This document shows, piece after piece, positions 1-64,000 of a DNA stretch of 64,000 nt. The translations under genes and the position numbers were made by a program. The stretch's first letter is position 1. Every line of letters begins with the position of its first letter. Origin of the DNA: Paenibacillus sp. FSL R10-2782. GTDB taxonomy: Bacteria > Bacillota > Bacilli > Paenibacillales > Paenibacillaceae. The stretch is from NCBI RefSeq assembly GCF_038592985.1, contig NZ_CP151951.1, forward strand, positions 115,001 through 179,000. Direction: 5' to 3'. The notes beneath the pieces are model-generated. The model was not told the DNA's origin. It made no database searches and saw nothing but the letters and a program-made list of their open reading frames with translations.

Positions 1-100
1 TCCTGCAACGGAAACATTCAAATATGAAGCGTAAGCTTCAAACACTTACTCACTCGTTGCTCAGTTTTGAGAGCTCAAACTCTCTAGCTTCGACGAATGT

Positions 101-130
101 TTCATTCACACATCCGTGTGGAACCGAAAT
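101..130 (+). repeat. Spacer direct repeat, copy 1
   Basis: This 30-bp unit starts TTCATTCACACA and ends GGAACCGAAAT. It recurs at 262-291 with one difference (CATCC here, CATTC there). Each copy contains the arms CACAC and GTGTG around a 4-nt loop, so the transcript would form two similar hairpins, one early and one late in the spacer. Confidence 0.85.
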
Positions 131-261
131 ATTCATCGGGTTTCGCTTCTTTGAAGCGAATTGCACCTTGAAAACTGGATACCGAAACGAAATTGCGTTT
201 TAGAATATTCCTTTACGCTGATCTTGTGTAAACAAGTGAAATAAAGGTAGCTGCCTTGAAT

Positions 262-291
262 TTCATTCACACATTCGTGTGGAACCGAAAT
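262..291 (+). repeat. Spacer direct repeat, copy 2
   Basis: Second copy of the 30-bp unit, 29 of 30 bases identical to 101-130. The CACAC/GTGTG hairpin is kept, and the single change falls in the loop. The copy ends about 13 nt before the pre-23S hairpin. Confidence 0.85.
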
Positions 292-303
292 TCAAAGCAA
301 ATC

Positions 304-322
304 GCATTTACGAAGTAAATGC
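304..322 (+). other. Pre-23S hairpin
   Basis: Perfect 8-bp stem GCATTTAC / GTAAATGC with loop GAA, ending 2 nt before the inferred 23S start. An almost identical hairpin (GAATTTAC / GTAAATTC, loop GAT) sits 3 nt before 5S at 3385-3403. The matched shape and spacing suggest a processing or folding signal; that role is inferred. Confidence 0.7.
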
Positions 323-324
323 TA

Positions 325-3252
<2,928 letters not shown>

Positions 3253-3384
3253 TAAAGTATAGAACGCAATGGAGTTTCGGATCCAGTTTTCAGGGTGTAA
3301 CACCTTGAAGGTATGTAGAGGATACATACAAATACGTTGGATTTCTATACACGCAGTAGCGTGGTACCAGAAATCTGCACGGAA

Positions 3385-3403
3385 GAATTTACGATGTAAA
3401 TTC
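3385..3403 (+). other. Pre-5S hairpin
   Basis: Perfect 8-bp stem GAATTTAC / GTAAATTC, loop GAT, ending 3 nt before 5S. It is the counterpart of the hairpin at 304-322. The rest of the 23S-5S spacer (3253-3406) has no tRNA; it also holds a small hairpin GTATGTA / TACATAC near 3311-3330. Confidence 0.7.
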
Positions 3404-3406
3404 ATG

Positions 3407-3523
3407 TTTGGTGGCGATAGCGGAGGGGTTCCACACGTACCCATCCCGAACACGACCGTTAAGCCCTCCAGCGCCGATGGTACTTGGACCGCAGGGTCCT
3501 GGGAGAGTAGGACGTCGCCAAGC
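3407..3523 (+). rRNA. rrf: 5S ribosomal RNA
   Basis: 117 nt starting TTTGGTGGCGATAGCGG and ending GACGTCGCCAAGC, so the 5' and 3' ends pair as the acceptor helix. The conserved CCCATCCCGAACACGACCG segment and the GGGAGAGTAGGACG segment are present. It is the last gene of this rRNA operon and is followed at once by a strong terminator. Confidence 0.96.
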
Positions 3524-3532
3524 AAAAGGAAG

Positions 3533-3569
3533 AAGGACTATAATCTCTTGGAGATTATGGTCCTTTTTT
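3533..3569 (+). terminator. rRNA operon terminator
   Basis: Stem AAGGACTATAATCTC pairs with GAGATTATGGTCCTT around a TTG loop (one T-G pair), followed by TTTTTT. A classical intrinsic terminator 10 nt after 5S. Confidence 0.9.
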
Positions 3570-3746
3570 GTATATTGCGTTCCAGAACCTTATATGTAAC
3601 CCCTAATCTGTCTTTTTCCAAGCGGGTTATTTTTTTATAAAAGGGTCGACTATTTCTCAGGAAACGCTTAATTATAAAGGATGTCCTCCCTGCGAGTACA
3701 CTTGTTTGTACAGGGGAATACTAATAGTTATGGCTGTGAGGAAGGC
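3570..3746. other. Intergenic region before the guaB promoter
   Basis: No convincing gene. A weak inverted repeat TAACCC...GGGTTA (about 3597-3631) followed by a run of T may be a back-up terminator. Near 3688-3716 CCCTG..GTACA..TGTACAGGG gives a small imperfect hairpin of unknown role. Confidence 0.4.
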
Positions 3747-3775
3747 TTGACACCCCTATACCGCTTTGCTAAGAT
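3747..3775 (+). promoter_or_regulatory. SigA-type promoter of guaB
   Basis: -35 TTGACA (3747-3752), 17-nt spacer, -10 TAAGAT (3770-3775). The predicted start near 3782 leaves a leader of about 88 nt. I saw no purine riboswitch in the leader. Confidence 0.75.
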
Positions 3776-3854
3776 TGCAATAATATATTTTCAGAGAGCC
3801 TTGATTTGTCCATGTTGGACAGACAACAAGACCAATACAGACTAAACAATTTGA

Positions 3855-5327
<1,473 letters not shown>

Positions 5328-5350
5328 AGTTCGACTGTAGCAGACTTGAA

Positions 5351-5386
5351 GACAGGCAGGGCGTATTTCGCTCTGCCTGTCTTTTT
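5351..5386 (+). terminator. guaB terminator
   Basis: Stem GACAGGCAGGGC / GCTCTGCCTGTC (one mismatch) followed by TTTTT. Confidence 0.9.
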
Positions 5387-5519
5387 ACAGATTAACATCA
5401 TGGAATTTATAAGTAAAAAAAATATTCGAGAGTAAAATGTTTATTTATTACATGTATTGTGTTATATTGGATATGTGGAAGTGGTAAATTACTATTTTTT
5501 TGAGAGGATGGAAATATTA

Positions 5520-5912
5520 ATGAAAAAGAAGTTTGCTTTTACTAGCCTTATTACTTTTCTTATTGCTATGTTAGTTGCTGTACCTGTTTTTGCCGCTACA
5601 GGTTCTACAAGTTTTAACTTAGTAGCCGGTGGAAAGCAAAGCTTGAAGCAAGCATTACAGGTAAATAGTAGTGGCAGTGTAACTGTTTCCGTTAATGGTT
5701 TGTCAAATGGCTCGACAATTAGAGTAGTAGTTTACAATATAATTTCTGGAAATGAGCTTAGTGCTACATTTACTCAAAACAATCAATCTCGAACATTTAC
5801 AAATTTGAGAACTGGTGAATACAATATACGTATTGAAAATATTGATTCTTCACCTGTTAGTGGTTCTATTGGGTTTAATTGGACTGGTAGTTGGGGTAAA
5901 TGGATTGAATAA
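5520..5912 (+). CDS. Small secreted protein of unknown function
   Basis: 130 residues with a clear Sec signal peptide: KKK at residues 2-4, a hydrophobic stretch to about residue 24, and a VFA-A type signal peptidase I site. The mature part is about 105 residues, rich in Ser, Asn, Gly and Thr, with beta-strand-like alternation (VSVNGL, IRVVVYNI, YNIRIENI) and Trp near the C terminus. I do not recognise the family; a small beta-sandwich is a guess. Start: ATG 5520 lies about 12 nt after GAGAGG; ATG 5508 is in frame but abuts that site. It has its own terminator, is AT-richer than its neighbours, and separates guaB from dacA, which are adjacent in B. subtilis. Confidence 0.75.
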   Translation: MKKKFAFTSLITFLIAMLVAVPVFAATGSTSFNLVAGGKQSLKQALQVNSSGSVTVSVNGLSNGSTIRVVVYNIISGNELSATFTQNNQSRTFTNLRTGEYNIRIENIDSSPVSGSIGFNWTGSWGKWIE

Positions 5913-5947
5913 AGCATGTGACCTTTTAGGGCTGAATGTTAATATGG

Positions 5948-5986
5948 AAGGACAGATAGGGCTTTACCCTATCTGTCCTTTTTTTG
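5948..5986 (+). terminator. Terminator of the small secreted protein gene
   Basis: Stem AAGGACAGATAGGG / CCCTATCTGTCCTT with a short loop, then TTTTT. Near-perfect 14-bp stem. Confidence 0.92.
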
Positions 5987-6124
5987 CGTATAACCCTGTG
6001 ATAGAATAGATAAGAATTGTTTTAGTAGTTGAGGGGCTTATATCTATAAGTGGACCGATATTAAAATAATAGATTTTGCAAAATTTATTTAAGTCAGTGC
6101 AATTTAGAGAGGGGTCCATATTCA

Positions 6125-7516
6125 TTGAAAATTAACAGAAGCCAAAACAAATATAAAAAAAGTCAGGTATTTAAAAAAAGTGTAACTGCTATAATACTGT
6201 TAAATATGATGTACATGTCGGCATTGCCGGTTGTGGGCAATTTCGATTCGAGCGTGGCTACCTTTGCCGCTGGAGCGACAACACAGGCAACCAATATTAC
6301 GGGGACAGGTTCTATTAATCCCCCTAGTCTGGCACTACGTTCCGCCATTTTGATCGAGCCTTCCACTGGGCAGGTATTGCTGTCTATGAATCCAGATGAG
6401 CCGCTTCCACCAGCCAGTATGACTAAAATGATGACAGAATACATCGTGGCTGAACAGGTTAAGCAAGGTAAACTCAAGTGGACGGATAAGGTTACGGTTC
6501 AAGAGAATGCTGCCAAGAGCATCGGATCACGTATTTTTCTGGCTCAAGGTGATCAACATACGGTAGAAGAACTGTATATTGCCATGGCGGTAGGCTCTGC
6601 TAATGATGCAACAGTAGCTCTAGCCGAGCGTGTATCTGGAACCGAGCAGGACTTTGTAAAATTGATGAATGAAACAGCTCAGAAAATGGGCATGAAAAAT
6701 ACGTATTTTATCAACTCAACTGGTTTGGATCGTAAGGATATGCCTACAGGGTTTCAACCAGACACAGACCGGGAAACTGTGATGACAGCGAGAGACGCGG
6801 CTACTCTGGCTGGTTACATCATTAAGGACCATCCGGATTATACACGGTTTACCACAATTCAATCTTACAAATTCCGTCCGACCGACAAAGCGCCAATTAT
6901 TAACTATAATTGGATGCTAGAAGAAAATAAAAATATTACTAACTTTAGAAAGTTTGCTTATCCTGGCTTAGACGGAATGAAGACAGGCCATACCAATAAT
7001 GCAGGAAATTGTTTTACAGGAACAGCCGAACGCAACGGAATGCGTCTCATTAGTGTAGTTATGGGGGCTGACTCGGATGCGCACCGTTTTACAGAGACTG
7101 CTAAAGTATTAAACTATGGCTTTGATAATTTTGAAGTGAAGCAGGTAGTGGCTCCAAAGACAGTGGTTAAAGGTGTAGAGAATGTGCCTGTCACCAAGGG
7201 AACTGAAACAGGAGTACCTGTTGTGACTAAGGATGCGGTAAGCTTTGTCGTACCTAAAGGCGCAGCCAACCCTAAAGTGACGTTTTCAACGAACATTACA
7301 CCGGAAAGCTCACTTGTAGCGCCTTTGAAGCAAGGGGCAAAAGTCGGAACGATTAGCTATACGTATAAAACGGATGGTGTGGAAAAAGGTCAGGTGAAAA
7401 CCGTTGATCTGGTAACTACGACGGCTGTAGAAGAGGCTGGCTGGTTCCGTATGCTTTTCCGGGCAATTGGTAACTTCTTCGGTGATTTGTTCCAGGGCAT
7501 TAAAAACCTGTTCTAA
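6125..7516 (+). CDS. dacA: D-alanyl-D-alanine carboxypeptidase (PBP5 type)
   Basis: Removes the terminal D-Ala of peptidoglycan stem peptides outside the membrane. 463 residues: N-terminal export signal (about 15-48), class S11 serine peptidase domain with SMTK (Ser98, Lys101), SAN (158-160) and KTG (286-288), a C-terminal beta domain, and a final amphipathic segment rich in Phe and Trp (about 440-463) typical for peripheral membrane anchoring. Start: TTG at 6125, about 10 nt after GAGAGGGG. Its place between guaB and pdxS matches B. subtilis. No terminator with a T-run separates it from pdxS. Confidence 0.95.
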   Translation: MKINRSQNKYKKSQVFKKSVTAIILLNMMYMSALPVVGNFDSSVATFAAGATTQATNITGTGSINPPSLALRSAILIEPSTGQVLLSMNPDEPLPPASMTKMMTEYIVAEQVKQGKLKWTDKVTVQENAAKSIGSRIFLAQGDQHTVEELYIAMAVGSANDATVALAERVSGTEQDFVKLMNETAQKMGMKNTYFINSTGLDRKDMPTGFQPDTDRETVMTARDAATLAGYIIKDHPDYTRFTTIQSYKFRPTDKAPIINYNWMLEENKNITNFRKFAYPGLDGMKTGHTNNAGNCFTGTAERNGMRLISVVMGADSDAHRFTETAKVLNYGFDNFEVKQVVAPKTVVKGVENVPVTKGTETGVPVVTKDAVSFVVPKGAANPKVTFSTNITPESSLVAPLKQGAKVGTISYTYKTDGVEKGQVKTVDLVTTTAVEEAGWFRMLFRAIGNFFGDLFQGIKNLF

Positions 7517-7587
7517 TCGTCTGATTACTAGACCGACAGAGCCGAGGATTCATTGCTCTGCCTTACGTATTTTGCTGATTGAAATGA

Positions 7588-7616
7588 TTGTGTATTTGGC
7601 GTCTGTACGGTAAAAT
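7588..7616 (+). promoter_or_regulatory. Possible SigA promoter of pdxST
   Basis: TTGTGT (7588-7593), 17-nt spacer, TAAAAT (7611-7616). The predicted start near 7623 is about 37 nt before pdxS. The -35 is only moderate. Confidence 0.45.
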
Positions 7617-7659
7617 ATTAAGTTAGAATCTAAACGTAACCCTTACAGGAGGAAACGAG

Positions 7660-8541
7660 ATGGAAACGGGAACTTCACGTGTAAAAAGAGGTATGGCAGA
7701 GATGCAAAAAGGCGGCGTAATCATGGATGTCATGAACGCTGAACAGGCTAAAATTGCAGAGGCGGCAGGAGCTACAGCAGTAATGGCTCTTGAACGGGTG
7801 CCTTCAGATATCCGTGCGGCTGGCGGGGTTGCCCGTATGGCTGACCCAACGATTGTGGAAGAGGTCATGAAGGTGGTCTCTATTCCCGTTATGGCTAAGG
7901 CTCGTATCGGCCATTTTGTGGAGGCGAAGGTGCTGGAATCTCTGGGTGTTGACTATCTTGACGAGAGCGAAGTGCTGACGCCTGCGGATGAAGTTTTCCA
8001 TATCGACAAGCGGGAGTTTACCGTTCCATTCGTTTGCGGAGCCAAGGATCTGGGAGAAGCACTGCGCCGTATCGGCGAAGGGGCCTCTATGATTCGTACA
8101 AAGGGTGAGCCTGGAACCGGGAATATTGTCGAAGCTGTTCGTCATATGCGTTTTATTAACGGCCAAATTCGCAAGGTGCAAAACCTGTCGAAGGACGAGC
8201 TGTATGCAGAAGCGAAAAACCTTGGCGTTGCTTACGAATTGCTGCTGGAAGTGCATGAGCACGGCAAGCTGCCAGTGGTTAACTTTGCAGCGGGCGGCGT
8301 AGCAACACCTGCCGATGCGGCATTGATGATGCATTTGGGCGCTGATGGTGTATTCGTTGGTTCCGGTATTTTCAAATCCGATAGCCCTGAGAAATTTGCA
8401 CGTGCCATCGTGGAAGCGACTACTCATTATACGGACTACAAGCTGATTGCAGAAGTGTCCAAGAATCTGGGTGCTCCAATGAAGGGTATCGAAATTTCCA
8501 AGCTGGCACCGCATGAACGCATGCAGGATCGTGGTTGGTAA
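7660..8541 (+). CDS. pdxS: Pyridoxal 5'-phosphate synthase, synthase subunit
   Basis: Condenses ribose 5-phosphate, glyceraldehyde 3-phosphate and PdxT-supplied ammonia to PLP. 293 residues, full length for the family. The start [10 protein letters not shown] follows a short N-terminal helix. The substrate-binding Lys lies in VMAKARIGH (Lys80), and a phosphate-binding GEPGTGN and the C-terminal [14 protein letters not shown] are visible. AGGAGG precedes ATG 7660. pdxT follows after 16 nt, so the two subunits of the dodecamer-based complex are co-expressed. Confidence 0.98.
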
Positions 8542-8557
8542 GAAGGAAGGGACAGGC

Positions 8558-9124
8558 ATGAAAATAGGGGTTCTGTCGCTGCAAGGCGCTGTGGCTGAGC
8601 ATATACGAAGCGTTGAACGTGCGGGTGCAGAAGGTGTGGCGGTGAAGAAGATCGAGCAGCTCGATGAGCTGTCCGGTCTTATCATTCCCGGCGGTGAAAG
8701 CACGACGATTGGCAAGCTGATGCGCAAGTATGACTTTATTGATGCCATACGCCAGTTTTCCGATCAAGGCAAGCCTATCTTCGGCACTTGTGCGGGATTG
8801 ATCGTGCTGGCCAAAACGGTTCAAGGACAGGAAGAGGCGCATCTGGGACTGATGGATATTACGGTGTCACGTAATGCTTTTGGTCGCCAGCGGGAAAGCT
8901 TTGAAACAGACTTGGACATTAAAGGGATTGAGGAACCGGTTCGTGCTGTGTTTATACGCGCGCCATTAATACAGTCTGTTGGAATGGGAGTAGACGTGCT
9001 GTCTGAGTATAACGGCGAGATCGTGGCGGCCCGTCAGGGTCATTTGCTGGCTTCATCCTTCCATCCGGAATTAACGGACGATTACCGATTACATCAGTAT
9101 TTTGTGGATATGGTCCGCGAATAG
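8558..9124 (+). CDS. pdxT: Pyridoxal 5'-phosphate synthase, glutaminase subunit
   Basis: Class I glutamine amidotransferase that releases ammonia from glutamine for PdxS. 188 residues. The catalytic Cys is in FGTCAGL (about residue 78) and the His/Glu pair in SSFHPELT near the C terminus; the oxyanion strand GGEST is present. The start is ATG 8558 after GAAGGAAGG; an upstream in-frame ATG at 8513 lies inside pdxS and has no good ribosome site. Organised as pdxS-pdxT-serS as in B. subtilis. Confidence 0.97.
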
Positions 9125-9160
9125 CGGAAAGTCAGGTTTGTAGTGTAGGAGGGATTACCT

Positions 9161-10441
9161 GTGTTAGATATAAAGATTTTACGTAATGAGCTTGGTCGGG
9201 TTGAAACAGCTTTGCAAAATAGAGGAAAATCTCTGGATCTGATAAATGGCTTTACGGATTTGGATGTGAGTCGTCGTGAGCTGCTCCAGGAAAGTGAAGC
9301 GCTCAAAAATCGCCGAAATGTTGTATCCGGTGAAGTAGCCAAGTTGAAGAAGAATAAAGAAAATGCGGATGACCTTATTGCTGAAATGCGTCAGGTTTCC
9401 GACCGTATTAAAGAATTGGATGAGCAAGTGCGCGAGCTGGAGGTCCAGATCGACGAGCTGGTAATGTCCATTCCGAATATCCCCAATGAGTCAGTGCCTG
9501 TAGGTGCTTCGGAGGAGGATAATGTAGAGATTCGTCGCTGGTCCGAGCCACGCGAGTTTTCTTTTACGCCAAAAGCACATTGGGAGCTGGCACAGGAGCT
9601 GGACATTCTCGATTTTGAGGCGGCAGCAAAGGTGACGGGTTCCCGTTTTACGTTCTACAAAGGACTGGGGGCACGCCTGGAGCGTGCGCTGATTAACTTT
9701 ATGATGGATCTGCATAGCAGTGAGCATGGTTATGAGGAAATGCTGCCTCCATACATTGTGAATCGGGATAGCCTGTATGGCACGGGACAGCTTCCGAAGT
9801 TTGAAGAGGATTTGTTCAAGCTGCGCGATACCGAGTATTATCTTATTCCTACGGCTGAAGTTCCGGTAACGAACTATCACCGCGAAGAGATTATGAACGC
9901 GGATCAGCTTCCAAAAAATTATGTGGCATACAGCTCTTGCTTCCGCTCTGAGGCAGGATCGGCAGGACGGGATACACGTGGTTTGATCCGTCAGCATCAA
10001 TTCAATAAGGTAGAGATGCTCAAGCTGGTTCACCCAGATACCTCCTATGAGGAACTGGAGAAAATGACGAATAATGCAGAGCGTGTTTTGCAACTGCTTG
10101 GACTTCCATATCGTGTGCTGGCACTTTGCACCGGGGATATGGGCTTCACGTCTGCCAAAACGTATGATCTGGAAGTGTGGCTACCTGAAAGTGGCATGTA
10201 CCGTGAGATTTCTTCTTGTTCCAATACAGAGGACTTCCAGGCGCGTCGTGCTAACATCAGGTTTCGGCCGGAGCCAAAAGCAAAGCCTGAATTTGTACAT
10301 ACACTGAACGGTTCAGGATTGGCTGTAGGACGCACAGTGGCTGCTATCTTGGAGAATTATCAGCAGGAGGACGGAAGCGTTGTAATCCCAGAAGTGCTGC
10401 GTTCATACATGCGAGGCGCTGAAGTTATCGCTCCCCAATAG
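9161..10441 (+). CDS. serS: Seryl-tRNA synthetase
   Basis: Charges tRNA-Ser (and tRNA-Sec where present) with serine. 426 residues: the N-terminal long coiled-coil arm (about 27-105) that holds the tRNA-Ser variable arm, then a class II core with motif 2 [18 protein letters not shown] and motif 3 [19 protein letters not shown] start at 9161 follows GTAGGAGGG. The pdxT-serS gap is 36 nt, too short for a T-box leader. A serine tRNA gene follows. Confidence 0.97.
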
Positions 10442-10447
10442 TAACCA

Positions 10448-10476
10448 TTGCATTCGTTTAAAGTCTGTGGTAAAAT
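10448..10476 (+). promoter_or_regulatory. Promoter of tRNA-Ser
   Basis: TTGCAT (10448-10453), 17-nt spacer, TAAAAT (10471-10476). It would start transcription near 10483, about 50 nt before the tRNA. Confidence 0.6.
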
Positions 10477-10534
10477 AATTTTGTTGCGCCTGAGATTATT
10501 TTAAATGGGAAGCAACTTTATCCAATTACCACCT

Positions 10535-10623
10535 GGAGAGGTACCGAAGCGGTCATAACGGGGCGGTCTTGAAAACCGTTAGAGTGCAAGCTCACATGGG
10601 TTCGAATCCCATCCTCTCCGCCA
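10535..10623 (+). tRNA. tRNA-Ser (anticodon UGA)
   Basis: 89 nt including an encoded CCA. The acceptor stem GGAGAGG pairs with CCTCTCC. The anticodon loop CTTGAAA (10568-10574) gives anticodon TGA (10570-10572), reading UCN codons, mainly UCA. The long variable arm around TTAGAGTGCAAGCTCAC is typical of class II tRNA, and the T-loop is GGTTCGAATCC. It directly follows serS, as in B. subtilis. Confidence 0.97.
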
Positions 10624-10768
10624 TTATAATAAATGAGCCAAGCCATTCGAATACGATAGCTGATTCATTAGCCTTTATGTGCTGATGTTTAGAGATCGTA
10701 AAGGATGGCTTTTTTGTTGTATAAAAATCCTGTTTTTTTCACACGTTATCAGATGTGGAGGTGCTGGC

Positions 10769-11110
10769 ATGAATCGAGAAATGACAGTAGATCAGCAAAA
10801 GCTGGTAGAGGCCTGGCAGGAACAACTGCCGAGACTTTTAAATTCAGGAGATAAATCACAGGTACAAGCAGATGAAGCAGACAACCGAACTATACGAATC
10901 CATATTGAGGTAGAGGGCCGACAAATGTACTCCTTTGATTTTGCATGTACTTATGTAGATTCTAGAGAAGTACAGGTTAGCTTGGTCGATGTAGAACGGG
11001 ACGGACAGTCTGTGGATGAACGAACAGATATCATTCAGCAACTGGTGTCCGATTACACTCGACATATTCACCAGTGTGCTCAGACGTTACAGTCATTGAC
11101 ACATTCGTAG
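10769..11110 (+). CDS. Small hydrophilic protein of unknown function
   Basis: 113 residues, soluble, no signal peptide. It is rich in Gln and Asp, with an alternating central part (IRIHIEVEG, YSFDFACTYV, VQVSLVDVE) that suggests a small alpha/beta domain. The start ATG 10769 follows GTGGAGGTG; the in-frame ATG at 10679 is not preceded by a ribosome site. It heads a row of three small same-strand genes, the last resembling sspP. I do not recognise the family. Confidence 0.7.
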   Translation: MNREMTVDQQKLVEAWQEQLPRLLNSGDKSQVQADEADNRTIRIHIEVEGRQMYSFDFACTYVDSREVQVSLVDVERDGQSVDERTDIIQQLVSDYTRHIHQCAQTLQSLTHS

Positions 11111-11136
11111 TCATGAAGGAATGAGGGGGAAGCTAC

Positions 11137-11307
11137 ATGACAAAAGCCAAAAATGGACTGGATAAAAACCTGTCTAACATTGTGGATGATTTGGAGCAGC
11201 GTCCGGTTAACAGTCATCAGGCACAGCAAGTGCAGCAGGATCGTAATGACCGCCGTCATCAGGATGCACTTAACCATGATAAAACAGAAGACCTGCACCA
11301 TCAATAG
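11137..11307 (+). CDS. Very small Gln/Asp/His-rich protein
   Basis: 56 residues, ATG 11137 preceded by ATGAGGGGGA. Composition is extreme: 8 Gln, 8 Asp, 6 Asn and 5 His, and almost no hydrophobic core, so it is probably largely unfolded. The surroundings (a possible spore protein follows after 71 nt) suggest a small spore-core or coat protein, but I recognise no family. A good ribosome site and its place in a same-strand row support a real gene. Confidence 0.6.
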   Translation: MTKAKNGLDKNLSNIVDDLEQRPVNSHQAQQVQQDRNDRRHQDALNHDKTEDLHHQ

Positions 11308-11378
11308 TCCTACTTTAAATGGTAATAAACGGATTTACTAAGGTATTTAAATATAGTCTGAGAACGGAGGATGCATAA

Positions 11379-11534
11379 ATGAGCAAGCCTAAAGCCATTC
11401 CTGTTCCCGAGGCACAGGACGCCGGTGAAGGAAACGAAAAGCGTGAGCGCAATCATCAACAGGAGCCACTATCTGGTTCCAAAAAGGTGAAGCAGCGGAA
11501 TCATGTAGACCATCACAACAGAGAAGGATCATAA
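11379..11534 (+). CDS. sspP: Small acid-soluble spore protein P-like (SspP)
   Basis: 51 residues, ATG 11379 after GGAGG. The C-terminal half PLSGSKKVKQRNHVDHHN closely resembles the core of B. subtilis SspP, as I remember it (PLSGSKKVKNRNHTRQKHN). The N-terminal half is unrelated and Glu/Pro-rich. SspP is a minor spore-core protein made in the forespore. In B. subtilis it is paired with sspO, which is not seen here. I found no obvious sigma-G promoter by eye. Confidence 0.75.
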   Translation: MSKPKAIPVPEAQDAGEGNEKRERNHQQEPLSGSKKVKQRNHVDHHNREGS

Positions 11535-11573
11535 GCAGTTAGACTTTTTGCCTAAAAATTTGGTGAAATACAG

Positions 11574-11606
11574 GACACTCTGGTTAGAGAACCAGGGTGT
11601 CTTTGT
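11574..11606 (+). terminator. Terminator after the small-gene row
   Basis: Perfect 12-bp stem GACACTCTGGTT / AACCAGGGTGTC (one T-G pair) with loop AGAG, then TTTGTGCTT. The T-run is short. Confidence 0.65.
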
Positions 11607-11732
11607 GCTTATTGTAAGAAAATTTTCCAATAAGTGTTTCATTGCATGTGAGTATGCGGTAAAATGGAGGGGTGTGTATTTTTTTGTTAGTATTATAAAA
11701 GGGGTTAATTACGAGAGGAGAGAATCTACACA

Positions 11733-12809
11733 ATGAGTAAAAAGTTATCTGTCTTGGTACTCACTATGGTGTTGCTTTTGACGGTAGCCCTGGTAGGTTG
11801 TAGCAAGAAACTGGAACCGAAGGAAGCTGTTACGAACGGTACGGCTAATGCAATGAAATTGACTTCTTATGAATCCAAAAGTCAATTTTCGGTTAAAGAT
11901 CTGACGATCACATCTGCTTCTGTTCCAAGCGAGCAAAGTGCAATGGTAACGAGCATGCTGAAAAATGCAGATATTACGCTGGATGGCGTATATCAAAAAG
12001 AACCTTTACAATCTGAAATGACGCTGGGCATTCATTTGAAAGGTGATCTTTCCACTAGCTTCACCATTCCAATGGTTATGACCAAGGATAAATTGTACGT
12101 TAAAATTCCGAACATTCCATTTTACCCGCTTCCACAGGACGTAGTAGGCAAATTCCTGATCATTGATCCTCAGGAGCTGGCTAAACAGTCTGGACAAGAA
12201 TTTAATCCTGCATCAATGGATCAGGAAAAATCGCAGAAATTTGCGAATGAAGTCATTGCTGCTATTCTGGGCGAGTATGATCAGGCAACGTACTTCTTTG
12301 ATATTGATCCTAAGGATGCTAAATTGCCACAAGGCATTAAAGCTAAGCAAGTCGTACAATTTAAAGTGACAAACGACAACGTGAAGCAAGCTGTCGATAC
12401 TTTTGTTACTAAGGCCATTCCTAAAGCGATTGATGTGATGTCAAAAGACGAGTACATCAGCTTGTTCCAATTGAAGAAAGAAGATCTTACCGCAGCAAAA
12501 CTTGCAGTAGAAACAAACACCAGTGATTTCAAGAAAAAGCTGGATGAGTTGAAAAGCTATTTGACAGTGAAGCAGTTTGACATTAACATAGCCTTGAACA
12601 AGGATGATATTCCTGTGTATCAAGACCTGAATGCGAATGTAGAAATGAATGATCCGACCACAAAAGATAACGTAAAATTGTCTGTGACTGGCTACACGCA
12701 ATACAGCAAAATCAATGAAAAAGCAACATTTAAAGTGGGTATTCCAACAGGGGACCAAGTCCTGACGATCGAACAATTTCAACAAAAAATGCAAACTGTT
12801 GCTCCTTAA
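11733..12809 (+). CDS. Predicted lipoprotein, LolA/LppX-like size and pattern
   Basis: 358 residues. The N terminus is a lipoprotein signal with lipobox LVGC (Cys23), so the protein is exported and lipid-anchored on the outer face of the membrane. The rest alternates polar and hydrophobic residues in a long beta-rich pattern with few Cys or Trp. It recalls the half-barrel lipoproteins of Firmicutes that bind hydrophobic ligands, but that is only an impression. Start ATG 11733 lies 12 nt after GAGAGGAG. It is a single gene between two terminators. Confidence 0.75.
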   Translation: MSKKLSVLVLTMVLLLTVALVGCSKKLEPKEAVTNGTANAMKLTSYESKSQFSVKDLTITSASVPSEQSAMVTSMLKNADITLDGVYQKEPLQSEMTLGIHLKGDLSTSFTIPMVMTKDKLYVKIPNIPFYPLPQDVVGKFLIIDPQELAKQSGQEFNPASMDQEKSQKFANEVIAAILGEYDQATYFFDIDPKDAKLPQGIKAKQVVQFKVTNDNVKQAVDTFVTKAIPKAIDVMSKDEYISLFQLKKEDLTAAKLAVETNTSDFKKKLDELKSYLTVKQFDINIALNKDDIPVYQDLNANVEMNDPTTKDNVKLSVTGYTQYSKINEKATFKVGIPTGDQVLTIEQFQQKMQTVAP

Positions 12810-12861
12810 ATAAAGGAACGACGTGATTGTAAAGGCATTATCCATATCATCTGATGTAATA

Positions 12862-12901
12862 CAACAAAACCGCTTGGCTTAGAGCCAGGCGGTTTTGTTG
12901 T
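12862..12901. terminator. Bidirectional terminator
   Basis: Stem ACAACAAAACCGC..TGGCT / AGCCA..GCGGTTTTGTTGT with A- and T-rich flanks, between a plus-strand lipoprotein gene and a minus-strand acetyltransferase gene. It works by sequence in both directions and overlaps the acetyltransferase stop codon. Confidence 0.85.
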
Positions 12902-13500
12902 TATATATGGCTCTGAGCAGATGGTGTAGCGGTCCAGGTTTGCCACACGTTATCCTCGGCTAAAAGCCCGAACATTCGATGATCCTGCCATGTCCCTTGA
13001 ATTTGTACCAGCTTGCGGGCAATGCCTTCAGGCTGAAAGCCGCATTTTTGCAGTACACGCTGTGAGCGTTCGTTATGCAGCAGGGTGCCGGCTTGCAGTC
13101 GGTGAAGTGATAGGGCGCGGAATGCAAATTGTATGGTCAGCTTCAAAGCTGCGGTCATGTGTCCTTTGCCTTGTTCGTGCTGATCCATCATGTAGCCGAT
13201 ATCGGCGAATTGTCCCACGCCTCGCACAAGATTAGAAATAGAGATATACCCGATGAGACGCTCGTCCTCCAAGAGAAAGATACCGAACGAATATCCCCGA
13301 TCCTCCTCGGCTTGACGCAATTTTTGACGGATATATTCCTGCTGTTCTTCCAGCGTGAAAAATGAGTCGCCGTGAAGTGGCTCGTACGGTGCATGAGACT
13401 CCCTATTTGTAAGCCTGAGGGCCAGTAGAGCTTCACTATCCGCCAGGCTAAATGGTCGCAACAAGATACCTTGAGGCATGTTATACAGGCTCATAGGCAT
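12901..13500 (-). CDS. GNAT N-acetyltransferase, RimJ/RimL-like
   Basis: 199 residues. It shows the RimJ-type layout: N-terminal LRPFSLADSEALLAL, a central IGYISISNLVR strand, then GYMMDQHEQGKGHMTAAL (the acetyl-CoA pyrophosphate loop, a variant of Q/RxxGxG/A) and the C-terminal HNERSQRVLQKCGFQPEG. The acceptor could be a ribosomal protein N terminus or a small amine; sequence alone does not say. Start: ATG 13500 is 8 nt from AAGGAG; the ATG at 13518 overlaps that site. It runs in the same direction as tadA with a 91-nt gap. Confidence 0.88.
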   Translation of the reverse strand: MPMSLYNMPQGILLRPFSLADSEALLALRLTNRESHAPYEPLHGDSFFTLEEQQEYIRQKLRQAEEDRGYSFGIFLLEDERLIGYISISNLVRGVGQFADIGYMMDQHEQGKGHMTAALKLTIQFAFRALSLHRLQAGTLLHNERSQRVLQKCGFQPEGIARKLVQIQGTWQDHRMFGLLAEDNVWQTWTATPSAQSHI

Positions 13501-13591
13501 GGGCTGATCTCCTTCCATAGGAAATTAGCAGTGAGACGTAAATAACGGCTGCACCACTGTTGTGTATAAGTAAGCGATCTAGCTCCCATCC

Positions 13592-14146
<555 letters not shown>

Positions 14147-14167
14147 TTAACATGATGTGAATAATTT

Positions 14168-14248
14168 TGTGGATAACACGACACTTGTCCACAGGTTTAT
14201 CCACAGTTTATAATAAAGGCTGTGTATTTGTGGACGACTTGTGGATGA
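14168..14248. promoter_or_regulatory. Cluster of five DnaA-box-like sites
   Basis: Two perfect boxes: TGTGGATAA (14168-14176, minus) and TTATCCACA (14197-14205, plus). Near matches are TTGTCCACA (14185-14193), TGTGGACGA (14229-14237) and TGTGGATGA (14240-14248). An AT-rich stretch (14248-14262) follows. They lie between the divergent tadA and sensor-kinase genes, about 35 bp before the kinase promoter. They could regulate those genes or titrate DnaA. No dnaA or dnaN flanks them, so this is probably not oriC. Confidence 0.7.
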
Positions 14249-14282
14249 TTATCTTATTATATTGTAGGCAAACGTTCGCATA

Positions 14283-14311
14283 TTGACAACTGTATACAAG
14301 CTGTGTGTATT
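14283..14311 (+). promoter_or_regulatory. Probable promoter of the PAS sensor kinase
   Basis: TTGACA (14283-14288), 17-nt spacer, TGTATT (14306-14311). The leader to the GTG start would be about 100 nt. Confidence 0.45.
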
Positions 14312-14420
14312 TATGTTTATCCGGGAAATGTAAATGCTGGTATCACAGGCGGTATTACGGTATCATTGAGTTAGCAATTGCCAGTAATCGCCAGCATACG
14401 GCAAGAGGTGAGAAATCAGT

Positions 14421-16724
14421 GTGTCGATAAAAATCAAAATTACGATCATTTTGTCGGGGTCCCTTCTGTTTATCCTTTTGTTAAATATTGCACTCAACTA
14501 TTACACGACCCACGAAAATTTAAGAAGTGACAGCGAAACGAAAATGGTTCTGACGGCCAAGACTATTGGAGGTGCCATTGAACAAGCTCAACAAAGCTGG
14601 GTGGCTGTAGACAAGCAGCTTGGATATAATTTGTGGCTCTCTGCCACACTGGCTGCCAGCAAGCTAGATCCTGATATCGATCATATTACGCAGGAACAAC
14701 TCGAACAGATGACCAAGCGCAGCGGGGATATTGATATTTCCTTGATGGTGCGTGATGGAGAGGGGTATAAGATCGCCAAATCGTCGAATCCAAAAGAGAT
14801 CATGTCTGGCGATCCGTTGACCGGCTATTGGAAAAATGCAGTTGATCAATTATATGAGCATGGACAGGCTGGATTGGTGCATGGTCAACAACTGGAACAT
14901 TTTTGGACTGGAGCATTTGACTATACAGGCTCAGATGCCACCCATATTAACAAGTGGGGATTTTATTATGACCAGAAGCGAAACTATATGATCCGAATCT
15001 CCTTCCAAGACAGTGAAGTTCAAAATTTTATACCGATTCTCAATCCCGATGAAATCGTAAAGCAAACCCAACAAGTGGATTACCGCATCATGGAGATAAC
15101 AGGAATTAACCCCACAACCTTCGGTGGCCCTACGATGGACAGCCATGGAAACGACCGAAAATATTATTACATGTACAACAAACCTATCCGATTCGGCACG
15201 TATCAACTAGCGAGGGTGCAGGAGGATCGTTTGGCTGTGTCCAAGGCCGTTTTCTCCGGGGAGAGCATTGTACAGGAATGCTATATTAAAGGTGAACGGG
15301 TCCTCGTCAGTTACATACCATTTTATCCGGCTAACCGTGATGCCTATGTCATTCGAATTGTTATGAATTATGATACGATCTCTTCCGTTATTTATAAGCA
15401 ATTAATCAGTCTGATCGCCATCTCTATTGTCTTACTGGAGGTTGTAATCATTGGCAGTTATGTGCTGGCAAGTATATTTGTCCGCCCAATTCAGTCGATA
15501 TTGGGAAAAGTGAACGAGATGGCTGACGGCCATTTTGACACACGACTACAGATTAAGGGCGGCCATGAGCTTGCACAGCTAGGTGAGCGCATCAATGCGA
15601 TGGCCTACAATCTTGGGATGTATACACGGAGACTCGAACAGATGTATGAGGAAAACCGTTCTGTAAAAGAGCATTTGGAGTCTGTCATTAACCAGACTGC
15701 TGATGCGATTCATGTGACAGATCAGGATGAGCGTATCATCCGGGTCAATCATGCCTTTGAAGCCCTGTACGGCTGGACCAAAAAGGAATTGGTCGGACGT
15801 AAGCTCCAGTTTGTACCGCCACAGCAAGAGGAAGAGTACGAATTTCAGAAGGAAAGATTGCTTCAGGGAGAGAGTATGGTGTCTATTGAGTCCATTCGAA
15901 TGCGTAAGGATGGAAGTACGGTGGAGATTAGTATGAGTACATCGCCCATCCTGGATGAAGAAGGCCAGATTCTGGGATTTATCAGCGTCTCGCGGGATAT
16001 TACAGGCCGCAACCGGATGGAGGAATTGCTGCGCAGATCGGAGAAGCTGACGACGGTAGGACAACTGGCGGCAGGGGTGGCGCACGAAATTCGTAATCCG
16101 CTGACCACGCTGCGTGGGTTTCTCCAGTTACAGCAGCAAAATAAAGCGCTGAATCTGAAGCATAACGATATTATGCTGTCCGAGCTGGATCGTATTAATC
16201 TGATCGTTAGCGAATTTTTAATATTGGCGAAGCCGCAAGCTGTACATTTTCAGAAAAGAGATGTGCGCAATATTGTGAGTGACGTTATTTCCTTGCTTGA
16301 TAGTCAGGCGCATCTGCTGGGCATTGTGTTCAATCTTGAAGTAACGGAGGAGCCTGCCCTCGTACATGCCGAAGTAAATCAGTTAAAGCAGGTATTCATT
16401 AATTTGCTTAAAAATAGTATGGAGGCCATGAGTAAGGGTGGTACGATAACGATTCATTTGTTCTTGGAGGGAGAAAGCGTTAAAATCTTCATACGGGACC
16501 AAGGGACGGGTATTCCCGCAGAGATGCTGTCCAAGCTGGGGGAACCTTTTTTCACAAACAAAGAAACAGGTACAGGACTCGGACTCATGGTCAGCCAGCG
16601 TATTATACAGAGTCATAAAGGAACACTGGATATTGAAAGCATAGAGGGTGAGGGAACAACAGCCCTTGTGCAGCTTCCAACTGCCAAGCCTGAGCAACTG
16701 GAGGGGCAGGAGAAGGAAGCGTGA
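14421..16724 (+). CDS. Orphan PAS-domain sensor histidine kinase, sporulation-kinase-like
   Basis: 767 residues. Order: TM1 (about 8-28), large extracellular sensor (30-325), TM2 (328-353), HAMP (354-405), PAS (415-525), HisKA with phospho-His in VAHEIRNPLTTLRG (His555), then HATPase with N box NLLKNSMEAM, G1 DQGTGIP and G2 GTGLGL. The HEIRNPLT-type H box and PAS input are those of the KinA-E/ResE-like kinases that feed the Spo0 phosphorelay, and no response-regulator gene is adjacent. A role in starting sporulation is inferred. GTG start at 14421 follows AGAGGTGAG. Five DnaA-box-like sites lie upstream. Confidence 0.93.
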   Translation: MSIKIKITIILSGSLLFILLLNIALNYYTTHENLRSDSETKMVLTAKTIGGAIEQAQQSWVAVDKQLGYNLWLSATLAASKLDPDIDHITQEQLEQMTKRSGDIDISLMVRDGEGYKIAKSSNPKEIMSGDPLTGYWKNAVDQLYEHGQAGLVHGQQLEHFWTGAFDYTGSDATHINKWGFYYDQKRNYMIRISFQDSEVQNFIPILNPDEIVKQTQQVDYRIMEITGINPTTFGGPTMDSHGNDRKYYYMYNKPIRFGTYQLARVQEDRLAVSKAVFSGESIVQECYIKGERVLVSYIPFYPANRDAYVIRIVMNYDTISSVIYKQLISLIAISIVLLEVVIIGSYVLASIFVRPIQSILGKVNEMADGHFDTRLQIKGGHELAQLGERINAMAYNLGMYTRRLEQMYEENRSVKEHLESVINQTADAIHVTDQDERIIRVNHAFEALYGWTKKELVGRKLQFVPPQQEEEYEFQKERLLQGESMVSIESIRMRKDGSTVEISMSTSPILDEEGQILGFISVSRDITGRNRMEELLRRSEKLTTVGQLAAGVAHEIRNPLTTLRGFLQLQQQNKALNLKHNDIMLSELDRINLIVSEFLILAKPQAVHFQKRDVRNIVSDVISLLDSQAHLLGIVFNLEVTEEPALVHAEVNQLKQVFINLLKNSMEAMSKGGTITIHLFLEGESVKIFIRDQGTGIPAEMLSKLGEPFFTNKETGTGLGLMVSQRIIQSHKGTLDIESIEGEGTTALVQLPTAKPEQLEGQEKEA

Positions 16725-16748
16725 CAGTAGAAATGGAGGGTACACAGG

Positions 16749-17450
16749 TTGCGCATTAACAAGTTTATCAGCGAAACCGGTTTTTGCTCGCGCCGGGAGG
16801 CGGACAAGCTGGTAGAGAGCGGCCGCGTGACGATTAACGGCGAGGTGGCGGTGCTGGGCAGTCAGGCGGAGGAGGGCGACGATGTCCGTGTGAACGGCAA
16901 GCCACTCCGTGAGAAGTCCAATCACGTATATATTGCATTGAACAAGCCGGTGGGGATTACAAGCACGACAGAGAGCCATATTCAAGGGAATGTTGTCGAC
17001 TTTGTGGGACACCCGCAGCGGATTTTTCCCATCGGACGTCTGGATAAAGATTCGGAAGGTCTTATTTTACTTACCAATGACGGAGATGTTGTGAATAAGA
17101 TTTTACGGGCGGAAGGCAAGCATGAGAAGGAATATATCGTAACGGTGGATCGACCCGTCACACCTTCTTTCGTGCAGGGGATGTCCACAGGTGTAAAAAT
17201 ACTCGGTCAGCGGACGCTTCCCTGCGAAGTGACGCGTGTTTCTGAGTACGTATTCCGCATCATCTTGACGGAAGGAAAAAACCGTCAGATTCGGCGCATG
17301 TGTGCTGCCTTCGGCTATGAAGTGAAGAAGCTGCAACGTCTGCGGATTATGAATATTCGATTGGGGTCGCTTCAGAGAGGCGCCTGGCGCGACCTGACAG
17401 AGACAGAGAAGCAGGAACTAGGTGAGATGCTGAATTACACACTCAGCTAA
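16749..17450 (+). CDS. rluF: 23S rRNA pseudouridine synthase, RluF type
   Basis: Isomerises uridine in 23S rRNA. 233 residues: N-terminal S4 domain (RINKFISETGFCSRREADKLV, 2-60), then the RsuA/RluB-family catalytic domain with GRLDKDSEGLILLTNDG, where Asp of GRLD is the nucleophile, and EGKNRQIRRMC. The N terminus and length favour RluF (U2604 in E. coli numbering) over RluB or RsuA; the exact target is inferred. TTG start 16749 follows GGAGGG, 24 nt after the kinase stop, so the two are probably co-transcribed. Confidence 0.88.
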   Translation: MRINKFISETGFCSRREADKLVESGRVTINGEVAVLGSQAEEGDDVRVNGKPLREKSNHVYIALNKPVGITSTTESHIQGNVVDFVGHPQRIFPIGRLDKDSEGLILLTNDGDVVNKILRAEGKHEKEYIVTVDRPVTPSFVQGMSTGVKILGQRTLPCEVTRVSEYVFRIILTEGKNRQIRRMCAAFGYEVKKLQRLRIMNIRLGSLQRGAWRDLTETEKQELGEMLNYTLS

Positions 17451-17525
17451 GCCTGAGGGCTTCTCATGGCTGATAGATGGCAGGGCAATGGATAGGATAA
17501 GAGGCAGAGTGGAATAGCACAATGA

Positions 17526-17563
17526 AAAGGCACCAGCTGCATAAAAAATGCGGCGGTGCCTTT
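17526..17563. terminator. Bidirectional terminator between rluF and motB
   Basis: Stem AAAGGCACC.GC.GCAT / ATGC.GC.GGTGCCTTT with an A-rich loop, between convergent genes. Confidence 0.8.
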
Positions 17564-17584
17564 GTCTATATAACATATGCATAA

Positions 17585-18412
17585 TCAACCTTCATTCGAG
17601 CTTGAGGTAGGACTGATAACTTGTGTGCCGTTCTGATATTTACGTAGTACGGAAATTTCGACACGGCGGTTTTTGGAGCGTCCTTGACCATCCTGATTGC
17701 TTGCTAGGGGACGATACTCACCATAACCGATGGATACAAATTTGGTTGGATCAAGCTGCGGGTTGAGTAGCAAAATGCGCAAGAAATTCAGAGATCGTTT
17801 GGCACTCAAATCAAAGTTGGATGGAAACTGGCTATTGGAAATAGGGACATTATCCGTATGACCCGATACGATAACATCATAGCCAGGAAACTGCTGGAGC
17901 ATGCTGGAGATGGACTTGGCCAGCTTTCTCGCTTCCGGCTTTACTTCGGCCTCACCCGATGAAAACAAGGCGTTATCACTAATAGTTATCATGAGCTGGG
18001 ATTGGTTCAGTTTTGTATTGAGCAGCGGAGTCAGCCCATTATTTTCAATATACTGATCCATTTGCTTTTTGAGCTTTTTCAAGTCCTCTTCTTCCCGCTG
18101 GGCGAGTTGCTTTTGCAGTTCAGCCGTAGAAGTTGCCTTCGATTTTATAGGTTGTGTTACCTGTTCTTTATTTTTGCCCATATCTGCGGATTGTGGCGAT
18201 GGATTGGCAGCAGAGTGATCCAGTATGCCTGTGCCGCCACTAAAGGCCGCACTCATGGATTGAGCCATAGTTTCAAATTTTTTGGCGTCGAGCGCGCTCA
18301 TCCCGAATAAGACGATGAAAAGAGCTAGCAGAAGGGTCATCAAGTCGGAATATGGCAACAGCCAGCTTTCGTCGGCATGCTCCTCGTGCGGTTCATGTCT
18401 TTTTTTACTCAC
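17585..18412 (-). CDS. motB: Flagellar motor stator protein MotB
   Basis: Anchors the proton-driven stator to peptidoglycan. 275 residues: a charged N terminus, the single TM with the proton-carrying Asp in SWLLPYSDLMTLLLALF, a linker, and a C-terminal OmpA-like domain with VSGHTDNVPI, NFDLSAKRS and SIGYGEYRP..SKNRRVE. The PYSDLMTLLLALF form is that of proton-type MotB. The start is uncertain: GTG 18412 has a ribosome site at normal distance; ATG 18424 abuts its own. It overlaps motA by 8 nt (translational coupling). No other flagellar genes are in the window. Confidence 0.95.
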   Translation of the reverse strand: MSKKRHEPHEEHADESWLLPYSDLMTLLLALFIVLFGMSALDAKKFETMAQSMSAAFSGGTGILDHSAANPSPQSADMGKNKEQVTQPIKSKATSTAELQKQLAQREEEDLKKLKKQMDQYIENNGLTPLLNTKLNQSQLMITISDNALFSSGEAEVKPEARKLAKSISSMLQQFPGYDVIVSGHTDNVPISNSQFPSNFDLSAKRSLNFLRILLLNPQLDPTKFVSIGYGEYRPLASNQDGQGRSKNRRVEISVLRKYQNGTQVISPTSSSNEG

Positions 18413-19199
18413 CGGAATCCCCATCCTTCTCGGTCAGGGTAGCCCGTTCGGTTGGAGTCAGGAATATCGTCAGTTTTTGGCTGATCGCAATGGTGGATAT
18501 ACCTGATTGAATCGACAGCAGGCCTTCGACCATCATCAATTTAAGCTCTACTTCTTTTTTGGATAGTCGTTTCAGCTTATTGGACATTGGATGCCACAGG
18601 ACATAACCTGTAAAAATACCAAGCAACGTCGCAATAAAGGCTGCCGCGATGGCATGAGACAGCTTGGCCATGTCACTAAGATCGGCCAGAGCGGCAATCA
18701 GACCTACGACGGCACCGAGTACCCCGAGCGTTGGAGCGTACATACCAGCCTGAGAGAAGATCAGTGCACCGGAGCGGTGTCGATCCTCGGTGGCGTTAAT
18801 GTCCTCCATTAGAACATCCCGCACGAATTCCTGATCATTACCATCAATAATCATACGCATACCACCACGCATAAAGGGATCGTCGATCTCCTCTACCTTG
18901 GATTCCAGCGCAAGCAGACCTTCGCGACGGGTAATGGATGCCCATTCGGTAAATGTGCCGATGAGCTCTTTACGGTCCAAAAGCTTTTGTTCCGTAAAAA
19001 TAACCTTGAACAGTTTTGGAATCCGTTTGATTTCTTCCATCGGGAAGGCCATAAAAATACTTGCTGCCGTTCCGACAAAAATAATCATGTAAGCAGCGGG
19101 GTTGTTGACCAAGTTGATCACTGGCGCACCTTTGAGAATCATCCCGACGACCAATGACACAATCCCGAGTACAAGTCCAATAATGGTTGAAATTTGCAT
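18405..19199 (-). CDS. motA: Flagellar motor stator protein MotA
   Basis: Forms the ion channel of the stator with MotB. 264 residues: four TM segments (about 4-24, 33-52, 146-167, 178-198), the cytoplasmic loop with conserved charged residues (RREGLLALE, DPFMRGGMRMIIDG), and the conserved SQAGMYAPTLGVLGAVVGLI and AAFIATLLGIFTGY. The start is ATG 19199 giving MQISTIIG; GAGGTG lies just before it. Transcribed from a sigma-D-like promoter at 19295-19321, leading a two-gene operon. Confidence 0.95.
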   Translation of the reverse strand: MQISTIIGLVLGIVSLVVGMILKGAPVINLVNNPAAYMIIFVGTAASIFMAFPMEEIKRIPKLFKVIFTEQKLLDRKELIGTFTEWASITRREGLLALESKVEEIDDPFMRGGMRMIIDGNDQEFVRDVLMEDINATEDRHRSGALIFSQAGMYAPTLGVLGAVVGLIAALADLSDMAKLSHAIAAAFIATLLGIFTGYVLWHPMSNKLKRLSKKEVELKLMMVEGLLSIQSGISTIAISQKLTIFLTPTERATLTEKDGDSGE

Positions 19200-19294
19200 G
19201 ATACACCTCATCCATGAGAATAGATTTTGAATCCTTTCATGCCGCCGGGGTCGTCCTTGCCCCAGGCACGTCATTACAAGACGGATTATAGTAT

Positions 19295-19321
19295 TTATCG
19301 ACAAAACTCTCTTTTTTGTTA
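19295..19321 (-). promoter_or_regulatory. Sigma-D (flagellar) type promoter of motAB
   Basis: On the minus strand: TAAC, exactly 15 nt, GTCGATAA. The B. subtilis sigma-D consensus is TAAA-N15-GCCGATAT, so 9 of 12 positions match. The predicted transcript start is about 90 nt before motA. B. subtilis motAB is known to be sigma-D dependent. Confidence 0.7.
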
Positions 19322-19386
19322 AGTACGAATTTCCGGTATAATAAGGTGATTATGTAATGAATGGCGGAAGAATTGGAGGAAATGGC

Positions 19387-19680
19387 ATGGGAGTGAAGCA
19401 CGGACGGGAGTATGAACAAATTTTGAACGATTTGACAGAGGCTGTGGGACGCATTCCAGATAGCTATGAATTTTTCGAAATGGAAGCAGAAGATTGGGAC
19501 AGGCTGGACCCGGCAGGGCGTCAGGAAGTCAATGAAGCACTGGCTGAAGATCTGTTTTATGCGCTGGGTACAGAGCCTGTTATCGCTGTGGGCAGCGGCG
19601 TTGTTATCTATGAACCGGGGCGGCACCGTATCTATGTGCTCATTGGAGATGAGGAGTTGACGTCGGTACCTTTGATTTGA
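19387..19680 (+). CDS. Small conserved-looking protein of unknown function
   Basis: 97 residues, acidic, soluble. The N-terminal half is helical and charged (REYEQILNDLTEAVGRIPDS); the C-terminal half alternates in beta fashion (VIAVGSGVVIYEPG, RIYVLIG). No known motif recognised. Start ATG 19387 is 6 nt after TTGGAGG; an ATG at 19357 is in frame without a site. TATAAT at 19337-19342 could be its -10. Divergent from motAB and 119 nt before the pterin dehydratase gene. Confidence 0.75.
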   Translation: MGVKHGREYEQILNDLTEAVGRIPDSYEFFEMEAEDWDRLDPAGRQEVNEALAEDLFYALGTEPVIAVGSGVVIYEPGRHRIYVLIGDEELTSVPLI

Positions 19681-19799
19681 ACAGGCCGTTTTATGGATTT
19701 ATCAACGGGGCCGTGGTAATATGGACACCAATATATCGTAGTTTTGGTCGCATTCAAAGCGGCTGAAAGGCTTCCGTACAAACAGGGAGGAGTCGTATC

Positions 19800-20099
19800 A
19801 TGCCTTTTACACAAGGAGAGATTGAAGCACATCTGGAGAAGCTGGAGGGCTGGGAACTGGAGGAAGGACGATGGATTGTCCGGAAATATAATTTTTCCAG
19901 TTTTATGAAAGGGATTGCATTCGTGGATGAAGTTGCTGCTATATCGGAAGCATTTAATCATCATCCATTTATTACGATTGATTATAAGACCGTGACCCTG
20001 CGTTTAACCTCCTGGGATGACGGTGGCATTATGGCCGTGGATATTAAGGAAGCCCAACAATATAATGAAGCTTTTGAGAAAATGCGTAGCAGTCATTGA
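19800..20099 (+). CDS. 4a-hydroxytetrahydrobiopterin dehydratase (PCD/DCoH)
   Basis: Dehydrates 4a-hydroxy-tetrahydropterin, recycling the cofactor of aromatic amino acid hydroxylases. In bacteria without such hydroxylases it may act in molybdopterin or folate metabolism. 99 residues, full length. The signature EAFNHHPFITIDYKTVTL with the HH pair, and LTSWDDGGI, are present. Start ATG 19800 follows CAGGGAGGAG. No phenylalanine hydroxylase gene is in the window. Confidence 0.92.
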   Translation: MPFTQGEIEAHLEKLEGWELEEGRWIVRKYNFSSFMKGIAFVDEVAAISEAFNHHPFITIDYKTVTLRLTSWDDGGIMAVDIKEAQQYNEAFEKMRSSH

Positions 20100-20118
20100 G
20101 CTAATCGTAGCCTGCCGT

Positions 20119-20179
20119 ATGATAAAAGCGCCTTCGATATACAACAATGCTGTTGTATGCCGAAGGCGCTTTTATCATA
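20119..20179. terminator. Bidirectional terminator
   Basis: Long hairpin: TGATAAAAGCGCCTTCG pairs with CGAAGGCGCTTTTATCA, with an inner palindromic ATACAACA/TGTTGTAT. It lies between convergent genes and overlaps the stop codon of the minus-strand gene. Confidence 0.88.
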
Positions 20180-20681
20180 GAACACGAGGCTGGTGGTCGG
20201 GATGATATACCATACAATGAAACGCCTTCTTGCCATCGGGAGTCTGACGTTCATAGGTATCGGTAAGCTCAAATCCGGCTGCCTTGTAAGCACGGATGGC
20301 GCGCCCATTCCAGGTCAGCACCTCCAGATCAATTTCATTCTCAGGATTGCGTCGTCTGGCTTCCTCGGCAATGGCACGGACAAATTCGGCGCCTCTGCCA
20401 TGTCCACACAATCCGGGATGCATTCCCAGACCTAGCCGGGTCACGCCAATCATCGGGAAATATTGAGCAAATCCGGTTAGTATGTTCTCGTCGTCCAATA
20501 CGGCTACGTATTGATCTTGGCGAAGCGAGGGGCTTCCAAATTCGACCTCAAGCGCCTTCATTTGTTCCCAAGGCAGCCAGCCGTATATATTGTAGGGTGG
20601 ATCATAGCGCCACTCACATATCGCAGCCGCCTGCTGCTCGTCCATCGGCACGATTCGGTAGTTAGATATTGAGGCAGGCAT
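20175..20681 (-). CDS. GNAT N-acetyltransferase
   Basis: 168 residues. Acetyl-CoA site LGLGMHPGLCGHGRGAEFVRAI (R/QxxGxG/A form HGRG) and the C-terminal WNGRAIRAYKAAGFELT of GNAT proteins. The substrate cannot be read from sequence. Start ATG 20681 is preceded by AAAGGAGGACGGGAAGAC. Single gene ending in the shared terminator. Confidence 0.88.
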   Translation of the reverse strand: MPASISNYRIVPMDEQQAAAICEWRYDPPYNIYGWLPWEQMKALEVEFGSPSLRQDQYVAVLDDENILTGFAQYFPMIGVTRLGLGMHPGLCGHGRGAEFVRAIAEEARRRNPENEIDLEVLTWNGRAIRAYKAAGFELTDTYERQTPDGKKAFHCMVYHPDHQPRVL

Positions 20682-20918
20682 GTCTTCCCGTCCTCCTTTT
20701 ACAAGTACTTAAACCATTAACAACAGATTGTAGACAAGTTGCAGGGGATTGGCAAGCGTGTTTATTTCATACCCAAGTCGGGTATACATTCAATAAGAAG
20801 GCTTTACTGCTCATATGCTCCCCCCGCCGTGACGGTAAAACCGACGATGTTCGCAACAACTGAAACCTTTTGAGGTGTCAGTTCGTCAGTAAAGATAACG
20901 TTTCTGATGTCGCGGACA
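20682..20918. other. Intergenic region, possible gene remnant
   Basis: The plus strand shows nothing convincing. On the minus strand a frame without a start codon is open from 20965 to a stop at 20804 (53 codons; VIFTDELTPQKVSVV and GFTVTAGGAYEQ among them). It reads like protein but runs through the terminator of the NlpC/P60 gene. It may be a decayed gene end or chance. A small hairpin ATACCC/GGGTAT lies at about 20769-20785. Confidence 0.3.
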
Positions 20919-20961
20919 TAAAAAACCGCAATTCGATTCCGGCCAGAATCAAATTGCGGCT
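20919..20961 (-). terminator. Terminator of the NlpC/P60 gene
   Basis: On the minus strand CCGCAATTTGATTC / GAATCGAATTGCGG (one mismatch) followed by TTTTTT. Confidence 0.88.
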
Positions 20962-20984
20962 CAGGTTAGCTTGCTGTTCGTTAG

Positions 20985-21485
20985 TTATTCTACGTTGTCG
21001 TCATCAGGAGTTTCAGAAGCTACAGCGTGGTAAGCATCTGTGCTCATAATTCTTTTGGCACCGACATATCGGTTAGCGTAATAATTTTCGTTCAGTGAGC
21101 TAACAACTACACCACGTGAAGATGAGGAGTGGGCAAATTTCCCTTCACCCATGAAGATACCTACATGGGAAATGCCTCTACCTGTGGTGTTGAAGAACAC
21201 CAGGTCTCCAGGTCTCATTTCATCGCGGGATACGGAAGATCCCATTTTGAATTGTGATCCGGATTGATGCGGCAGTTTAATTCCCAGTTTTTGATATACA
21301 TACATTGTGAAGCCGGAGCAATCGAATCCGTCGAGTGTAGTGCCTCCGCTTCTGTAGCTCGTTCCTTTGGTATCTTGGATGACCTGGTCCATCTTGGAGT
21401 CTGCAAATGCACTGCCGCCACCGAATGTAAAAGATGTAAAGGCAATGGCAAGACCCATGACTGCGATTGTTAGTTTCTTCTTCAA
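20985..21485 (-). CDS. Secreted NlpC/P60 peptidoglycan endopeptidase
   Basis: Cleaves D-Glu-meso-DAP type bonds in cell-wall peptides. 166 residues: signal peptide with AFA-D cleavage near residue 29, then a bare NlpC/P60 domain with catalytic Cys in FDCSGF (Cys56), His in ISHVGIFMG (His107) and the third residue in KFAHSSS (His119). It has no SH3 or LysM binding domain. ATG 21485 is preceded by GGAAGGGG. A c-di-AMP riboswitch in the 5' leader places it in turgor and wall homeostasis. Confidence 0.94.
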   Translation of the reverse strand: MKKKLTIAVMGLAIAFTSFTFGGGSAFADSKMDQVIQDTKGTSYRSGGTTLDGFDCSGFTMYVYQKLGIKLPHQSGSQFKMGSSVSRDEMRPGDLVFFNTTGRGISHVGIFMGEGKFAHSSSSRGVVVSSLNENYYANRYVGAKRIMSTDAYHAVASETPDDDNVE

Positions 21486-21506
21486 AAAAAATATACCCCT
21501 TCCAAT

Positions 21507-21617
21507 GCCTGCGAGGTTAGCTTAAGGATTCGGTAGAAGGTTCCCCTATGACCACTCTGTTGCGAGATCAATTCACCCAAACTGGTTCCCCCGCTTCCTA
21601 GGTGCCAGGAATTAGGC
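21507..21617 (-). ncRNA. ydaO/yuaA riboswitch (cyclic di-AMP)
   Basis: On the minus strand, in order: GCCTAATTCC, GAAGCGGGGGAACCA, TTTGGGTGAATT, AGGGGAACCTTCTACCGAATCC, AGCTAACCTCGCAGGC. These are the conserved blocks of the ydaO/yuaA class, and the outer GCCT..AGGC close helix P1. The class binds c-di-AMP and usually turns genes off, often wall hydrolases. It ends about 22 nt before the NlpC/P60 start; the run of eight T just before the ribosome site may be part of the expression platform. Confidence 0.92.
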
Positions 21618-21773
21618 TTAACTTAAGATGTGCACCTTGGAGAGCAGTATTCACGATAACGATGCTTTAAGGTAAAGGTTACAATAAAGATTACAAAGTT
21701 GTTACTATCAGTTCACTGCGATTATTGTAACAAAGTCGGCTGGCTTTGGCAAATGTTTCATCGCAAAAAGTTA

Positions 21774-21811
21774 CAAAAAAATCTGCTCCCTTTATCGCGG
21801 GAACAGATTTT
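21774..21811 (-). terminator. Terminator of the membrane protein/M1 peptidase operon
   Basis: Minus strand AAAATCTG..TCCC / GGGA..CAGATTTT followed by a T-run (A-run at 21775-21781). It also insulates the riboswitch promoter region (21618-21773), where I could not fix the -35 and -10. Confidence 0.8.
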
Positions 21812-21912
21812 GTTAAGAGTATTCAGTTATGTGCCGTTTACATGGATAGGAATGGATATAGATAGTCGCCTTTCGACAGCCAGAAATTGCTCAGGAGGAA
21901 CGGAGTGGGGGT

Positions 21913-22740
21913 TCAACCTCTGCCGGAGATATCGGTATGCCATAGGCGGTACTGTGAACTGATGTGCCATAGCCTGACCAGACTGGTAACAAAATGATAC
22001 GTTTGCTGGAGAATGAGTGCCAGCATGCCAGTCCAAATCATCGCCACCGTGCCGAATAGGCCAAGGACAAGCAGCACACCTGCGCCGAGCAGAAGCGAAA
22101 TACCGATAGCCGGGAGGATTTGGCGAAAGAAGGCGAGCAGCGACGGCAGTATGGCGTGACCACCTACGGTGCCTAACTGCATGTACAGGATGCACTGGCG
22201 GATGAACCAGCCATAGGCGATCCAACCGATGGCATAGGGCAGCACATGCAGCAGATAGGCGGGAGATTGCAGCGCCCCGGCTACGATAGGGTAGAGCCTC
22301 GGCACCACCCAGAAAGCAGGGAGCAGCAGGAGCCCAAGCTCGATGATGTAATAGATAATAGATGATAAACCATGACGTTTCATTCCACGGAAGAAAGACA
22401 GACTTTGCGGCTCGGTTGCATGGGTGTGCAGACTTTGGTATATTCCCGCCCGGATGAAGGGGGTAATCAGTATACGCAGCGCCGTTGCCCCCAGTAGTAT
22501 CCACAGATACATATGAACCTCCCGGTTGTCCGTCAGGGCAATATGGCTCTCCATCCAAAACAAGGTCTTTCCCAGTTCGTTTTGACCCTGGTCAGGGTAG
22601 CGCAGCAGCAGGGGAGTAACGGCGGATTGTACCACTCGATAGAGAAAAACGCCCCATAGCAGTCGATACAGAAACAGAATGATGACAATATAAAATTGTA
22701 TGCGCACAAGCGCCCAGCCTTCTTTTATAACAATACGCAT
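21913..22740 (-). CDS. Polytopic membrane protein of unknown function
   Basis: 275 residues with about six hydrophobic segments (near 12-33, 78-98, 122-148, 160-180, 200-225, 228-250). No signature motif seen. ATG 22740 starts 11 nt after the stop of the M1-type peptidase, so it is the second gene of that operon and may assist or localise the peptidase; that is only context. Confidence 0.75.
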   Translation of the reverse strand: MRIVIKEGWALVRIQFYIVIILFLYRLLWGVFLYRVVQSAVTPLLLRYPDQGQNELGKTLFWMESHIALTDNREVHMYLWILLGATALRILITPFIRAGIYQSLHTHATEPQSLSFFRGMKRHGLSSIIYYIIELGLLLLPAFWVVPRLYPIVAGALQSPAYLLHVLPYAIGWIAYGWFIRQCILYMQLGTVGGHAILPSLLAFFRQILPAIGISLLLGAGVLLVLGLFGTVAMIWTGMLALILQQTYHFVTSLVRLWHISSQYRLWHTDISGRG

Positions 22741-22751
22741 CTATAGACACC

Positions 22752-24764
22752 TCACCATGACAGACTTCCAAGCATTGTCTCCAGCAGCTTGGTTACACTT
22801 ATGCTCCAACGGGTCTGTGTTTTCTCGTCCAGTTCGGCCTTCAGGTTGTTGTTGATATGCTTGTTCTCCAGTGCAATCGTGTACAGTGGATCAACAATCA
22901 CATGAGAGACCGGGGATGCACTTTTAAGTCGATAGGTGGTGCTTTTGCCCATACCGTCCCATGCCTTGAATAGCGTTGTGCCGTCCTTGAAGGTAATTTG
23001 AACAGGGACCTTCGGATAATCGGCCCCTTTTTTGCTGAGTGTAATGATTGCTTCGTATCCGTTGGTCAGCGGGCGGTTCGTAATGCGATCTACCGAAAAG
23101 TCCGCCATCTGGCCGTCGTATACATATTGTTCAAAATAATGGCTCCACGAACGTCCGGTGGCTCTTTCGACGATACGCTGAAAATCCTGTGAGGTTGGAT
23201 GCTTGAATCGATAGGTCTGGACGTAGGTACGCATAATTCGGTCCATTTTTTTCGCGCCGACCTGGCGTTCAATGCCACGCAGCACCAGTTTACCCCGAGA
23301 ATAGGCATTTTGTGCATATTCAGTAGCCGAGCCGTACTTCCAGGACTCGCGGTTTAACGGCTGTGGGGAAGACACCTGTCCAGACTGTAACGGCAAGTTG
23401 GGGATCAGTCCGTACTCTTGCTCCATGAGTCGTTCCTCTGCATAAGAGGTAAAGCCTTCATCCAGCCATGGTTCCTCAAATTCGTTGTTTGCAACCATTC
23501 CATAGAAATATTGATGCCCAATCTCATGAACAACTGTCCGCTCCAGATTGTAGCCGGGATTCAGATTATCCGCGGCTGCGGCTGTAATCAGTGTGGGATA
23601 CTCCATGCCGCCCGCGCCGCTGCCTGCTTTGGGTGGTACAACGATGGACAGGGTCGAATATGGATAAGGCCCGTACCACTTGCTGTAATAGGAAAGAGCG
23701 GCCTTGGCTGCGCTCATATAACGTCCCCGGAGTTCCTTGTGCGATGGGTCGAGATATAGCTTGACTTTGACTCCCGGTACCTCAGCAGAGGAAAATGGTT
23801 CTTCTACAGCTACAAAATTTGGTGAAGCGGACCATGCAAAGTCGTGCACGTCATCGGCATAGAATTGATATATTTTCTGCCCATTTTGCCGGATTGCTCC
23901 ACGGGTAGGGAATCCAGTTGCGGCCACGATGTATGTTTCGGGCACTCGAATACGCACACTGTAAATTCCGAAATCGGCGTAAAACTCGGAGTTTCCATGA
24001 TACTGATGCAGATTCCAGCCTTCCTCGGCGCGTCCACGCTGTCCTGCGGTTTCATAGACGCTAAGTTTGGGAAACCATTGACCCGCCATGACAAAATCAT
24101 CTGTTGCGCCCATACGTGCGAAGATGGCGGGTAGCTTTACCTCAAACTTCATATATAATGTAATGCTTTCACCGCCTCGGACCGGCTTGGGGAGACGCAC
24201 CTTCATGAGCGAGTGGTCGTTCACGTTACCGTCATCCGGCTGCACATACTGTGTCCGGTGCATGAGGGATAAACCGTCTTCCGTTTTAAGTTCAGTTAGT
24301 GTCATGGAGCCAAAGCCGTTCTTGGGCATGGTGTCACTGCGCAGCTTGCCCCCGGATTCCTTCATAAAGGTGGTTTCCATGGAAGAGAAGGCATTGGGGT
24401 ACAGGTGCAGATACAGATCATTCACGGTTTTTGTGCCCGGATGCTTCCAGGTGAGCGTCTCGGTGCCCCTTAAAACCTGCCCTTCTTCCAGGGACACGTC
24501 AATGTGGTATTCCACCACACGCTTGCTGAGAATTTCCGAAGCGGGCTGTGGAGGACTTTGGGGCACGTCAGGCAGGATGTTTGCTCCCAGGGGCTTGCCC
24601 ATGTTTGGCGCAAGCGCAGACTCTGACTGGGAATCGTACGGCGGTTTGCCCAAGGATTGCAGATCCGACTCAGGTTGAGGCTGCCAGGCAAACCATAACG
24701 TCCCTGCGAGGAGACCGAGGGCTAGTGTAGACAATAAAACGATTTTGGTGTGTGCTGGGGTCAT
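22752..24764 (-). CDS. Membrane-anchored M1-family zinc metallopeptidase
   Basis: 670 residues. An N-terminal TM anchor (about 5-26) puts the catalytic part outside. Zinc motif HEIGH (413-417) with the third ligand Glu in WLDEGF 18 residues on, and GGMEYPTL as the substrate N-terminus-binding loop (GxMEN in typical M1). The N-terminal beta domain (85-330) fits the M1 fold. It probably trims peptides outside the membrane. Start ATG 24764 is 9 nt from GGGAGG; an upstream in-frame start reads through that site. Divergent from ywhD. Confidence 0.88.
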   Translation of the reverse strand: MTPAHTKIVLLSTLALGLLAGTLWFAWQPQPESDLQSLGKPPYDSQSESALAPNMGKPLGANILPDVPQSPPQPASEILSKRVVEYHIDVSLEEGQVLRGTETLTWKHPGTKTVNDLYLHLYPNAFSSMETTFMKESGGKLRSDTMPKNGFGSMTLTELKTEDGLSLMHRTQYVQPDDGNVNDHSLMKVRLPKPVRGGESITLYMKFEVKLPAIFARMGATDDFVMAGQWFPKLSVYETAGQRGRAEEGWNLHQYHGNSEFYADFGIYSVRIRVPETYIVAATGFPTRGAIRQNGQKIYQFYADDVHDFAWSASPNFVAVEEPFSSAEVPGVKVKLYLDPSHKELRGRYMSAAKAALSYYSKWYGPYPYSTLSIVVPPKAGSGAGGMEYPTLITAAAADNLNPGYNLERTVVHEIGHQYFYGMVANNEFEEPWLDEGFTSYAEERLMEQEYGLIPNLPLQSGQVSSPQPLNRESWKYGSATEYAQNAYSRGKLVLRGIERQVGAKKMDRIMRTYVQTYRFKHPTSQDFQRIVERATGRSWSHYFEQYVYDGQMADFSVDRITNRPLTNGYEAIITLSKKGADYPKVPVQITFKDGTTLFKAWDGMGKSTTYRLKSASPVSHVIVDPLYTIALENKHINNNLKAELDEKTQTRWSISVTKLLETMLGSLSW

Positions 24765-24781
24765 ACAATGGATACCTCCCG

Positions 24782-24810
24782 TTGACAAGCATCTACAGCA
24801 TGTATATGTT
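24782..24810 (+). promoter_or_regulatory. Possible promoter of ywhD
   Basis: TTGACA (24782-24787), 17-nt spacer, TATGTT (24805-24810). The -10 is weak; an alternative -10 TAGAAT lies nearer the gene. Confidence 0.35.
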
Positions 24811-24888
24811 TGCTTTCGGGAGATTATTAGTTAAAATATTTATAGTGTAGAATGAGTGTCAAGACGGAAAATGGAGGCCTAGTGACGC

Positions 24889-25395
24889 ATGAGCGAAAAT
24901 CAGCCAGACGGCAAAAAACAGATTGCACTGAACATTGTCAGTGGCAAGAGTAAACATAAGGGTTTCGGCGCAGGTTCAATCGACCTGAACAGCATGTCCC
25001 CGGTCATTATTGACCGCGGCGAGGCGAAAATTGATGTCGGTGCCATGCATGCCAAAAGTAAAGTAGAACGCGGGATTAAGTTTTCTACCAATAAAGAGGA
25101 TGTACCAAACGGGCGCCAGGTATGGCTGGTATGGGTAGCCGTGGATCGCACACCCGAAGGGCGTGTATATGGTGGAGCGACGGCTTGTGAGATGCTGATT
25201 GACGAAGAAGCCAAACGCGGCTGGAAAATCCTTGCTGATCACGTCAACCGTATGGATTACGCGCTCAAGCGCCGTTTCATGCTGGACGATCTCGGAAGCG
25301 AGGATAAAGCAGCGCTCAAAAGCCTGCTGATCTCGCATAACGAGGAATGGTGGGATGCCTCGCCTGAGGAATTGAAGCAGGCGCTGGAAGGGTAA
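24889..25395 (+). CDS. ywhD: YwhD-family protein
   Basis: 168 residues, soluble, function unknown. It resembles B. subtilis YwhD along its length as I remember it: FGAGSIDLNSMSPVIID, DVGAMHAKSKVERGIK, VPNGRQVWLVWVAVDR and HVNRMDYALKRR. ATG 24889 follows ATGGAGGCC. In B. subtilis ywhD lies next to pbpG; here pbpG is about 15 kb downstream with accessory genes between. Confidence 0.85.
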   Translation: MSENQPDGKKQIALNIVSGKSKHKGFGAGSIDLNSMSPVIIDRGEAKIDVGAMHAKSKVERGIKFSTNKEDVPNGRQVWLVWVAVDRTPEGRVYGGATACEMLIDEEAKRGWKILADHVNRMDYALKRRFMLDDLGSEDKAALKSLLISHNEEWWDASPEELKQALEG

Positions 25396-25413
25396 GAGAA
25401 AGATCAACCACAG

Positions 25414-25449
25414 AAGCAGTTTCTCCGTATTTGGAGGAACTGCTTTTTT
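25414..25449 (+). terminator. ywhD terminator
   Basis: AAGCAGTT.CTCC / GGAG.AACTGCTT with loop GTATTT, then TTTTTT. Confidence 0.88.
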
Positions 25450-25550
25450 AACGGAGATAAGGAATCAGTAAAATATTTGAAGAAAAAAACTGTATTTACG
25501 TTATAAAATGAGCTACACTGAGAGCCGGGTTATTTTGCGATGATAGCGCC

Positions 25551-25580
25551 TTGACATCATGGAAAGGCATTCACTATAAT
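25551..25580 (+). promoter_or_regulatory. SigA promoter of the PTS IIA gene
   Basis: Perfect -35 TTGACA (25551-25556) and perfect -10 TATAAT (25575-25580) with an 18-nt spacer. The start near 25587 leaves a 113-nt leader. Such a strong promoter with structured DNA just after it suggests control after initiation or by a repressor. Confidence 0.8.
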
Positions 25581-25593
25581 TCAAATAGAAATT

Positions 25594-25633
25594 GGTTCCA
25601 AGCCGGTTTTTATTTATTTCTGGAACCGGTTCC
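25594..25633 (+). promoter_or_regulatory. Overlapping inverted repeats in the PTS IIA leader
   Basis: GGTTCCA (25594-25600) pairs with TGGAACC (25621-25627). GGAACCGGTTCC (25622-25633) is itself a perfect 12-bp palindrome. CCGGTT (25603-25608) can instead pair with AACCGG (25625-25630). The repeats start within about 10 nt of the predicted transcript start, so a repressor operator or an RNA switch between two hairpins are both possible. It does not match the antiterminator sequence I know for the BglG/GlcT family. Confidence 0.6.
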
Positions 25634-25699
25634 TAAAAGGGTGTAGTTAAGTCCTATTCACTGTTTATGAATGTAATCTGTAAATAAGGTGGCATCGTT

Positions 25700-26206
25700 A
25701 TGTTTAAATGGTTGAAAAAGAAGGTGGCTCCTCGTATTGAAGAATTCGACATGGTAGCACCAATTAGAGGACAAGTGGTTTCCCTTGAGGAAGTTCCAGA
25801 TCCTGCGTTTTCTACGAAGGCTATGGGGGAAGGCATCGCTATTCATCCGTCTGAAGGCAGGGTCACGGCTCCTTTTACGGGGAAAGTCGCTCATGTGATG
25901 GAGAAAAGCAAGCACGCGCTGATCATTGAACATGAATCCGGTGTACAAGTTTTGATACATGTCGGGATTAATACCGTCTCACTCAAAGGGAAGGGCTTTA
26001 ACCCTCATGTCCAAACAGGAGATAACGTTAAAGCGGGGCAATTATTGATGGAGTTTGATCTGGACGCTATTCAAGAGGAGGGATTGCCTGTAATTACTCC
26101 GGTAATCGTTCCAGATGGGCAAGAGATGATCAGTCATGTGGAAATATTGGAAGGCTCGTCTGCTTCTCCTGATGCACCTGTATTGAGAGTCTATTTGAAA
26201 GTCTAG
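25700..26206 (+). CDS. PTS glucose-type IIA protein (stand-alone)
   Basis: Carries phosphate from HPr to a IIB partner. 168 residues, a single IIA-Glc domain. The active-site His is in VLIHVGINTVSLKG (His87), with the second His at KHALIIEHE (His72); FVAPFTG-like VTAPFTGKV and GVQ are present. In B. subtilis this domain is fused to IICB-Glc; here it is a separate gene, like crr, and no IIB/IIC gene is near, so it may serve several permeases. AAGGTGG is 8 nt before ATG 25700. Confidence 0.93.
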   Translation: MFKWLKKKVAPRIEEFDMVAPIRGQVVSLEEVPDPAFSTKAMGEGIAIHPSEGRVTAPFTGKVAHVMEKSKHALIIEHESGVQVLIHVGINTVSLKGKGFNPHVQTGDNVKAGQLLMEFDLDAIQEEGLPVITPVIVPDGQEMISHVEILEGSSASPDAPVLRVYLKV

Positions 26207-26275
26207 TCAGTATTCAGCTTCCTACTTCGTAAGATCATTAGGTAAGTTCTTAGGGTTTAACAGTAAAATATGTAG

Positions 26276-26313
26276 GATAAGACTAACTGGAATTTCTGGT
26301 TAGTCTTATCTTT
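26276..26313. terminator. Bidirectional terminator
   Basis: GATAAGACTAAC / GTTAGTCTTATC, perfect 12-bp arms with an 11-nt centre, between convergent genes. The T-run is weak (TTTAG). Confidence 0.65.
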
Positions 26314-26324
26314 AGATAAGTAAG

Positions 26325-27074
26325 TCACAAACCGCATATTTCAGCTATCCGCCGATTACAATTGCCTTCGTAAAGCCCTCCATGAAAGCAAATCACTTTT
26401 TTTATATCATATGTGAGCAGATTTTTAAGAGATTCCTTCGCCATGTTATAATCATGACAGTATTGTGGATCTGGCCCCTGTAGCTCGCCACTCACTACGT
26501 TCAGAGCATCTCCTGCAATCAAAGTTTGACTGGTCTTATGATAGAAGCTTAGGTGCCCCGGTGTATGACCAGCAGTATCTACAACTACGATCCCTCCACA
26601 GAAGGGCAATTCCTCCCCGGGAACGATCGTGGAGTTTACGGCAGTCTTCGGGGGATTTTCAAGTGTGCGCCGGAATGCATGTCTCCACTCTACCGGGACA
26701 GATTCGGGCATGGAGTTTACAGCTTGAGTTATCGCTTCTGGTGTCAGCTTTATAAGCTGCTTTTCTCCCTGTATATAGGGTTTTTCGATAGAACTGGAAA
26801 ACACCTGAACTGGGGATGGACAAGTCTGGATTACATCTGCCAAACTGCCGATATGATCAAGATCCTGGTGTGTAATGAATATGGAGGTAAGATTATGGAT
26901 GGTGAATCCGGTACTTAGAATAGCCTCTTGTAAAAGCGGTAATTGCCCGGGGTAAGTCGTGTCCACTAAAATCATATTATCTTCGTCCCACATTAAGGTG
27001 GGGTGAATGCTCTCTGTTCGTCCCATAATGGTAGAAGAAACCTGAAGTAGCTGTATTCCCTTGTCCAATTGCAT
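26325..27074 (-). CDS. Metallo-beta-lactamase-fold hydrolase
   Basis: 249 residues with all metal-ligand motifs: THQDLDHIG (a variant of HxHxDH with Gln at the second His, residues 69-74), DTAGHTPGH, GDAL and CFHGG. It is a small stand-alone MBL enzyme; possible activities include thioester or lactone hydrolysis. The Gln in place of the second His would alter the first metal site, and HQDxDH is known in several MBL subgroups. ATG 27074 follows AGGAGGG. Single gene. Confidence 0.87.
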   Translation of the reverse strand: MQLDKGIQLLQVSSTIMGRTESIHPTLMWDEDNMILVDTTYPGQLPLLQEAILSTGFTIHNLTSIFITHQDLDHIGSLADVIQTCPSPVQVFSSSIEKPYIQGEKQLIKLTPEAITQAVNSMPESVPVEWRHAFRRTLENPPKTAVNSTIVPGEELPFCGGIVVVDTAGHTPGHLSFYHKTSQTLIAGDALNVVSGELQGPDPQYCHDYNMAKESLKNLLTYDIKKVICFHGGLYEGNCNRRIAEICGL

Positions 27075-27300
27075 CGAATCCCTCCTGAAAGAGTTGATGT
27101 AATACAAAGGAATCGTATCACGAAATTAAAATTTGTAAACCCCAATTATAACATAAAAATAATTATTTGTCAATATGTAGGATTCTAAATTTGTGTGACA
27201 ATGACTCTTGCAAAGAGTGCTTTTTTACTTTCATTCAGGTTAATCAGAGGTTCACGAAAGTAGAGAAGTGTAACTAACTTTACTGGTTAGGAGTGATTAC

Positions 27301-27846
27301 GTGAAGAAGATTTACTTTGTGAGACATGCCAAAGCGACAGGACAGGAGCCAGATGCCCGACTCACCGATGAAGGTATCCAACAAGCTGAGCAGTTGGCTG
27401 ATTTTATGGAGAATGTAGGTGTGGAATATATCGTATCCAGCCCGTGGGAACGGGCCGTGCGAACCATTCAGCCTTTGGCTGAACGGAAACAGTTGCAGGT
27501 ATATACTGATCTACGTCTTCAGGAACGGGTGCTTAGCCATGAGCATTTGGATCATTGGATGGACGTGCTGAAACAGACCTATCTGGACGAGGATTTCAAG
27601 CTGGAGGGAGGGGAATCATCTCGTGAAGCGGCAGATCGAGGAATACAGCTTGTTCAGGAGCTTATAGAACGGACAGAAAAAACGATCATCATTGTAACTC
27701 ATGGGGCTCTGCTGTCACTTCTCATTCGACATTACGATTCGCAGTTTGGGTTTGAGGAGTGGAAAACACTTTCGAATCCGGACGTATATTTGCTTGAAAT
27801 CAAAGAAGCAGAAGCCCAGATTCGCAGAGTGTGGACTACGGATTGA
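27301..27846 (+). CDS. Histidine phosphatase (phosphoglycerate mutase superfamily)
   Basis: 181 residues. Phosphohistidine loop FVRHAKATG (His9), second active-site segment ERVLSHE and the closing THGALLSLL. Compact size suggests a phosphatase rather than a glycolytic mutase; the substrate is unknown. GTG start at 27301 follows TTAGGAG. A 193-nt AT-rich gap separates it from the divergent MBL gene. Downstream, CTGAGCCTG/CAGGCTCAG (27956-27990) forms a hairpin without a T-run. Confidence 0.88.
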   Translation: MKKIYFVRHAKATGQEPDARLTDEGIQQAEQLADFMENVGVEYIVSSPWERAVRTIQPLAERKQLQVYTDLRLQERVLSHEHLDHWMDVLKQTYLDEDFKLEGGESSREAADRGIQLVQELIERTEKTIIIVTHGALLSLLIRHYDSQFGFEEWKTLSNPDVYLLEIKEAEAQIRRVWTTD

Positions 27847-28007
27847 AATTAGTGAAGTGCGTTTATCATAGAGGTTTAAGTATGATTGGAATCGACAGGG
27901 GCGGCGCAAGCTGAGTGCAGGGGTGATATTAATGATTATCGTCCATGGCACACCTCTGAGCCTGTCACTCTAATTCAGAGCAGGCTCAGAACAATTTTAA
28001 AATATGG

Positions 28008-28949
28008 CTAACCATATTGGTTCAGCAGATCATGGAGTTTATTTTTTATTTGTTCACGCACTGCCTGAGGTTGCTTTACGTTTGCTTCCATGCCAAGTCC
28101 AAGAAAAAAATGTACCGCCCATGTTGCAAATGATGAACTCATTGTTGTACGAATCGTGCCCGAGCCATCCTCATTCAATTCGATAGACGGTGCCAACCAC
28201 AAGTCTGACTGACATCGCCGCACACCCTCGGATGTTAAATCTACTTCCAATTCTGCCATATCACTTTCATCCATGCGCATAACCCACTGCTCAATATGAT
28301 CCCCGTTCATATCGATTTGCTTGCTTTGGTCCCCTCCATCAGAGAAATCCTTCACTCGATCCACACGGAACACTCGATAATCCTCTGCAAGAAAACAATA
28401 AGCCTGGCAATACCATAATCCGTTCATTGTATAAATACCGAGTGGCTGGATCATCCTTTCTCGACGCGTGGCTGCTTCATAAACAATTGTAATGACGCGT
28501 TGTTCCAGCGCACTCTCCAGTAGCTCTCTGAGAAAAGGCACTTCTATGTCATGCGGAGGTATCCAGAAGACAAGCCGCTGCTGCATTTGTTCGATCTTTT
28601 GCTTAAGTTCACTAGATAGATAATGAAAGAACTTGTGCAATGCGGAATCTACTTCGTTTTTAAAGGGGAGAGATTTGTAATTTCGTAATGATTGGCAGGC
28701 AAAAAATAATGCCATGGTTTCGTGTTCTGTGAAGCTGATTGGCGGTAGTACCTTCTCGCGCAGTACGCGGTAGCCACCTCCAGGCCCTGTTTGAGAATAT
28801 AGGGGAACTCCGAGTTCACTTAGCTCCATCAGATCACGAATCATGGTTCGACGTGAAACGCCGCATTCGTCCGCTAACTCCTGTATGGTGAATTTTTTGC
28901 GTTCATTTACTAACATGATGAGCTGAACAAGTCGTTGTGCTTTGTGCAT
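28008..28949 (-). CDS. YafY-family transcriptional regulator (HTH + WYL)
   Basis: 313 residues. N-terminal winged HTH (FTIQELADECGVSRRTMIRDLMELSELGVPL, about 20-50) with the following GPGGGYR wing, then a WYL-type ligand domain (about 140-235; MIQPLGIYTMNGLWYCQAYC, YRVFRVDRV) and a WCX-like C terminus. It probably senses a small molecule and controls the divergent monooxygenase-like/imine-reductase-like pair. ATG 28949 follows AAAGGAG. Confidence 0.9.
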   Translation of the reverse strand: MHKAQRLVQLIMLVNERKKFTIQELADECGVSRRTMIRDLMELSELGVPLYSQTGPGGGYRVLREKVLPPISFTEHETMALFFACQSLRNYKSLPFKNEVDSALHKFFHYLSSELKQKIEQMQQRLVFWIPPHDIEVPFLRELLESALEQRVITIVYEAATRRERMIQPLGIYTMNGLWYCQAYCFLAEDYRVFRVDRVKDFSDGGDQSKQIDMNGDHIEQWVMRMDESDMAELEVDLTSEGVRRCQSDLWLAPSIELNEDGSGTIRTTMSSSFATWAVHFFLGLGMEANVKQPQAVREQIKNKLHDLLNQYG

Positions 28950-29132
28950 GTTTTGCTCCTTTTTTAAGCAAATAAATATTGGTGACAGTAGTTGGCACTA
29001 TTATCACGTATGCTTAACCTCGAAGTCAAGGTTCACACATCTGAAATAACAGTGAGTCAGGCTCGCATGGAATGACTGTGACAGAAGGTGTGAGGACGCT
29101 TTTTAAATGAAGAGGATGAGGGGAGTTTTAAG

Positions 29133-29450
29133 ATGAAGAACGAGCAATACGTAATGGAGCTAGTACTATTCAAGTTAAAAGAGGGGACGGATAAGGACTC
29201 TTTTCGTAAAGCTGCCGCTGAATTGAGTGATGTGCTACAAGCCCAATTACCGGGATTTAAAGAGCGTCAATTGCTACATACCTCTGACGAAGCACAATGG
29301 ACAGACATTGTATATTGGTCTGATATGCAAATGGCAGTGGCGGCGATGGAAAAGCTCAAATCTGTGCCTGCTTTCCAAACGTTTGCCTCTATGATTGATT
29401 CCAAGGACATTCATTTACTACATCTGGTTCCAGTGAATCTGGAAGCGTAA
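29133..29450 (+). CDS. ABM-like dimeric alpha-beta barrel protein
   Basis: 105 residues. A ferredoxin-like pattern: VMELVLFKLKEG strand, a helix, LPGFKERQLLHT, then WTDIVYWSDMQMAVAAMEKL, where the W-D-x-Y/W-W motif is typical of the antibiotic-biosynthesis monooxygenase/dimeric barrel superfamily. Members include monooxygenases and heme or quinone enzymes; this one may be an enzyme or a small-molecule binder. The stop is 27 nt before the reductase start, so the two form an operon. Confidence 0.75.
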   Translation: MKNEQYVMELVLFKLKEGTDKDSFRKAAAELSDVLQAQLPGFKERQLLHTSDEAQWTDIVYWSDMQMAVAAMEKLKSVPAFQTFASMIDSKDIHLLHLVPVNLEA

Positions 29451-29477
29451 AGAAAGGGAATGGAGAATGTGAATAAT

Positions 29478-30341
29478 ATGAACAGCGTATCTGTAATAGG
29501 CTTGGGCTCTATGGGCGTTGCAATCGCTCAATCGTTACTTCAAAGTGGTTATAGAGTTACGGTATGGAATCGGACAAGTGAGAAGGCTGAACTGATTGTG
29601 AAGACAGGAGCGATTTTGGCACCTAATGCTGCGGCAGCAATAAGCGCGAGCGCAGTGTCCATTATCTGTGTATCTGATTATGCAGCGTCGTATAGTATTT
29701 TGGACACGGATGAAGTGAAAGCGGCTCTGGCAGGACGGATTCTCATCCAGTTAAGCACAGGAAGCCCGCAACAGGCCCGAGATCATGAAGTATGGACTCA
29801 AACATACCAGGCTGAATATATAGAAGGAGCGATCGTAGCTTCTCCTACCCAGATGGGACAACCGGAAGCTACCATATTTTCATCTGGTTCTCCTTCTGCA
29901 TTTCACAAGTGTGAGCCGTTACTTAAAAGCGTAGCTGGAAATGTGCTTTATTTGGGAGAGCAGGTTAGCGCAGCTTCGACGACGGACTTGGCATTTCTTT
30001 CGTATCTGTTTGGCTCGTATCTCGGTTTTTTCCACGCTGCACGTATTCTTGAATCAGATGATCTTCGTGTGGATACCTTTGGGGCCATGATTGCCCAGAT
30101 ATCTCCCGTTATTGGCGGGGTAATGAAGTATGAGAGCGAGTTAATTCAGAGTGGAGCTTACGATAAGCCACAAAGTTCTGTAAATATGAGTATGGTTACC
30201 GTAGATCTTCTCATGGAACAGGCTCGTGAAGCAGGGATGAATAATGAATTCCCCGTATTTGCCCAAGGCCTCTTCAAAAAGGCTTTAGATGCAGGATACG
30301 GTGAAGAAGAAGTATGTGCGCTAATCAAGGTGATGCGTTAG
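29478..30341 (+). CDS. NADP-dependent imine-reductase-like enzyme
   Basis: 287 residues. N-terminal Rossmann fold with VIGLGSMG (6-13) and VWNRTSEK, where Arg and Ser/Thr after the second strand favour NADP. The beta-hydroxyacid dehydrogenase layout follows, with Asp170 (AASTTDLAFL) in place of the catalytic Lys of that family. Such a swap is a hallmark of imine reductases, so an imine or iminium substrate is likely, though the physiological one is unknown. Start ambiguous: ATG 29478 chosen, 12 nt after GGAG; GTG 29469 and ATG 29460 are in frame. Confidence 0.82.
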   Translation: MNSVSVIGLGSMGVAIAQSLLQSGYRVTVWNRTSEKAELIVKTGAILAPNAAAAISASAVSIICVSDYAASYSILDTDEVKAALAGRILIQLSTGSPQQARDHEVWTQTYQAEYIEGAIVASPTQMGQPEATIFSSGSPSAFHKCEPLLKSVAGNVLYLGEQVSAASTTDLAFLSYLFGSYLGFFHAARILESDDLRVDTFGAMIAQISPVIGGVMKYESELIQSGAYDKPQSSVNMSMVTVDLLMEQAREAGMNNEFPVFAQGLFKKALDAGYGEEEVCALIKVMR

Positions 30342-30366
30342 GCGCATAGGGCTGAATGGGTAATGT

Positions 30367-31248
30367 TTAAGAGAATAATTGTTTTAATATCGAAATCCAT
30401 TGTTTGACCTCCAACCGCTCTTCGCTACGCAGACAGGCAATGCCGTATACCACTTCTTCCGAGGGGCTTAAAGGAACGAACGTAATCTCTTGATCCTGCA
30501 CAATCACGAAGTTAGGAAGTACCGAGATACCCAAATCGCTTTTGATCATGGTATGTATCGTATTTACGCTATCTCCGTAGGTATACATGGAAGCTGGACA
30601 TTGCTCGGCAATGATCCTTTGTATTCTTTTAAGCGTTGGGGGAGATTGGTGCTCGTCGAAAAAAATGAGAAATTGATGATCTAATTGTTCGATTGTTAAT
30701 TCCCTTTCGTTCGCAAGAGGGTGATTATGGGGCAACACGCAGACATATGAGCCTTTATATACGGGATAGAAGCAAAAATGGCTGTCCTTGCCCAAATTAT
30801 CTTCCGTTGTAAATATAATATCGAATTTTTGGTTCAATAAATCCTCTTTCTCTCTGGTCAGGTTGGATTTTCTAAGCTGAATTTGAATCTTCGGGTATCT
30901 CTCCTTAAAGCGCTTGATAACGTCAGGCAAAACCTTCTTCTCAAAGATCGTCTCCGTATAGCCGATGACCAGAGTACTTTCGTATTGTTCCGAAAGGCGT
31001 TTGGATTTCAAAATGGATTGGTCCAAACGGAACAGCAGCCCTTCAATATCGTCGTAAAAGCTCTCGCCCGCTACAGTCAGTTTAACCGACCTTTTGTTTC
31101 GAACAAGCAACACAATGCCCAACTCATGCTCCAGGCTCTTGATGTTGTGGCTCACTGCAGGTTGCGTCAAATGCAACTTATCGGCCGTTGTCGAAAAATT
31201 AAGCGTCTCCGCAAGAGAAACAAAGCATTTCAGTTGTTGAATGTTCAT
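30367..31248 (-). CDS. LysR-family transcriptional regulator
   Basis: 293 residues. N-terminal winged HTH (QLKCFVSLAETLNFSTTADKLHLTQPAVSHNIKSLEHELG, 4-44) and a periplasmic-binding-like effector domain (90-290). Divergent from the NmrA-like gene, which it probably controls. The 118-nt gap between them contains TTATTACTCATAA, a weak T-N11-A match. ATG 31248 follows AAAGGAT. Confidence 0.93.
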   Translation of the reverse strand: MNIQQLKCFVSLAETLNFSTTADKLHLTQPAVSHNIKSLEHELGIVLLVRNKRSVKLTVAGESFYDDIEGLLFRLDQSILKSKRLSEQYESTLVIGYTETIFEKKVLPDVIKRFKERYPKIQIQLRKSNLTREKEDLLNQKFDIIFTTEDNLGKDSHFCFYPVYKGSYVCVLPHNHPLANERELTIEQLDHQFLIFFDEHQSPPTLKRIQRIIAEQCPASMYTYGDSVNTIHTMIKSDLGISVLPNFVIVQDQEITFVPLSPSEEVVYGIACLRSEERLEVKQWISILKQLFS

Positions 31249-31366
31249 TCGAAGTATCCTTTATATGAAATTTATTTATTACTCATAAAATAAGGTGATT
31301 TCACGCTGGCGTCAACCTGTGATATGTTTTCTTGTGAATATAATCACTAAGGAAGAAGGAATACGC

Positions 31367-32326
31367 ATGCGTTATATCGTCACTGGTGTGGATGGTCAAT
31401 TGGCAAGTCGGATAGCGGAAACCGTTCTGGCCGAAGTAGGGGGTCGCGAGCTAACCTTCACATGCATGAACAAAGAAAGAATTCCCAAAGATGCGTTGCA
31501 GCGATGGGAACAGGCAGGTGTAAGTATCTTTGAAATCAATTATGATGATATTCCATCTATGGTACGGGCTTTCAAGGATGGGGACCGAATCTATATCGTC
31601 TCTGGCCTTGAGGTCGGCAAAAGGGTGCAGCAGCACCGCAATGCGATTGATACGGCGATCAGAGCAGGAATCTCGCACATTACTTACAGTTCATTTATCG
31701 GTGCAACGGACCCGGATTACGCACATGTCTATGTCACCCCGGATCATACCGCTACTGAGCAGTATTTAAAGTCAACAGGCATTGCCTATAATGCTATGAG
31801 AAATAACTTGTATTTGGAAAACTATTTAACGATGTATACCATGCTGGCGCTCATGTCGGACCATAAATGGTTAAGCACCGCCGGAGAGGGCAGAGCCACT
31901 TTGGTGCACAAGGATGATTGTGCAAGAGCAGCGGCTGCGGCCCTGCTGGGAAAGGCCGAGGACAACAGGGCCTATGATATTGTTGGATCAGAGTCTGTTT
32001 CTGTAAGAGATCTGTGCAATCTCATACAGGAAGTTTCCGGCGAGGATATGGAGTACATTCCCGTTGATGCGGAGCAATACTATAAATATCTCGAAAAGCT
32101 GCATATTCCCAGAGAAATTACGGGGGATTTCTCCCGCTCTCCGGTTCCTTTTTGCGGGGAAGATCTCATGACGACCGATGCCAGCATTAAGGAAGGACTT
32201 TTGAACGTTAAATCCGACGCCATTGAAGTATTAACTGGGCAAAAGCCCAAAACAGCGAGAGATATTGTCGGAAAGTACAAATATATCTGGGAGAACCACA
32301 TTCGAAGCTGGCGAGACATGAAGTAA
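31367..32326 (+). CDS. NmrA/SDR-type NAD(P)-binding protein
   Basis: 319 residues of the atypical short-chain dehydrogenase type: IVTGVDGQLASRI as a modified GxxGxxG nucleotide loop, TYSSFIGATDPD, and the central DDCARAAAAALLG of NmrA/quinone-reductase-like proteins. Members act as NADPH-sensing regulators or as quinone or aldehyde reductases. ATG 31367 follows AAGGAAGAAGGA; a longer in-frame start at 31295 has no site. Divergent from a LysR gene, a common arrangement for electrophile-responsive reductases. Confidence 0.85.
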   Translation: MRYIVTGVDGQLASRIAETVLAEVGGRELTFTCMNKERIPKDALQRWEQAGVSIFEINYDDIPSMVRAFKDGDRIYIVSGLEVGKRVQQHRNAIDTAIRAGISHITYSSFIGATDPDYAHVYVTPDHTATEQYLKSTGIAYNAMRNNLYLENYLTMYTMLALMSDHKWLSTAGEGRATLVHKDDCARAAAAALLGKAEDNRAYDIVGSESVSVRDLCNLIQEVSGEDMEYIPVDAEQYYKYLEKLHIPREITGDFSRSPVPFCGEDLMTTDASIKEGLLNVKSDAIEVLTGQKPKTARDIVGKYKYIWENHIRSWRDMK

Positions 32327-32427
32327 CCGGCGTAGATAATCAGGAGCTCATTTCCAATGCGCCCTATCCAAGCATGACCGACTAACTTGGATTCCCTCGA
32401 CTCTTTTGCCTGCATACCTGTTCGCTG

Positions 32428-32453
32428 AGACCATCCTATGGGGTGGTCTTTAT
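32428..32453 (+). terminator. Terminator after the NmrA-like gene
   Basis: AGACCATCC / GGGGTGGTCT (one T-G pair) with a short loop and TTTATTG. The 100 nt before it contain no gene. Confidence 0.6.
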
Positions 32454-32573
32454 TGCGTATACAACTAATTTAATTCACCTTCCCAAAAGGCTCGTTGAGA
32501 TTGAATTCGGACAACGGCTATAATGATAGAATATAGAATATGGAATTCAACATGATAAGCGGAGGGTCATACG

Positions 32574-34406
32574 GTGATGCTACAGCAAATAAAAAGCTTG
32601 ATAGCCTTTATTCACAGCAAGCCGAAGAAATTATCCTTTACCATACCATTCGCCTACTTCTTAATTATCCTACTTACGGTGGCATTCAGCTACTTGGTCC
32701 TGAATCAAATCGCTGCGAGCTCCGCGCAGAAGAAGATCAATGAGGCCTCCTTGCAGACGATCAGCTCCATCCAGACCAACGTCGATCTAATGATTGAGAA
32801 TGTAAACAACTATTCCAAAATGATCTTCTCAGATCATAATCTGCAAAATCTGCTAAGGCAAGGGGATGTATATGCCAACCTGCAGACCCAGTCCAAGGTC
32901 AGCGCTTATTTGTACAATTTGATGCAAGCGGTTCCAATCATTGATTCCGTGTACATTTTCGACAATTCGGGCCATCGTTTTTCCGTCGGAACGCAGGAAT
33001 TGCCGACTTTTAAGGAAGCCAATGTAGAGGACGCTCCATGGTATGAGCAGGCTGTGCTCAATAAAGGAAAGTATATTCTGAAGCTGAATGGCAGTGGAGC
33101 CTTTTCGGAGGGAAGTACCCATGAGAATTTCGTTTCTTTCATTCGATTGATTCGAGATATCGACAACACCTCCCAGCTCGGGGTCTTGGTCATGAACATT
33201 AAGGTAGGCTCCTTTGAACAAGCGTATTCCAATCTCCTGAATCAAAACTCGTTTCAAATTGCCATTCTGGATGAGAATAATCAGATCATTGTGGACCATT
33301 CCACAGAAGCTCAAGGCGACACAGCCTTTCAGCACCTGCTGACAACCCACCAGGATGCACTGGAGCAGCAATTTCAGAAAAGCAGCTCAGGATTTTTTGC
33401 CTTGAACTCCGGTTCACAGAAATATACGGTGTCCTATCTCGCAGTCGGAGACTATCCTTGGAAATTCATAAGTATAGATCAAAACAACAGTATGGATTCC
33501 AAAAACAAGTCGCTTGTGCTGTTAGCGTTGCTTCTACTTGTGATCAATGGAATCGTTTTCTTTGTGAGTTCATTCATTATCTCACGCAGTATTATCAAGC
33601 CGATCCATAAGCTTTTGCGATCCATGAACAAGGCCCCAAGCGGCAACCTCAGGAAAGTGAATGTGGAACTGAATAGCTATGAATTTGAAAAGCTGTTTAT
33701 TGGCTACAACGACATGATCGAACAAATTGACCAGATGCTGAAGCGAACTATCGAGGAGCAGAATACGATTCGTAGGGCGGAGCTGAATACGCTGCAAGCT
33801 CAAATCAAACCACACTTTTTATATAACACGCTGGACTCCATTACCTCGTTAGCCCTTTCTGGATTAAATGCTCAGGTTTGTGATCTGCTTGAGGCCTTGG
33901 GGAACTATTATCGCATGAGTGTCAGCAAGGGACGCGAAGTTATCACGGTTGGCGAAGAAATTGAAATTGTTCGAAATTATCTGATAATTCAGATGACACG
34001 CTACCAGGATGTCTTTGAGGTTCAGTTCGATGTGGACGAGGATTGCTGCCAGTCTCCGATTCCAAAGCTTGTACTGCAGCCCTTGGTGGAAAATTCGCTG
34101 TATCATGGCATTCGACCCAAAGGAACCAAGGGAACGATATGGATCAGCGTGCGAAAGACGGAGGATGATGTGCTGAGGATATCCATCGCTGATGATGGTG
34201 TGGGCATGTCGGAGAAAGAGATTTCGCAAATTCTGTATACGGAGCGAAAAGGCCAAATCAAGAGCTTCGGCCTATGGGGCACCATGGAGCGTTGGCGTAT
34301 TTTTTATGGAGATGACGCTGGAGTAAGCATCGAAAGTCAGCCGGGGAAGGGAACGACGATAACTTTGATGATACCGAATGGAGTAGATGCTTTATGGGAA
34401 AATTAA
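32574..34406 (+). CDS. YesM-type sensor histidine kinase
   Basis: 610 residues. TM1 (22-45), extracellular dCache-like sensor (46-312), TM2 (315-337), HAMP (338-390), His-kinase domain with phospho-His in KPHFLYNTLDS (His414), N box PLVENSLYHG and G boxes DDGVGM and GLWGTMER. This class senses extracellular carbohydrate states and phosphorylates the partner encoded next. GTG 32574 (7 nt after GGAGGG) and ATG 32577 are both possible. It overlaps the regulator gene by 13 nt. Confidence 0.93.
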   Translation: MMLQQIKSLIAFIHSKPKKLSFTIPFAYFLIILLTVAFSYLVLNQIAASSAQKKINEASLQTISSIQTNVDLMIENVNNYSKMIFSDHNLQNLLRQGDVYANLQTQSKVSAYLYNLMQAVPIIDSVYIFDNSGHRFSVGTQELPTFKEANVEDAPWYEQAVLNKGKYILKLNGSGAFSEGSTHENFVSFIRLIRDIDNTSQLGVLVMNIKVGSFEQAYSNLLNQNSFQIAILDENNQIIVDHSTEAQGDTAFQHLLTTHQDALEQQFQKSSSGFFALNSGSQKYTVSYLAVGDYPWKFISIDQNNSMDSKNKSLVLLALLLLVINGIVFFVSSFIISRSIIKPIHKLLRSMNKAPSGNLRKVNVELNSYEFEKLFIGYNDMIEQIDQMLKRTIEEQNTIRRAELNTLQAQIKPHFLYNTLDSITSLALSGLNAQVCDLLEALGNYYRMSVSKGREVITVGEEIEIVRNYLIIQMTRYQDVFEVQFDVDEDCCQSPIPKLVLQPLVENSLYHGIRPKGTKGTIWISVRKTEDDVLRISIADDGVGMSEKEISQILYTERKGQIKSFGLWGTMERWRIFYGDDAGVSIESQPGKGTTITLMIPNGVDALWEN

Positions 34407-35974
34407 AGGTTTTGATCGTGGATGATGAATATCTGATCCGGAATCTGCTGCGAATGCGCATTGACTGGGAAAGGCAGGGCATGGTGATCGTAGGCGAAGC
34501 CTCCAATGCACACGAGGCACTTGATCTGGTGGAGCAGCAGAGACCGGATGTTATTTTTACGGATATTTGCATGCCGACAATCGACGGAATTGAGTTTAGC
34601 GGTATGGTATTGGAAAAGTACCCAGACATTAAAATTGTGGTCGTTACCGGTCATGATGAGTTCGAATATGCGCGTCAGAGTATCAAAATTGGCATTGCCG
34701 ATTTTATATTAAAGCCGATTCGCCCTTCAGAGCTGCTAGTAGTAACCGATAAGCTGAAAGGTAAGATTGATGAGGAGCGTACGCGTGATAAGGAAATGGA
34801 GAAGCTGAAGGTGGTGCTGGAACGAAACTTTCCATATATTAGGGAAAAATTCCTGAACCAATGGTTAAATGGTGCTCTATCACAGGAAGAAATTCATGAA
34901 AAAGTCGAATATTTCAAAATACCCCTGCACCTTGGCGTAGAGGCGTGTCAAATAGCCGTGATCGAGATTTTCTCGACAACGGCGAAGCAGACGGAGGAAC
35001 AACTTATCCTACTGCGAATGGAATGCAGTAATAAAATAGAAGCGTTCTATCAGGAGGATTCTCAAGTCATTATTCTGACGGACACTCGAGACCAGGTTGT
35101 GATCATTTCATGGAGCCAGGCTGTCGATCTGGTAAGCGATTGTGAATGGCTCAAGACCGATCTGATTCATTCCCACAAATGCTTGGTAAGCATCGGTGTC
35201 GGGCGCAAGCATAAGGATATACAAGAAGCACATCTAGGCTATCAGGAAGCATGTCGTGCGCTTCATTACCAGGCCTTCGTTGGAAAAAATCAAGTGGTCT
35301 GCTTCGAGGATATTGTGGATCACAGGGAGCAGACGTATCGGTCCAATGCAGAGCTTCTTCAGCATCTGCAATTTTACATCAGTGTCGGTTCCTCTGAACG
35401 CGCGACTCAGATGCTGAGTCGAATCTTTGACGTGTCGTTCTCCAGTGTGTCGCAGTTTCGGATGGCGGCGATGGATGTGATTACCGAATGCCAGCGTGCG
35501 GCGATGGAACAGCAGATGGAAAATGAACACGTATTTGATAAAGAAATGCTGGTCTCCATTCTCACCGCAGATCATCTGCCAGAATTAATGAGAACATTGG
35601 AGAGCTATGTCCGATATGTGTCGGGGGCCATTCATTCGAAAAACCAGACCAAGGAAGGCAACCTGATCAGCCAGGTGAAGGAGTATCTTGAGCACAACTT
35701 GAGCGATCCGGGTGTGGGATTGGCGAGCACTGCTGCGGTCTTCTTCGTCAGTCCAGGCCATTTGGGACGGCTGATGAAGAAGGAGACGGGTCAGACCTTT
35801 GTGGAGCATCTTACGAATATACGCATGAAGAGGGCGGAAGCCTTACTGAAGCAGACCGATTTAAAGGGATACGAGATCGGTGAGCAGGTTGGGATCACGG
35901 ACCCGCACTATTTCAGTGTCTTGTTCAAAAAAACCATGGGCAGGTCCATGAATGAGTACAGACAAAGTAAATGA
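34394..35974 (+). CDS. YesN-type AraC response regulator
   Basis: 526 residues. Receiver domain (3-120) with DDE at 10-12, phospho-acceptor Asp57 in VIFTDICMP and Lys of FILKPI; a middle linker/GGDEF-less region; C-terminal AraC DNA-binding domain (about 425-523) with two HTH units (GLASTAAVFFVSPGHLGRLMKKETG and YEIGEQVGITDPHYFSVLFKK). It probably activates the ABC genes that follow after 118 nt, where TACAAT at 36047-36052 may be the -10. Confidence 0.93.
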   Translation: MGKLKVLIVDDEYLIRNLLRMRIDWERQGMVIVGEASNAHEALDLVEQQRPDVIFTDICMPTIDGIEFSGMVLEKYPDIKIVVVTGHDEFEYARQSIKIGIADFILKPIRPSELLVVTDKLKGKIDEERTRDKEMEKLKVVLERNFPYIREKFLNQWLNGALSQEEIHEKVEYFKIPLHLGVEACQIAVIEIFSTTAKQTEEQLILLRMECSNKIEAFYQEDSQVIILTDTRDQVVIISWSQAVDLVSDCEWLKTDLIHSHKCLVSIGVGRKHKDIQEAHLGYQEACRALHYQAFVGKNQVVCFEDIVDHREQTYRSNAELLQHLQFYISVGSSERATQMLSRIFDVSFSSVSQFRMAAMDVITECQRAAMEQQMENEHVFDKEMLVSILTADHLPELMRTLESYVRYVSGAIHSKNQTKEGNLISQVKEYLEHNLSDPGVGLASTAAVFFVSPGHLGRLMKKETGQTFVEHLTNIRMKRAEALLKQTDLKGYEIGEQVGITDPHYFSVLFKKTMGRSMNEYRQSK

Positions 35975-36092
35975 TGGTCGGAAAGATGTTTGAATTTTGA
36001 AAGCGGATGCACGTTTTTTGAATGGAGATAAGGGGTAGCCTTCCCATACAATAAGCCCTAGAAGCAGCCAAAACGATTAGGGAGGGTAAAAA

Positions 36093-37406
36093 ATGAAAGC
36101 GCTATTAAAAAATACGATGGTCATTATGCTGGCACTGGGCCTCACAGGCAGCATAACCGCATGTTCATCCGGGTCATCGGAAGCGACGCAGCAGGAAGGA
36201 AGCGGTTCTATAAAATTGACGCTGTGGGATCAGTCAGTAGGCAATACGGACCCGTCAGCTAAATTATTGCCGCAAATCATTGAGAAGTGGAACAGCGAGC
36301 ATCCCGATATCCAGGTTGAACGGACAGGTACGACCGGTGAGCAATATAAAACCAAGATTAAGACTTCCATTGCCGCAGGTGAAGCACCCGATGTTTTTTA
36401 CGGCATGGGGGGCGGAAGCTTTATGCAGCCCTATATTAAATCTGGGAATGTTCTTGAAATTACCAGCTATTTAAAAAATGACATCAAGGCAAAAATGGCC
36501 CCAGGCATGTCGGAAGCCATCGAGACGGACGGTAAAATTTATACACTGCCTGTTTACACACATATCGCCAATCTTTATGTCAATACCGAGCTGTTCGATA
36601 AAGCGGGCGCAAAAATCCCGACGACCTACACAGAGCTGCTTGATGCGGTGGAGAAACTAAAGACAGCGGGGATTACTCCGGCTCTTATCGGCGAAAAGGA
36701 TCGCTGGCCAGGCATGTATTGGTATGACATTATTGCGATGCGCCAAGCAGGAAATGCCGCAGTACTAGGGGCGTTCAAGGACTCTGCCAAATGGGATTCG
36801 CCCGACTTCGTCGCGGCAGCCACTAAAATGCAGCAACTGGCTAAGGCAGGCGCTTTCAACAGCAGTATGTTCAGCATGAGCTATGATGAAATGCTTGGTG
36901 CGTTCAATGCAGGGAAGGGGGCCATGATGTTCCAGGCCAACTGGGTGAACGCCGGGATCGAAGACCCCTCCTCGACAGTCAAAGGAAAGGTGAAAGTCAT
37001 TCCCTTCCCAATATTTGAGGACGGCAAGGGCAAGAATACCGAAATATTCGGTGGCGCGGTCGACGGCTTCTATGTCAGCAGCAACACAGAGCATCCGAAG
37101 GAAGCTGTTGAATTTCTCATGTATTTAAGCGAGCAGCTTGGCACGAAGGGATTTCTGGCGGGGGCAGGGCTTCCTAGCTGGAATACAGATGGGCTTGACA
37201 CCTCAGGGCTTTCCACACTGGATCAATCCAGCGCAAACATCATGAAAACGGCGACCTCGTTTATCGCGTGGTGGGATAATATTCTTCCGGCCGATTCGGC
37301 AGAAGCACACAAAAACCTGATTGCGCAGCTTTTGGCAGGCGATATTACTCCAGAGGAATTCTGCAAGCAGATGGCTCAACTGAAGCCGACGGAATTGAGT
37401 CTCTGA
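36093..37406 (+). CDS. Sugar ABC transporter substrate-binding lipoprotein (family 1)
   Basis: 437 residues with a lipobox ITAC (Cys24) and the family 1 pattern LTLWDQSVG, EKWNSEHPDIQVE, AGEAPDVFYGMGGG and YTLPVYTHIANLYVNTELF. It captures an oligosaccharide outside the membrane for the two permeases encoded next. ATG 36093 follows AGGGAGG. Ligand not deducible, but a nearby NodB deacetylase hints at N-acetylated sugars. A terminator-like hairpin after it should give more binding protein than permease. Confidence 0.93.
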   Translation: MKALLKNTMVIMLALGLTGSITACSSGSSEATQQEGSGSIKLTLWDQSVGNTDPSAKLLPQIIEKWNSEHPDIQVERTGTTGEQYKTKIKTSIAAGEAPDVFYGMGGGSFMQPYIKSGNVLEITSYLKNDIKAKMAPGMSEAIETDGKIYTLPVYTHIANLYVNTELFDKAGAKIPTTYTELLDAVEKLKTAGITPALIGEKDRWPGMYWYDIIAMRQAGNAAVLGAFKDSAKWDSPDFVAAATKMQQLAKAGAFNSSMFSMSYDEMLGAFNAGKGAMMFQANWVNAGIEDPSSTVKGKVKVIPFPIFEDGKGKNTEIFGGAVDGFYVSSNTEHPKEAVEFLMYLSEQLGTKGFLAGAGLPSWNTDGLDTSGLSTLDQSSANIMKTATSFIAWWDNILPADSAEAHKNLIAQLLAGDITPEEFCKQMAQLKPTELSL

Positions 37407-37428
37407 TCAAAACATACACCCAAACAGG

Positions 37429-37461
37429 ATGTGGTCAGGAGTAATCCCTGGCCACATTTTT
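37429..37461 (+). terminator. Attenuator between binding-protein and permease genes
   Basis: ATGTGGTCAGG / CCTGGCCACAT with a 7-nt loop (one T-G pair), followed by TTTTT. Its position after the first gene of the ABC operon fits partial termination. Confidence 0.75.
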
Positions 37462-37473
37462 GAAAGGAGACCG

Positions 37474-38346
37474 ATGATGAATTCTGTATTTTCGAATAAA
37501 ACAGCCATTACTATATTTGTCCTGCCTACTCTCCTTATATTTTGTGGCATTGTATTAGTTCCGATCTTCGTCTCCAGCTATTACAGCTTGCTGGACTGGA
37601 ATGGTGTAGGCAAAGGAACGTTTGTCGGATTGAACAATTATGTCGAAATGTTCAATGACCCACGTGTATTGAACTCTATCAAAAATTCGCTGCTGTTTGC
37701 AGCAGCTTCGATTTTCATCCAATTGCCCTTGTCGCTTCTGCTTGCCCTGATATTGGCGTCTAATGTCAAGGGAGAAGGGTTTTACCGTACGGTATATTTC
37801 ATTCCGGTTCTGATTTCAACCGTGGTGATCGCGCAGCTGTGGTCTAAGATCTATAACGCGGATTATGGCCTCTTGAACTCTTTGCTTGAGAGCATAGGTC
37901 TGTCCCATTTGGCCCAGGACTGGCTTGGACAGAAGCATACGGCGCTGGTGGCTTCGTTTATTCCGACCCTGTGGCAGTATGTCGGTTATCATATGCTGCT
38001 GATGTATGCCGGTGCGAAGTCGATTTCAAATGATATTATCGAAGCAGCCAAAATTGATGGAGCTTCCCGCATTCGGACAGTCTTCTCCATCACCCTCCCG
38101 CTAATGAGGCCCATTCTCAAGGTATGTCTCATCTTCTCCGTCATCGGTGCCTTCAAGGTATTCGATCTGATCTATGTATTGACGAACGGCGGTCCATTCT
38201 TCACCACCGAGGTACCGAGCACCCTGATGTACACGACCATTTTCGATACCTACAGGTATGGCTACGGAAGTGCGATATCCGTCTTCATTATTCTGGAGTG
38301 TCTAGTATTCACAGTTATCATCAATAAATACTTCAAGACTGAATAG
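37474..38346 (+). CDS. Sugar ABC transporter permease 1 (MalF/UgpA type)
   Basis: 290 residues, six TM segments, EAA loop EAAKIDGASRIRTVFSITLPLMRP. Start ATG 37474 or 37477, both just after AAAGGAG. Works with the following permease as a heterodimer. No ATPase gene is in the cluster, so a shared ATPase such as MsmX probably energises it. Confidence 0.93.
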   Translation: MMNSVFSNKTAITIFVLPTLLIFCGIVLVPIFVSSYYSLLDWNGVGKGTFVGLNNYVEMFNDPRVLNSIKNSLLFAAASIFIQLPLSLLLALILASNVKGEGFYRTVYFIPVLISTVVIAQLWSKIYNADYGLLNSLLESIGLSHLAQDWLGQKHTALVASFIPTLWQYVGYHMLLMYAGAKSISNDIIEAAKIDGASRIRTVFSITLPLMRPILKVCLIFSVIGAFKVFDLIYVLTNGGPFFTTEVPSTLMYTTIFDTYRYGYGSAISVFIILECLVFTVIINKYFKTE

Positions 38347-38358
38347 GGGGTGATCGAG

Positions 38359-39225
38359 GTGAGTACGATGCAAGTAGTGTTGCAAAAAAAACGGAACTTT
38401 ACGAAATATATTGGAAAAATATTGTTACAAGGGTTTTTAATCATAGTGGCGATCACGCAGATTTATCCTCTCATCTGGCTGACATTCTTCTCACTGAAGG
38501 ATAATAGTGAGATATTCAGCGGCGATGTGGCAGGACTTCCCCAAAAATTTCTCTGGAGCAACTATACCAAGGCATTATCTGATGGTCATGTATTAACTTA
38601 TTTTTTTAATAGCGTGCTGGTAACTGCTGTGTCCATTATCCTGGTGTTGATCCTCTCCTCCATGACGGGATATGCCATCACGAGAATGAAATGGAAGCTC
38701 AGCGGTTTAACGATGACGACAATTCTTCTGGGGATGATGGTGCCGATTCACGCAGCTTTGCTGCCCCTCTTTATGGTACTTAAGAATCTGGGCTTGCTGA
38801 ACACCTATTGGGCATTGATTATTCCTTATGTTGCGTTTGGCATTCCCATGGCGGTGTTCATCCTTGGAAGCTTCTTCAACGGAATTCCACGTGAGCTGGA
38901 GGAAGCCGCGGTCATCGACGGATGCGGGATCTACAAAACGTTCTTCTTCATTGTATTGCCGCTTGTTCGTCCTGCCTTGTCCACGGTGGCGATATTTACA
39001 TTCCTTTCCTGCTGGAACGAGCTGATGTTTGCGGTGACATTTATTAATAAGGCATCCTATCAGACACTAACGGTGGGGATGATGTCTATGGTCGGGACTT
39101 ACATTACACAGTGGGGAATTATCGGAGCAGGGCTCATGATCACGACCATCCCGACGATTGTGATCTATTTGCTGCTTAATAAGCAGGTGCAGAAGAGTAT
39201 GATTGCGGGCGCTGTCAAAGGATAA
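38359..39225 (+). CDS. Sugar ABC transporter permease 2 (MalG/UgpE type)
   Basis: 288 residues with about six TM segments and the EAA loop EEAAVIDGCGIYKTFFFIVLPLVRP. Start uncertain: GTG 38359 is 8 nt after AGGGGG; GTG 38350 and ATG 38368 are in frame. 12 nt after the first permease gene. Confidence 0.93.
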   Translation: MSTMQVVLQKKRNFTKYIGKILLQGFLIIVAITQIYPLIWLTFFSLKDNSEIFSGDVAGLPQKFLWSNYTKALSDGHVLTYFFNSVLVTAVSIILVLILSSMTGYAITRMKWKLSGLTMTTILLGMMVPIHAALLPLFMVLKNLGLLNTYWALIIPYVAFGIPMAVFILGSFFNGIPRELEEAAVIDGCGIYKTFFFIVLPLVRPALSTVAIFTFLSCWNELMFAVTFINKASYQTLTVGMMSMVGTYITQWGIIGAGLMITTIPTIVIYLLLNKQVQKSMIAGAVKG

Positions 39226-39340
39226 AGGCTGTCAGAACGGCTGGCTGTCGCTGCGATGAAGGATAAGTGGCAATTAAGAGTAGCATTAGGATAAGGAACG
39301 TAAGAGGTTGCTTTAGTCATTAAGGGGAGGAGAATTGCTG

Positions 39341-39967
39341 ATGGTCAAATTATCAATGGTGCATAAGGTTCCAACCCGGGAGAAGGCCGTCGCCTTTACG
39401 TTTGACGATGGTCCGCATCCGTTATATACGCAACAACTGCTGGATATCTTCCGCCAAGCGGGTGGCAGAGCTACGTTTTTCATGATCGGTCAGGAGATGG
39501 AGGCGTTCGAGGACATCGCAGCCGAAGTTCATGGTGCCGGTCACGAGATTGCCAATCATACCTATTCTCATCCTGATTTGACCAAGCTAACGCTGGATGA
39601 TGCGCGGGCTGAATTGCAGCGGGCGGAAGAGAGGATACAGCGGGTGACGGGGAAGGCCGCGTTGTGCTTCAGACCTCCATTTTTTGGCGTTAATGCCGAC
39701 ATTCTTTCGCTTGCAGCGGAGCTCGGATATTCAGCAATCGGTGCCGTGAACGGGGAGGCAAAGGATTGGGAGCAGCCTGGCGTCGATTTTATTTTGGAGC
39801 ATACGAGGTTGACTGTTGCGCCTGGCAGCATATTTTTGTTCCATGACGGGTATGGCGAACGATCACAGACGGTCGAGGCTGTCCGGGTACTGGTGGAAGA
39901 GCTTGCTGCAGAAGGGTATCGGTTCGTTACCGTCAGCGAGCTGCTTGAATTCACCGATCACGCCTGA
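39341..39967 (+). CDS. NodB-type polysaccharide deacetylase without export signal
   Basis: 208 residues. The NodB homology domain fills the protein: FTFDDGPHP (catalytic Asp and metal Asp), ANHTYSHPDL (metal His pair), RPPFFGVNADI and FLFHDGYG. No signal peptide or TM segment at the N terminus, unlike most peptidoglycan deacetylases such as PgdA, so the enzyme should act in the cytoplasm, possibly on sugars taken in by the ABC importer just upstream. ATG 39341 is 10 nt after GGGGAGG; TTG 39335 is an alternative. 115 nt after the last permease gene. Confidence 0.9.
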   Translation: MVKLSMVHKVPTREKAVAFTFDDGPHPLYTQQLLDIFRQAGGRATFFMIGQEMEAFEDIAAEVHGAGHEIANHTYSHPDLTKLTLDDARAELQRAEERIQRVTGKAALCFRPPFFGVNADILSLAAELGYSAIGAVNGEAKDWEQPGVDFILEHTRLTVAPGSIFLFHDGYGERSQTVEAVRVLVEELAAEGYRFVTVSELLEFTDHA

Positions 39968-40242
39968 ATCAGATGGGCTCCGCATTAAGGCGACCGCTCA
40001 CATCAGCGGGTTCACCTGTACATGTACACCACCAGTTTCGCCTTCCATAAATCATCAGTGAGAGAGGGAAGTCCAGAGCTGATTTGGTGGCGCTGATCTG
40101 GGAGTAATGGAGACAGGATATAATAATTATGGATATAAAGGGACGAAATAGCGGAATGCGGCGACGGTATGGGGATTCGCCCAGTCCACGGGCTGATGTC
40201 TCGCATAGGATACATCAGCCTAGAACACAAGGAGTGAAACAC

Positions 40243-40689
40243 ATGTCTTTAATGCCACAGGTCCCTTTCGGAACACAACCGGGTATTCCGGGTTCATTCA
40301 CACCGTCAGGGCCTTCGCTTCCACAATTTCCTGGCCCGCAGGATTCGTTCCCGTCACCAATTGGCCCGCCACCAGGGGGAGGGCCGCTTGGTCCAGTAGG
40401 CCCGGGACCCCAAGGTCCATACGGACCGCAAGCTCAAGCGCCAACTGCCCCACCGCCGCAATTTACGCCACCGAAGCCGCTGGTCACGGCTTATGCTATT
40501 GATCCTTTAGCCATTTCCGGTTGCTTGTTCCGCAACACGTTTGTATGGCTGACGAATGGTGAGCGCTTCTGGCTGTATCCCGTCTTTGTAGGCAGAACAT
40601 CCGTAGCGGGATTCCGATGGAATGGTCGTTTTTGGACTTATTATGGTGTAGATACCAACCGTATCGAGTCGTTTAGTTGCTTTTGGTAA
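40243..40689 (+). CDS. Proline/glycine-rich protein with aromatic C-terminal domain
   Basis: 148 residues. Residues 1-75 are a Pro/Gly/Gln-rich low-complexity part (GPPPGGGPLGPVGPGPQGPYG); residues 80-148 form a compact aromatic domain (NTFVWLTNGERFWLYPVFVGRTSV, FRWNGRFWTYYGVDTNRIESF). It has no signal peptide. The low-complexity-plus-domain layout is like coat or exosporium proteins, but that is only a resemblance. ATG 40243 follows AAGGAG; ATG 40129 in frame lacks a site. Confidence 0.75.
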   Translation: MSLMPQVPFGTQPGIPGSFTPSGPSLPQFPGPQDSFPSPIGPPPGGGPLGPVGPGPQGPYGPQAQAPTAPPPQFTPPKPLVTAYAIDPLAISGCLFRNTFVWLTNGERFWLYPVFVGRTSVAGFRWNGRFWTYYGVDTNRIESFSCFW

Positions 40690-40784
40690 GCACACCTTTG
40701 GGGAAAAGCGTACCGGAAGGGAAAGCTGCGGAACATTGTAGCAAGAGAGAGACATGGGACATATGAGCAAATAAAATGAAGTAA

Positions 40785-40829
40785 AAAAGGACTGAGAGAA
40801 GCGCTCATAGCGTTCCTTCAGTCTTTTTT
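40785..40829. terminator. Bidirectional terminator
   Basis: AAAAGGACTGA / TCAGTCTTTT outer arms around an inner hairpin AGCGCT..AGCGTT, between convergent genes, with T- and A-runs on both sides. Confidence 0.75.
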
Positions 40830-40833
40830 GTTG

Positions 40834-42891
40834 TTACTCCATCCACCATCGCTTGAAATTGCTCCACCATGATTTCTTTTCTGCCTGCCGCTCCGATTGG
40901 TCAGTCTGTGTCGCTGTCAGCGGGTTATTCTGTCCTGACAGCGTTTCCTTAGGCTCCGTGCCGCTGACGAATACCTCCAGCCGCTTATCCGGACTGTCCG
41001 GCGCAGCCAGCTTGCCACTGGCTGGATCAATATAGGCGCTGACTACGCCGTCAGGGATGGGAAAGATTTTGGGCGGCACATTCTCCAGCGCTTTCTCCGT
41101 ATATTGCGCAAAAATCGGTGCTGCCCGCCGGGCATCCTGCGTGCTGATGGCCTTGCCCTTGTCATAGCCGACCCAGACGGCGGTGGACAGCTCGGGTGTG
41201 AAGCCAACCATCCACGCATCGGTGTTGGTCGTGCCGCTCTTCCCGGCAACCGGGCGCTTGATCAGCTTCGCGACCCGGTTGCCGGTGCCACCTTCCTCAA
41301 ACACGCCTTCCATAAGGCGTGTGAGGACGTAGGCAGAGGCGGGCTTCACCACCTGCACAGGCGCGGCCTGCGGTGCTTCGTAGAGCGACCGCCCGGCCGC
41401 ATCGGTGATGCGCAAAACCGCCACTGGGGCGACCTTTTGCCCGCCGCTGCCGATGACCGAGAAGGCCGAGGCCATCTCGAACGGGCTGACGGGCGATACG
41501 CCCAGTGCGAGGGAAGGCACGGGCTTCAGCTCGCTCGTAATGCCCATTTTGCGGGCGAGGTCCATGACCTTATCCGTCCCCACCTTCAAAATGGTGCTTA
41601 CAGCATAAATGTTATCGGACGCCGCAATCGCACGTCGCAGATCGATTTCGCCCAAATATTTGTCTCCAAAATTTTTGGGCTTGTAGGTTTTGCGGTTGTT
41701 GTCGTAGTGAAATAACGTGGGTCGGCTTTCAAACTTGGATGTACTCGTTAATTCTCCGGAATCCAGTGCGCTCAGATACATAATCGGCTTAAAGGATGAG
41801 CCGGGCTGCCGGGTTGTGACAAGCGTATGATTATACTGATTGCCGACATAGTTGGTCCCGCCAACCATGGCCTTCACATGCCCGTTGCGCGGGTCAATGG
41901 AGATCAACGCTGTTTCCAGTCCGTTGCTGTCCTTCATGCCCTCATTTACAGCCGCTTCGGCTGCTTGCTGCATGTGCATGTCCAGCGTGGTATAAATGCT
42001 CAGGCCGCCATGCTCCAGCACACTTTCACTAATTCCCAGCTCATTCGTTGCAAGCTGGCGGACGTAATCACGGAACCATGGCGCGGCTTCTAGCGTCCGG
42101 CGCTGGCTCTCGGGCCGCAGGGCGAGCATTTCCTCATAGGCCTTGGTGGCTTGGGCCGGGGTAATTTTGCCGGTGAGCGCCATGGAATCCAATACAATTT
42201 TTTGCCGATCCTTCGCGTTTTTCATATGATTATAAGGTGAATAATAGGTTGGTCCCTTCGGAATACCTGCCAGCAGGGCGCTTTCAGCCAAATCCAGATC
42301 TTTTGCGGATTTACCGAAATACATCTGCGATGCCGCTTCAATTCCATAGGCACCGTGGCCATAATAAATTTCGTTCAGATACATTTGTAGCAGCTCGTTC
42401 TTGGTATACTTCATTTCAAGCTGCGCAGTATAGATGGCTTCCTTGGCCTTGCGTGTCCATGTTTTCTCATGAGATAGGTACAGATTGCGTGCAAGCTGCT
42501 GAGTCAGCGTGCTGGCTCCTTGCGACATATCCCAGTGGGTCAGATTGACAAGCACGGCCCGGCCCAGGCCTTTGAAATCAAAGCCGAAATGATCGTAAAA
42601 CTTCCGGTCCTCCACAGCCAGCGTAGCTGCAATCAGATCGGGGGAAATGTGACCCAACTGGACAGGGATGGATTCCTTGCCTCCGGCAGAGAAGGTGGCA
42701 ATGACCTGCCCCTGGCTGTCGAGCAGCCGTGAATTCCGGTCCGTATCCGCGAGCGGAAGACTGGTCGCATATAAATAGGCGAGCAGAATGCAGGCGGCGA
42801 TGACCGTCAGAATGGTGAGTGACAGCAGTCCCTGAAACCATCGAAGCCAGAGTGGCTTGCGTTTGGGGGATTGCCCGGTTGTACCGCCCAT
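40834..42891 (-). CDS. pbpG: Class A penicillin-binding protein (PBP2d/PbpG-like)
   Basis: Polymerises and crosslinks peptidoglycan. 685 residues: TM anchor (about 20-41), GT51 glycosyltransferase with VEDRKFYDH (Glu94) and QGASTLTQQLARN, then the transpeptidase domain with SSFK (365-368), SDN (425-427) and KSG (551-553). B. subtilis PbpG is a sporulation PBP next to ywhD; order and size fit that family, but assignment to PBP2d rather than PBP4/1b is moderate. Start ATG 42891 follows AAGGAGG; GTG 42894 and ATG 42933 are alternatives. Confidence 0.88.
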   Translation of the reverse strand: MGGTTGQSPKRKPLWLRWFQGLLSLTILTVIAACILLAYLYATSLPLADTDRNSRLLDSQGQVIATFSAGGKESIPVQLGHISPDLIAATLAVEDRKFYDHFGFDFKGLGRAVLVNLTHWDMSQGASTLTQQLARNLYLSHEKTWTRKAKEAIYTAQLEMKYTKNELLQMYLNEIYYGHGAYGIEAASQMYFGKSAKDLDLAESALLAGIPKGPTYYSPYNHMKNAKDRQKIVLDSMALTGKITPAQATKAYEEMLALRPESQRRTLEAAPWFRDYVRQLATNELGISESVLEHGGLSIYTTLDMHMQQAAEAAVNEGMKDSNGLETALISIDPRNGHVKAMVGGTNYVGNQYNHTLVTTRQPGSSFKPIMYLSALDSGELTSTSKFESRPTLFHYDNNRKTYKPKNFGDKYLGEIDLRRAIAASDNIYAVSTILKVGTDKVMDLARKMGITSELKPVPSLALGVSPVSPFEMASAFSVIGSGGQKVAPVAVLRITDAAGRSLYEAPQAAPVQVVKPASAYVLTRLMEGVFEEGGTGNRVAKLIKRPVAGKSGTTNTDAWMVGFTPELSTAVWVGYDKGKAISTQDARRAAPIFAQYTEKALENVPPKIFPIPDGVVSAYIDPASGKLAAPDSPDKRLEVFVSGTEPKETLSGQNNPLTATQTDQSERQAEKKSWWSNFKRWWME

Positions 42892-43495
42892 CACGCCACC
42901 TCCTTCCTTGGTTGATGTTCTCAGTATTGTCAATCCGAAAGCGTCTATTCATCAGATGCACGTACGTGTGTATTTTATACGAGGTCAAGTCTAAAAAAGG
43001 ATTTTTCAGGCTATCCGGGTATCGTTTATCCTGCAAAAAGTGTGAAAGCACAGTGTGTTTGGTACAATAAATATAGCAAACTTGGCGTTTGCGTGTTGCA
43101 GATATCAAGGAAGTTAACGTTTATATTGCCTAAATTTGTGGAGGATTTAACGAGGTAGAGAGCACAATGAGCTGGATATATTTCCAAGTATAATCGTGTT
43201 ATGACACAAAAAATAAATGTAACTGGTATATTAAGAAGCGTCGCAGTGCTTTTTGTCGCCTATTTTCTGGTGTAAAAGAGTGCTATAGGCGCTTTTTTAT
43301 TTGAGGTCAGGTTGGAAAATAGGCGGGAAAGCTTATTGGACACCGAATTTCCTATAAAGATAAAAGAAGGAAATTTAAGGGTGTGTGTAGAATATACAAA
43401 AAACCAGACATTTTACAGAATTGTAATATCAACAAGGGGAGGTTTGGTTATGGCAATACATAATTCGGTGAAATACCAAAGAGGGGGAAATTTTT
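42892..43495. other. 604-nt non-coding gap between pbpG and the MFS gene
   Basis: No convincing gene. At 43257-43299 CGCCTA / TAGGCG enclose a 23-nt loop and are followed by CTTTTTTA: a weak terminator, perhaps of a small transcript starting near 43100-43200. TAACGAGGTAGAGAGCAC before ATG 43168 would translate only 8 codons. I could not place a promoter for pbpG; no sigma-F consensus was obvious by eye. Confidence 0.4.
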
Positions 43496-44788
43496 TTGAT
43501 CAGGCGCTCTTTTTATTACCTGTGGGGGTCTCAGACGATCTCCAACGTAGCAGATATCATCTACATGTTGAGTGTAGTGGTATTGGTGTTCAGCTCAAGT
43601 AATTCTTTAATGACGACTATTTTGATTCCGCTTTTCCGATTGTCTGCCCAAGTGCTAAGCGGGCTCGTTGCACCGATAGTCCTCGGCCGATTTCGACTAA
43701 CGCGTATTTTGCTATTTTCCCAATTTGGACAGTTTGTCATCTTTTCGCTGTTGCTGCTTTATTTGTGGATCGTACCTGAGCAAAGGTCATTTCTGTTTAT
43801 TTTTGTGATGGTGTTCGGTATGTCTTTTCTGGATGGCTGGACCAATCCTTCACGTAATGCACTAGTACCTCGTTTGGCCACTGGCGAAGGGCTGATGCGG
43901 GCGAACGGTATGGTGGCAGTCAGTGATCAAGTGGTCAAATGCGCAGGTTGGGCGTTAAGTGGAATCATTGTGGCTTGGCTGGGTTCCCTCAATACGCTTG
44001 TGATCGCATCATGTTGTTACCTCGTCGCTGTAACCGTTACAGCCTTCATCCGTGATCCGCTGGATCAAAAGGAATTAACCCCCGAATCTTCAGCATCCTC
44101 AGAAAATTCAGTAGAAACCGCAAACCAAAAGGAAAAAGGCTCCCATTGGAAAGAGCTTGGAGAAGGCTGGCAGATCATTTGGCATAACCGCCGCATTCGT
44201 TCTTTGATGATCGTGGATAGTGTGGACACCATTGGAGGAACCTCCTGGCTTGGCGTATTTATTCTGGCGTATGTTACTCAGGTGCTGCATCAGGATGCAA
44301 GCTGGTGGGGCTTTATGAATGCCTCCTTTTTCTCGGGTACGATTCTGGGCGGACTGCTTGTCGTTGGCTTGGTCAAGCGGCTGCAAAGAAACAGCTTTCT
44401 GTACATGCTGGGAGCGTTGCTCGTATATGTGCTGATTACGGTGGTGTTTGCGCTCAATACGATCCCGGTCGCTGCGCTTGTTCTTTTTGCTGTATCTGGC
44501 TTACCGGTTCAAATGGCAGGAATTATTCGCCGTACCTTGCTGCAAACGAGTGCACCGGCCGCTCAGCTCCCTAAAGTGATGGCGGGTATTGATGTGCTTA
44601 CGAATCTCGCTTTCGGACTGTCCTTGTTATTCCTGGGGTGGTACGCAGACCGTTTCGGCATGGTGCAGGTGTATTTACTGGCTGCGGCTATGACAACCCT
44701 TGCCGTTCTGATCGGCTGGTTCTATCGCCGTGATTTTCAGGAAAGTGAGCAAATCGATCATCCAACCGCTACAAGCGCTGGCATTTAA
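43496..44788 (+). CDS. Major facilitator superfamily transporter
   Basis: 430 residues, about 12 TM segments with a hydrophilic central loop (about 195-225, rich in Ser/Glu). Layout resembles MFS_3-type efflux proteins (first segment YLWGSQTISNVADIIYMLSVVVLV, FLDGWTNPSRNALVP after TM4). It probably exports drugs or metabolites. TTG start at 43496 follows GAGGGGGAAA at about 9 nt. Confidence 0.9.
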   Translation: MIRRSFYYLWGSQTISNVADIIYMLSVVVLVFSSSNSLMTTILIPLFRLSAQVLSGLVAPIVLGRFRLTRILLFSQFGQFVIFSLLLLYLWIVPEQRSFLFIFVMVFGMSFLDGWTNPSRNALVPRLATGEGLMRANGMVAVSDQVVKCAGWALSGIIVAWLGSLNTLVIASCCYLVAVTVTAFIRDPLDQKELTPESSASSENSVETANQKEKGSHWKELGEGWQIIWHNRRIRSLMIVDSVDTIGGTSWLGVFILAYVTQVLHQDASWWGFMNASFFSGTILGGLLVVGLVKRLQRNSFLYMLGALLVYVLITVVFALNTIPVAALVLFAVSGLPVQMAGIIRRTLLQTSAPAAQLPKVMAGIDVLTNLAFGLSLLFLGWYADRFGMVQVYLLAAAMTTLAVLIGWFYRRDFQESEQIDHPTATSAGI

Positions 44789-44880
44789 AATTGGCGTTCT
44801 CGTTAGACATGACATCGTTCATTGGATGACTACATAGTTAAATGCAGGTGTATAACCTGTAATTTCTCTCAATTTCACAG

Positions 44881-44916
44881 GAACACCACTGGGATGATGT
44901 TGTCGGTGGTGTTCCC
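44881..44916. terminator. Inverted repeat between convergent genes, possible terminator
   Basis: Perfect 10-bp arms GGAACACCAC / GTGGTGTTCC with a 16-nt centre. No T-run on either side, so it could also be a transcript-stabilising hairpin. Confidence 0.45.
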
Positions 44917-44968
44917 TTCATATCATTTGGGACAGTATGTCTGTTGAGCCATATGTACCCTTCTAATG

Positions 44969-45550
44969 TCAGGTCTGTTTGCTCGTGATATATGTTTTGA
45001 CGGCAGGAGGAATGTAATTGGTAAATTGCCGTAGGATTCCTTGCGGAGTAGTATCCGTAAGTACCATCGCACGATATTTTTGTTGCATAAATTGTTCCTC
45101 AGCCATACGATCAAACAAGGAAATAAGAGGATCGTAATAATGGTTAATGTTTAAAAGACCACATGGCTTTTCGTGCAAGCCTAATTGTGCCCATGTAAAA
45201 ACTTCAAAATATTCTTCCATCGTTCCTGGGCCACCTGGTAAAGCAATAAACCCGTCCGCAATCTCTGCCATTTTAGATTTTCGTTCATGCATTGAATCAA
45301 CAATGATTAGTTCGCTCAGGCTATTATGCGCAATTTCACGGCTTTGCAAAAAGTGAGGGAGCACACCGATGACGTTACCTCCTGCATGAAGTACCGCATC
45401 AGCTACTGCACCCATTAAACCAACGCTTGCTCCTCCATAAACCAGGCTTATCTCTTGTGCGGCAAGTGCCTTGCCCAGAGCAATAGCATGCTCTCGATAA
45501 ATCGCAGACGCTCCATCACTGGAACCGCAGAAAACAGCAATGCTTTTCAT
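44969..45550 (-). CDS. yvdD: LOG-family nucleotide phosphoribohydrolase-like protein (YvdD)
   Basis: 193 residues. Rossmann-like fold with FCGSSDGAS, YGGASVGLMGAVADAV and the LOG signature LPGGPGTMEEYFEVFTWAQLG. Family members (often misnamed lysine decarboxylases) remove ribose 5-phosphate from nucleoside monophosphates, including cytokinin precursors. It lies 12 nt after a MazG-like gene, as yvdC-yvdD in B. subtilis, which suggests joint work on modified or damaged nucleotides. Confidence 0.93.
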   Translation of the reverse strand: MKSIAVFCGSSDGASAIYREHAIALGKALAAQEISLVYGGASVGLMGAVADAVLHAGGNVIGVLPHFLQSREIAHNSLSELIIVDSMHERKSKMAEIADGFIALPGGPGTMEEYFEVFTWAQLGLHEKPCGLLNINHYYDPLISLFDRMAEEQFMQQKYRAMVLTDTTPQGILRQFTNYIPPAVKTYITSKQT

Positions 45551-45562
45551 ATTAGATCCCCC

Positions 45563-45877
45563 TTATGAATATCTCTTTGCAAGTTTTTGCTGGTGTGTCC
45601 GAAATATGTCTTCCAAGGTGATATCATACTTGTTGGCGATTACGATAAGATTACCCAGTACGTCTCCAAGTTCTTCAGTTAAATGTTTCTTGTTATCCTC
45701 GAATGAACCATCCATTTCATCGGGACGGTCTCTGCCGATTTCCAGGGCGCGAATGGCTCTCGCAACCTCTCCAGTTTCTTCTGCCAAGAAACCAATTCGG
45801 ACGAATATATCTAAATCCGACCAGCTTCTCTCCTGGTAATACTGCTTTACCCATTGTTGAAAATCATTAATATCCAT
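45563..45877 (-). CDS. yvdC: MazG-like nucleotide pyrophosphohydrolase (YvdC)
   Basis: 104 residues. MazG metal motifs EETGE and EELGDVLGNLIVIAN, with a helix bundle pattern. Splits NTPs or dNTPs to monophosphates, here plausibly feeding YvdD. ATG 45877 follows TTTGGAGG and gives a protein the size of B. subtilis YvdC; the 42-codon longer in-frame start (46000) lacks support. Confidence 0.92.
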   Translation of the reverse strand: MDINDFQQWVKQYYQERSWSDLDIFVRIGFLAEETGEVARAIRALEIGRDRPDEMDGSFEDNKKHLTEELGDVLGNLIVIANKYDITLEDIFRTHQQKLAKRYS

Positions 45878-46082
45878 ATCCAGCCTCCAAATATAAACCA
45901 ATGAATAGGCGTCGGCTATACACAAAACCTCAAGGTTTACATAAAACCGAAACATTTGTTCGTGTTTTTTTATTATATAAGATGAAAGGGTATTTTTCAA
46001 AGAAAAAAATATTTTTGGAGCGACCCACGGCGTTCAGCCAACCTTGCGTTTAAGTCCACTGCGACCGTATCAGGTCAGCTTG

Positions 46083-47822
46083 CTAGGCCGTAGTGAACTG
46101 GCTGTTATAGAGCGAGGCATAATGTCCCCCGCTTGCAAGCAGACCCTCATGGGTTCCGCTTTCGACCACATCGCCGTTTTTCATGTATAAAATCAGATCC
46201 GCTTCGCGGATGGTCGATAGTCTGTGGGCGATCACAAAGCTGGTGCGTCCGGCAATCATTTTCATAAACGCCTTTTGAATACGCGCTTCTGTCAGGGTGT
46301 CTATACTGCTGGTCGCTTCATCTAGAATGAGCATAGGTGGATCGACGAGGATTACCCGCGCGATGGTGAGCAACTGCTTTTGACCTTGCGACAGGCTGTC
46401 GCCTGAACCGCTGATGACCGTATCGTAGCCATGAGGCAGACGCTTGATGAAGCTATGTGCATTGGCAGCCTTTGCAGCCGCGATCACTTTTTCTTCCGTT
46501 GCTTCCGGCTTTCCGTAAGCGATATTGTCCCGAATCGTACCGCTGAACAGCCATGTATCCTGGAGTACCATGCCAAAATTAGTCCGCAAGCTGTCCCGGC
46601 TCATGTCATTGATATTGACCCCGTCGATGGATATCGAGCCGCTATCTACATCATAGAACCGCATGAGCAGGTTGACGAGCGTTGTTTTGCCTGCCCCGGT
46701 TTGACCGACAATCGCAACACGGGTACCCGGCTTAACCTCCAGACTAAAGTCCGTAATGAGCGTACGCTCCGGGGTATAGGAGAATTTGACATGATCAAAA
46801 AGAATCGTGCCTTTGCTGCGTTCCAAATGTACGGCGTTCGATTTTTCCGGCTGCTCAGACGGTGAGTCCAAAATAGCGAATATGCGCTGGGCAGAAGCCG
46901 TAGCCGCTTGGAACTGAGTTAGCACCCCTGTGATTTCATTAAAGGGCTTGGCGAACAGGTTCGTATAGATCAGAAAGCTTGACAATCCGCCTACCGAAAT
47001 TACACCCAAAATGATGGATATACAGCCGATCATCGCCGTGACCGAGAAGGTCATGTTGTTCACTAGACGGGTGGAGGGATTGGACAATGATCCATAAAAC
47101 TGTGATTTTACCCCGGCTTGATACAGTTGGTCATTTTTGGCGGCGAATTCGTCAAAAGAACGGTTTTCATAATGAAAGGCTGTAACCACCCGTTGTCCGC
47201 CAATCATTTCCTCCACATAACCATTCAGACTTCCTAAAATTTGGGCCTGTTCGCGGAACATGCGCTGGGATCGTGTGGTAATGAACCGTGCCACGCCATA
47301 CGTAACCGGGGCTGACACCAGCACGACCAGCGTCATGATCGGACTGATATACAGCATGAGCACAATCGAGCCTATAATCGTAATAATCCCAGTTATCAAG
47401 GTGGAAAAACCTTGAAGTAGCCCATCCGACACGGCATCCATATCGTTCACAAAACGGCTGATACTGTCACCTTGCGGGTGATTGTCATGAAAGCTTAATG
47501 GCAGGATATTAAAATGATCAAATAACTCTCGCCGCATATCATTGACCGTCTGATAAGCAATACGGTTCGTCAAATAGGTGAGCAGCCAGCTAAACAAGCT
47601 GCCTACGGCATACACCATGCCTAATCCGGCAAGAATATGCGCAATTCCTCTAAAATCCACTACTCCCTTATCCACCATATGGTCGATGGCCTGACCGATC
47701 ATATAGGGACCTATCAGACTGGCAAGCACGCTGAGAATTGCGCTGACAATGACCCAAAACGCTGTTTTTTTATATTGACCCACATAGGTTAACAATCTTC
47801 TCCAGGTTTCCTTGGCGCTCAT
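46083..47822 (-). CDS. Heterodimeric ABC exporter, catalytic-site subunit
   Basis: 579 residues: six-TM type 1 exporter domain (about 15-310) then the ATPase with Walker A GQTGAGKTT, LVLQDTWLFSG Q-loop, signature LSQGQ (Gln in place of Gly), Walker B LILDE with catalytic Glu, and His in VIAHRLS. The non-canonical LSQGQ pairs with the degenerate site of the partner. Its start overlaps the partner gene by 4 nt (ATGA), showing translational coupling. Substrate unknown; possibly a drug or peptide. Confidence 0.93.
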   Translation of the reverse strand: MSAKETWRRLLTYVGQYKKTAFWVIVSAILSVLASLIGPYMIGQAIDHMVDKGVVDFRGIAHILAGLGMVYAVGSLFSWLLTYLTNRIAYQTVNDMRRELFDHFNILPLSFHDNHPQGDSISRFVNDMDAVSDGLLQGFSTLITGIITIIGSIVLMLYISPIMTLVVLVSAPVTYGVARFITTRSQRMFREQAQILGSLNGYVEEMIGGQRVVTAFHYENRSFDEFAAKNDQLYQAGVKSQFYGSLSNPSTRLVNNMTFSVTAMIGCISIILGVISVGGLSSFLIYTNLFAKPFNEITGVLTQFQAATASAQRIFAILDSPSEQPEKSNAVHLERSKGTILFDHVKFSYTPERTLITDFSLEVKPGTRVAIVGQTGAGKTTLVNLLMRFYDVDSGSISIDGVNINDMSRDSLRTNFGMVLQDTWLFSGTIRDNIAYGKPEATEEKVIAAAKAANAHSFIKRLPHGYDTVISGSGDSLSQGQKQLLTIARVILVDPPMLILDEATSSIDTLTEARIQKAFMKMIAGRTSFVIAHRLSTIREADLILYMKNGDVVESGTHEGLLASGGHYASLYNSQFTTA

Positions 47823-49585
47823 TGGTCTACCTCCTGCGTTGAGAGCTGGGAACGATTAATTTCCTGATATACATCTGAACTGCTCATCAACTGTTCGTGT
47901 GTGCCGACAGCGACAACCCGCCCTTCGTCAAACACAATAATTTTATCAGCATGCTGTACGCTGCTGACCCGTTGCGAGACAAGCAGGACGGTCATGCTGC
48001 TGCTATTTTCCCGTAACGATTTACGCAAGGCGGCATCGGTTGCAAAATCAAGTGCACTTGATGAATCATCCAAAATGAGGATTTGCGGATTCCCTACAAT
48101 AGCTCTGGCAATGGTTAGACGTTGCTTTTGACCTCCCGACAGATTAAGGCCCCCTCGGGCAATCGGAGCATCGTATTTTTCGGGCAGATTGGCAATGAAC
48201 TCATCCGCTTGCGCAATCGCTGCTGCTCGGGCGATCTCCTCATCGGTGGCGTGTTCATGACCCCAGCGAATATTATCCGCTATGGTGCCGGTGAACAGCA
48301 GCGCCTTTTGTGGAACAATCCCGATTTTCTGCCGCAATGGTTCAAGCTTATACTGGCGAACGTCGATGCCTTCGATTTGAACCCGCCCCTCCACCGCGTC
48401 ATAGAACCGGGGAATGAGATTCACAAACGTAGATTTCCCCGAACCCGTTCCTCCGATGATACCGACCGTTTCACCGGGGTAGATGTCAATGGTAACATCG
48501 CTAAGCGCCAATTGTCCCGTTTGGTTGTATCCGAAGGAGACGTGATCAAAAGCGATAACTGGTACGTTTTTTTGTGAGGACGTATGATCTTTAACCGGCT
48601 GACCTTCAGATATAGCAACATCGGAGATCGAAGCTTGGGTATCCAGAACCTCCTGAATCCGTGCTGCCGAGGTTGCGGCTTTGGTAAACAGAATAATTAA
48701 ATTGGTCACCACGATGAGAGCCAGCAAAATCTGCGTGATATAATTAATAAAAGCAATAATCTCCCCTTGCGTAAGAGATCCATATTGAATATGAATGCCG
48801 CCGACCCACAGAATCGCAATAATGGCTCCGTTGACCACCAGCAAGGTGGCTGGGCTGAGCAAAGCGGAAATGCGCCCTACACGGATGGCGGTTTGGGTCA
48901 GGTCATCCGAGGCTGAATTGAACTTGACTCGTTCGGCTCCTCTTTTGGCAAAGGCCCGTATGACCCTTACCCCTGTTAGATTTTCGCTGAGTACAAGAGC
49001 GATGTTGTCTAGCTTTTTCTGATACTGGCGGTACAACGGCGAAGCCTTCGTAATAACCAGATACAGGATCAAAGCCAGAATTGGCGTAGCGGCCAAAAGT
49101 ACCAAAGCGAGGCGAAAGTCCAGGATCATCGACATGATAATAGCCCCAATGCAAATAAAAGGAGCCCGAATGACCAGACGAATCAGCATCGCCACAGCCG
49201 TCTGGAGTTGATTCACATCGTTCGTGATCCGATTGATGAGTGAGGGTGTACCAAACTTATCCAGATCGGCATAAGAGAACGATGAAATGTGCTTAAACAT
49301 CGTATTGCGCAGCGTCGTTCCAAATCCTTGAGAGGCCCGGGCTGCGTAGAACTGGCACACCATTGAGCTGCCAAAGCCCAGCACGGTCATAAGCAACATC
49401 AAAAGACCCATCTGCCAAACATAATGGGTATCACCTTTGCCAACGCCATGATTGATCATTAGCGCTACCATCGTAGGCAGCAACAATTCCAGAATCGCCT
49501 CAATCAGTTTAAACAGAGGCCCAAGAATACTTTCCTTTTTATAAGGCTTCAAAAAAACAGCAAATTTCAGCAAAAAAACCATCAC
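47819..49585 (-). CDS. Heterodimeric ABC exporter, degenerate-site subunit
   Basis: 588 residues: TM domain (about 15-315) and ATPase with canonical Walker A GGTGSGKST and LSGGQ, but Walker B LILDD has Asp for the catalytic Glu, and the switch His is Gln (VSQRVS). This asymmetry matches TM287/288, BmrCD and LmrCD type exporters. Start GTG 49585 or ATG 49582 after AGGTTAGGTG. Divergent from a LysR gene with a palindrome between them. Confidence 0.93.
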   Translation of the reverse strand: MMVFLLKFAVFLKPYKKESILGPLFKLIEAILELLLPTMVALMINHGVGKGDTHYVWQMGLLMLLMTVLGFGSSMVCQFYAARASQGFGTTLRNTMFKHISSFSYADLDKFGTPSLINRITNDVNQLQTAVAMLIRLVIRAPFICIGAIIMSMILDFRLALVLLAATPILALILYLVITKASPLYRQYQKKLDNIALVLSENLTGVRVIRAFAKRGAERVKFNSASDDLTQTAIRVGRISALLSPATLLVVNGAIIAILWVGGIHIQYGSLTQGEIIAFINYITQILLALIVVTNLIILFTKAATSAARIQEVLDTQASISDVAISEGQPVKDHTSSQKNVPVIAFDHVSFGYNQTGQLALSDVTIDIYPGETVGIIGGTGSGKSTFVNLIPRFYDAVEGRVQIEGIDVRQYKLEPLRQKIGIVPQKALLFTGTIADNIRWGHEHATDEEIARAAAIAQADEFIANLPEKYDAPIARGGLNLSGGQKQRLTIARAIVGNPQILILDDSSSALDFATDAALRKSLRENSSSMTVLLVSQRVSSVQHADKIIVFDEGRVVAVGTHEQLMSSSDVYQEINRSQLSTQEVDQ

Positions 49586-49687
49586 CTAACCTGAATAATG
49601 TATAATGCCCGTTGATTCAACCTGATAACTGAATATGATTATGGCATATCCCAAACCATATGAATAATATTTAATATATATTAGAGG

Positions 49688-49704
49688 TATATGTATTACA
49701 TATA
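49688..49704. promoter_or_regulatory. Palindrome in the LysR/exporter intergenic region
   Basis: TATATGTA-T-TACATATA: perfect 8-bp arms around one base. It contains T-N11-A matches, the LysR-box form. It lies 9 nt before the LysR ribosome site and about 100 bp from the exporter start, so it may serve autoregulation. Confidence 0.6.
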
Positions 49705-49723
49705 TCAGTACCGGAGGTCCATG

Positions 49724-50614
49724 ATGGAATTGAGACATCTCAAGTATTTTCTGGCAATTGCAGAGGCGGGACAAATCACTGCGGCAGCCAAAAAGTTGCA
49801 AATCGCACAGCCTCCCCTAAGTCAGCAACTCATGCAGCTTGAGGAAGAGCTGGGTGTAAAGCTCGTGCATCGAGGCCCGCGAAGCATTCATCTGACGGAG
49901 GCCGGAATCATTTTGCAGAACAGGGCCAGGCAGATTTTGGAGCTGACCGATGCCACGACGAGGGAAATAAATGATTTTGCCAAAGGTATGAAGGGAACGC
50001 TCACGATTGGAACTGTCTCTTCTTCCGGCGCAGCCCTGATGAAAGACAGGCTTTCCGAATTTCACAAAACCTATGCGGGCGTAAAATTTGAAATCCATGA
50101 GGGAAACACGTTCATGATCCTAGATCTGTTGAAAAAGGGGATCGTAGAGGTCGGTATCGTTAGAACGCCGTTCAACACTACCGATCTGGGGTGTAGATAT
50201 GCAGCCTCCGAGCCGATGGTCGCGGTGATGACAGAAGAGCATGACTGGAACCCTGACCAGAAGACGATTCCGTTGTCTGACTTGAAGAACAGACCGCTCA
50301 TCGTGTACCGCCGCTTTGAGCAATTGATCCACGACGCCTGCATGAAGCACGGCTTTGAGCCGAATTTCTTTTGCAAAAACGATGATGCCCGCACTACGCT
50401 TCATTGGGCTAATGAAGGACTGGGTATCGGTATGATTTCACGGTCCGCACTGACTCTGGGCAGCAATAACCAGTTAATGGTGAAGGAAATTATGTGTGAA
50501 GAACTGCATACTCGTGTGGCGGCTGTCTGGCTCAAGGATCGTTACATGTCTTCTCTGGCCTCCCGATTTATCGAAAGCTTTAGCCAGGCACCCGATGGAG
50601 TCACTCCACAATAG
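49724..50614 (+). CDS. LysR-family transcriptional regulator
   Basis: 296 residues. HTH ELRHLKYFLAIAEAGQITAAAKKLQIAQPPLSQQLMQLEEELG (2-44), effector domain from about 90. Its cognate targets are probably itself and the divergent exporter operon. ATG 49724 is 7 nt from GGAGG; ATG 49721 is only 4 nt away. Confidence 0.93.
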   Translation: MELRHLKYFLAIAEAGQITAAAKKLQIAQPPLSQQLMQLEEELGVKLVHRGPRSIHLTEAGIILQNRARQILELTDATTREINDFAKGMKGTLTIGTVSSSGAALMKDRLSEFHKTYAGVKFEIHEGNTFMILDLLKKGIVEVGIVRTPFNTTDLGCRYAASEPMVAVMTEEHDWNPDQKTIPLSDLKNRPLIVYRRFEQLIHDACMKHGFEPNFFCKNDDARTTLHWANEGLGIGMISRSALTLGSNNQLMVKEIMCEELHTRVAAVWLKDRYMSSLASRFIESFSQAPDGVTPQ

Positions 50615-50723
50615 CTGTTTTTTTTGTGGATGAAAGCATCTTTTTGTAAAATCTCATTTGAATTGCAAACGGGAACTGGATATAGTAGTACAGTAGGATA
50701 GCGATAGAATGGAGTTTGAACAC

Positions 50724-51149
50724 ATGCCACATAATGCAAAGGTCCAAATCCGTCTTCATAGTCATCACGACGGAGAAGATGTGGTGCAGGAGCTTCCCGG
50801 AGAAGCCATCGTGCGTGGGAAGCATCTATATATAAGGTACGATGAACCCCAAGAGGGACCTGAGGGCGGAACGACACGGAACACGGTCAAAATCGGACCG
50901 GATGAGTTGAAGCTGATTCGTCATGGCGAGGTGCAATCGGAGCAGTCATTTGCGCTGGGACGAAGATTGCCGGGATTTTACCGATCGCCTTATTTAAGCC
51001 TGAACATGTCTGCGCATACGCAGAAGCTCGATATTCGAATGGACGGATTTACCGGACAGGTGAGCTGGACTTATGATCTGTACGTATTTGAGGATTTCTC
51101 GGGGCATTTTGCCATCAGTTTGCATATACAGGAGGAGCAACAATCATGA
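50724..51149 (+). CDS. ywiB: YwiB-family protein (DUF1934)
   Basis: 141 residues, predicted lipocalin-like beta barrel ([62 protein letters not shown]). No known activity. It overlaps argS by 4 nt (ATGA), as the ywiB-argS pair of B. subtilis. Start ATG 50724 chosen; ATG 50709 is in frame. Confidence 0.85.
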
Positions 51150-52825
51150 CAAGCAATCCACTGGAACTCATTAATCAAAAGGTGACCTCAGCTATCGAGG
51201 CGGCGGTACTGGCTGCTGGAATCGTGAGCCGCGAAGAGCTGCCGACGATCACGCTGGAGGTGCCGAAGGACAAGTCGCACGGTGATTTGGCTACGAACGC
51301 GGCGATGCAGCTCACCCGCATTGCGAAGAAAAACCCGCGTCAAATTGCAGAAGATTTGATCGCAAATATGGACTTGGCTGCCGCTTCAATTGAAAGCGCG
51401 GAAATTGCCGGACCGGGCTTTATTAACTTCCGTCTGAACAAGGGCTACCTTTATGCTGTCATTAAACAAGTGCAGGAGCAGGGAGCGGATTACGGACGTA
51501 TACAGGAAGGTGCAGGCAAAAAGGTACAAATCGAGTTCGTCAGTGCGAATCCGACAGGTAGCCTGCACTTGGGCCATGCACGTGGTGCGGCAGTGGGGGA
51601 TGCCCTCTGCAACGTGCTTGATTTTGCCGGATACAAGGTAACTCGTGAATACTACATTAATGATGCGGGCAACCAGATTTACAACATGAGCCGCTCGATT
51701 GAGGCCCGTTATTTGCAAGAGCTGGGACAGCCTGCGGAGATGCCGGAGGACGGGTATCACGGTGAGGACATCATCGGATTTGCCAAGGAACTGGTGGCCG
51801 AGAAGGGCGATTCCCTGTTGTCTTTGACACCAGGCGACCGCGCAGCTTATTTCCGTGACTACGGTCTGGAAAAGGAACTGAACAAGATCAAGCGCGATCT
51901 GGAGCTGTTCCGTGTACCTTTTGACTCCTGGTTCAGCGAAACATCGCTGTATGAGAACGGTGAAGTACTTAAAGCGCTGAATGAGCTGCGTGACCGTGAG
52001 GAGATTTATGAGAAGGACGGAGCCACATGGCTGAACACAACCAAGTACGGCGACGATAAAGACCGTGTCTTGATCAAAAATGACGGTACATACACGTACC
52101 TGACCCCGGATATCGCTTACCATCGCGACAAATATGCCCGTGGGTATGACACAATCATCAACATTTGGGGAGCGGATCACCACGGCTACATTCCACGGAT
52201 GAAAGCAGCTATGGAAGCACTGGGCAACGACCCGGATAAGCTCAAAGTGCTGATTGCCCAAATGGTCAGCCTGTTCCAAAATGGGGAAAAGGTAAAAATG
52301 TCCAAGCGTACCGGTAAGGCCGTGACGATGGAAGACCTGATGGAAGAAGTGGGCGTGGACGCGATCCGTTACTTCTTCACGATGCGCAGCATGGATTCGC
52401 ATCTGGATTTTGACATGGATTTGGCGATTTCCACTTCTAATGAAAATCCGGTATTCTACGTGCAGTATGCCCACGCGCGGGCGTGCAGCGTATACCGTCA
52501 AGCTGAGGAGCAGGGCATTGCGGTACTGCCGTTGGCAGAGGTTGATCTGTCCAAGCTGACGGCTGAGCATGAATACGACCTGTTGCGCAAAATCGGCGAG
52601 CTTCCGGAGGAAATATCGGTAGCGGCTGCGAGCTTTGCGCCACACCGTATGATTCGTTACGTCTACGAGCTGGCATCGCTGTTCCACAGCTACTATAAAG
52701 CAGAACGTGTGATCACTGAGGATGCCGCTCAAACGCAGGCCCGCTTGGCACTGTTTGGCGCGGTGCGCACCACCATTGCCAATGTGCTGAAGCTGGTAGG
52801 CGTGTCTGCACCGGAACGCATGTAA
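51146..52825 (+). CDS. argS: Arginyl-tRNA synthetase
   Basis: 559 residues, class I. N-terminal Add1 domain (about 8-90), HIGH variant SLHLGHARG, anticodon-binding DALR domain at the C terminus. The KMSKS loop is present as [10 protein letters not shown], and [10 protein letters not shown] and [15 protein letters not shown] are conserved. Translation is coupled to ywiB. An intrinsic terminator follows. Confidence 0.97.
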
Positions 52826-52844
52826 GCAAGCCACTTTAATGATA

Positions 52845-52898
52845 AAAGGAACCGTCTGTACCATCCCCAGCAGGGTGGCACGTGCGGTTCCTTTTTTG
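52845..52898. terminator. Bidirectional terminator after argS
   Basis: AAAGGAACCG / CGGTTCCTTT around an inner hairpin CCACC..GGTGG-like centre, then TTTT; converging with the CYTH-like gene. Confidence 0.85.
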
Positions 52899-52908
52899 TA
52901 CGAGCAGC

Positions 52909-53769
52909 TTAGTAGCGTTCCAGTACCAAATTCGTTTTCAGGGAATCGGCGGGAACCAGCCACCCTTTGGATTGCAGCAGATTGATCAGCTTGGTGCGAT
53001 TGCTGGAGGCAACGCTGTAGTCCGAGGTTTTGAAGGAGATTTCAATGATGGTATCTGTACCTGATCCGTTCGCACTGCGGATAGGCCAGACTTCAACATC
53101 GGTATCCAATCCCTGGAAGCTGCCTCCATATTTGCTGACCTGTACAGGACCGCGTACTCTGGAGTCTGCCAAGGCTTGTTTGCCCCAGTTGCTGGTTTTC
53201 CAGTTTTGCAGCTTGCCTGGAAGATTGTCCAATAGTTGCTTTAACGCCTGATCCGGGGAAGGAAGAGTTAATCCTTTGGAAGCGTTCGTTTTTTTGTCAT
53301 TGGAAAAGCTCAGTGTCTGTTTGCTATAGCCCCAATCCACCTCAGCATCGTAGTTATCGTCGGATGCGCTGAAGCCTTCTTTATTGGCTTGGGTGAGAGC
53401 CGCGTTGATATCTCCGTTCGTGACTGTGTACCGTTTCTTGTAGGTTAATTCATAATTCTTTTTATCTTCTTTTTTGCGAAATCTGACATTCCAGCCCTCG
53501 TTGTTCAATTGCAATTGATCCGTGTCAAAATATTCGACGCTCAATCGTTGCGCAGCTTCGCTAATTTGAAACTCGTTGGCTACGCTGCTTTTCAAAGAGC
53601 CGTCCGCATTGAGGACCTTAGCTGTATCCAGCATCAGTTTTACCTCATAGCTTGGTGTGGCATTAGCGGCAGCCTGCGCAGGCTCGGCCCCTTTCCATCC
53701 CGTTACAAGCAGCACTGCACTCAGGGTTAATACTGACAAAGCCTTTGTGATACGAAGACCGGTTTTCAT
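52909..53769 (-). CDS. Secreted CYTH-like (triphosphate tunnel) domain protein
   Basis: 286 residues. Signal peptide with AQA-A type cleavage near residue 33. The mature N terminus reads YEVKLMLD, then VEYFDTDQLQLNNEGWNVRFRKKEDKKNYELTYKKR. This is the CYTH order: ExK, then a DT-x-x-L strand and the RxR..LTxK strands. Later strands (DTIIEISFKTSD) supply acidic residues. CYTH enzymes hydrolyse inorganic or organic triphosphates and are normally cytosolic; an exported one is unusual. ATG 53769 start. Assignment rests on motif order only. Confidence 0.7.
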   Translation of the reverse strand: MKTGLRITKALSVLTLSAVLLVTGWKGAEPAQAAANATPSYEVKLMLDTAKVLNADGSLKSSVANEFQISEAAQRLSVEYFDTDQLQLNNEGWNVRFRKKEDKKNYELTYKKRYTVTNGDINAALTQANKEGFSASDDNYDAEVDWGYSKQTLSFSNDKKTNASKGLTLPSPDQALKQLLDNLPGKLQNWKTSNWGKQALADSRVRGPVQVSKYGGSFQGLDTDVEVWPIRSANGSGTDTIIEISFKTSDYSVASSNRTKLINLLQSKGWLVPADSLKTNLVLERY

Positions 53770-53896
53770 CCAATCATCTCCTGTTCGTCCGAATGGGGGT
53801 ACACGCTACACTTTACGGGTGTAATGTCAGTCGTATGTCAAGGCAAGCTGGTACTCTGGTTAAAAAATAACATAATTTCTATATGACAGGTAAGAT

Positions 53897-54826
53897 TTAT
53901 TCTTGGTTCCCTGACAAATATTCAGCAAATTGGCGGATTAGAGCGGAGCGGTGGCGGTCCTTATTGCTAACCATATAAATGTACCGCTCTACACGTTGGC
54001 CCGGAATAGGCCGTATGACGAGCATCCCGCGTTCAACCTCAGACTGCACAGCTATGCGGGAGACGAAAGAGACGTGTTCTCCCAGCATGACCGCCTGCTT
54101 GATCGCCTCCAGCGAATCCAGCTCCAAATAGGAGGGGAGGCGGCGTCCGCCATGCTCCAGCCATTTGTCTGTCATTTGGCGTGTGCTGGAATCCTTGCCG
54201 TGCAGCACGAAAGAGGAAGAAGCGATTCGCTCAGGTGTTAAATCGGTTTCGCTTGCGAGCGGGTGATCCGGTGCGCAGATCAGTACCAGCTCATCCTCGC
54301 CCAAGGATTCCGATACCAGTGAGGGCACTTGAAACGGCTCTGTTGAAATAACGCCAAGGTCGATTTCGTGACGGGCAAGCATGTCCTTGATCACCGGAGC
54401 AGTTTTCACGGACAAGGCAATATGAATTCCCGGATGTTCCCGGGCAAAACGGTGCAGCACCGCAGGAAGCACATAGGTAGCTGGTACATAGCTTGCGCCG
54501 ATTCGAATGCTCCCCCGCTGGAGTGTGTCGAACTCGCAGACAACCCGCTCCGCCTCGGCGGCGAGCGCATTAATCTTGCCGGCATAGTGGAGCAGCGCGT
54601 ACCCAGCATCCGTCAGGATGATTTTGCCCATACGCGTGTCGAACAGCTTCACCCCCAAATCCCGCTCCAGGTTTCTCATATGAAAGGTGATGGTCGGTTG
54701 TTTCAGACCGAGAAGCTCAGCTACTGTGGTAATTTTATGATGCTTGTTCAGCAACTCTACAATATGCAGCTTCAGAAGACTTAAATTCACTTGGATGCCC
54801 CGCTTTCTGTTTGATCGGAAACTCAT
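53897..54826 (-). CDS. LysR-family transcriptional regulator of the importer/beta-CASP locus
   Basis: 309 residues. HTH LHIVELLNKHHKITTVAELLGLKQPTITFHMRNLERDLG (about 18-57), effector domain 100-300. Divergent from the ABC importer ATPase gene with a perfect palindrome between, so it probably controls that operon. Start ATG 54826 is 4 nt from GGAG; GTG 54790 fits a shorter LysR N terminus. Confidence 0.92.
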   Translation of the reverse strand: MSFRSNRKRGIQVNLSLLKLHIVELLNKHHKITTVAELLGLKQPTITFHMRNLERDLGVKLFDTRMGKIILTDAGYALLHYAGKINALAAEAERVVCEFDTLQRGSIRIGASYVPATYVLPAVLHRFAREHPGIHIALSVKTAPVIKDMLARHEIDLGVISTEPFQVPSLVSESLGEDELVLICAPDHPLASETDLTPERIASSSFVLHGKDSSTRQMTDKWLEHGGRRLPSYLELDSLEAIKQAVMLGEHVSFVSRIAVQSEVERGMLVIRPIPGQRVERYIYMVSNKDRHRSALIRQFAEYLSGNQE

Positions 54827-54861
54827 TCCGCTCCATGCGTGGCGGTATCAATCCCCTCTAT

Positions 54862-54876
54862 ATAGATTAAATCTAT
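54862..54876. promoter_or_regulatory. LysR-box-like operator
   Basis: ATAGATT-A-AATCTAT: perfect 7-bp arms, containing TAGATTAAATCTA as T-N11-A. It lies between the divergent LysR and ATPase genes. Confidence 0.7.
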
Positions 54877-54989
54877 GAGTGTTAACACAATTCATTGAAA
54901 TAATTAATTTTGCTTTAACTTTCCAATAACACAGGCTGCGAATTCAAGCTTTACACTGGGGTCAGTCATAAGAACAGGCAGGTAATGCG

Positions 54990-55994
54990 ATGAATCAGGA
55001 TCTATATATTCACGGTTTGAGTAAAACCTTCGGTCATATGACCGCATTGCACGAGACGAATCTGGTCGTACGACGGGGACAATTCACGACACTCCTCGGT
55101 CCGTCCGGCTGCGGGAAAACAACGCTTCTACGCATGATTGCAGGGCTGGAAATGCCGGATACCGGCACGATCACGTTGGGGGAGGAAGTTCTTTTTTCGG
55201 CAGAACGCAAAAAGGATATTCCCGCTCATCTCCGTCATTTCGGCATGGTGTTTCAGGATTTCGCGCTGTGGCCGCATATGACGGTGTTTGAAAATGTGGC
55301 CTTCGGGCTGCGTGCGGTCAAGCAGGCCAAAGGCGTCGGCTCTGGCAGCGTGCGTGGCAAGGAACTGCGAGCGGCGGTGCTGGAGGCGCTGGACAAGGTC
55401 AGACTGTCGGGGATGGAGGATCGATATCCTCATCAGCTATCTGGTGGCCAGCAGCAGCGAGTCGCTTTTGCCCGCGCGGTCGCCATCCGACCCAGGCTCG
55501 TCTTATTCGATGAGCCGCTCAGTGCACTGGATGCGGTGCTTCGCGAGGAGATGCGCATCGAAATGCTGTCGCTGGTGCGGGATCTGGGGCTGACCGCTCT
55601 GTACGTCACCCATGATCAGATTGAGGCTATGTCGATGTCCGATGAAGTGGTCGTCATGAGAAGCGGACATATTTTGCAGACCGGAACACCCGAAATCATC
55701 TACAGTCGTCCATCTCATCCAGAGGTGGCGAGGTTCATCGGCAAGTCGAACTGGCTGGAGCCGGAGCGGACGCTATTCCGTCCCGAGCATGTTCGCTGGG
55801 AACAGAATCAAGTGGATCAGCATTCTTTTACAGTAGAGATTCGGCATGTCAGCTATGTTGGAGATCGTTATGAAATCCGCATATTGGCGGAGAACGGCGA
55901 GCTGTGGACTGCGTATCATTCCACCCGCTTGCCTATCGGAGAACAAAAGCAAATTTGGGTATCACCGCAACACATCCACCAACTCGATTCATAG
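54990..55994 (+). CDS. ABC importer ATPase (Fe3+/aminoethylphosphonate type)
   Basis: 334 residues. Walker A GPSGCGKTT, Q-loop VFQDFALWPHMTV, signature LSGGQQQR, Walker B LVLFDEP, switch VTHDQIEAM, and a C-terminal regulatory OB-like part. The FALWPHMTVFENVAFGL segment is typical of the ferric-ion/thiamine/2-aminoethylphosphonate subfamily (CUT2-like FbpC). First gene of a four-gene operon; binding-protein gene follows after 20 nt. Confidence 0.92.
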   Translation: MNQDLYIHGLSKTFGHMTALHETNLVVRRGQFTTLLGPSGCGKTTLLRMIAGLEMPDTGTITLGEEVLFSAERKKDIPAHLRHFGMVFQDFALWPHMTVFENVAFGLRAVKQAKGVGSGSVRGKELRAAVLEALDKVRLSGMEDRYPHQLSGGQQQRVAFARAVAIRPRLVLFDEPLSALDAVLREEMRIEMLSLVRDLGLTALYVTHDQIEAMSMSDEVVVMRSGHILQTGTPEIIYSRPSHPEVARFIGKSNWLEPERTLFRPEHVRWEQNQVDQHSFTVEIRHVSYVGDRYEIRILAENGELWTAYHSTRLPIGEQKQIWVSPQHIHQLDS

Positions 55995-56014
55995 GGAAAA
56001 GGGGTATATACAAG

Positions 56015-57085
56015 ATGATAAACAAGCACGTTTTTCGTTCAGGTTGGAAAAAGGGCGCGATGCTCGCATTAACATTGACCTTTGGACTGGCTGTCGCAGG
56101 CTGTGGAACGGCTACACCATCCAAGGATGGTGCGCAATCCACCGGATCAGCAGGACAAGCCGGGGCGGCATCGACCGATCAGAAGCTGGTTGTCTACAGC
56201 GCAGGCCCTGACGGACTGGCAAAAAAGCTGGTAGCTGGGTATGAGGCGCAAAGCGGAGTGAAGGTCGAGCTGTTCCAGGGAACGACAGGTAAAATTTTGG
56301 CCCGCATGGAAGCCGAGAAGGCGAATCCGGTAGCAGATGTGGTGGTGCTGGCATCTCTTCCGTCCGTACAAGGCTTGAAAAAAGACGGCCTCACGCTGCC
56401 CTACCCGGATGCCCAAAACGCGGACAAGCTGAATCCCGATTGGTCCGACAAGGAAGGCAACTATTTCAGCACCAGTGCTTCCGCGTTAGGTATCGCGTAC
56501 AACACGAAGCTGGTGAAGACACCGCCGACTTCATGGGCCGATCTCGCGAAGCCGGAATACAAGGACCAAGTTAACATTCCTGATCCGTCCCTGTCCGGCT
56601 CGGCGCTGGATTTTATGACTGGCTACCTGAGTGCCAAAGGCGATGGGGGCTGGACGTTGTTCGAGCAGTACAAGGCTAACGGCGTAGCGATGGCTGGAGC
56701 CAATCAGGAAGCGCTGGACCCGGTCATTACCGGAGCCAAAAGCATGGTCGCTGCTGCGGTTGATTACATGACCTACAAGGCCAAAGCCAAAGGCGAGCCG
56801 ATCGACATTGTTTATCCGAAGGAAGGAACAGTCATCAGCCCACGCCCTGCAGCGATTCTCAAATCGACACAGCATGAGCAGAACGCCAAGGCATTCATTG
56901 ACTATCTGCTGTCGGACGAGGCACAGAAGCTGGTAGCGGACGCTTCCTTGCTTCCGGGACGCACGGATGTCAAAGCAGATAAGCGCGCCAATCTGGATGA
57001 GATTCCGTTGCTGAAGACCAATTGGGAATGGATGGGCGAGCACGGGCCTGACGTGACAGAGAAGTTCACGCAAATGTTCAAGTAA
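56015..57085 (+). CDS. ABC importer substrate-binding lipoprotein (iron/AEP type)
   Basis: 356 residues. Lipobox VAGC (about Cys24), then KLVVYSAGPDGLAKKLVAGYEAQSGVKVE, DVVVLAS and GSALDFMTGYLSAKGDGGW, the pattern of the FbpA/PhnS binding proteins. The conserved Tyr pair that holds ferric ion in FbpA (YY-motif) is not evident, so an anion or organophosphonate is at least as likely a ligand as iron. ATG 56015 follows AAAAGGGG; a longer in-frame start (55904) overlaps the ATPase gene. Confidence 0.88.
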   Translation: MINKHVFRSGWKKGAMLALTLTFGLAVAGCGTATPSKDGAQSTGSAGQAGAASTDQKLVVYSAGPDGLAKKLVAGYEAQSGVKVELFQGTTGKILARMEAEKANPVADVVVLASLPSVQGLKKDGLTLPYPDAQNADKLNPDWSDKEGNYFSTSASALGIAYNTKLVKTPPTSWADLAKPEYKDQVNIPDPSLSGSALDFMTGYLSAKGDGGWTLFEQYKANGVAMAGANQEALDPVITGAKSMVAAAVDYMTYKAKAKGEPIDIVYPKEGTVISPRPAAILKSTQHEQNAKAFIDYLLSDEAQKLVADASLLPGRTDVKADKRANLDEIPLLKTNWEWMGEHGPDVTEKFTQMFK

Positions 57086-57089
57086 GCGG

Positions 57090-58760
57090 ATGGGGTTCTT
57101 ATCCGTCAAACAGATCAGAGCGTGGAGTCTGACACTCGCTCTGATCGCGCTTGCTTTACTGATCGTGCTGCCGTTGCTACAAATCTTCATCCAAAGTGTG
57201 TATGTAGATGGACAATTACAATGGTCTGCGCCTTTCCAGACGTTGGCTGCATCCCGATTTATGGGTGTGCTGTTCGGCTCGATCTGGCTGGGCATTTGTG
57301 TTATTGCCGGAACGACGGTGCTTGCACTTCCGCTCGCGTGGGTCATGTCCAACACGCGTCTCGCTAGCTGGCGCTGGCTGGACGTGGTGCTATTGATTCC
57401 GTTTATGACCCCACCCTATATCGGGTCCATGGGCTGGATTTTGTTTATGCAAAAAAACGGGTATCTGGAGCAGTTGTTTCCGAGCCTGCATTTCTTGACC
57501 CCGTTCTTTTTCAGCTTTGGCGGCATGGTGATGATCATGAGTCTGCATCTGTTTCCGTTCCTGTACCTGCTGCTGCGCGGTGCGCTGGTTAGGATTGGCG
57601 GCAGTCTCGAAGAGGCCGGAGCCGTTATGGGCGGCGGCTTTCTGTACAGGTTCCGCCGGATCATTTTACCGCTGCTGCTGTCGGCTTACGGAATGGGCGC
57701 GCTGCTCATTTTCGTCAAAACGATTGCCGAGTTTGGAACCCCCGCCACTTTTGGGCGACGTATCGGGTATGAGGTCATGACATCGGAAATTCACAAATAC
57801 ATTTCCAGTTGGCCGATTGATTTCGGCAAGGCGACATCCATGGCCTCAGTGCTTTTAACTGCCTGTCTGCTCGTGTGGTATGTGCAATCGGTGATCAACC
57901 GTAAGTACACATACAGGCTGGTAGGTGGTAAAGGTTCTCGTCCTTCCCGTCTTCGTGTATCCGGCTGGACTACGGGACTGAGCATCGCATTCATTCTATT
58001 GTTGCTAATGGCGTCCATTGGTATCCCTTATTTTTCAATTATCGCCGCTTCCACCATGAAGCTGCGGGGGATCGGCTTGGCTTGGGATAACTTTACGCTC
58101 GATTATTACAAGGAACTGCTGTCTTGGGGCTCAGAGAGCATGGAGGCGTTGCTGAACAGCATATTTCTCTCTTTGGGGGCATCGACGATTGCCGTTATGC
58201 TGGGCACATGGTTTGCGCTCGTCATTGGCGGCTCGCGTACGAGGCTCCAGCGGACGGTGGATGCATTCAGCTTGCTTCCGAACACGGTTCCGGGGATTGT
58301 TATGGTAGTCGGCCTTATTTTATGGTGGAACTCGCCATGGATGCCGATTCCGTTGTATAACACGTACGGTATGGTCATTCTGACGTATGTTGTCTTGTTT
58401 GTTCCTTATACAGTCCAGTATGTCAAAAGCGCCTTTACGCAGGTAGATACTGCTCTTTTTCAGGCAGGACAGGTGTTTGGCGGTCGACCGACTTATGTAT
58501 TCCGGCGGATTGTGCTGCCGCTGATTTTACCGGGCATGCTGGCAGGCTGGATGATGACCTTTACCATTGCTTCGCGCGAACTGGTCGGCTCGTTGCTGAT
58601 TTTGCCGCCATCCATCCAGACGTCTGCAACCTACATTTTTGCCCAGTTCGAACAGGGGCAGGTGTCGCTTGGTATGGCAATGGCGGTCATATCGGTCGGT
58701 TTGACCACGCTACTGCTGATCTTAATGGAAAGCTTAAACTCGCAAAGAAAGTGGAAATGA
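57090..58760 (+). CDS. ABC importer fused permease (FbpB type)
   Basis: 556 residues, two fused permease halves with about 12 TM segments. EAA loops: EEAGAVMGGGFLYRFRRIILPLL in the first half, QAGQVFGGRPTYVFRRIVLPLIL in the second. Such fused permeases are characteristic of Fe3+ and 2-aminoethylphosphonate importers. ATG 57090 comes 4 nt after the binding-protein stop, with a weak site; its own stop overlaps the beta-CASP gene by 4 nt (ATGA). Confidence 0.92.
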   Translation: MGFLSVKQIRAWSLTLALIALALLIVLPLLQIFIQSVYVDGQLQWSAPFQTLAASRFMGVLFGSIWLGICVIAGTTVLALPLAWVMSNTRLASWRWLDVVLLIPFMTPPYIGSMGWILFMQKNGYLEQLFPSLHFLTPFFFSFGGMVMIMSLHLFPFLYLLLRGALVRIGGSLEEAGAVMGGGFLYRFRRIILPLLLSAYGMGALLIFVKTIAEFGTPATFGRRIGYEVMTSEIHKYISSWPIDFGKATSMASVLLTACLLVWYVQSVINRKYTYRLVGGKGSRPSRLRVSGWTTGLSIAFILLLLMASIGIPYFSIIAASTMKLRGIGLAWDNFTLDYYKELLSWGSESMEALLNSIFLSLGASTIAVMLGTWFALVIGGSRTRLQRTVDAFSLLPNTVPGIVMVVGLILWWNSPWMPIPLYNTYGMVILTYVVLFVPYTVQYVKSAFTQVDTALFQAGQVFGGRPTYVFRRIVLPLILPGMLAGWMMTFTIASRELVGSLLILPPSIQTSATYIFAQFEQGQVSLGMAMAVISVGLTTLLLILMESLNSQRKWK

Positions 58761-60097
58761 TGATGACGAAGCTTCGAATTTGGGGCGGAGCGGGCGAACA
58801 CGGCCGCTCCTGCTATGTTTTGGAAGGAAAGCAGCATCGCATCATGCTGGATTGTGGTGTGAAAAAGGAAGGAACCGGGCAGTATCCGGTTTTTCCGCCG
58901 CAGGAGGCGGAGAGGCTGACTGCTGTATTGCTGTCTCATGCACATGAAGATCATTCGATGGCGCTCCCCTTACTGTACAAAAATGGATACCGGGGAGAGG
59001 TGTGGACGACAAAGGCCACTGCGGAACAGCTAGGTTCCTATTTTCGCTCCTGGCATACTTATGTAGAATCGAGAGGCGGAAAATTGCCTTACGACGAACA
59101 GGATATCGAATCCATCACTTACCGTTATCTGGAGGATGAAGCGCCGTCAGGGGTGTGGCAAGAGGCTAGTCCGGGTGTACGGATCATGTGGGGACGCAGT
59201 GGGCATTTGGCTGGCGCTGTGTGGTACGTAGCAGAAATGGAAGGGAAGCGGTTATTCTTTTCGGGAGACTACAGCCGCGAGTCCGAGCTGCTTGTTGCCG
59301 ATGTACCAGAACCCAATCTAGCCGATATCTCCATTATGGACAATGCCTATGACATGGATATAGACCCGCAGCCGGTGAAGCTGGAGCGGCTGCGGGTCGA
59401 GATGGAACGGATTTTGTCTGCTGGTGGTCATGTGCTGCTTCCGGTACCTGCCTTTGGTCGGGGACAGGATTTGATCGTGTGGGCCAGCGAACAATTCCCT
59501 GAACAAGTCATGATTATAGAGCCGGACATATGGCAGGGATTACAGCGTCTGAGCTGTTTGAAAGAATGGCTACGCCCGGAAGCACCTGTACGGATAGAAC
59601 ATGTGCTGCACAGTGACAGGATCTTTGTGCCTCGTGATGCTGCGGAGCGAGTACGGCTGCTGGAACAGAGTGCTGCGGCTATCATCGTAACCGGGGATGG
59701 GATGATGGATTCGCCACGGGCACGCTGGTACTATCAATATTTGTCGGATCAACCGTCGAGTGTGGGGGAGGGCAAAGGTAGCGGAAAAAGTAATCATAAC
59801 GGTGTTATTTTGACGGGACATGCTTCAAGCGGTTCTTTTGGTAAACATCTGCTGGAACGTGGGGATCAGGATGACTGTTGTATCGTTCGGCATTTGATTT
59901 ACAAGGTGCATCAGGGGATATCGGATGTGAGACAAATGTTGAAGGTGTTGCCTGGTAAACAGGTTGTGCTCGTTCATGCGCCCAAGCCGCAGACCGATCT
60001 TGTGCGGGGCGAGCTGATAAGAGAAGGCTGGACCGAGCACGAAAGCTCTGTAAAAGCCATTCACTCTTTGGAACCAGGCGCAACGTTAAACGTTTAG
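58757..60097 (+). CDS. Beta-CASP metallo-beta-lactamase-fold hydrolase
   Basis: 446 residues. MBL core: LDCG, HAHEDH (61-66), GHLAGAVW, FFSGDYSRES. Beta-CASP part: IMDNAYDM (motif A, Asp where CPSF/RNase J relatives have Glu), LLPVPAFGRGQDLI, TGDGMMDS, LTGHASSGS, KVHQGISDV (motif B His) and VLVHAP (end). All known beta-CASP relatives of this kind act on nucleic acids, but this one is translationally coupled to a nutrient importer. Start ATG 58757 (ATGA overlap); 58760 and 58763 are possible. No RNase J C-terminal domain. Confidence 0.88.
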   Translation: MMMTKLRIWGGAGEHGRSCYVLEGKQHRIMLDCGVKKEGTGQYPVFPPQEAERLTAVLLSHAHEDHSMALPLLYKNGYRGEVWTTKATAEQLGSYFRSWHTYVESRGGKLPYDEQDIESITYRYLEDEAPSGVWQEASPGVRIMWGRSGHLAGAVWYVAEMEGKRLFFSGDYSRESELLVADVPEPNLADISIMDNAYDMDIDPQPVKLERLRVEMERILSAGGHVLLPVPAFGRGQDLIVWASEQFPEQVMIIEPDIWQGLQRLSCLKEWLRPEAPVRIEHVLHSDRIFVPRDAAERVRLLEQSAAAIIVTGDGMMDSPRARWYYQYLSDQPSSVGEGKGSGKSNHNGVILTGHASSGSFGKHLLERGDQDDCCIVRHLIYKVHQGISDVRQMLKVLPGKQVVLVHAPKPQTDLVRGELIREGWTEHESSVKAIHSLEPGATLNV

Positions 60098-60119
60098 ATG
60101 ATTCATTTTGCTCCATCCG

Positions 60120-61280
60120 TTATTTCGTACCCTCCTGCATCAGTCGGAAGGCATCGACTTCCCCAAGTTTCGTGGATATAGTGTTGCGCCCTGTGCTTTT
60201 ACGAAGGCGCAGCGGTGTAGCGGTACGCTTGAGCAGTGCTTTGATTTCTCCAGGCCCCATCTCCGGTCTCAGTGAAAGGAGCAGGGCAATGCTTCCGGTT
60301 ACGTGAGAAGTAGCCATAGACGTACCGCTCATTTCGTGATGCTTGCCGTGTATCCATGAGGAAATAATCTTTTCACCCGGCGCGTACACGTCTACGAATT
60401 GTCCCCGGTTGCTGAAAGGTGCGATGCGTCTGTATTTATCGGTAGCTCCGACCGAAATGGTCTGGGAATAGCGGGCGGGGTAGTCAATACTCCGGCGCTT
60501 GCCCTCGTTTCCCGAGGAAGCTACGATCACAATACCGTTTTGATACGCTTTGTTCACCATATCAAGCAGCGCCTTGCTGCGTGATTTCATACCGAAGCTC
60601 ATATTGATAATATCGATACGATTCAATACACACCAGTCGATGCCAAGAATAATATCCGAAACGTAGGCGGCCCCGTTATGGTCAAACGCTTTTACAGGAT
60701 GAATCAGCGCCTGAGGTGCTACGCCAATCCTACCCTCATCATAGTTGGACGCCGCGATGGTACCGGCAATATGAGTGCCGTGACCGTTATCGTCATAGGG
60801 TAGCATGGTCCGATTAAGCAAATTGATGCCTCTGGCGAGAGAATGACGCAGATCAGGATGTTGAAAATCCGCTCCTGTGTCAATCACACCAATCCTGATT
60901 CGGTTTCCTGTAGAGGAAGGCCAAGCCTTGTGTGCGCGTACCTGTTTGACCCCCCACGGCATGGGCAGGTTTTTCTCCGTCTTCGGCATATGGGCCGCTC
61001 CTCCATGTACCCTCATGCGAGTATCTTCTTCAACGGTAACACCGTTGTGATATTTGCCGAGCCTGTTTCCCCCTGGAAGCGGGGCAATCAGGGCGCGAAT
61101 CAGCCGGGCCGGTTGTACTTGCCGTAATCCCGCAAGCTCGGGTTTCAGCTTCCTGAGATAGGACAGGCATTCCCGGTATTGGTGAGGCTTATCGAACGTA
61201 ATGATCTGTTTGTGTCGTCCACTGCGGGACGGCTCCGAAATCCCCTCGTGCAAACGCTGCAAAAAACCCGGATAGTCCAT
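60120..61280 (-). CDS. Subtilisin-like serine peptidase (S8) without signal peptide
   Basis: 386 residues. Catalytic Asp134 (VIDTG), His167 (NGHGTH), Ser321 (GTSMATS) and the oxyanion Asn258 (SSGNEG). The N-terminal 110 residues are unlike a signal peptide or a typical I9 propeptide, though IITFDKPHQYRECLSYLRKL may be an inhibitor-like remnant. An intracellular role is likely, as for ISP proteases. Start ATG 61280 after GGAGGGGG; a 56-codon longer frame to 61445 has no good site. Divergent from rpoE. Confidence 0.88.
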   Translation of the reverse strand: MDYPGFLQRLHEGISEPSRSGRHKQIITFDKPHQYRECLSYLRKLKPELAGLRQVQPARLIRALIAPLPGGNRLGKYHNGVTVEEDTRMRVHGGAAHMPKTEKNLPMPWGVKQVRAHKAWPSSTGNRIRIGVIDTGADFQHPDLRHSLARGINLLNRTMLPYDDNGHGTHIAGTIAASNYDEGRIGVAPQALIHPVKAFDHNGAAYVSDIILGIDWCVLNRIDIINMSFGMKSRSKALLDMVNKAYQNGIVIVASSGNEGKRRSIDYPARYSQTISVGATDKYRRIAPFSNRGQFVDVYAPGEKIISSWIHGKHHEMSGTSMATSHVTGSIALLLSLRPEMGPGEIKALLKRTATPLRLRKSTGRNTISTKLGEVDAFRLMQEGTK

Positions 61281-61685
61281 TTGAGACAGTCCCCCTCCGA
61301 TGAGCCATGCTGAGGTATTGTATGAGCAAGCGTCAGCGGCGGCATGGGAAACCTGCCCCTTTTTTATGGAAATAGGCCTGCTTGTCGTGTCAAAGTGATC
61401 GCGGACACATACGATACATGGAGGGCATAAGCTCTTGTGCAACAACTTTGGGAACTTCTCCCGGAGCGGGTACAGTCGAAAGACGGGGGGGACTCCGTCT
61501 TTTTAACGTGCGCCGCCTTGTTCAAGGCATACTACTGCAAATTGTACGGATACCCATGTTTAACTTGCAATTTGCTTCCAAATAGGTTTTACTTAGTTTT
61601 GATAATGGATATGTTAGTATTGCATGTATCGTGTATGCTCTGAAACATGTTCTTGTGAATTACGTGTGAGAGGAAGTGTCCCTAG
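61281..61685. other. 405-nt gap between the subtilase and rpoE
   Basis: Holds a plus-strand intrinsic terminator at 61480-61505 (AAAGACGG / CCGTCTTT, then TTT) with no gene before it on that strand. The stretch 61400-61500 is GC-rich relative to its flanks. The rpoE promoter was not identified with confidence; the AT-rich stretch 61570-61625 is the likely site. Confidence 0.5.
61480..61505 (+). terminator. Orphan plus-strand terminator upstream of rpoE
   Basis: AAAGACGG / CCGTCTTTTT with a G-rich 8-nt loop. No plus-strand gene ends before it. It may end an RNA or transcripts reading antisense through the subtilase gene, or act as an attenuator in a long rpoE leader. Confidence 0.65.
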
Positions 61686-62234
61686 GTGAGTACCCCACTC
61701 AACTTGAAGATTGACCCGGAGAAAGTCCACGAGACTCCAATGGTGGATTTGGCATTTATGGTATTGAAAGCGGCCAATACTCCATATTATTACCGTGACC
61801 TGATGAATGAAGTCGCCAAATTGCGCGGCATGTCCGACGAAGAAATTAATGACGTTATCGCTCAGCTATATACTGAAATCAACATTGACGGGCGTTTTGC
61901 CTGTGTCGGTACGAATCTGTGGGGCTTGAAGCGTTGGTATCCAGTGGATAAATCCGAAGATGCTCTGACAGGCGCCAAGCGTCCTCGTATCATTAATGAC
62001 GAAGACGATGACGACGAAGAGGACTATCATGAGGAAGAAGAAACTTACAGCACCGATGATGACTTCGATGCAGACAGTGAAGACGAGGATAGCGAAGAAG
62101 AACTGTTCGACGGTGAAGATGACGATAGCGATGAAGACGTGGTTATAGACGATGAAGACCTCAGTGATGAGGAAGATACAGAAGATGAAAATGATGACGA
62201 ATCGACAGACGACGACGATGATTCGCTTCGTTAG
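61686..62234 (+). CDS. rpoE: RNA polymerase delta subunit
   Basis: Increases specificity and recycling of RNA polymerase. 182 residues: HARE-HTH domain (about 12-85; PMVDLAFMVLKAANTPYYYRDLMNEV) and a highly acidic disordered tail (from about 105; runs of Asp/Glu) as in Bacillus delta. GTG 61686 start after GAGAGGAAG. Followed by pyrG as in B. subtilis. Confidence 0.96.
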   Translation: MSTPLNLKIDPEKVHETPMVDLAFMVLKAANTPYYYRDLMNEVAKLRGMSDEEINDVIAQLYTEINIDGRFACVGTNLWGLKRWYPVDKSEDALTGAKRPRIINDEDDDDEEDYHEEEETYSTDDDFDADSEDEDSEEELFDGEDDDSDEDVVIDDEDLSDEEDTEDENDDESTDDDDDSLR

Positions 62235-62245
62235 GATCAGGCTGT

Positions 62246-62271
62246 AAGGGGAGAGGTATTCTCCCCTTTTT
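62246..62271 (+). terminator. rpoE terminator
   Basis: AAGGGGAGA / TCTCCCCTT with a 5-nt loop, then TTTT. Confidence 0.85.
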
Positions 62272-62365
62272 CATGACCATTTTCTTGAAACTGCCTTCAG
62301 ATTTGAAGCTTTCAGATGGATTCCCTTTAGTTTTGTCAATGGGCAAATTAACAAAGATAACTTCC

Positions 62366-62394
62366 TTGACAGCGGATTGGACACGGGGTAAACT
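62366..62394 (+). promoter_or_regulatory. SigA promoter of pyrG
   Basis: TTGACA (62366-62371), 17-nt spacer, TAAACT (62389-62394). Start predicted at the first G of GGGC (62402), as for B. subtilis pyrG. Confidence 0.78.
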
Positions 62395-62401
62395 ATTGCT
62401 T

Positions 62402-62480
62402 GGGCTTATGATTGATTCACTTATATGTTTGCTTTTTGTATAAAAGTGCCCCGTACTACGGGAGTGCTTTTTTGTTTTTT
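62402..62480 (+). promoter_or_regulatory. pyrG leader with CTP-responsive attenuator
   Basis: The transcript would begin GGGCTT. A terminator hairpin follows at 62442-62471: AAAAGTGC.CCCG / CGGG.GTGCTTTT, then TTTTT. In B. subtilis, low CTP stalls polymerase after GGG and G residues are added at the 5' end; the poly-G pairs with the C-rich 5' side of the terminator. Here the 5' arm carries CCCC (62449-62452), the predicted partner. Inferred from the known mechanism. Confidence 0.75.
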
Positions 62481-62631
62481 TATAGGGTGTTTCCACTCAT
62501 GAAAGAGGGCTAAGGGCGGCGGGTATGGAAAATGATTCGCTGTCTTCTTCATGGATGATAATCCGTGTAAACGGGTTACGATAACATCATAATGTCGCCT
62601 GAATTTTGGACTTTATTTAGGAGGGTTTTAA

Positions 62632-64000
<1,369 letters not shown>

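Follow-up and report, generated by a model that had tools for sequence, protein, structure and literature searches.

Why should a gene for a beta-CASP protein, a family known as nucleases, sit directly behind the genes of a nutrient importer in Paenibacillus sp. FSL R10-2782, and would its product act on the imported compound or on RNA? We examined this in a window of 64,000 nucleotides (the whole stretch of DNA analysed), in which the cassette occupies positions 52909–60097. The initial annotation had described genes for an ATPase, a binding protein, a fused permease and the beta-CASP protein as tightly packed and facing a divergent LysR gene, and this layout was confirmed; a sixth gene of the cassette had been missed.

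Organisation of the cassette

The features of the cassette are as follows:
52909–53769, minus strand: sixth cassette gene, for a predicted CYTH/TTM-fold protein of 286 aa, predicted to be secreted
53897–54826, minus strand: LysR-type regulator (PF03466 and PF00126 above cut-off)
54862–54876, no strand: LysR box ATAGATTAAATCTAT, of T-N11-A form (conserved across LysR–ATPase intergenic regions)
54990–55994, plus strand: ABC importer ATPase with a TOBE domain (PF00005, PF08402)
56015–57085, plus strand: substrate-binding lipoprotein (SBP) of the SBP_bac_6 type (PF13343; start at the ATG at 56015)
57090–58760, plus strand: fused (two-unit) ABC permease (PF00528, two stretches)
58757–60097, plus strand: beta-CASP metallo-beta-lactamase (MBL) protein, 446 aa, a predicted cytosolic phosphoesterase (CPSF73 relatives, structural model, Foldseek, conserved motifs)
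58757–58760, plus strand: ATGA stop/start overlap of the permease and beta-CASP genes (ATG 58757–58759, permease TGA 58758–58760)

The four-nucleotide overlap noted earlier is thus present in the window, and the same spacing (−4) recurs in 48 of 86 measurable loci, with −1 in 18 and values from −16 to +47 in the other 20; two more loci in which the start motif could not be located are outside this count. Alternative in-frame GTG starts occur at 54790–54788 for lysR and at 58751 for the beta-CASP gene. No RNA families were found by Rfam at gathering thresholds at 52000–61000.

The LysR-type class of the regulator is indicated by its HTH_1 and LysR_substrate domains and by a conserved box in the divergent promoter. 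The perfect T-N11-A palindrome reported between the LysR and importer genes is conserved beyond shuffle expectation, as 11 or 12 of the 12 positions of the consensus ATAGATNNNATCTAT are found in 70 of 89 LysR–ATPase intergenic regions compared with 0.05 matches (at least 11 of 12) per set of dinucleotide shuffles, where the 89 regions come from related loci and are therefore not independent trials. Thirteen of the regions have weak boxes scoring only 8 or 9 of 12, level with the shuffles. The window genome has two perfect sites, and since the second is flanked by a GNAT gene and a further LysR gene (both identified by reading) it gives no hint of a regulon; a search of the same genome with one mismatch allowed found 22 places and 10 for the reversed control, the pattern being palindromic.

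Linkage of the beta-CASP gene to the importer

The beta-CASP gene is found directly behind one particular importer in nearly every examined genome carrying it, in Paenibacillus and its relatives. How often the two are adjacent had been put forward as a check in the initial annotation, and all five genes from lysR to the beta-CASP gene were present in the order and on the strands seen in the window in 78 of the 80 named loci, themselves drawn from 180 confirmed ones. One exception has an internal deletion in which the importer is lost and the beta-CASP gene is still open (L081), and in the other the LysR gene was not found on its 10.9-kb contig (L086); in a further locus the beta-CASP gene is split into two frames (L049). 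A draw of 299 genomes from the class gave beta-CASP profile matches in 29, of which three (G207, G284 and G436) were excluded as weak matches (E ~1e-34) to 909–924-aa frames of a different long protein, and the permease was directly upstream by coordinates in all 26 retained. A metallohydrolase gene was the next gene after the permease in each of the 31 permease-bearing genomes of this draw, including the five without a matched beta-CASP protein, where the slot held a divergent MBL protein (three genomes) or a calcineurin-like phosphoesterase (two).

A phylum-wide draw of 398 genomes, with the three best candidates scored per genome, recovered the permease in six, all from the window's family, and the cassette was not seen outside the Bacilli at the threshold of this draw. 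Neighbour clustering, judged by position and reading (45 clusters listed), identified no other recurrent real gene besides the six in more than 12 of the 80 loci; many of the high-count clusters are antisense frames of cassette genes. Homologues of the beta-CASP protein number 463 at E values up to 1e-10, and 34 of the 120 listed were aligned (A1), with further alignments of 15 CYTH sequences (A2), 36 sequences (A3) and 19 sequences (A4).

Replacement of the beta-CASP gene

An unrelated, ApaH-related calcineurin-like phosphoesterase gene replaces the beta-CASP gene in the same operon slot. This arrangement was found in all ten loci read for a Staphylococcus-type family (from 10 of 12 positive genomes), while a short MBL gene followed by a CYTH gene was found in all ten read for a second family, that of G379 (from 10 of 14 positive genomes); each set includes one genome that had already come up. 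The replacing enzyme belongs to PF00149, and the ApaH models score best, below their cut-off. A related phosphoesterase in the Paenibacillales has an ABC ATPase gene directly upstream in 12 of 12 loci, and the ten of these viewed at greater length have a paralogous importer, with CYTH genes in two of them (L202 and L205).

The near-invariant linkage and the calcineurin-like replacement in the same slot strengthen the earlier suggestion that the imported compound is the enzyme's substrate, and the suggestion offered alongside it, that the enzyme processes RNA, is weakened. Such co-localisation and displacement may be compatible with a regulatory role for the beta-CASP protein too. MBL folds include lactonase-type enzymes such as UlaG, and the MBL protein could be a lactonase or other non-phosphoester hydrolase acting on an imported phosphorylated sugar acid. 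One locus would fit this, having genes for PTS EIIA, EIIB and EIIC-like proteins immediately behind LysR (L152; named by reading), but such a neighbour was noticed in that locus only and the slot-replacing enzymes belong to a phosphoesterase family, and we consider a lactonase very unlikely.

The beta-CASP protein

The predicted model of the beta-CASP protein (pLDDT 92.4) has CPSF3 (6m8q) as its top Foldseek match (E 8e-33, TM 0.81/0.80). Its closest solved relatives are the RNases CPSF73, archaeal KH-CPSF and TTHA0252, and the metal ligands and motif B and C residues are conserved in 88 or 89 of 89 loci, the one gap being the split gene of L049. The His at motif C is kept in the window protein, and beta-CASP enzymes with this residue are taken to be RNA-specific (PMC3095777). 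Some homologues are also named Cft2-family RNA-processing exonuclease in their source records. These features would suit a genuine ribonuclease, one that responds to the importer substrate by processing or degrading RNA such as the mRNA of its own operon. Against this, the protein has no KH domain ahead of the MBL domain, unlike 2ycb, and the Ser found two residues before the motif B His in CPSF73 (S-A-H) is replaced by Lys, giving K-x-H in 90 of 90 sequences, the window included. The span from motif A to motif B is 190 residues in the window but shrinks to 126–145 in four distant members from the Bacilli (another member, L103, has a longer span of 309), and an unrelated phosphoesterase takes the slot in the Staphylococcus-type genomes. 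Slot replacement, the shrunken beta-CASP domain of these four members and the invariant motif B Lys together speak more for a small-molecule phosphoesterase than for RNA processing, and a ribonuclease seems to us an unlikely explanation.

The initial annotation had drawn attention to the Asp at motif A as a possible mark of a changed substrate. As 86 of the 89 family members have Asp there and three have Glu, it is a trait of the family and no change peculiar to this strain, and because the nuclease SNM1B/Apollo also has Asp at this position (D145, PMC8450094), it is a weak clue to the substrate and was rejected as a marker of a new one. The same source describes S274 of SNM1B, before H276, as contacting phosphate. 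The invariant motif B Lys is a stronger change than the motif A Asp.

Binding protein and imported substrate

The best solved relatives of the SBP are P5PA (6wce and 8x1a) and AfuA (4r72). An invariant Cys (Cys30) follows a hydrophobic stretch in 19 of 19 sequences, and S194 and G195 are conserved in 91 of 91, S196 in 90 (Thr in one) and T91 in 89. These four residues align with S147, G148, T149 and T37 of P5PA, which hold phosphate according to PMC8427247, and by this comparison the SBP keeps most of the phosphate pocket of the sugar-phosphate and PLP binders. The fourth phosphate contact of P5PA, S183, aligns with Ala229, and in place of its ring-binding Tyr103 and His203 the SBP has Ser154 and Asp250; the alignment is ambiguous at the AfuA ring residue His205.

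The transporter had earlier been assigned to the Fe3+/2-aminoethylphosphonate (2-AEP) type, an assignment which holds at the level of the superfamily, with no 2-AEP model reaching its curated cut-off. The best NCBIfam models for the ATPase, SBP and permease are the putative 2-AEP components PhnT2, PhnS2 and PhnU2, yet the scores of 136.4 of 392.75, 311.1 of 457.7 and 141.6 of 593.25 bits, respectively, are far below the cut-offs (TIGR03261/03262/03265). Import of 2-AEP or another phosphonate, with the enzyme cleaving a phosphonate ester, would also be in keeping with the LysR linkage of 2-AEP importers in other bacteria, as described in PMC8316502, and with a PhnW above cut-off in the window genome. 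However, this PhnW is ~1.2 Mb from the cassette, PhnW is above cut-off in only nine of 40 hand-picked cassette genomes, and no phosphonatase gene was recognised among the recurrent neighbour clusters (named by reading); a phosphonate is accordingly quite unlikely to be the substrate.

A ferric-iron importer whose hydrolase acts on an iron chelate is suggested by the many solved SBP relatives that are ferric-binding proteins. The Tyr–Tyr pair of such proteins provides the iron ligands, but in one low-identity alignment the pair of 1y4t is matched by Asp250–Tyr251, both residues being conserved in 91 of 91 sequences. AfuA offers a further caution, as it was predicted to bind iron and proved to bind sugar phosphates (PMC4546632), and we regard the iron reading as extremely improbable. 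Both 2-AEP and iron are unlikely substrates and were rejected as main readings on the basis of the missed cut-offs, the sparse PhnW and an SBP closer to PLP and sugar-phosphate binders.

The predicted secreted protein

The 52909–53769 product is predicted to have the triphosphate-tunnel (CYTH/TTM) fold. A profile of this CYTH-like family had no match among PDB sequences up to E 10, and the assignment consequently rests on the predicted fold; Pfam CYTH did not match the window protein at 0.001 and scored four of five relatives (E up to 1) at 15.3–16.3 bits, below the cut-off of 23.2. Homologues adjoin 57 of the 80 loci and, among some of the more distant Bacilli, lie within the operon itself, while none is present in the retrieved flanks of the other 23. 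Of the ExExK motif, E42 and K44 are kept in 63 of 65 homologues (two have gaps), but at least 59 have S, D, A, T or G where the first Glu should be, which leaves the N-terminal motif incomplete; a putative strand-8 ExE appears as E243-x-S245 in 65 of 65, with the strand assigned by reading and not by superposition. As the first Glu of ExExK is missing, the protein may bind rather than cut, and its description as a catalytic CYTH enzyme was rejected. Our literature search found no secreted TTM-fold protein of this kind.

A model for the cassette

We suggest that the cassette is probably, though far from certainly, a LysR-controlled system for the uptake and breakdown of a phosphate-bearing organic compound, with the beta-CASP protein as a predicted cytosolic phosphoesterase acting on the import. 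Outside the cell, the secreted TTM-fold protein would either bind the tri- or polyphosphate moiety of the compound or trim it. The lipoprotein SBP would hold the phosphorylated product in its phosphate pocket of Thr, Ser and Gly residues, and the fused permease and ATPase would import it. The beta-CASP enzyme, whose synthesis would be tied to that of the permease by translational coupling, would then hydrolyse a phosphoester bond of the import, with LysR sensing the compound or product and acting at the ATAGAT-N3-ATCTAT box to control the divergent promoter.

A more novel reading, which we think unlikely, has whole nucleotides or nucleoside polyphosphates captured or trimmed by the secreted TTM protein, the phosphorylated nucleotide imported by the lipoprotein and fused permease, and a nucleotide-adapted beta-CASP or ApaH-like enzyme opening it inside. 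We note that the three enzyme folds concerned (TTM, beta-CASP and ApaH-like) are all tied to nucleoside-polyphosphate or nucleic-acid chemistry.

Should uptake and breakdown of an organic phosphate prove correct, many proteins of Paenibacillus and its relatives that carry the names MBL-fold hydrolase or Cft2-family RNA-processing exonuclease (the 463 homologues) would be phosphoesterases serving nutrition, and an import pathway for nutrients would have recruited a nuclease fold. Two unrelated metallophosphoesterases swapping in one slot, with a recurrent TTM-fold partner, make a compact and testable signature that would point to an unrecognised route of organic-phosphorus uptake in the Bacilli, and the model offers an assayable role for the secreted protein.

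Comparison with known systems

The cassette would be an undescribed variant of organophosphate import and hydrolysis, no published description having been found in a literature search which most subscription papers lay beyond. The beta-CASP RNases CPSF73, TTHA0252 and aCPSF1 have in common with the window protein the MBL and beta-CASP folds, the metal ligands and the motif B and C His residues, whereas the window protein has K-x-H, belongs to a family with mostly Asp at motif A, has no KH domain and is fixed to an importer operon. ApaH/PrpE-type calcineurin phosphoesterases are alike in occupying the beta-CASP slot (Staphylococcus-type) and in following the paralogous importer of the Paenibacillales, but belong to another Pfam superfamily (PF00149), with the replacing enzymes below the ApaH cut-off. 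The triphosphate tunnel metalloenzymes (CYTH, e.g. AtTTM3) differ from the window protein, which is predicted to be secreted, has no first Glu in ExExK and a putative ExS for ExE, and scores below the Pfam cut-off. Aminophosphonate importers of the AepXVW/PhnSTUV type share the ABC superfamily and LysR linkage, whereas the cassette scores far below their cut-offs and has a metallohydrolase in place of a phosphonatase partner, none of which was seen. Finally, the AfuABC hexose/heptose-phosphate and P5PA pyridoxal-phosphate importers of Actinobacillus have an SBP of the same fold family with most of the phosphate-holding Thr, Ser and Gly residues kept, to which the window cassette adds a fused permease, a LysR regulator, a predicted phosphoesterase and a putative TTM-fold partner.

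Conservation and distribution of the cassette

The cassette at 52909–60097 is real and conserved, and we found no published description of it. Coordinates and start codons read in the window bore out the five genes, ATGA overlap and palindrome of the initial annotation, with a minus-strand LysR gene (PF00126 and PF03466) divergent from plus-strand genes for an ABC ATPase with TOBE, a substrate-binding protein (SBP; SBP_bac_6), a fused permease (BPD_transp_1 in two stretches) and a beta-CASP protein (Lactamase_B). Two further minus-strand genes are noted here:

52909–53769, minus strand: predicted secreted TTM-fold (CYTH-like) protein without a Pfam match, linked to the cassette and counted as part of it
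60120–61445, minus strand: subtilase-family protease (PF00082) with a TTG start, downstream of the cassette and convergently oriented (8/80 named loci have a homologue close to the cassette)

The pairing of the beta-CASP gene with the importer recurs in other genomes, as 78 of 80 named loci (out of 180 confirmed, with flanks of up to 8 kb) retained every one of the five families, arranged as LysR (minus), ATPase, SBP, permease and beta-CASP, with strands as in the window. These loci come from Paenibacillus, Cohnella, Saccharibacillus, Brevibacillus, Longirhabdus and Tepidibacillus, and the P. terrae PIC167 beta-CASP protein is 100% identical to that of the window, which places the window in P. 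terrae. In locus L081 an internal deletion (7480–8060) has removed the SBP together with most of the importer, fusing the beginning of the ATPase gene to the last part of the permease gene and leaving the beta-CASP gene open; no LysR gene was found on the 10.9-kb contig of L086, and in L049 the beta-CASP gene is broken into two frames. A second beta-CASP paralogue lies beyond LysR in L088 (1437–2795), L161 (4728–6086) and L162 (4692–6119), giving these cassettes two such enzymes. We also note tandem CYTH-like genes adjoining the cassette in L062, L070, L071, L083, L093, L096 and L101, and, in L152 only (11099–13157), genes for PTS EIIA, EIIB and EIIC-like proteins (identified by reading) after LysR on the same strand.

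Matches to the beta-CASP protein were found in 68/75 genomes of the genus (including G005 and G008, matched only in fragments) and in 42/148 of the family draw (including G158, a weak match in a 927-aa frame); the window's own genome has one other match, which is weak. The permease was present in 124/296 genomes of the order and in 6/398 of the phylum draw, each from the window's family. Among 299 class-draw genomes, the permease matched 31 and the beta-CASP profile 29, of which three weak matches were set aside; by coordinates the permease is just upstream of the beta-CASP gene in all 26 retained, and the loci of the other five permease genomes carry a metallohydrolase in the beta-CASP slot.

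Of 89 intergenic regions, 70 agree with the LysR box ATAGATNNNATCTAT at 11 or all of the 12 positions compared (0.05 expected per set). The regulator looks local because the window's genome has just two perfect sites; the one outside the cassette (G000:C1:2707050; about 1500 in L164) has a GNAT gene on one side and a different LysR gene on the other, both named by reading.

Phosphoesterases behind related importers

In two of the class-draw genomes, G399 and G470, the permease is followed by a gene for a calcineurin-like phosphoesterase (PF00149), the closest named relative of the G399 enzyme being a Staphylococcus simulans protein (97% identity). The permease occurs in 12/101 genomes of G399's family, where this enzyme came next in 10/10 loci read, and in 14/121 of the family of G379, where a short metallo-beta-lactamase (MBL) and then CYTH followed in 10/10 (each ten including the named genome; the MBL is broken into two frames in L182).

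A relative of the calcineurin-like enzyme is found in 12/109 Paenibacillales genomes, just behind an ABC ATPase in all 12 instances. Ten loci fetched at length (L200–L209) revealed a second, paralogous cassette with the layout LysR | SBP, fused permease, ATPase and an ApaH-like phosphoesterase (ApaH models scored best, below cut-off, for the two scanned). LysR was not called in L203, which begins at a contig end, nor the SBP in L206, because the overlap filter retained an antisense frame. CYTH genes follow in 2/10 loci, above the Pfam cut-off in L202 and, in L205, homologous to the CYTH-like gene of the window.

The initial annotation had proposed that the enzyme hydrolyses the imported compound or, alternatively, processes RNA in response to it. 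The case for a phosphoesterase acting on small molecules rests chiefly on the finding that two unrelated metallophosphoesterases occupy one place behind related importers. Hydrolysis of the imported compound is the favoured prediction over RNA processing.

Comparison with known nucleases and binding proteins

The beta-CASP protein can be aligned to CPSF73 over almost its whole length, its predicted model has the CPSF3 fold, and the metal ligands and the His of motifs B and C are conserved throughout the family. Motif A has Asp in 86/89 members and Glu in 3/89; this Asp, earlier suggested to mark a changed substrate, is not a strong sign since SNM1B shares it (excerpts of PMC8450094). Motif B carries Lys in place of the S-A-H Ser in 90/90. 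According to the same excerpts, SNM1B S274, with the same spacing before H276, touches the phosphate of the bound nucleotide, and the fixed Lys therefore suggests an altered phosphate site. The A-to-B span is 126–145 residues in four distant Bacilli members compared with 190 in the window, and 309 in one Paenibacillus member. The Lys and these spans are consistent with a small substrate, short of proof.

The top NCBIfam matches of the importer genes are 2-aminoethylphosphonate models, all far below cut-offs, and PhnW exceeded its cut-off in 9/40 cassette genomes (P. terrae included), which speaks against this compound as a general substrate. The best SBP profile matches are P5PA, 8x1a and AfuA. 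Of the phosphate-holding residues of P5PA (excerpts of PMC8427247), Thr37 aligns to T91 of the SBP (kept in 89/91), Ser147-Gly148-Thr149 to S194 (91/91), G195 (91/91) and S196 (90/91), and the fourth contact, Ser183, to Ala229. The ring-binding Tyr103 and His203 align to Ser154 and Asp250 (91/91), and Arg277 is an additional invariant (91/91). As most of the phosphate residues are kept, the ring-binding ones differ and Arg277 is added, we infer that the SBP ligand should bear a phosphate yet differ from G6P and PLP.
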